Virus record (IMG/VR): IMGVR_UViG_3300030118_002542
Coordinates: 1 to 24,539 of that record
DNA length: 24,539 nt
Source: a virus
Strand: one strand, 5' to 3'
Below the pieces are notes generated by a model that saw nothing but the letters and a program-made list of their open reading frames with translations, searched no databases and was not told the DNA's origin. This document shows, in pieces, positions 1 to 24,539 of this stretch (its first letter is position 1; each line of letters starts with the position of its first letter). Both the position numbers and the translations under genes were made by a program.

Positions 1-3000
1 GCTTCTTGTGAAATAACTTTACCAGCAAACTCAGGTTTTAACTTATATAATGGTACCTGACTTGTTTTACCATCTGATCTTTTATGTTTACCGTTTTCAA
101 TAACTGGCTCATAAAAAAAGTCAATTAATCTTTTCTTTAAACCTAAAGATCTACCTTTTACGCTAGGATCTACCACTATGTTTTCTCCTAACTCATTTAT
201 ATCTGCATCTTGTTTAGTGACATTTGTACTAGGTAAAGATCTTATAAGGTTTTTTACGTTGTTATCGTTATTGTAAAAGCTTTGTATGTTACCAGCTTCT
301 GATGCTTCTGGCACACCATTTTCATCTATTTTTTTAGCGTAAGTTAAGTTTTTAGCTGGATTTGTAATTTTTTCAGCTGGCACATTAAATATTTCAGCTG
401 CAACTTTACCAGTGTTTTTATCTTGAACTTGTTTAAACGTGTCTCCTTTTTGAACATCAATAGCTTCTATTATAGAGTTTTCTTTTTGTTTTATTTGTGG
501 AAAACCACTTAACATATTTACTTTTACTCTAGGCTCATCTAAAGATTTGTTTTCTTCTTTTGTTAAGTCATCAGCAAACTCTCTGTTTAAATCTTGTCTT
601 TGTTCGTTAATTTCTTGTAGGCTAAAATCAGGTATTACAGAAACATTTGGATCTGCAAAATGATCTAGCATCCTAAATCTTATTCTACCATTTAAAAAAC
701 CATACAATGTACCTCTTCCATCAAAGCTTCTATCGGCTTTTGACTCTAACATCCTAAGCGTAACATCATTTGTAAGCTCTTTTTTCATATCTACTATAGA
801 ATCAGGAGCAAAACCTTTTACTAAGTTAGGATATTTAGTAAACCAGTTATTAACTTGAGCTTCTACCATACCAGGTATTTCGCTCGTTAAGTTAATAGAG
901 TCTGGATTAAACTTATCTTGTACAAAAGTTGACACACCAGTTTCGTTATCTACAGTGCTAGCATCGTCAACAAGTTGTTGTAAATTTTGTTTTGTTCTAT
1001 CAACAACATCACTCTTTTTAGCGCCTTTTACTTCAGAAGCAACGTTAGTTCCAGCATCTTTTGCAGCTTTTAATTTACGTTTAGCAACAGGTGAAAGCTC
1101 ACCTTTTCTAAAGTTATCAATAAATTCTGTTAACCAAAAAGCAGCGTTACTATCAGTGTATATATTAAAGTCTTGATCTGCACCTAAACGTTTACCTAAT
1201 CTTGTTCTACCTAATTTATTTTTCCAACCTTCACCAGCTTTATTTTTTATATCGTTAAATTCAGTAGCAAAACTATCTCTCATTAAAAGATCTTGAACAG
1301 ATTTAGTATATTCATCTTTATATTGTTCTGATTGTTCTTCAAAACTTTTACCTTCTTGATATAAAAGCTTATCGTCAGTATCAACTAAACCATTAACTCT
1401 TTTTAAAGCTAAATCATGTACAGTTTTACTGTTTTTACCCATAAAACTATTCAGCTTATCTGCATAATTGTTTTTTTCTTCTACACTTTTAAAAGCATGA
1501 TCGTCTATAAAATGGCTTATTTCGTGAGACATAACAGTTCCTTGTAGTAAGTCTCCGTTGTCTAGATTTTTCTTAGCAGCTTCTTTGTCTTCAACGATGT
1601 ATTTATTGTCTATAATAACACCTTTTGCTCTACCGCTTTTAATAGCTTCACTTATATTATCTTTTTCTTCCTGTGATAAAGAATCTGAATCGTATACAGC
1701 TTTTTGTAAACCAGCTTGATCACCAGCATCAACTATTTCTAATTTTCCAAGCTGTTCGCCAGTTAAAATACTTGTAGCGTTTGTTCTACCTTCACTAGCT
1801 TGCATGTAAGCTTTTCTTTGATTTACTAAAAGATTTTTAGAAAAGTCTTCATATATAGCGTTTTCTAGCTCTGTTTTTTCTTGTTTAGTTAACTCTGCGT
1901 TTTTAGGATCGTTTATTATTTGATCTACTTGGTTTTTTACAAAAGGATCTGCTTTAGCTTTTTTAATATTATTATTAGTATTTTGCTCTCTCAAAGCATT
2001 TAATACCATTATAGCTTTTTCTCTTTTATTTGCTGCTTGATAATCTTTATTACCTTGCAGTTTTCTTTCCATAGCCTTACCAGCTTCGCCATAATTATTT
2101 TCAGCAAAATTATTATAATCTATTTTACCAGTTATTTTTTCTCTTAAATCTTGTATGGCTTTAAGTTTGTCTTGATATTTTGTTGCCTCACCTTTATCTA
2201 ATGATTTTATATAAGAATCTCTTTTTGCAGCAATAACTTTATTGTTATCATTTGGATTAACACCGGCAGCTTGATTTAAAAAGTTTTCTTCCATACCAGC
2301 TTTAATAAGCTTTTGTACGTTTTCACTACCGACAGATAAAGCATCAACCTCTAAACCTACAGAACCACCAGCTATATCATCTACTATAGATTTATATTCA
2401 TCAACATATATATCTTTCATATCACCTTGAGCATCTGATATTTTTAACTCAAGTTCTTTTAGTTTATTAAGCTGACCGTTTACTTGGTTTCTATATTCTT
2501 TTGATTGCATTTGTTCTACTATAGTAGAGTATGCAGAAAAAGTACCTGTTGTTGGTCCTGCAGAAACTATAGATGTTACAGCAACATCATCTAAGGTAGA
2601 AAAATCAAAGTCTTTACCTAGTATCAAACCATCATTTAATATATTAAGAGCTTCAATACTTGTTTCTTCAAATATTTCACCAGCTGTTTGTTTTGCTGTT
2701 GTACCGCCAAAAGCACCAAACGCCCTTAAGTTTGATCTGAATATTTTATTACTCATATCAAGTGTTGGCATGCTTAATCTTCTTGTTATAGCTAAAGTGT
2801 TAGGAACTGTACCAACAAGACTCATGACACCAGCTTCTATTAAACCAGACTGTATAGAAACTCTAAGCATTTTATCTCTACCAATATCTCCTTGTAATAT
2901 TACTCTTTCAAGATTAGATTTTGTAGTTAAAAACTCAAAATCACTCATATTAGCCCTGTTCTTTTCTAACTCTGCTAACTGTGTTTTAGCTAATTGAGCA

Positions 3001-5270
3001 CCTTCTTTGGCTATGCTTAACTCTAAATATTTATCAGAAGCAGAGTATGTTCCAAATAATGCTGGCGCTGTAAACCTAGCTAAAGCACTACCAGTACCAA
3101 AAACACCTCCAACAATACCAGTACCTGTCATTGCTATAATAGTATTAGCTCCTTGGGTAGAAGCTTCTCTAAGAGCAAACCTACCTTTTTGTCCTGTAGC
3201 TAAAGCTGTGGCGTAATCAATTTTCTTTTCTAAACCAACTTCAACACCTTCTTCCATTGATTTCTTTTTTTGCATTGCTGCTTCAGCATCTGTTAAAGCA
3301 AGAAAAGAATAACCTATACGTCTAAAACCATTTTGAAATTCTACGCTAGATATTTTAAATATATCAGACTCTCTAGTTGTTTGATCTACTAAACCTAAAG
3401 TTTCACCGTATTTGTTTTGCCAATTTAAATAATCATTTTTGTAATCATTTAGTGTATTATTAAAGTCTTCAACTTTATTATCTACGTATTTTCTCTTTTG
3501 TTCAAATCGTTTTTTAAATACTTTTATAGCTTCTTCGTCTTCACCATCAAAAATAAAATTACCATTTTCGTCCATTTTAACACTGACACCAGCTTCATTT
3601 GCTTCTGCGGCTAAAACTTTTAATTCGTTACCGTATTTTTTATATTCTTTTTGTAAAATAGACTCGCCTGTTGAAACAAAATCTTCAACATTTTTATCTA
3701 TTATTTTCTTTTCTTGTATAGAATTTCTTTGACCAACCTCAGCGCCAACTTCAATTAAATTTCTATTTGACTCTCTTATAGATTTATCTGTCTCTGATCT
3801 AACAATACCGTTTATTGTTTTTATTTCGTGTTTATGGATAGCCTGTTTTATTTGAGCATCCATGTAATTTATTTCTTTTAGATTATCTTCGCTTTCAGCT
3901 TGTCTAGGATCAAAGTTTGGGTTAGGTATTTTTTTATTAAATAAGGCTCTAGCTTTTTCTTTATCTTCACCTTCAGGTAAAGTATCTATAATAGAATTAA
4001 CATTAAGCATGTTTCCAACAACCTCGTTATCATCATTGTAAGCGCCACGGCCCCAAAATTCATCTGGCGTCATACCAGCTGATCCAGCAAAACCTTCTTG
4101 TATGTAATTCCAAATAGACATTTCTCTTTTGTCTTTTGAAATACCTTTTGCTAAATCCTCAAAAGAATCTTTAATTGAGTTTATAGTTTCTTCAGAAACA
4201 CCAGCGTCCTTTAAATAAGTAGAAACAAAATTAGAATAATCTTTTTTGTAAAAAGTGTTTCTTGCAAGCTGTTTGTATTCACCACTGTTAATAGCGCTTT
4301 CTTTTAAATTAGCACTTTTTTCAACAGAGTCATTGTATAAAACATCTGCATCACTAAGTATTTTAGTTACATCATCTTCCTGTGCGTTTTCAAATAAATA
4401 AGATCTTAGTTGATTTAATCCAGCGCCTACTCTACCAGGTTCAAAACCTACTTTATCTGTAATGTCTACACCGTTATAAGTTAACCTATCTTTACCATCA
4501 AGATTAGGATTTTCCTCGTATTTGTAACCAGCGCTGCCCCAAATATCGTTAAAACCATCGGCGTCATCAAACTGTAAACTACTTAAAAGATCTAAGTCTT
4601 TTTCATTGTTTTTGTAAAAATCATTAACTTCTTGAAAAGCTTCTAAACTATTTCTATCGTCTGGATCTAAAGTATAATTTTTACCATTTGGTAAGTTTAT
4701 GCTAACGTTAGCACCTACATCTTTAACGCTAATTCCTGGGTAGTTTGGACTAGCTTGTAGCTTTTGAGCTATAGTGTTTTCGTCTTTTGTAATCCAAGTT
4801 CTAGGATCGTTTTCATCAAAATCTTTTTTTGTAGCCTGTGTAAACTCAAGCTCAGTTGTATCATCAGACTCTCTTCTTTCATCTGCTAAATAAGCAGCAA
4901 CTTCGCCTTTATCTTTAGTCGCATCGTCTTCTACAGTTTCTTCATCAGAAGTTTCTTCTTCTACTATTTCTTTTATTACAGGAGCTTCTTCTTCCTTAAC
5001 ATCTTCTACAGCTACTATAGGCGCTCCTTGATTTGTTTGTTGTTGTGTATTATCTGACCTAGATTCAGGTAGACTTGGTAGGACATTGTTTTCAGAATTA
5101 TAATATTTATCTTCAAAAGAATCATAGTCTAAAGTATATTCTTCAGTAGAACGAACGTTATCGTATACTTTTCTTCTATAATCTGGGCTTTCAAACTTAG
5201 CCTTAAAAAGATCATAGCTTTCAGTATACCTACCATCTTGAGATAAAGTATTATATAAATTTTCTAACAT
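1..5270 (-). CDS. Giant virion cargo/ejection protein with HExxH metalloprotease motif (partial, 3' end outside window)
   Basis: From the ATG at 5270-5268 I read an open frame with no stop down to base 3 (1756 codons), so the C-terminus lies outside the window. Residues about 87-120 form a Glu/Asp-rich linker. Long charged helical stretches follow. Two Gly/Ala/Thr-rich apolar segments lie at about 705-740 and 888-913. The motif HEISH at residues 1249-1253 (bases 1512-1526), followed by FIDDH ending at His1258, is a zincin-type zinc site: two His ligands, catalytic Glu1250 and a possible third ligand His1258. The start follows the previous gene's TAG by 5 nt, and no Shine-Dalgarno is visible. 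Position after two smaller internal-virion-like genes, size and apolar segments suggest a protein packaged in the head and ejected with DNA, like the large cargo proteins of crAss-like phages or T7 gp16. The reading frame is certain, the peptidase motif is seen, and the role is inferred. Confidence 0.85.
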   Translation of the reverse strand, partial: MLENLYNTLSQDGRYTESYDLFKAKFESPDYRRKVYDNVRSTEEYTLDYDSFEDKYYNSENNVLPSLPESRSDNTQQQTNQGAPIVAVEDVKEEEAPVIKEIVEEETSDEETVEDDATKDKGEVAAYLADERRESDDTTELEFTQATKKDFDENDPRTWITKDENTIAQKLQASPNYPGISVKDVGANVSINLPNGKNYTLDPDDRNSLEAFQEVNDFYKNNEKDLDLLSSLQFDDADGFNDIWGSAGYKYEENPNLDGKDRLTYNGVDITDKVGFEPGRVGAGLNQLRSYLFENAQEDDVTKILSDADVLYNDSVEKSANLKESAINSGEYKQLARNTFYKKDYSNFVSTYLKDAGVSEETINSIKDSFEDLAKGISKDKREMSIWNYIQEGFAGSAGMTPDEFWGRGAYNDDNEVVGNMLNVNSIIDTLPEGEDKEKARALFNKKIPNPNFDPRQAESEDNLKEINYMDAQIKQAIHKHEIKTINGIVRSETDKSIRESNRNLIEVGAEVGQRNSIQEKKIIDKNVEDFVSTGESILQKEYKKYGNELKVLAAEANEAGVSVKMDENGNFIFDGEDEEAIKVFKKRFEQKRKYVDNKVEDFNNTLNDYKNDYLNWQNKYGETLGLVDQTTRESDIFKISSVEFQNGFRRIGYSFLALTDAEAAMQKKKSMEEGVEVGLEKKIDYATALATGQKGRFALREASTQGANTIIAMTGTGIVGGVFGTGSALARFTAPALFGTYSASDKYLELSIAKEGAQLAKTQLAELEKNRANMSDFEFLTTKSNLERVILQGDIGRDKMLRVSIQSGLIEAGVMSLVGTVPNTLAITRRLSMPTLDMSNKIFRSNLRAFGAFGGTTAKQTAGEIFEETSIEALNILNDGLILGKDFDFSTLDDVAVTSIVSAGPTTGTFSAYSTIVEQMQSKEYRNQVNGQLNKLKELELKISDAQGDMKDIYVDEYKSIVDDIAGGSVGLEVDALSVGSENVQKLIKAGMEENFLNQAAGVNPNDNNKVIAAKRDSYIKSLDKGEATKYQDKLKAIQDLREKITGKIDYNNFAENNYGEAGKAMERKLQGNKDYQAANKREKAIMVLNALREQNTNNNIKKAKADPFVKNQVDQIINDPKNAELTKQEKTELENAIYEDFSKNLLVNQRKAYMQASEGRTNATSILTGEQLGKLEIVDAGDQAGLQKAVYDSDSLSQEEKDNISEAIKSGRAKGVIIDNKYIVEDKEAAKKNLDNGDLLQGTVMSHEISHFIDDHAFKSVEEKNNYADKLNSFMGKNSKTVHDLALKRVNGLVDTDDKLLYQEGKSFEEQSEQYKDEYTKSVQDLLMRDSFATEFNDIKNKAGEGWKNKLGRTRLGKRLGADQDFNIYTDSNAAFWLTEFIDNFRKGELSPVAKRKLKAAKDAGTNVASEVKGAKKSDVVDRTKQNLQQLVDDASTVDNETGVSTFVQDKFNPDSINLTSEIPGMVEAQVNNWFTKYPNLVKGFAPDSIVDMKKELTNDVTLRMLESKADRSFDGRGTLYGFLNGRIRFRMLDHFADPNVSVIPDFSLQEINEQRQDLNREFADDLTKEENKSLDEPRVKVNMLSGFPQIKQKENSIIEAIDVQKGDTFKQVQDKNTGKVAAEIFNVPAEKITNPAKNLTYAKKIDENGVPEASEAGNIQSFYNNDNNVKNLIRSLPSTNVTKQDADINELGENIVVDPSVKGRSLGLKKRLIDFFYEPVIENGKHKRSDGKTSQVPLYKLKPEFAGKVISQE

Positions 5271-5275
5271 GCTTT

Positions 5276-6406
5276 CTAGTTAAGAGATCCTTTACCAGTT
5301 GATTTGCCGTAACCTAAAGGAGCATCGTAATTATTGTATTCAATTTGCTGGTTCATTGTCATAAACTCAGCTAAATATTCTTTTGCTATTTCAAAGTTTT
5401 CTGGCAGCTCCATCATTCTGGAAACTGCAACCTTATCTGTTTGGCTTAACTTTAAAAATTCTTCACCATATATTTCACCGTCTTTATTAACATCAGCTGT
5501 AAAAGTTGAGCCTTTTGGTATTTTCAAACCTAAACCTTTTGCTCTAACATTACTAAAATCTGGATGATCTTGAACAGATAATAAAAAGTTTGGTCCAAAA
5601 CCTAAATCACCTTTCATTAAAGAGTTTATATTATCTTTAGTTATTAAATCTTTATTTCTACGAATTTCACTGTTAAAATTAAAAGGTATATTTTTACTTT
5701 TATCAGCTCTTACTCTTTCTACACCTTCAAGTAAAGTTTTTATTTCTTCTGTAGGTCTTCTATTTCTAGTAACTATTTTATCCCACTCTGAAGCTGTTAT
5801 AGTTTTTTCTTCACCATTTAAGAGTATTTTCATATTTAAAGACTTATTTTTTTTATCATACACAGGTCCTATAAAATTTTTACCTTGCTTTGTCATTGCA
5901 GCAATTATTTTTTTAGAATCAGCGTCCATGTTGTCTAATAATTTAAGTTCTTTTAAACCATCAAAAACACCTTTCCAGTTTTGCTGTTGAGTAGCTCTTT
6001 CTTTTTGTTCTCTTAAAATTTTTTGTTGTAGTCTCGGATCCATAGAAGCGTCAAGAAAAGCTTTTCTTTCTTCTTCTTCTATTTGCATAAACTTATCATA
6101 AGTATCTCCAGTAGCCCAAGAACTTCTAGCGCCAAAAGCTTCCATACCTTCATCGTAAGCAGCGTTTGCTTCTTCTTCTTTTCTTTTCTCTTCAGCTGCT
6201 TCTTTAGCTTTTTGCTCTTCAAAACCTAGTAAAGTGTTTGTTATTTTTCCAGCTGTTTCAGTTATTTCATCAGTAACTCCAGTGGCAGCCTCATCAATAG
6301 TTTTAATTGTAGTTCCTGTATCTAAAGAACCTTTAACTCTATTTAAAATGTCTCCGCCTAAACTATAATTTAATGACCTGCTAGCAGGTGCTTTTCCTTT
6401 TGCCAT
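5276..6406 (-). CDS. Probable internal virion / cargo protein (376 aa)
   Basis: I do not recognise a named family. The 376-aa product is soluble and rich in Lys and Glu. It has a predicted helical, highly charged stretch at about residues 55-150 (runs such as KAKEAAEEKRKEEEANAAYD), followed by a mixed alpha/beta region and a short Gly/Ser tail. No signal peptide or membrane segment is seen. It starts 3 nt after the TAA of the 230-aa gene (TAA-AAT-ATG), in the same frame, and ends with TAG, 5 nt before the ATG of the giant protein. Lying between a gp14-like small protein and a giant probable ejection protein, it occupies the place of a middle-sized ejection protein such as T7 gp15. That comparison rests on gene order, not sequence similarity. 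Confidence 0.85.
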   Translation of the reverse strand: MAKGKAPASRSLNYSLGGDILNRVKGSLDTGTTIKTIDEAATGVTDEITETAGKITNTLLGFEEQKAKEAAEEKRKEEEANAAYDEGMEAFGARSSWATGDTYDKFMQIEEEERKAFLDASMDPRLQQKILREQKERATQQQNWKGVFDGLKELKLLDNMDADSKKIIAAMTKQGKNFIGPVYDKKNKSLNMKILLNGEEKTITASEWDKIVTRNRRPTEEIKTLLEGVERVRADKSKNIPFNFNSEIRRNKDLITKDNINSLMKGDLGFGPNFLLSVQDHPDFSNVRAKGLGLKIPKGSTFTADVNKDGEIYGEEFLKLSQTDKVAVSRMMELPENFEIAKEYLAEFMTMNQQIEYNNYDAPLGYGKSTGKGSLN

Positions 6407-6409
6407 ATT

Positions 6410-7102
6410 TTATGTTGTTGTTGAACCTGTAAATTGTGATAAATAATCTTGTCCTCCTGGTACTCCAGCTATTTGACCTGCCGTTGTGGCTAAATCACCA
6501 ACTGCACCAGCTACGTCTTCTACACCGCCGTACGCCATTCTAATAGCTTCTTCTCTTTTTGCTCTTGCAGCAGCAACTTCATCAGCCGACATACCCATTA
6601 AGCTAGAAACCTTGCCAAACTCAGCTTGTCTACTAATTAACTCACCTTCTCTTTCAAGACCTTGTAATCTAGCCTCTTCTTTAGCGGCAGCCATTTGATT
6701 AGCACTTTCTTGCTTACCTATTGAAGCAGCGGCTTTTTGAGCATCTAACGAACCTTGATTAGCCAGTGTTTGAGCTAAAGCAGCAATACCAGAACCGCCA
6801 GCAGCGCCTCTCATTTGCTGTAATATATTTGAACGTTGCTGTTCTTGTTGTTGTTTGATAAACTGAGCTTCTTCTTGATTAACAGTTAGATCTTCCATAG
6901 TATTTTCCATATTTAAATAAGGATTACTAGTATCTAAACTAGCATATAAAGCTTTGTTTTTATCAAGTTCTTCTTGAGCTTTAGCCTGCGCCTTAGCTGC
7001 TTTTCGAGCTTGTATAGTCCCTCCTATACTTTTAGCTATACCAACTGTCGCTTTAGTTGCAGCGGCAGCTATTGCTACAGTACCTACTATTGCAAACGAC
7101 AT
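6410..7102 (-). CDS. Probable internal virion (ejection) protein, T7 gp14-like in layout (230 aa)
   Basis: The 230-aa product begins with an apolar Ala/Val/Ile-rich segment (about residues 3-28), then a long Ala/Gln/Lys/Glu-rich helical region (about 30-190) with heptad-like patterning and runs such as QQQEQQRSN. It ends with a Gly-rich apolar segment (about 195-215) and a TGSTTT tail. An apolar N-terminus followed by an Ala/Gln-rich coiled body is typical of small podovirus internal virion proteins that enter the host envelope. The start follows the cupin gene's TAG by one codon (TAG-ATC-ATG), in the same frame, so translational coupling is likely. Assignment to the ejection set is inferred from composition and neighbours. 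Confidence 0.85.
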   Translation of the reverse strand: MSFAIVGTVAIAAAATKATVGIAKSIGGTIQARKAAKAQAKAQEELDKNKALYASLDTSNPYLNMENTMEDLTVNQEEAQFIKQQQEQQRSNILQQMRGAAGGSGIAALAQTLANQGSLDAQKAAASIGKQESANQMAAAKEEARLQGLEREGELISRQAEFGKVSSLMGMSADEVAAARAKREEAIRMAYGGVEDVAGAVGDLATTAGQIAGVPGGQDYLSQFTGSTTT

Positions 7103-7105
7103 GAT

Positions 7106-7561
7106 CTATTTATTTTTATTAATATACTGTTCATATTCTTTGTAATTTTTAGAAACTATTTCAGCTTCTAACTCATTTATATTTTGTGTATTTGTTGGGT
7201 TTTTGTGTATGTTTACAAAGATACTATCTTCATGCGCATATATAACTCTTTTTGCACCCGGTTGTGAAACTACATAGCAAGGCGCTATGTAATCTTGTTG
7301 TTCTGTTTCTGTAGTTACGGTTAACTTACCTGTTAATAAAAACCAAACATGTAAGTGATTATGTATCGCACCTATAACTGCACTATCTTTTTTCATATTC
7401 ATCTGCCTTACATATATTCCATCTGCAAACGAATGTTTTAGAGGAAACTCTTTACAGTTCATTATGTTTCCACCGTTATCTATAATGTTTTCATCTTCAG
7501 TATCTAACAGCAATTTTTCAAGTTCAAGTATTTTTTTTCTTGAAACTAAATTTTTTTCCAT
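7106..7561 (-). CDS. Cupin-fold protein, possible metal-binding (151 aa)
   Basis: The product has an N-terminal helical part (about residues 1-30) and a compact beta-rich domain at about 36-120 that reads as a single cupin barrel. The first motif has His67, His69 and His71 followed by WFLLTGKLTV with Gly78. The second has Pro101-Gly102, His110 and Asn117. The Glu expected in cupin motif 1 (HxH-x3/4-E) is absent, replaced by apolar residues, so metal binding, if any, would use the His cluster. A Lys/Asn-rich tail follows. Cupins include enzymes, sugar-binding proteins and non-catalytic structural proteins, and the sequence does not decide which. Flanked by virion genes on both sides, it could be a virion component or a small host-interaction gene. 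It ends with TAG. An AT-rich gap of 43 bases precedes it. Confidence 0.85.
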   Translation of the reverse strand: MEKNLVSRKKILELEKLLLDTEDENIIDNGGNIMNCKEFPLKHSFADGIYVRQMNMKKDSAVIGAIHNHLHVWFLLTGKLTVTTETEQQDYIAPCYVVSQPGAKRVIYAHEDSIFVNIHKNPTNTQNINELEAEIVSKNYKEYEQYINKNK

Positions 7562-7590
7562 AATATATGATTTAAGTATATATTATAGTT

Positions 7591-7604
7591 ACACTTTTTA
7601 GTGT
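7591..7604 (-). other. Small weak hairpin after the 120-aa gene
   Basis: Immediately after the TAA of the 120-aa gene, the minus strand reads ACACT-AAAA-AGTGT, a 5-bp stem with a 4-base loop. No T-tract follows. It is too small to call a terminator. It could slightly affect mRNA ends or be chance in AT-rich DNA. The following AT-rich stretch before the cupin ATG contains TATAAT on the minus strand (bases 7582-7587), but no convincing upstream promoter box. Confidence 0.25.
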
Positions 7605-7967
7605 TTATTTACTGCTAACGAATATATCAGCGCCAATACTAAATATTTCTGCTTTTCTTTGAGAGTTGTTTACAAACTTAACATCTGCAAAATAACCTAA
7701 TATACTACTAAGATTTGCTTTATTGTCTTTGCTAAAAAAAACAAAGTCAGTCGCACCATCATAAGTACCTGGTAAATTAGTATCTACAGTTACTACAGGT
7801 GAGTTTGACAAAGGATTTTGTATTCTAGTTATAGTACCTATTTCTGTAACAGGTTGACTATTTACTTTAAAACCAGCTGTAGTTGTTGTTGGTACAGTAT
7901 AAGCAGTATCTCCTACTTGGCAAGATACGTTTAGTGGTGCAGAAAATGTAAGTGTAAGTGTAGGCAT
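7605..7967 (-). CDS. Conserved small virion-module protein (120 aa), function unknown
   Basis: This short, beta-rich protein has an N-terminal half of alternating Thr/Val/Leu strands, then SKDNKANLSSILGYFADVKF (about residues 79-98) and an ending like GADIFVSSK. From memory, proteins with this C-terminal pattern (a small domain next to tail or structural genes) are common in marine phage genomes and are usually unannotated. Its ATG overlaps the TAA of the 2535-aa gene by one base (TAATG), a classic coupling junction, so it is probably translated with the tail protein and may be its chaperone, tip or decoration partner. No catalytic motif is seen. Confidence 0.85.
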   Translation of the reverse strand: MPTLTLTFSAPLNVSCQVGDTAYTVPTTTTAGFKVNSQPVTEIGTITRIQNPLSNSPVVTVDTNLPGTYDGATDFVFFSKDNKANLSSILGYFADVKFVNNSQRKAEIFSIGADIFVSSK

Positions 7968-10900
7968 TAGTTAACAGATATAAAGTTGTCTAAAAATATA
8001 TTTATCTCATCATCATTTGGTATGCTACTAACTTCAATAACTCCTCTAACTTTAACAGCCCCAGCATCTGTAAAAGCTTCAATGCTTTGAACTCTAACGT
8101 TAGCGCCTTGCTGAGCTTTAGTAAATACAATCTCTACTGGAGCGGCAACAGTAGCGCTCGTAGCAGGTGTAAACGTTAGCGCTGTAGCGCTAGTAACTGA
8201 AGCTACAGTTCTTTCAGCACCGGCAAAAGTAAATTTCATACCAGACGATATACCGTTTGTTGAAGAAACATTTAGTGTTGTAACGCCAGAGTTATGACTA
8301 CCAGAGCTTGTAGTTGAAACTTCATTTGAAACAGCAAAGTCACTAGCAACCGGTTGTCTACCACCGTTTTCAGTTATACTTAAAGTATTATCACCTTGTG
8401 GTGCTACAGTTATTTCAAATGTTTTTACAGAACCATCGTTAGTACTAAAAATTAATGTTCTACCATCAGTGACAGTTACGTTTTGATTTGTTGTTATATT
8501 AACGTTGTCTTCATTAACAACAGAAACTGTAGTATTAGTAGGAACTCCAGTACCAGATATAATCATACCAGGCTCAATACCAGTTGTAGGCGTGTCTAAC
8601 AATATTGAAGTTGTAGTAACACCAGCAGTACCACCTGTTGTAGTTATAGTTCTAGGTTCTTTTACATTTGAAGTTGGCATTGTAGTTGTTGTTGAACCAG
8701 TTATAGTAACATTATTTTCATTAGTTGTAAAACCACCTATAGTTAAAGTACCTATACCTTCTTGTATTATAGATGCTTCTCCATGAGCATTAGGTACTTC
8801 AGCATGAAGCGTTGTGTCTCCAACAGCTGCGATAATAATATCAAAACGTTTTTTACCACCTGTATTTCTAGGTAAAGTAACAACGTGAGTATTTACACCA
8901 GTAGTACCTATAGTTTGTGTTCCGCTATTAGTAGATCCAGTTTGAAATACGTTATTTGTAAAGTTATAATAACCATTTTCGTTAACAATACTATTGCTGG
9001 TTGGACTCAACTGTTGCGTTACTTGAACTGTATATGTTGCGCCAGAAGTTCCATTAACTGTTACTGGTACCGTGCTTGATATATTAGGTGCAGTTGAAGG
9101 ATTGTTAACACTATGAACCTGATTAGCTGGTATAGTAGGCACAGCAAGAAGTGTTGAGTTAACTATAAACTTATGATGAAGTTTGCATAAGTGAGCTGGA
9201 TCAGGGTTGAGTGGTGGGTTTGGTGGTGGCTCGTAGTTTATATCTACAGAAAAACTTGTTAGTCTACCATTAGTATATCCAGCGTTGTGTATTACAGTAC
9301 CATATGCGCTAGTGTAATTAAAACCTGGAGTACTTATGTTTGAACTACCAATACTTAATCCGCCAGGAACATTAGCGTCTTCATAGTAATAACCACTAGC
9401 TGCTGTAAAATTAACTCTTACAACAGTGCTCCAACCACCATCTAAAAGAGTAGAGCTTTGATATATCTGTCTAGTTGGAAGGCTAGAGCTTCCAGCTTGC
9501 TCTTCAGTTCTAGTTATTGTAGCTCCATAAGGGCTTTGTACTGGATAAGTTACAGTTTGATTAGAGTCAAAAGGGTGTTGAACTCTAACACATAAATTTC
9601 TTTGAGCAGGCGTAGATGGATTAGTGCCATCGTCTATATCTACGTAAATATTAAGATCAGCAGTCGGCGCATTAAACGAGCTTAGACTAACTCTAGCAGT
9701 TACAGTATTAGCTGGATCTCCAGCAATACCATTATCTATAAATTCAACTTGAGTAACATTTGTATCTACGTTACCACCAGTCCATATATTACCACTACTA
9801 TTTGTAGCGCCACCAATTTTAAAGCGAGCTGCTAGTAAATTAAAACCAGAATAAGAACCTCCAACAATGTTTGATATTATTAAATCAACAGTTTGAGCAG
9901 GTATTGTGTTAGTAACAGTGTGTGTTTGTTGCACTTGCGTTGCTACCCAATTAGTCTGTAACGCTGTGTCCCAAGCACCACCAGTTCCATCATCGCCTTG
10001 ATATGTAGTTGAAACGTTGTCAGCTATAGTTAATGTCATTTGACCTTTTGGCGGTTGACTACCCCCACCTGGATCGCTGTGTGAGAAAGAAGCTTGACCT
10101 AAACCTTGTACAGAAAACTCTCTTTCATCTAAATTACTTAACGTTGTTGCGTCACCACATATTGTGCTAAAATATTTACCTTCTTTATTTTTAAACTCAA
10201 CAGCTTTACCTGTTTGTTTGTTTGTTATTATTGATTCTACAAACCAACCTGGTTTAGCGTCTAAATTATAATACTCACCATCATTGAATGTAACAGTACT
10301 AGAACCACCAGTATTATTAAGCGCTGTTGCGTTTGAAGTTGTAAACTGTGTTATTTGAGCTTGAGTACCCTCATAATTTAAACTACCAAAACTTTTAACA
10401 GTCTCTGGCATGTCGTTAAATACTACCGTAACACTTGAGTTATATTGTGTGCCATAAAAATTATTTCTAACTTCATTGTCATGATGAATATATAGTTGGC
10501 CACCTTTAAAAGTGTAGTACTCATTATTTAAACTTATGCCTTGCTCTGGAGTATATGATCTAAAGCTTACCCAACCTTTTGCCTTTAAACTATAGCTAAC
10601 TGTAGTAAATTCTGGAGTTAACTGTATTTGAGAGTATCTTTTACCAACAGTTATATTATATTCTTTTTTCTTTTGATCATAACTACCTATAGCTATATCT
10701 GCGTAATCTTTAAATAAATCTGTAAAGTAATCTTTCATACCTAAATCAGATATAGATCTAACACCTTCTGTACTTAATGCTAAAACTTGACCTCTTGTTA
10801 TATCTGCAAAATACATTTCATAAGGTGTTGCTGCAAAAGACTCAGCATTAGTTGATATACCGTAGTTACCTGCATAAGGCACGGCTTGCCCTAAAACCAT

Positions 10901-13900
10901 GTTGTTAGAAGTTACATTTGCTTTTCCATCTGCGTTAAACAAAGCGTCTTTGTTTGTTAATATTTTTAACACTTTATCTTCACAAAAAGTTACTAAATTA
11001 GTATTTCTAGTAAATAGCTTTTGTATGCTACCATATACAGGGTTTAAATCTTTTGTTATTTTTTCTGCAGCAATAAACTGATTTGTGTTATTTACACCTA
11101 CATTAGAATTATATATACCAGAAAATATTAAACCGTGTTTTCTTCTTTCTTCTTTTACAGTTTCTGCTAATACAGTTGAAGCTTTTACACCTGTGTCTAT
11201 CTGAGGTTTATTAAAAGCATCTCTTATTCTATCACTTTCAACACCGTTTCCAAAAGAATAACAATTGCTCCAGTCTAACATATGATATTGTCTTGATAGT
11301 TTTTCAAAACTAACAGAACCAGGACCACCATGTAATTTTAAAGAGCTACCACTTGTTACTTGACCATCAATTTTAGAGCCGATCCAATCGTTGTTTTTTG
11401 TTATAAAAGTTATTGTTTGGTTATCTGTTATTGTTGTGTTTGCAGGAAGAGCTGGTGTAAACGTAATTGTTTGACCATCACTCCAAGAAAACACAGTGTG
11501 CGTTGTGAGGTTGTTAGAACTATCTCTTGTCGTAAACGTACTACCTATAGGTATATACTCTTCATTTGTTTCACTGGTTAACAAAAGTGGAAACTTACGA
11601 CTAGCTTGGTAGTATATATCTAAGTCTACAGACTCTCTTGGTTCAATCTCCCAAACAGCTGGATTGTCAGTAAAGTTATCTACAAAATCATTTACATTAG
11701 CCGGCTCTATTATTTCAATAACGTCAAAACTATCAGCATCATGTCTTAATGCTCTAACCTGTACAGCTGCATGAGATTCTGTACCAAGCATTGGATGGTA
11801 TTGACTACCAAGAACTCCAATAGCAGGTTTAACACCTATAGTCCATCGTTGACGCATACAGTTGTCTCTATACAACTTTTTATTATCATTAGGTCTACCA
11901 TCTTTATAATTTCTTATACCCCAAAGACCAGTGTATATTGTAGCGGCCTGCCTATATTCATTATGACCGCCAGGCGTAAGACCATTAGCGTCTTTATAAG
12001 CATATTCAAATGTAGTGTAAACTTGTCCATCAGGATCATTTCTAAATCTAAACTGTGTTCCAGGCGTACATAATCTCTCTATAAACTTCCAAGCTTCAGC
12101 TCTAATACCACTATTATGCTCTGACAATTTATGTTTGTAAGGTGGATTCCAAATTGGTTTGTTTTCCATACCAGACCAAGAAATATCCATAAAACACTGA
12201 GAGTCTTCAGGGTTGGCTGGATCGTTAATAACAGTGCCCCATATACCTCTAGATATTGCACCACCTTGATTATTAGAAGTTGTTTTTTTAGCACTAGTAA
12301 AATTATTATTGTTATTATACCACTCGTTTTCAGCGTCTGGTTTAAACAGTAAACCACGAAAACCATTATCAGCATTTCCGTTAAGTCTATCACCAGGTAT
12401 CATATCTTCATGACCTGTCCACTGATAAGCAGTACAACAGTCAATAAAAAATGATTTTAAATCTTTTATTCCTTTCCAAAACTCTTGAGCTTGTGGGCTT
12501 ATATTGTTATAAGTAGCTGCATCATTACCTAACGAGTGTACAGGATCACTATCAACATCGCTTCTAGTTACTCCAAATCTTTTGCTATTTGTTCCACCCC
12601 ATTGATAAGTTGGTGTATGATGACCAAGTTCTGTTGGGTGGTTTTTAGCAGAAGCATTTCCAGACTCATTTTTAAGACGTTGTCTGTGTGATGTTGTTAT
12701 AGGAAAACTAGGTCCACCCTTGTAACCATTGTTGTGTATATACCTTAATTGCCAACTATCTTTAATAGAATAAAACTCTGTATCAGAATCACTAGATAAA
12801 ACATACTTTGATAAACTTTCATCTCTATATATTTTAACAAAAAATCTACCATCAAACTCAGGTCTGTTTTCTATTTTATGCTCTAATAAAGTTATTATTA
12901 AGCCGTTAGGCGGTTGTGTACCAGCAGAAGTATTATCAGAGTCTGTAAATGACATGTCCTCACCAAATATAGTAGATAAAGTTATAGTAATTTTAGTTCC
13001 ATCATCAGACATTTTCATAACTTCATATTCTTCTGAACTATTTGTTGGAGCTTGTACTTTTAAAAATAACTTGTCAGGCGTAAATGTTAATATTTGATCT
13101 CCAAAAGAATCTATAAAAGCACCTCTTTGAATAGTAACTTCACTTTCACCTGGTATAGGATAACCTTGACCAATACCGTTACCAAAATTACCACCAGCAC
13201 CAGAACCTGAACCACCTGATATTGTTTGAGTGCTACCGTGTTTACATTTACCTACTAACTTTCTTGTTGTTTTTATAAAGTCTGGCGCTTCATTTTCTAT
13301 AGCTAATACTTTATATCTTGCTTTGTCATAAACAGGCTCATTAGTTCTGTGTGCTTTTTTAAGTATTAAATAATCATCTTCTGTAATTTTATTTCTTTCA
13401 GCAGAAGGAAAAGACAACCATATATTACCGTCGTTAGCAAAGTAATATCTATCCATTGCCATGTTGTAATATTCAGAAGATGTTTCTTTTACATAATAAG
13501 AGTAATGAGTTGCCCAAGGCGGTGCATCACTTTTTAATCTAGTAAAAAGTCTATTTCTTTGTGTAGAACAAGATTTATCAAATTTAACAGAAGCATTTTT
13601 AGAAGTTAATACTGGTGTTTCTCTTCCATAGTTATCGCAAAATACTACACCAACTTGATAAGTTCTTAATGATTTTACAGAAGCAGCTGCAAACTCTTCA
13701 CCTATATCATCAAGTTCTTGAGAGTGTTTTGATATTTCTAAAACAGGATCGTCAGCATTATAGTTTTGTAAATAGTTAGCGTATATTAATCTGTTAGCAC
13801 TTATCTCCTGGGCTTTAGCAAGTCTTGGCACATTGTCATAAGGTCGTAATAATTGATTTGAAGGTAGTACAGCGTGTATCACGTCTGAAGTTACAACATA

Positions 13901-15574
13901 CTTACCTCTGTCGTAAGCATTGTTAGCTGTATCAGGCCATATAGGATGCCCGTCTTTTTGAGATATTGATTTTACAGTATATACAGTAGGTTTTCCATCT
14001 TCTTTATATAATAAGTCTATACCTATAACATCGTTAGTAATTAACTCTTCTGAATAATAATTACAAAGCTCTAAACTTCTAAGTCTATTGCTCATACCAA
14101 AATTATAACCTTTTCTTGGCTCGTAATCAAAATTACCTGGTAAAAATGCTAGCTCAGAAAAAGGCGCAAACGTTGAGTATTCACCATCTTGATATTTATA
14201 TCTATAACTAAATCTTACAAATTTATTTTCAAACAAAGGATCAGCTTTAGTTTTTCTTACAAAATAAGGAGTAGAAGCTTCTTCAACGTTATTTGATATT
14301 GATAGTATTCTAACAACAAAACCAGTTGCATGTAAATTATCTGGGTCTGAAACTAAAGATGTTGTCACTACAGCTCTTATTTTAGACTTACCTTCTTCAA
14401 AAGAAGATATAGAAGCAGAAGTATCATCTGTAAAAAGTAAAATATCACCAACTCTAAAATCTACAGCGCCATCAAATGTAATTGAAACATCATCACCAGC
14501 CGCTTTACCTGTAAAATCAATTGTTGCAGCTTGTGCAGACGGATTAGTAACACCACTAGAATTTACTCTTGGATCTTTTTGATCTGACATCTTCAAGTGC
14601 AAAGCTTGTGTTGGTGATTTTTTTATTACAGTTATATTTTGCTCTTGTACATAAACAGCTTTTTTACCTGTTCTATCTGTTACAACTTCAAAATTGTCGT
14701 TATTATCTCTGTCAGCTACTAGTCTTGTATGGAAATTATCTGTGTCACCTGTAAAAATATCTGTTGTTGGAGTACCGTTGTTTATACCAGCAACTCCACC
14801 GCCTATTAAATACTCAGTACCACCTGTACCAGCTATTGATCTTTTAATATTTATTTTTTTAGGCTCTGTTATATTATCTGTCCAAAATAAAAAATCATCT
14901 AAAACGTTTATACCGGTTATTATTACATCTTTACTATAGTTTAAAACTCTATCAGCAATAAATGTTAATTCATCACTACTACTAACGCTAACGTTTTTAC
15001 TTAAAGTTATTTTCCATCTACTGTTACCAGTATCATAAGCTATATCAGTTACTTTTATATTGTCATCAGGACCGTAGCTAGCATGTATAAGTTTCATACC
15101 TATTCTAACGCCTGTTTTATTTATTGTTGAAGATCCTAAATCTGGTATTCTAACATTGTTAGTATTATTAGAAGCTATACTAGCAGAGGTTTTTACATTA
15201 TGAATATCTACAAAAACATATTTAATAGTGTTTTTTAAAGTATCATATTCTAATATATAATCTTTTTGTATATCATTTGGGTTACCATTGTCGTTTCTGA
15301 CACTGGCAGCTACCATATAATATATTTTATCCGTTTCCGGTAAAGCTATAGTTCCTATGCAAGTTGAAGTTGTTGGTATGTTATAGACTCCACTGTTTTC
15401 TATAACATTTCTTAGAGTGTTACCCATTAGTGTTTGGGCAGAACCAACGTCGGATTCGTCTGAAGTAGATATTTGTATATTTAAAGCGTCTCTGTATTGG
15501 CCGTTTGGTATTAACCTTTCATCAAGGTCTTTATTCATCTTGGCCTGAGAGAAGTTACGTTTTAACTCCGGCAT
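7967..15574 (-). CDS. Giant tail stabilization/muzzle-like protein with Ig-like C-terminal extension (2535 aa)
   Basis: The N-terminus (ELKRNFSQAKMNKDLDERL, then NGQYRDALNI and a TSDESDVGSAQTLMGN segment) is, from memory, the hallmark of the 'stabilization/muzzle' tail protein of crAss-like and related marine phages. At 221-246 there is a WTD-type propeller-like segment (LDDFLFWTDNITEPKKINI). At about 446-475 there is an aromatic stretch with FSYRYKYQDGEYSTFAPF. A Gly/Ser linker lies at about 783-806, and a second large conserved region at about 810-1840 includes TFCEDKVLKILTNKDALF near 1525. After about residue 1840 the sequence becomes Thr/Ser/Asn-rich and beta-repetitive, as in Ig-like or adhesin domains. 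The start is 3 nt after the preceding TAA. The probable role is closing the tail end and contacting the host. Length far exceeds what I recall for gut crAss-like homologues. Domain borders are by eye. Confidence 0.85.
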   Translation of the reverse strand: MPELKRNFSQAKMNKDLDERLIPNGQYRDALNIQISTSDESDVGSAQTLMGNTLRNVIENSGVYNIPTTSTCIGTIALPETDKIYYMVAASVRNDNGNPNDIQKDYILEYDTLKNTIKYVFVDIHNVKTSASIASNNTNNVRIPDLGSSTINKTGVRIGMKLIHASYGPDDNIKVTDIAYDTGNSRWKITLSKNVSVSSSDELTFIADRVLNYSKDVIITGINVLDDFLFWTDNITEPKKINIKRSIAGTGGTEYLIGGGVAGINNGTPTTDIFTGDTDNFHTRLVADRDNNDNFEVVTDRTGKKAVYVQEQNITVIKKSPTQALHLKMSDQKDPRVNSSGVTNPSAQAATIDFTGKAAGDDVSITFDGAVDFRVGDILLFTDDTSASISSFEEGKSKIRAVVTTSLVSDPDNLHATGFVVRILSISNNVEEASTPYFVRKTKADPLFENKFVRFSYRYKYQDGEYSTFAPFSELAFLPGNFDYEPRKGYNFGMSNRLRSLELCNYYSEELITNDVIGIDLLYKEDGKPTVYTVKSISQKDGHPIWPDTANNAYDRGKYVVTSDVIHAVLPSNQLLRPYDNVPRLAKAQEISANRLIYANYLQNYNADDPVLEISKHSQELDDIGEEFAAASVKSLRTYQVGVVFCDNYGRETPVLTSKNASVKFDKSCSTQRNRLFTRLKSDAPPWATHYSYYVKETSSEYYNMAMDRYYFANDGNIWLSFPSAERNKITEDDYLILKKAHRTNEPVYDKARYKVLAIENEAPDFIKTTRKLVGKCKHGSTQTISGGSGSGAGGNFGNGIGQGYPIPGESEVTIQRGAFIDSFGDQILTFTPDKLFLKVQAPTNSSEEYEVMKMSDDGTKITITLSTIFGEDMSFTDSDNTSAGTQPPNGLIITLLEHKIENRPEFDGRFFVKIYRDESLSKYVLSSDSDTEFYSIKDSWQLRYIHNNGYKGGPSFPITTSHRQRLKNESGNASAKNHPTELGHHTPTYQWGGTNSKRFGVTRSDVDSDPVHSLGNDAATYNNISPQAQEFWKGIKDLKSFFIDCCTAYQWTGHEDMIPGDRLNGNADNGFRGLLFKPDAENEWYNNNNNFTSAKKTTSNNQGGAISRGIWGTVINDPANPEDSQCFMDISWSGMENKPIWNPPYKHKLSEHNSGIRAEAWKFIERLCTPGTQFRFRNDPDGQVYTTFEYAYKDANGLTPGGHNEYRQAATIYTGLWGIRNYKDGRPNDNKKLYRDNCMRQRWTIGVKPAIGVLGSQYHPMLGTESHAAVQVRALRHDADSFDVIEIIEPANVNDFVDNFTDNPAVWEIEPRESVDLDIYYQASRKFPLLLTSETNEEYIPIGSTFTTRDSSNNLTTHTVFSWSDGQTITFTPALPANTTITDNQTITFITKNNDWIGSKIDGQVTSGSSLKLHGGPGSVSFEKLSRQYHMLDWSNCYSFGNGVESDRIRDAFNKPQIDTGVKASTVLAETVKEERRKHGLIFSGIYNSNVGVNNTNQFIAAEKITKDLNPVYGSIQKLFTRNTNLVTFCEDKVLKILTNKDALFNADGKANVTSNNMVLGQAVPYAGNYGISTNAESFAATPYEMYFADITRGQVLALSTEGVRSISDLGMKDYFTDLFKDYADIAIGSYDQKKKEYNITVGKRYSQIQLTPEFTTVSYSLKAKGWVSFRSYTPEQGISLNNEYYTFKGGQLYIHHDNEVRNNFYGTQYNSSVTVVFNDMPETVKSFGSLNYEGTQAQITQFTTSNATALNNTGGSSTVTFNDGEYYNLDAKPGWFVESIITNKQTGKAVEFKNKEGKYFSTICGDATTLSNLDEREFSVQGLGQASFSHSDPGGGSQPPKGQMTLTIADNVSTTYQGDDGTGGAWDTALQTNWVATQVQQTHTVTNTIPAQTVDLIISNIVGGSYSGFNLLAARFKIGGATNSSGNIWTGGNVDTNVTQVEFIDNGIAGDPANTVTARVSLSSFNAPTADLNIYVDIDDGTNPSTPAQRNLCVRVQHPFDSNQTVTYPVQSPYGATITRTEEQAGSSSLPTRQIYQSSTLLDGGWSTVVRVNFTAASGYYYEDANVPGGLSIGSSNISTPGFNYTSAYGTVIHNAGYTNGRLTSFSVDINYEPPPNPPLNPDPAHLCKLHHKFIVNSTLLAVPTIPANQVHSVNNPSTAPNISSTVPVTVNGTSGATYTVQVTQQLSPTSNSIVNENGYYNFTNNVFQTGSTNSGTQTIGTTGVNTHVVTLPRNTGGKKRFDIIIAAVGDTTLHAEVPNAHGEASIIQEGIGTLTIGGFTTNENNVTITGSTTTTMPTSNVKEPRTITTTGGTAGVTTTSILLDTPTTGIEPGMIISGTGVPTNTTVSVVNEDNVNITTNQNVTVTDGRTLIFSTNDGSVKTFEITVAPQGDNTLSITENGGRQPVASDFAVSNEVSTTSSGSHNSGVTTLNVSSTNGISSGMKFTFAGAERTVASVTSATALTFTPATSATVAAPVEIVFTKAQQGANVRVQSIEAFTDAGAVKVRGVIEVSSIPNDDEINIFLDNFISVN
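8118..8330 (-). repeat. Ig-like module copy 2 within the tail protein (about residues 2415-2486)
   Basis: The segment SGVTTLNVSSTNGISSGMKF, continuing through ASVTSATALTF to a VEIVF strand, follows the pattern Thr/Val strand, G-I-x-x-G-M, V-x-x-V, T-x-T-x-T strand, L/I-x-F. It resembles the module encoded at about 8445-8650, with shared spacing but low identity. It is probably a small beta-sandwich unit duplicated long ago in the C-terminal extension. Confidence 0.4.
8445..8650 (-). repeat. Ig-like module copy 1 within the tail protein (about residues 2309-2376)
   Basis: The segment contains TTGIEPGMIISGTGVPTNTT followed by VSVVNEDNVNITTNQNVTV and a closing LIF strand. This G-M-x-I-x-G-x-G pattern with a late Asn/Val/Thr strand is a recurrent beta-module in phage tail and adhesin proteins. 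A related pattern appears at about 8118-8330 and, more weakly, near the N-terminus (about 14946-15139, residues 146-210). Boundaries are approximate. Confidence 0.4.
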
Positions 15575-15577
15575 ATT

Positions 15578-16486
15578 TTAGTGTTTTATAATTTTACTAC
15601 CTCCTCTTAGTATTCTAGCGTATTCTTCTAGTTTAAAGTTTTGTAATCTTAGTTTTGTTTTTCTTGTTTCAGCTATTTTTTGTTTTTTAATTTCAGATAA
15701 CAAACCACCTGGCGTATCTTTTCTTGATAACAATATACCAAACAATATATGTTTGTACATTGCTTCTTCTGCAAACTTAGGCACTGGTGTTGCTCCATAA
15801 TCTATACCACTATGTTCTGAGTTTGTTATTAATCCATCACTTATATACTTTAATATTACAGTTTTTCCTGAAATGTTAGAGCTAAAGTGAAATTTTCCTG
15901 CTTGCTCATCAATATAAAAACTACCGTTTATTTGAGCGTATTGTGGATCAATACCGTATCTATTACCATCTAAATAATTATAAGCGTCTCTATCTTGTCT
16001 GTGCATAGCCAAAGTATTAAGCTCTTGTGAGTTGTATTTTTCTCTAGTATCAGATGTTTCTGTAAAAGCTAAATCACTTGTTGAACCACTTATTGTAAAC
16101 CCACCATCTGCGTTTACAGTTTCTGTTATATTTCTAGGATTAGAAGTTTTATCTGTTTGATATATTACTCTTTCAACACCAGACTCATCTGACCAAGAAA
16201 GCTTGCAGTAGTTAATATAATCAACAGGCATAACAAGCATTAATGAAGCAGGTATTTCAACTTCCCAATTTTTAATAACTTTTAATGTATCATAACTTAA
16301 TTCTTGTAAAGCTCTACCAGCGTGAAAAACAATATCACCTTCAAAAACATTTTCGCATATTTTTCCTTTACCTACGTAAGTAGCTTTAAAAGCTTCTATA
16401 ATATCTTTAAGAGATAAAAATCTATAGTTTCCGTGATCACCACCGCTAGCATAATAACCTTGTTCTGTGTTTATAAGTAATCCCAT
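15578..16486 (-). CDS. Probable neck/tail ring (tubular) protein (302 aa)
   Basis: The N-terminus reads NTEQGYYASGGDHGNYRFLS, followed by a helical part, GDIVFHAGRALQELSYDTL (about residues 49-67) and IPASLMLVMPVDYINYCKLS (about 78-97). The C-terminal 60 residues are helical and very basic, with many Lys/Arg. From memory, close relatives occur beside the stabilization protein in crAss-like and marine short-tailed phages. There the genes between capsid and muzzle encode ring or adaptor proteins that stack under the portal. No enzymatic motif is seen. The start lies 3 nt after the preceding TAA (TAA-AAC-ATG), in the same frame, and the stop lies 3 nt before the tail protein's ATG. A ring role is inferred from neighbours; which ring cannot be told. 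Confidence 0.85.
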   Translation of the reverse strand: MGLLINTEQGYYASGGDHGNYRFLSLKDIIEAFKATYVGKGKICENVFEGDIVFHAGRALQELSYDTLKVIKNWEVEIPASLMLVMPVDYINYCKLSWSDESGVERVIYQTDKTSNPRNITETVNADGGFTISGSTSDLAFTETSDTREKYNSQELNTLAMHRQDRDAYNYLDGNRYGIDPQYAQINGSFYIDEQAGKFHFSSNISGKTVILKYISDGLITNSEHSGIDYGATPVPKFAEEAMYKHILFGILLSRKDTPGGLLSEIKKQKIAETRKTKLRLQNFKLEEYARILRGGSKIIKH

Positions 16487-16489
16487 GTT

Positions 16490-17200
16490 TTATTGTTTTT
16501 GAGTTTGTTGTTCAGCTTGAGTTCTTGTTGCTGCTAAATTTACTAATCCAGGTTTGTTTAATATTATACCTGCTAACTCTAATATTCTATTAACTAAAGT
16601 GTTTTCTTCAGATATATGTAGTGTAAAATCTGTAGCGGCACTAGCATTATATAAAGCTTTTTCGTTAACAACAACATAAGCCCACTCTACAGCTGCAGGC
16701 GCGTTAATAACTTCGCAAGTAACACCAGACGTTTCTTTTGAGTTACTACCATCAAACCTGTAAACTTCAATATCTTCTCCATTAGTTTTAGAGTCAATAT
16801 ATACAGCGCTCAAGTTAGATATATTTATTGATTGATGTCTTACTGATTGTTTGTAAGATCTTAATTCGTTTCTATCCATCTTAATACACTCTTGTCCGTC
16901 TAAAAATATTTTACCTATTTGATAGTGTGATGGATATGTTGTTCCACTAGTTACGGTTGCAACTGTTGTAAATGGAGCTAGTTTTCTTTCTAGTAATTTA
17001 GATATACTAGATTCAGCATATTCTTTTTCTTCTGGTTCTAGTCTTTCTCTTTGGTTTAAATCATAAAAATAAGACTCAAATATTTCTGTTTGAGCCTGAT
17101 TAGCTAATAAATTAAACTCTTGTGGCGTTATATAGCCTCGTTGCTCTTTATTAGCAATAGCTAATACTCTTTGATATACTGTGTCTACGCTTATTGCCAT
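16490..17200 (-). CDS. Probable head-tail connector / ring protein (236 aa)
   Basis: The product opens with a helical region (DTVYQRVLAIANKEQRGYIT, then a LLANQAQTEIFESYFYDLNQ segment, about residues 5-50) of the kind found in podovirus adaptor proteins that bind the portal. A beta-containing middle follows (about 75-190), then a helical Gln/Thr-rich tail ending TQKQ. The start is preceded by an A-tract leader (eight As then T) and no Shine-Dalgarno, just downstream of a long hairpin at 17214-17250. With the 302-aa protein it probably forms the neck. No catalytic motif is seen. The connector role is inferred from position and helical architecture. Confidence 0.85.
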   Translation of the reverse strand: MAISVDTVYQRVLAIANKEQRGYITPQEFNLLANQAQTEIFESYFYDLNQRERLEPEEKEYAESSISKLLERKLAPFTTVATVTSGTTYPSHYQIGKIFLDGQECIKMDRNELRSYKQSVRHQSINISNLSAVYIDSKTNGEDIEVYRFDGSNSKETSGVTCEVINAPAAVEWAYVVVNEKALYNASAATDFTLHISEENTLVNRILELAGIILNKPGLVNLAATRTQAEQQTQKQ

Positions 17201-17213
17201 ATTTTTTTTATTA

Positions 17214-17250
17214 GTAGTTAGTAATCGCCCCGTAGGGCGACTACCACTAC
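17214..17250 (-). other. Long RNA hairpin with UACG tetraloop upstream of the 236-aa gene
   Basis: On the minus strand the gap between the 247-aa and 236-aa genes folds as a stem of about 16 bp with one bulged base and the loop C(TACG)G, a member of the UNCG class of very stable tetraloops. Two pairs are G-U in the minus-strand RNA but would be A-C mismatches in a plus-strand RNA, so the minus transcript is the one selected to fold. No T-tract follows; the next bases are A-rich and lead straight to the ATG at 17200. It could be a terminator of an unusual kind, an mRNA end-protecting stem or an RNase processing site. Confidence 0.6.
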
Positions 17251-17257
17251 AGTTTGA

Positions 17258-18001
17258 TTATTTTAATTTTTTCTCGACTTGAGAATAAATCTCAACACCT
17301 TCATCAGTCTTAAACCAAGCGGCTAGTGCTGAATACGGGTTTTCATCAAAAGGAACGTTAAGTAATTTTCTACCATTAGATCCCCAAGTAAATGTTCTTT
17401 GATCTTGAGATAGATTTATTATTTTAGCTTCACAAGCTTTAATACCTACGTTTCTAAGTTGAACATTGTCATCAGAGGCTAATTCTAAGAGCAACATTGG
17501 GTTATTTCTAGCAAACACTAGTAAATCACGCATAAGCTCCTTAGAACTCATCTTATTAACTTCTGAGCCTTTTTGAACACGCATAATAGCTTCTGCCTGT
17601 TCTATATCTAGTTTTTGAGCTAAATTTAAAGCCTCTATTTCAATCATTATGTCATCAACTTCGTCTATTGCTTGTTGAACGTTATTAACTTCATAATATT
17701 TTTTATCTTTATACGGATGGTAAATAGATAAAAATTTTTGCAGAGTAACATTATTCTTTGGAACAAATAAAGCTCCATCTCTAAACCATACATGCTCAGG
17801 TCTAATATCACCTTTCATTTCATCTACAAAACAAGTTCTTTGATTTCTTGCATATTGTATTTCTCTTTCATAACCTTTTTCTTTATCAAAATAATAAAGA
17901 CCAGTTGATTTTAAATGATAACCAAGAGGTGACATATTTATTAAAACATATGTTCTATCTTTTATTTCCCAAGTATCTTGAGTTTTGTTTTCTTTTTTCA
18001 T
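17258..18001 (-). CDS. Conserved virion-module protein following the capsid gene (247 aa)
   Basis: I cannot assign a function. The N-terminal half (about residues 1-105) is basic and mixed alpha/beta, with aromatic residues and the segment VWFRDGALFVPKNNVTLQKF. The middle is a helical acidic stretch (about 108-140). The C-terminal part contains KELMRDLLVFARNNPMLLLE, then GIKACEAKIINLSQDQRTFT and WGSNGRKLLNVPFDENPYSA (about 155-230). I recall that C-terminal pattern from proteins encoded just after the major capsid gene in crAss-like and marine phages. It is isolated by hairpins on both sides, so its dosage may be set separately from that of the capsid. An auxiliary head or head-completion protein is the simplest guess. 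Confidence 0.8.
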   Translation of the reverse strand: MKKENKTQDTWEIKDRTYVLINMSPLGYHLKSTGLYYFDKEKGYEREIQYARNQRTCFVDEMKGDIRPEHVWFRDGALFVPKNNVTLQKFLSIYHPYKDKKYYEVNNVQQAIDEVDDIMIEIEALNLAQKLDIEQAEAIMRVQKGSEVNKMSSKELMRDLLVFARNNPMLLLELASDDNVQLRNVGIKACEAKIINLSQDQRTFTWGSNGRKLLNVPFDENPYSALAAWFKTDEGVEIYSQVEKKLK

Positions 18002-18030
18002 AATATAATATATAATAAAATTAGTAAATA

Positions 18031-18056
18031 AAAGCCAGGACCGAAGTCCCGGCTTT
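18031..18056 (-). terminator. Strong intrinsic terminator-like hairpin after the major capsid gene
   Basis: The minus strand has an 11-bp stem, AAAGCCGGGAC paired with GTCCTGGCTTT, closed by a TTCG tetraloop (the C(UUCG)G class) and followed by TTATTT. It begins 12 bases after the capsid TAA. One pair is G-U in the minus RNA and would be A-C on the other strand, which fixes the functional orientation. This is the best terminator in the window. It would let capsid mRNA accumulate above the genes beyond it, with partial read-through or a new start serving the 247-aa gene. Confidence 0.8.
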
Positions 18057-18068
18057 AATTAATTAGTA

Positions 18069-19580
18069 TTAGTAAGTACCTGTACCTTCAACTAGTATAA
18101 AGTTGTTAGCACCTTGTACAACTAAACATCTTTCAGATAAGAAGTGCATTTCCATCGCATCTAAATCAGTAGTAGCAGCTCCAACCGAACCAGTAGTCCA
18201 AGTTTTGAAACGTCTGTCTTCTAATTGAGAAGCTCTGTATCTTACATGTAGGAAAGGTCTCTTAAGATTTTTTCCTAATGATTGATCGTACACAGTTGTA
18301 GTACCAGCCGGAATAAATACCGCTCTAACTTGGTTAACTACATCTTTAATACCACCTCTTGTAGCTTTGTCGTTTAAGTATCTCCAGTCAGATTTGTAGA
18401 AGTCATAAGAACCTCTTCTGAAACCAGAAAAACCTAAGTTTAATGCCATATCTTCAGAATTGTCAAATACACCGTAAGATGTACCTCCAGATCCGTAAGA
18501 ATTTTGACCAGCTAACATGTCATCGATAGTAAGCATGATGTCTCTGTTACCAAAGATCATGTACTCTTCAATAGCACCTTGCTTGTCAAGCTCTTTTAAT
18601 ATTTCATCAAAATCACCTAAAATCTGATCAGGAGTACCAGCAGTTGTTAAACCATCGTAAGCGTTACCTCTAGACTTAATAGCTGCGAACATACCTTCTG
18701 AACCACCTAAAGTATTAGATAAGTGAGAAGTTACAGTGTTTGTAGCAAGTTCATGCTCAACCATTGTCATTTCTAAGTAATCAGTAAATCTAGATCTAGT
18801 ATCACCAGCAGCTTTTAAGTACCAGTAGTAACCATTTTGTCCGTCTTCACCAGTAACTTCAACCCAACCAATTTGAGCAGCATCAGATCCTGAGACCTCA
18901 TATCTGTCTTTCATTATGATAGGCTTGTTAGTAAAAGACTTAAAACGTGGTTGGTTAGATGCAGTTCTACCAGTAGTACCTTTTGCATACTCAGAACCAA
19001 ATACCATCATACCACCTGTAACATTGCTGTTAGAGAAAGTTATATCAGCAAGTCCAGTACCGTCGTCAGTTATAGCATCAACAGTATATCTAGCGCAAAA
19101 TACACCAGAACCACTAACTTGAGCAGGAGTTAAAACATCGCTAACGTAACCTTTTACAGTTCCGTCACCGTCAGATAGTATAACTAAGTCACCAACTCTT
19201 ACAGCCATTTCAGCACTTGCAGCAGCAGCAGTAGCTCCTGTTACAGCATTACCATCAATGTCTTTAATAGCAGTAAAAGTATATACAGCTCCAGTTTCTC
19301 TTTTTATGTTACCTTGATATGATAAGTGTAATCTTGATTGTTCAGACCAGATTACTTGATCTGCGGACATTGCTTCTTCAGCTCCGACCATTTCTAAAAA
19401 TCCACCGATTGTTCTGTTACCGAACACTTCAGCTTCTTTTTCCATTAAATCTGGTAGAAATTGTTGTGCCCACCCTTTAGTTGTTTGAGACGTAAAGTCT
19501 ATATAGTTAGTCGTCAACGTCTGCGGTTGTGCGGATGGTACACTATTCAATAAGCTACCAGGAGTAAAAGTAGTTGCCAT
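18069..19580 (-). CDS. Major capsid protein, HK97-fold, crAss-like type (503 aa)
   Basis: The segment at about residues 218-275, including KPIIMKDRYEVSGSDAAQIG, WVEVTGEDGQNGYYWYLK and RSRFTDYLEMTMVEHEL, is what I recall as the signature of crAss-like major capsid proteins. The N-terminal part includes FLPDLMEKEAEVFGN (about 41-55), a beta-rich probable insertion domain lies at about 95-200, and the C-terminal half carries an EEYMIFGNRDIMLTIDD segment and a YRASQLEDRRFKTW segment. The 503-aa length suits an HK97-fold shell protein. The gene is noticeably richer in G+C than its neighbours, as expected for strong codon selection on the most abundant virion protein. The leader is A/T-rich with no Shine-Dalgarno. 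It lies after the acidic scaffold candidate and before a strong terminator. Confidence 0.9.
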   Translation of the reverse strand: MATTFTPGSLLNSVPSAQPQTLTTNYIDFTSQTTKGWAQQFLPDLMEKEAEVFGNRTIGGFLEMVGAEEAMSADQVIWSEQSRLHLSYQGNIKRETGAVYTFTAIKDIDGNAVTGATAAAASAEMAVRVGDLVILSDGDGTVKGYVSDVLTPAQVSGSGVFCARYTVDAITDDGTGLADITFSNSNVTGGMMVFGSEYAKGTTGRTASNQPRFKSFTNKPIIMKDRYEVSGSDAAQIGWVEVTGEDGQNGYYWYLKAAGDTRSRFTDYLEMTMVEHELATNTVTSHLSNTLGGSEGMFAAIKSRGNAYDGLTTAGTPDQILGDFDEILKELDKQGAIEEYMIFGNRDIMLTIDDMLAGQNSYGSGGTSYGVFDNSEDMALNLGFSGFRRGSYDFYKSDWRYLNDKATRGGIKDVVNQVRAVFIPAGTTTVYDQSLGKNLKRPFLHVRYRASQLEDRRFKTWTTGSVGAATTDLDAMEMHFLSERCLVVQGANNFILVEGTGTY

Positions 19581-19600
19581 TTTTTAAATAGTTTTTAAAT

Positions 19601-20809
19601 TTATAATTTGTTTTTCTTTATTTTTACTTTAAAATCATTGGCGTCATCTCCTAATACCCTAAATTTAAGACCTCCTACTTGAGCTTGGTTAAAAGAACTT
19701 CTAGGATTTACATTTACGTTTTTATCTCTAGCAACAGTTTCTTTTACAGCATCAGCTTTACCTTGCTCGTAAAAATGTCTTGCAATAGCATCAGGATTCA
19801 TTGCAGTAAATAAAGATTTATGATAACCTGCAGCATCTGACATTTCATTACTTTTATTCAAAAACTTTTTGACAAAGTTATTAATATCGCTTTGATTTTC
19901 TTTTACTTCATTTATGTTTTTAACATTAAATCTGTATTTTTTATCACCAACGTTAAAATCAAAACCTTTAAAATCTTGATTAAACACATCGTTAGTTTTG
20001 TTTAAAAATACTTCTTTTTGTTTATCTGCAACTTTTTTATTAGCTTCAGATTCTTTGTTGTATCTATTAAAAAAATCAACAGCCTTTTGTTGTTCTTTGG
20101 TCAACTTTGACCCGGCTTTAATTTCTTCATAGTATTTGGACTTTAAACCGTCCAAGTGGTTCTTAGCATTCGCAACTTGCTCTTTTAACGCTAATTTTTT
20201 TCTTTTAATATCTTTAGCATCATCTTCTTCTTCGTTATAAGAAAACTGATCTTCCATCATAAAATCTATTTCGTCAGTTGTAAGATGTGGCTTTGTTTGT
20301 TTGTAATATTCTTTTAAAGCAGTTAAGTTATCCATACCAGAATAATCTTGATTAAGCTTAACGTAATCAGATATATCACCACCAGTTTCTTCCATGAAGT
20401 CGATTAACTTTTGAACATTTTCTGGAAGTTCTTTACCTGTTTCTTGAGCTTCAACTATAGCTTCTTTAGTTTCTTCAACTAACTCTTCAACTTTTTCTTC
20501 TACTTTTTCGTCAGTTATTTCTTCTAATACTGGCTCTTCTTGTGTTTGCTCTTCCGGTTGTACTTCTTTTTGTTCTTGTGTGGTCCCGGTGTCCTCGGAT
20601 TTAACATCCTCAGTGACTCCTGCTTTGTCAACGTTATCGTCTGTAACTTCATTTTCTTTGGTTTCTGGTTTTTTACTTAAATCTACTTTAATTATAGGCT
20701 CTTCTTTTTTTAATATTTTTCGCCTTTTTATTTTTTGTTTTCCAACCTTAGTATCTACAATAGGTTGCTCTACAGCTGTATCAGCTGCATTGTCTTTTTT
20801 TTCTTCCAT
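19601..20809 (-). CDS. Probable scaffolding / capsid-assembly protein (402 aa)
   Basis: The product starts with a short basic patch (KQKIKRRKILKKEE, about residues 24-37), then a long very acidic disordered region (about 40-130, many Glu runs). A charged helical body follows (about 140-340), and the end is a basic tail ending KVKIKKNKL. This layout of acidic, helical and basic-ended regions directly upstream of the major capsid gene is typical of scaffolds, whose basic end binds the shell. No protease motif is seen, so maturation cleavage, if any, must come from elsewhere. The role is inferred from composition and position; no named family is recognised. It follows the portal stop by 17 bases and precedes the capsid ATG by 20. 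Confidence 0.85.
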   Translation of the reverse strand: MEEKKDNAADTAVEQPIVDTKVGKQKIKRRKILKKEEPIIKVDLSKKPETKENEVTDDNVDKAGVTEDVKSEDTGTTQEQKEVQPEEQTQEEPVLEEITDEKVEEKVEELVEETKEAIVEAQETGKELPENVQKLIDFMEETGGDISDYVKLNQDYSGMDNLTALKEYYKQTKPHLTTDEIDFMMEDQFSYNEEEDDAKDIKRKKLALKEQVANAKNHLDGLKSKYYEEIKAGSKLTKEQQKAVDFFNRYNKESEANKKVADKQKEVFLNKTNDVFNQDFKGFDFNVGDKKYRFNVKNINEVKENQSDINNFVKKFLNKSNEMSDAAGYHKSLFTAMNPDAIARHFYEQGKADAVKETVARDKNVNVNPRSSFNQAQVGGLKFRVLGDDANDFKVKIKKNKL

Positions 20810-20826
20810 AATAAAATATTATATAA

Positions 20827-23172
20827 TTAGTTAATTTTTGGGTTAAATTTATCGAGGCCTATACCACTCCCTACTATATCATTACCTGAAGATTCAAATT
20901 TTTTAGCATCTTTACCAGTTTGTTTCATAGTCTCGATATTTTCTTTACTTTTATTCTCCATATTTTTCAATTGAGAATTAAGGTCAAACTCATATTGCAT
21001 AAGTTCTTTTTTAAGTCTTACTTCTTCTTGCAAATATTCTAATCTAAATCTAGCCTCCGCTTGATCAACTTGAAGTTCAGAAGCTGTTTTAGCTTTGTTC
21101 TTTTGTATTTCAGCTTGAGCCGCAGCCTGTTGTTGTTGAGCATTTGCCTGAGCTTGCGCTTGAATATTTTGTTGTTGTGCTTTTTGATCTCTTTCTGATT
21201 TTTGTTTTCTTTTTAATTTTAAATACTGATTTGCAAGCCGCGTATTTTTTATTTCTCTAATATCAATAGCATCGTCTAACTCTATAAGTTTTTGAGATAA
21301 AGCTGTTTGTATATTGTTTTCAAGCATTTGTTTTTCTTCTTCATCAGGCTCTAGCTCTAAAAATATACCAAAGTCATATAGATGAAGCTCTTTCATTTCT
21401 TTTAATGTAGCAACATTATGAGCTCCTATAGCTTGTATAAAAGCTTCTTTTGTTGGTGAATATTCTAGTATGTCAGATATTCTTAATGATAATTTTTCAG
21501 CTATTTCAGCCGTAATAAACATTGAAGCTAACAACACATGTCTAGTAGCTACATTTGAATTAGCTGCAGCTAACTTTTGAACACCAACTAAAGCTTTAGG
21601 ATCAGGCACACTACCGTCTCTTGCCTCGTTAAGTCCGGTCGTATCTCTAATCATTTGTAAATAATAGTTATACGTTTGTATTAAGCTTTGTAGCTTACCA
21701 TTATTTGAACTGTTAGCTATTTGCTGTATAGGTATTTTACCGGCATTAGGATCACCGTCTTGTGTCATTGATCTACCAATAACAGAACCTGTTTGGAAGA
21801 ACATGTTTAAAGCTTCTTGTGGATTATAGTTCGTACCGTTACCTAAATCTATTTCAGCTAAACCATCAGCATCTAAATAAACACCATCTGGTACCATCTT
21901 TGACATTACTTGTTGTAGCTTTAAATGCGTTAACTGTATCATATCAGCAAAACCAGTTATTCTACTAACAGTGCTTTCTATTCTACCGTTGTACATACGT
22001 GGAGCTACAATAGAGTAATTCATCTTTACTTTATTATAATCACTCTTACTACGCATCATGTTTTCACATTTATTCCAAGCTAACAACTTGTCAGTACCTA
22101 GTATTAAAGCACCTTCATATAAAACCTCAACAGCTCTTTGTAATCTTGCAAAATTGCCTTCTTTGTTAGAAGGTGGATTAAAAGTATCTGGTTTTTGTAT
22201 AGCTTTTTCTGCTCCTGTTCCAGTTTCTTTTAACTTATAAGTATCGTGATTATATGTTTTATAATTAAAATAAAGTATTTGAACTTTGTTTTTATCATAA
22301 ACTTCTCTTTGAGTATATCTACCGGTTGGTCTTTTAGCGCTTTTTTGTATTGTTTCTAACTCTGATTGACTAAGATTAGGAAACTGTCTTACTAGTTCGT
22401 TAAAAGGTATTGTTTTAACTTCACCAACATAATATAAGTCTTCAAAATATGGTGATTCACAATATGAATAAACTAAGTTAGCTGGATCTACATACTCAAC
22501 TGTTACACCTTCACTAAAATTAAAATTAGTTTTTACAGCACCTATACCTAAAACCGTAAGATCACGAAGCATTCTTCTTCTTATTAAGTCATAGTTATTA
22601 CCGTCTAATAAAGTGTTTATAGCTTGCTCTTCAGCTATTTCTACATTTTGTTTATAGTCTAACTGCATATGAAGTTGTAACTCTTCTTCGTTTCCTGGTA
22701 ATTTAGTAGGATCACTTTCATAAAGATTCATACTCATACCAACTGCAGCTTGATTATTAAAGTCTTGAGATTTCATATCTCTTAATATAGACTCCATATA
22801 TTCAGTACGTTTACTAACACCGTATTGATCTTGTGAATATGCTTTTACATTAAACATACGTTCTGACATACCGTTAACAACTATATCAACAAACTTAGGT
22901 ATAATTGGAACTGGTGTCCAGTCTAAATTTAAATAAGACAAATCACCATTAATAGATAATTCGTCTTTGTATTTTTGTATTGATTGTTCACCTCTTGCGT
23001 ATAATCTTAATTGATGAAACTTTGATTGAGTGTCAAAGTATTTATTAGAATAAGTTCCGTTAAACCACTCTTGCTCGATAGCTCTAGCAACTCTTAATCC
23101 ATAGTCATAACTAGATTTTTCTAAGTCGCTTACGACTTGTGAAGGAAAGTTAACATGTACTGACTCAGCCAT
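20827..23172 (-). CDS. Portal protein, crAss-like type (781 aa)
   Basis: Residues about 80-125 contain YLNLDWTPVPIIPKFVDIVV, then NGMSERMFNVKAYSQDQYGV, which I recall as the signature of crAss-like portals. Later segments fit a portal core, including an LTVLGIGAVKTNFNF strand region (about 206-220), a wing and stem with MIQLTHLKLQQVMSKMVPDG, and a DTTGLNEARDGSVPDPKALV segment. The last 120 residues form a Gln/Ala-rich and then Lys/Glu-rich coiled coil (about 665-760), probably the barrel or a region touching packaged DNA. The ring would sit at one capsid vertex as the DNA channel and dock TerL. The start is 2 bases after the TerL TAA, with an A/T leader and no Shine-Dalgarno. The product is longer than many portals, mainly through the coil. 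Confidence 0.9.
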   Translation of the reverse strand: MAESVHVNFPSQVVSDLEKSSYDYGLRVARAIEQEWFNGTYSNKYFDTQSKFHQLRLYARGEQSIQKYKDELSINGDLSYLNLDWTPVPIIPKFVDIVVNGMSERMFNVKAYSQDQYGVSKRTEYMESILRDMKSQDFNNQAAVGMSMNLYESDPTKLPGNEEELQLHMQLDYKQNVEIAEEQAINTLLDGNNYDLIRRRMLRDLTVLGIGAVKTNFNFSEGVTVEYVDPANLVYSYCESPYFEDLYYVGEVKTIPFNELVRQFPNLSQSELETIQKSAKRPTGRYTQREVYDKNKVQILYFNYKTYNHDTYKLKETGTGAEKAIQKPDTFNPPSNKEGNFARLQRAVEVLYEGALILGTDKLLAWNKCENMMRSKSDYNKVKMNYSIVAPRMYNGRIESTVSRITGFADMIQLTHLKLQQVMSKMVPDGVYLDADGLAEIDLGNGTNYNPQEALNMFFQTGSVIGRSMTQDGDPNAGKIPIQQIANSSNNGKLQSLIQTYNYYLQMIRDTTGLNEARDGSVPDPKALVGVQKLAAANSNVATRHVLLASMFITAEIAEKLSLRISDILEYSPTKEAFIQAIGAHNVATLKEMKELHLYDFGIFLELEPDEEEKQMLENNIQTALSQKLIELDDAIDIREIKNTRLANQYLKLKRKQKSERDQKAQQQNIQAQAQANAQQQQAAAQAEIQKNKAKTASELQVDQAEARFRLEYLQEEVRLKKELMQYEFDLNSQLKNMENKSKENIETMKQTGKDAKKFESSGNDIVGSGIGLDKFNPKIN

Positions 23173-23174
23173 AT

Positions 23175-24539
23175 TTAATTGTTTATTATTTTAGACATGA
23201 AACCTCTGTTGTCATATCTTGATATGTTAATGTTTAATTTTTGTTTTTCTATATTTGGATTAGGTTTATACAAATGCCTATTGCAAGCCATGATAGCTAA
23301 ACCGCTACTAATTGTTGCATCAAACTTTGTACGTTTGTTTATGTCAAACTTAGCCCAATCATTTAAAGTTGTGTTAAAGTACATATCTCCGTACTCATCT
23401 TCTGTAGTATTACCAACATACTTTTGTATATACATTTCTATAGCAGCTGCATGAGCTTGCTTTATATCTTCACTTGAGTTTGGTATACCACCTATTTCTT
23501 TTTCAGCAACAGATAATTTATTCCATATTTTATCTGGTCTGTTCATACTATAACCCCTGTAACCTCTACGCCTTAAATAGTATAATAATCTTGGCTTGTT
23601 ATTTTCAGCAAGCATTGGCATACCGTAAAACACTAAAGCCATAAGCACGTCTTCAAAAAACATATCAGCAGTTTGTGGTCTTGCTAAATATTCTAAAAAA
23701 AAATGATGTGGAGGACAATCCTCCATACTAAATTTAGTTAAACCATGTAATGCTCCTTTTGAACCCTTACCGTCTACCGTGCCACTAATGTCGTAGCTAT
23801 CACAACCAAAAGCACCCATATGATCGTTGCCAGGATATTTCGTGCCATTTTTTATTATTATTTTATTTTGCATATGAGTTGGTGGTACCCAACTTACTTT
23901 AAATCTACCTTTTGGGTCTGGATAAAATATTACTTGCGTATCTTGTATACCGTTAACCCATTGAAAATTACCAGTACTTATGTTTAAGGTTCTACCAAGC
24001 TCTTCGTTGTAGTCTATTTGCTCGTATAGCTTTATTAAATTAAATATACTATTTTTTGCTTCATCTCTAAACGCATGCTCTTCAGTTTTTGGAAACTGTC
24101 GATAAAATTCGTTTAAAGCATCTTGATCGTTTTTTAAACCGTCAGCTTCGTTTTGCCAATGATCTATAATACCGTACTCGATTAACTGTCCGTCTGGTCC
24201 GTATACATCATTATCTGGATTATCAAAGACTGGATTTCCGTACTCATCAATAAATCCTTCGTAGTTCCACTCCATTGGGATAAAGAGAGAATACAGGCCA
24301 GACTTTGTTTGTCCATTACGGTTTCGTCTAGTAACATCTGAGTCATTGTATAGTTTTTTAAAGTTGTCTCCACCTTTATCAAGGGCGTTGGATGTTGAGC
24401 CCATCATACATTTACCTACTATTCTACTACCAAGACGTAAACATGTTTTTGTTACACGCCAATTGTTTAATATATTATCTGGTCTTTCCCACTTACCACT
24501 TTCATCATGTACTAACAGTGTAAGCTTTTCTCCGTCATA
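23175..24539 (-). CDS. terL: Terminase large subunit (partial, N-terminus outside window)
   Basis: The frame is open through the right edge (454 visible residues), so the internal ATG at 24407 is not the real start. Counting from the first visible codon, LTLLVHDES places a Walker B Asp12/Glu13, and the coupling motif GSTSN follows at 47-51. The nuclease domain has Asp247 and Asp250 in FGCDSYDIS, Glu312 in MLAENNKP and Asp407 in KFDATISSG, matching the acidic triad of the RNase H-like headful or cleaving nuclease. Walker A lies outside the window. The enzyme pumps DNA through the portal using ATP and cuts the concatemer. It ends 2 bases before the portal ATG. Confidence 0.93.
   Translation of the reverse strand, partial: YDGEKLTLLVHDESGKWERPDNILNNWRVTKTCLRLGSRIVGKCMMGSTSNALDKGGDNFKKLYNDSDVTRRNRNGQTKSGLYSLFIPMEWNYEGFIDEYGNPVFDNPDNDVYGPDGQLIEYGIIDHWQNEADGLKNDQDALNEFYRQFPKTEEHAFRDEAKNSIFNLIKLYEQIDYNEELGRTLNISTGNFQWVNGIQDTQVIFYPDPKGRFKVSWVPPTHMQNKIIIKNGTKYPGNDHMGAFGCDSYDISGTVDGKGSKGALHGLTKFSMEDCPPHHFFLEYLARPQTADMFFEDVLMALVFYGMPMLAENNKPRLLYYLRRRGYRGYSMNRPDKIWNKLSVAEKEIGGIPNSSEDIKQAHAAAIEMYIQKYVGNTTEDEYGDMYFNTTLNDWAKFDINKRTKFDATISSGLAIMACNRHLYKPNPNIEKQKLNINISRYDNRGFMSKIINN

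Follow-up and report, generated by a model that had tools for sequence, protein, structure and literature searches.

A predicted gluzincin-type metallopeptidase domain inside the giant, probable cargo protein of a marine crAss-like phage

A giant frame at the end of the structural gene block of a marine crAss-like phage encodes, in the interior of its product, what is very likely a zincin: a predicted gluzincin-type metallopeptidase domain spanning about residues 1150–1406 (positions 1053..1823, minus strand). Judged on sequence, this domain is common to two otherwise dissimilar types of giant protein and constitutes a previously unrecognised zincin family within an already known theme, that of zincin domains in giant injected phage proteins (Iyer 2017; N4 virion RNA polymerase; P23-45 gp96). 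Since an apparently complete zinc-protease site is kept in every relative found, the site probably cuts a protein during assembly or infection, most likely the giant itself.

The window and its giant gene

The window, i.e. the whole stretch of 24,539 bases analysed, makes up the entire public record of this virus, a crAss-like phage. Its assigned genes all lie on the minus strand, in the order partial terminase, portal, a 402-aa gene, capsid, ring and tail genes, muzzle, four small genes and the giant. The structural module comprises the C-terminal part of the terminase large subunit (23175..24407; phrog_6681), the portal protein (20827..23172; phrog_6547, 1e-141), the major capsid protein (18069..19580; phrog_13704 and synteny with Cellulophaga phage Calle_1) and a muzzle protein of 2535 aa with a crAss_MUZ_C domain (7967..15574; Pfam 3.8e-8, phrog_14478 3e-125). 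By Pfam, PHROG and synteny, the genes for muzzle, portal, terminase and rings are arranged as in crAss phages, and on this structural module the window is a crAss-like phage. The nearest named relatives of its portal belong to the environmental record MW202828 and to phages of Maribacter, Flavobacterium, Cellulophaga and Tenacibaculum; it is a phage of marine bacteria. Some features of the block vary among related phages. The muzzle protein of crAss001 has about 1370 residues, as against 2535 in the window, and in several relatives (L004, L005, L012, L014, L037) the muzzle stretch is split into two frames. GroEL and GroES genes lie within or near the structural block of four isolated relatives (L081, L082, L094, L095). 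In four contigs (G002, G020, G026, G029) the capsid-protein match spans one in-frame TAA, which could represent a genuine stop or an error, or be due to the alignment overrunning the end.

The giant begins with an ATG at position 5270 and stays open for 1756 codons down to base 3 (3..5270, minus strand), where it runs off the contig. The features that the sequence-only reading had picked out in this frame are all present: HEISH at residues 1249–1253 (1512..1526, minus strand) with an additional His at 1258, an acidic linker at about residues 86–140 (4851..5015), and two Gly/Ala-rich apolar stretches at residues 707–731 (3078..3152) and 801–829 (2784..2870), all on the same strand. The apolar stretches reach a Kyte-Doolittle maximum of 1.3–1.4, under the usual transmembrane cut. 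The same reading had placed the frame in the position of an ejection protein, and by synteny this is right, since in crAss001 the genes after the muzzle are those of the cargo proteins gp45–gp47, gp49 and gp50, which were seen in virions by mass spectrometry (PMC10172136). The giant is thus probably a virion cargo protein, packed in the virion and ejected with or ahead of the DNA, the argument for delivery to the host being its synteny with virion proteins of crAss001 and of phage phi14:2.

Because the window is the complete record, the C-terminus of the giant can be inferred from relatives only. Complete homologues mostly have about 3100–3450 aa. The closest long homologue (contig L117, also listed as G017) has 3182 aa and is 52% identical over 1661 residues; in this closest complete relative some 1900 residues follow the zincin domain, which is therefore interior in the chain. 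Past the point at which the window ends, the L117 protein contains a HAD-like DFDETL segment and then a C-terminal Cys/His-rich stretch with a weak match to DUF5763. A HAD-like DFD[DE]TL motif was seen in the full-length homologues L117:6584-16129, L083, L084, L085, L118 and L119, as was, in those where it could be seen, the Cys/His-rich end with its weak DUF5763 match. Complete homologues carry a predicted zincin, a HAD-like segment and a Cys/His-rich end, none of them above a curated cut-off. At the same position Maribacter phage Panino carries a giant of 1829 aa, annotated as a tRNA methyltransferase (L081:35423-40912), in which HExxH is lacking and to which the zincin profiles gave no match. 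When 50,697 phage records were searched by tblastn, no match was obtained for the window's giant, for the C-terminal part of a full-length relative, or for one giant of the second type described below (B-type), and no relative of the giant was found in the genome contigs searched. A virion RNA polymerase next to the giant had also been envisaged. No frame with the DFDxD catalytic motif of the crAss virion RNA polymerase was found in the contigs of the two best-covered relatives bearing homologues, and neither the window's giant nor its complete homologues contain the motif; a neighbouring polymerase is therefore unsupported for this clade.

The conserved site and its predicted fold

With eight His in 1756 residues, HExxH is expected 0.003 times in the giant, and it appeared in 0.25% of shuffles. 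A search with the muzzle protein gave 79 related contigs; where the sequence reaches far enough beyond the muzzle, most of the giants found there carry exactly one HExxH. At the 39 loci whose last giant frame has at least 1000 aa, 27 HExxH motifs were observed against 0.51 expected. The motif is thus non-random, recurring in the same-position giant of most related contigs.

Homologues of the giant were found by phmmer and profile scans in 18 loci, every one with HExxHxxD. In 17 aligned sequences, 24–61% identical to the window in this region, the H, E, H and D of this motif are invariant, and the E, Y and Q of DEYTKSVQD (residues 1319–1327; 1290..1316, minus strand), about 70 residues after HExxH, are kept wherever the sequences reach. 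In other contigs this gene position is occupied by giants of a second set, the B-type, with almost no BLAST similarity to that of the window. HHalign joined the two sets via the domain with a probability of 97% (E 2e-11, 170 columns); with HExxH masked the link still stood at 94%, and a reversed control failed. An alignment of 45 domains (A3) comprises 22 of the window's type and 23 of the second set, ranging from 12 to 63% identity to the window. Its only invariant columns are H1249, E1250, H1253 and E1320 (1311-1313, minus strand); HExxH had been a selection criterion for the second set, while E1320 had not. In profile searches over all loci, HExxH and the Glu were intact in every one of the 68 unique domains having both columns, 24 of which lay outside the profiles. 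The Asp three residues after HExxH (D1256; 1503..1505, minus strand) is invariant in the 17 homologues of the window's own type, but is not kept in the B-type giants.

Conservation of His and Glu in all the homologues found bears out the motif on which attention had been drawn, but not the residue proposed to complete it. His1258, the further His that had been singled out as a candidate third zinc ligand, varies among homologues (DDH, DDM, DQL or DVL) and was rejected for this reason. The third ligand is almost certainly Glu1320 in DEYTKSVQD, 70 residues downstream, and H1249, E1250, H1253 and E1320 together look like a gluzincin quartet, with H1249 and H1253 as the other putative zinc ligands and E1250 as the putative catalytic residue.

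An AlphaFold2 model of the core domain, made from the 45-sequence alignment, had a pLDDT of 80.8 and a pTM of 0.69, with block means of 90–98 over the HExxH and Glu helices. Its elements follow in the order strand, two helices, beta hairpin, helix, HExxH helix, two helices and Glu helix, E1320 falling in predicted helix 167–182, later than the HExxH helix. This predicted order fits the zincin-like core described for the peptidases of polyvalent proteins (PMC5512222). Structure prediction gave an order of elements that would suit a zincin, but Foldseek and VIA-align listed no solved zincin for the core-domain model, an absence that is no evidence for another fold. A first model of 346 aa with an N-terminal helical arm had a pLDDT of 68, and its matches in Foldseek, VIA-align and BFVD were merely helical look-alikes. 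Nor did profile searches place the domain in a known peptidase family: no curated family of Pfam, PHROGs or NCBIfam scored above its cut-off, the Pfam matches to M48, ATLF and M91 were weak, and the profile of alignment A2 gave nothing significant against the PDB, one M48 peptidase appearing at E 0.48. Since the fold search matched no solved zincin, the assignment as a zincin rests on ligand conservation.

Related giants and their apparent exchange

The giant does not share the relationships of the genes beside it. Most structural genes of the window are 72–89% identical to those of L008, L011 and L002: terminase and portal 86–87%, capsid 75–76%, muzzle 63–66%, falling to 43–44% for the 376-aa gene directly upstream of the giant (5276..6406, minus strand). 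Against the giants of L008 and L011, the window's giant gave no match in tblastn. Its match is instead the G017 giant, at 57–60% identity from residue 560 onward, although the structural genes of G017 are less closely related (capsid 58%, rings 42–43%, muzzle 39%). The giants of L008 and L011 are 69% identical to each other; compared with that of G017 their C-terminal part is 58% identical, while the first ∼2000 residues are without similarity. In other pairs of contigs with capsids 70–79% identical, the zincin-bearing part lacks any similarity. This discordance between body and structural genes is apparently due to exchange of cassettes inside the giant gene, an apparent exchange between phages with structural genes 75–89% identical that is itself new. 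For the window's own contig an assembly chimera is an unlikely source of the signal: there is no break in GC at 5270, although no second contig was found sharing its junction there. The same discordance is seen in other contig pairs.

A similar motif is found in gut crassviruses. In crAss001, gp47 carries GTTYHEAFHVVF 184 residues before its end, and its Steigviridae and Suoliviridae homologues share HEA[FYW]H and, downstream of it, a Glu-rich motif of the form E-x-x-[LMF]-AE-x-FR. In seven Suoliviridae (L157, L159–L164) body, zincin motif and RNA polymerase form one chain of 4.3–4.9 thousand residues, with DFDxD 1431–1529 residues past the zincin motif; in crAss001 and Dulem virus 41 (L097, L158) the gene ends 184 and 147 residues, respectively, past HExxH, and the polymerase has a gene of its own. 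The fused junction in the former and the gene border in the latter make the gut motif a marker of the boundary separating the cargo body from the virion RNA polymerase, which appears to be new. Under table 11 the giants of cr4_1, cr53_1 and cr113_1 (L159, L163, L164) contain 38, 40 and 73 in-frame stops, a pattern that reassignment of a stop codon would produce. Like the window, crAss001 and these Suoliviridae encode beyond the muzzle a giant cargo protein that has a single conserved HExxH and a Glu motif further on; unlike in the window, the motif borders a virion RNA polymerase. Between the gut domain and that of the window HHalign aligned the motif alone, and against the B-type giants an initial probability of 75% dropped to 32% when sequences were added and to 1% once the motif was masked. 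The parallel may be taken as an analogy. The main texts of PMC7886860 and PMC10172136 mention neither a protease nor zinc, and that of PMC7886860 no peptidase either.

Comparable domains occur elsewhere. The RNA polymerase associated protein gp65 of phi14:2 is, like the crassvirus cargo, a virion protein seen by mass spectrometry, and it contains HEIMH and, further along, EFISE; unlike that of the window, its domain is N-terminal, preceding a gp49-like region. Zincin-like MPTase domains occur in the multidomain, injected polyvalent proteins of phages (Iyer 2017, PMC5512222), which are giant multidomain proteins; they resemble the window's giant, putatively multidomain, in size, in a proposed entry with the DNA, and in an HExxH helix that precedes one bearing a conserved Glu; the widespread phage-type MPTase clade also has the Asp three residues after HExxH. 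In contrast to that clade, the window's domain lacks a conserved His closing strand 2 (no His outside HExxH is invariant among the aligned homologues), and it was therefore not filed there; it differs from the polyvalent MPTases also in having no curated family match and in lying within a crAss-like structural locus. The virion RNA polymerase of N4 likewise holds an HExxH domain, its C-terminal C1 domain, inside a giant ejected virion protein (PMC12633501, PMC5512222), but has in the same chain a T7-type RNA polymerase, none of which was found in the window's giant; HHalign of the window's domain with the single N4 sequence aligned the motif alone. Finally, gp96 of Thermus phage P23-45 is a giant virion protein with a metallopeptidase domain, to which it adds membrane segments and a virion RNA polymerase; it is, unlike the window's giant, the tail tape measure protein of a long-tailed phage, and the likeness is one of description (PMC10770324).

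Proposed function

The leading explanation, put forward tentatively, is that the domain is a cis processing protease within an injected giant cargo protein. H1249 and H1253 of one helix and E1320 of a later one would bind zinc, and E1250 would activate water. The domain would then act in cis on the giant polypeptide, cutting at the border between modules, either in the virion or once the chain refolds in the host, and thereby releasing parts of the giant. We know of no cleavage site or product of the giant. Cis processing is preferred because of the polyvalent-protein idea, the gut junction, and the analogy with phage P1 DdrB, a protein with an MPTase domain that is cut before packaging (PMC5512222). 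It agrees with the invariance of the quartet in 45 domains and its integrity in all 68 unique ones, the presence of the domain in two dissimilar giant types (also with HExxH masked), the zincin-like order of modelled elements, the interior position of the domain, and a cargo status indicated by synteny with virion proteins known from mass spectrometry. The lack of a solved zincin or a curated family among the matches speaks against it, as does the N4 virion RNA polymerase, which has such a domain and is packaged uncut (PMC5512222). The similar gut motif, exactly between cargo body and virion RNA polymerase, argues for processing, but it aligns with the window's domain by the motif only, and as no RNA polymerase was seen in the window's clade, the junction argument applies to the window by analogy only.

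Alternatively, the zincin might be an injected effector that, once ejected, cuts one or more host proteins concerned with defence, transcription or the envelope. Other conflict systems use MPTase domains as effectors (PMC5512222), and giant bodies that are wholly different between phages with similar structural genes are what conflict-driven exchange predicts. However, the catalytic domain persists through exchange of the remaining protein, and the gut motif lies at a module border, both of which fit processing better; nor is a host target known. We therefore regard an effector as unlikely, though it comes next to cis processing. A protease acting in trans, trimming virion proteins in assembly or cutting envelope or peptidoglycan-linked proteins to admit the DNA, would suit a location in a probable head-packaged protein and the two apolar stretches upstream of the domain. 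It is improbable, fusion into a giant cargo protein being unusual for an assembly protease and no trimmed virion protein being known for these phages. A non-proteolytic zinc site, with a structural role in keeping the giant stable within the virion or as it refolds, is slightly more improbable still: no activity is known and the fold search gave no peptidase match, but E1250, which would be a catalytic base and no zinc ligand, is as invariant as the ligands. That HExxH arose by chance within a helix has a negligible probability and was ruled out by conservation, for although the motif is short and matched no curated family, its expectation per protein is minute and it is invariant together with E1320 across 45 divergent domains.

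No viruses are commoner in the human gut than crassviruses, whose cargo proteins are very large while the constrictions of the tail measure under 50 Å. It is possible, although we hold it to be rather doubtful, that in crass-like phages from the sea to the human gut a conserved zincin divides the giant ejected proteins into modules, body and cargo, and in gut lineages sets the virion RNA polymerase free; such giants would then be injected polyproteins with bodies exchanged among phages. Mosaic, exchanged giants mark where related phages differ most. The domain may bear on how a giant cargo passes a constricted tail and becomes active, and its conserved putative active site, at the RNA-polymerase border in gut lineages, offers one residue to mutate and one cut to seek.
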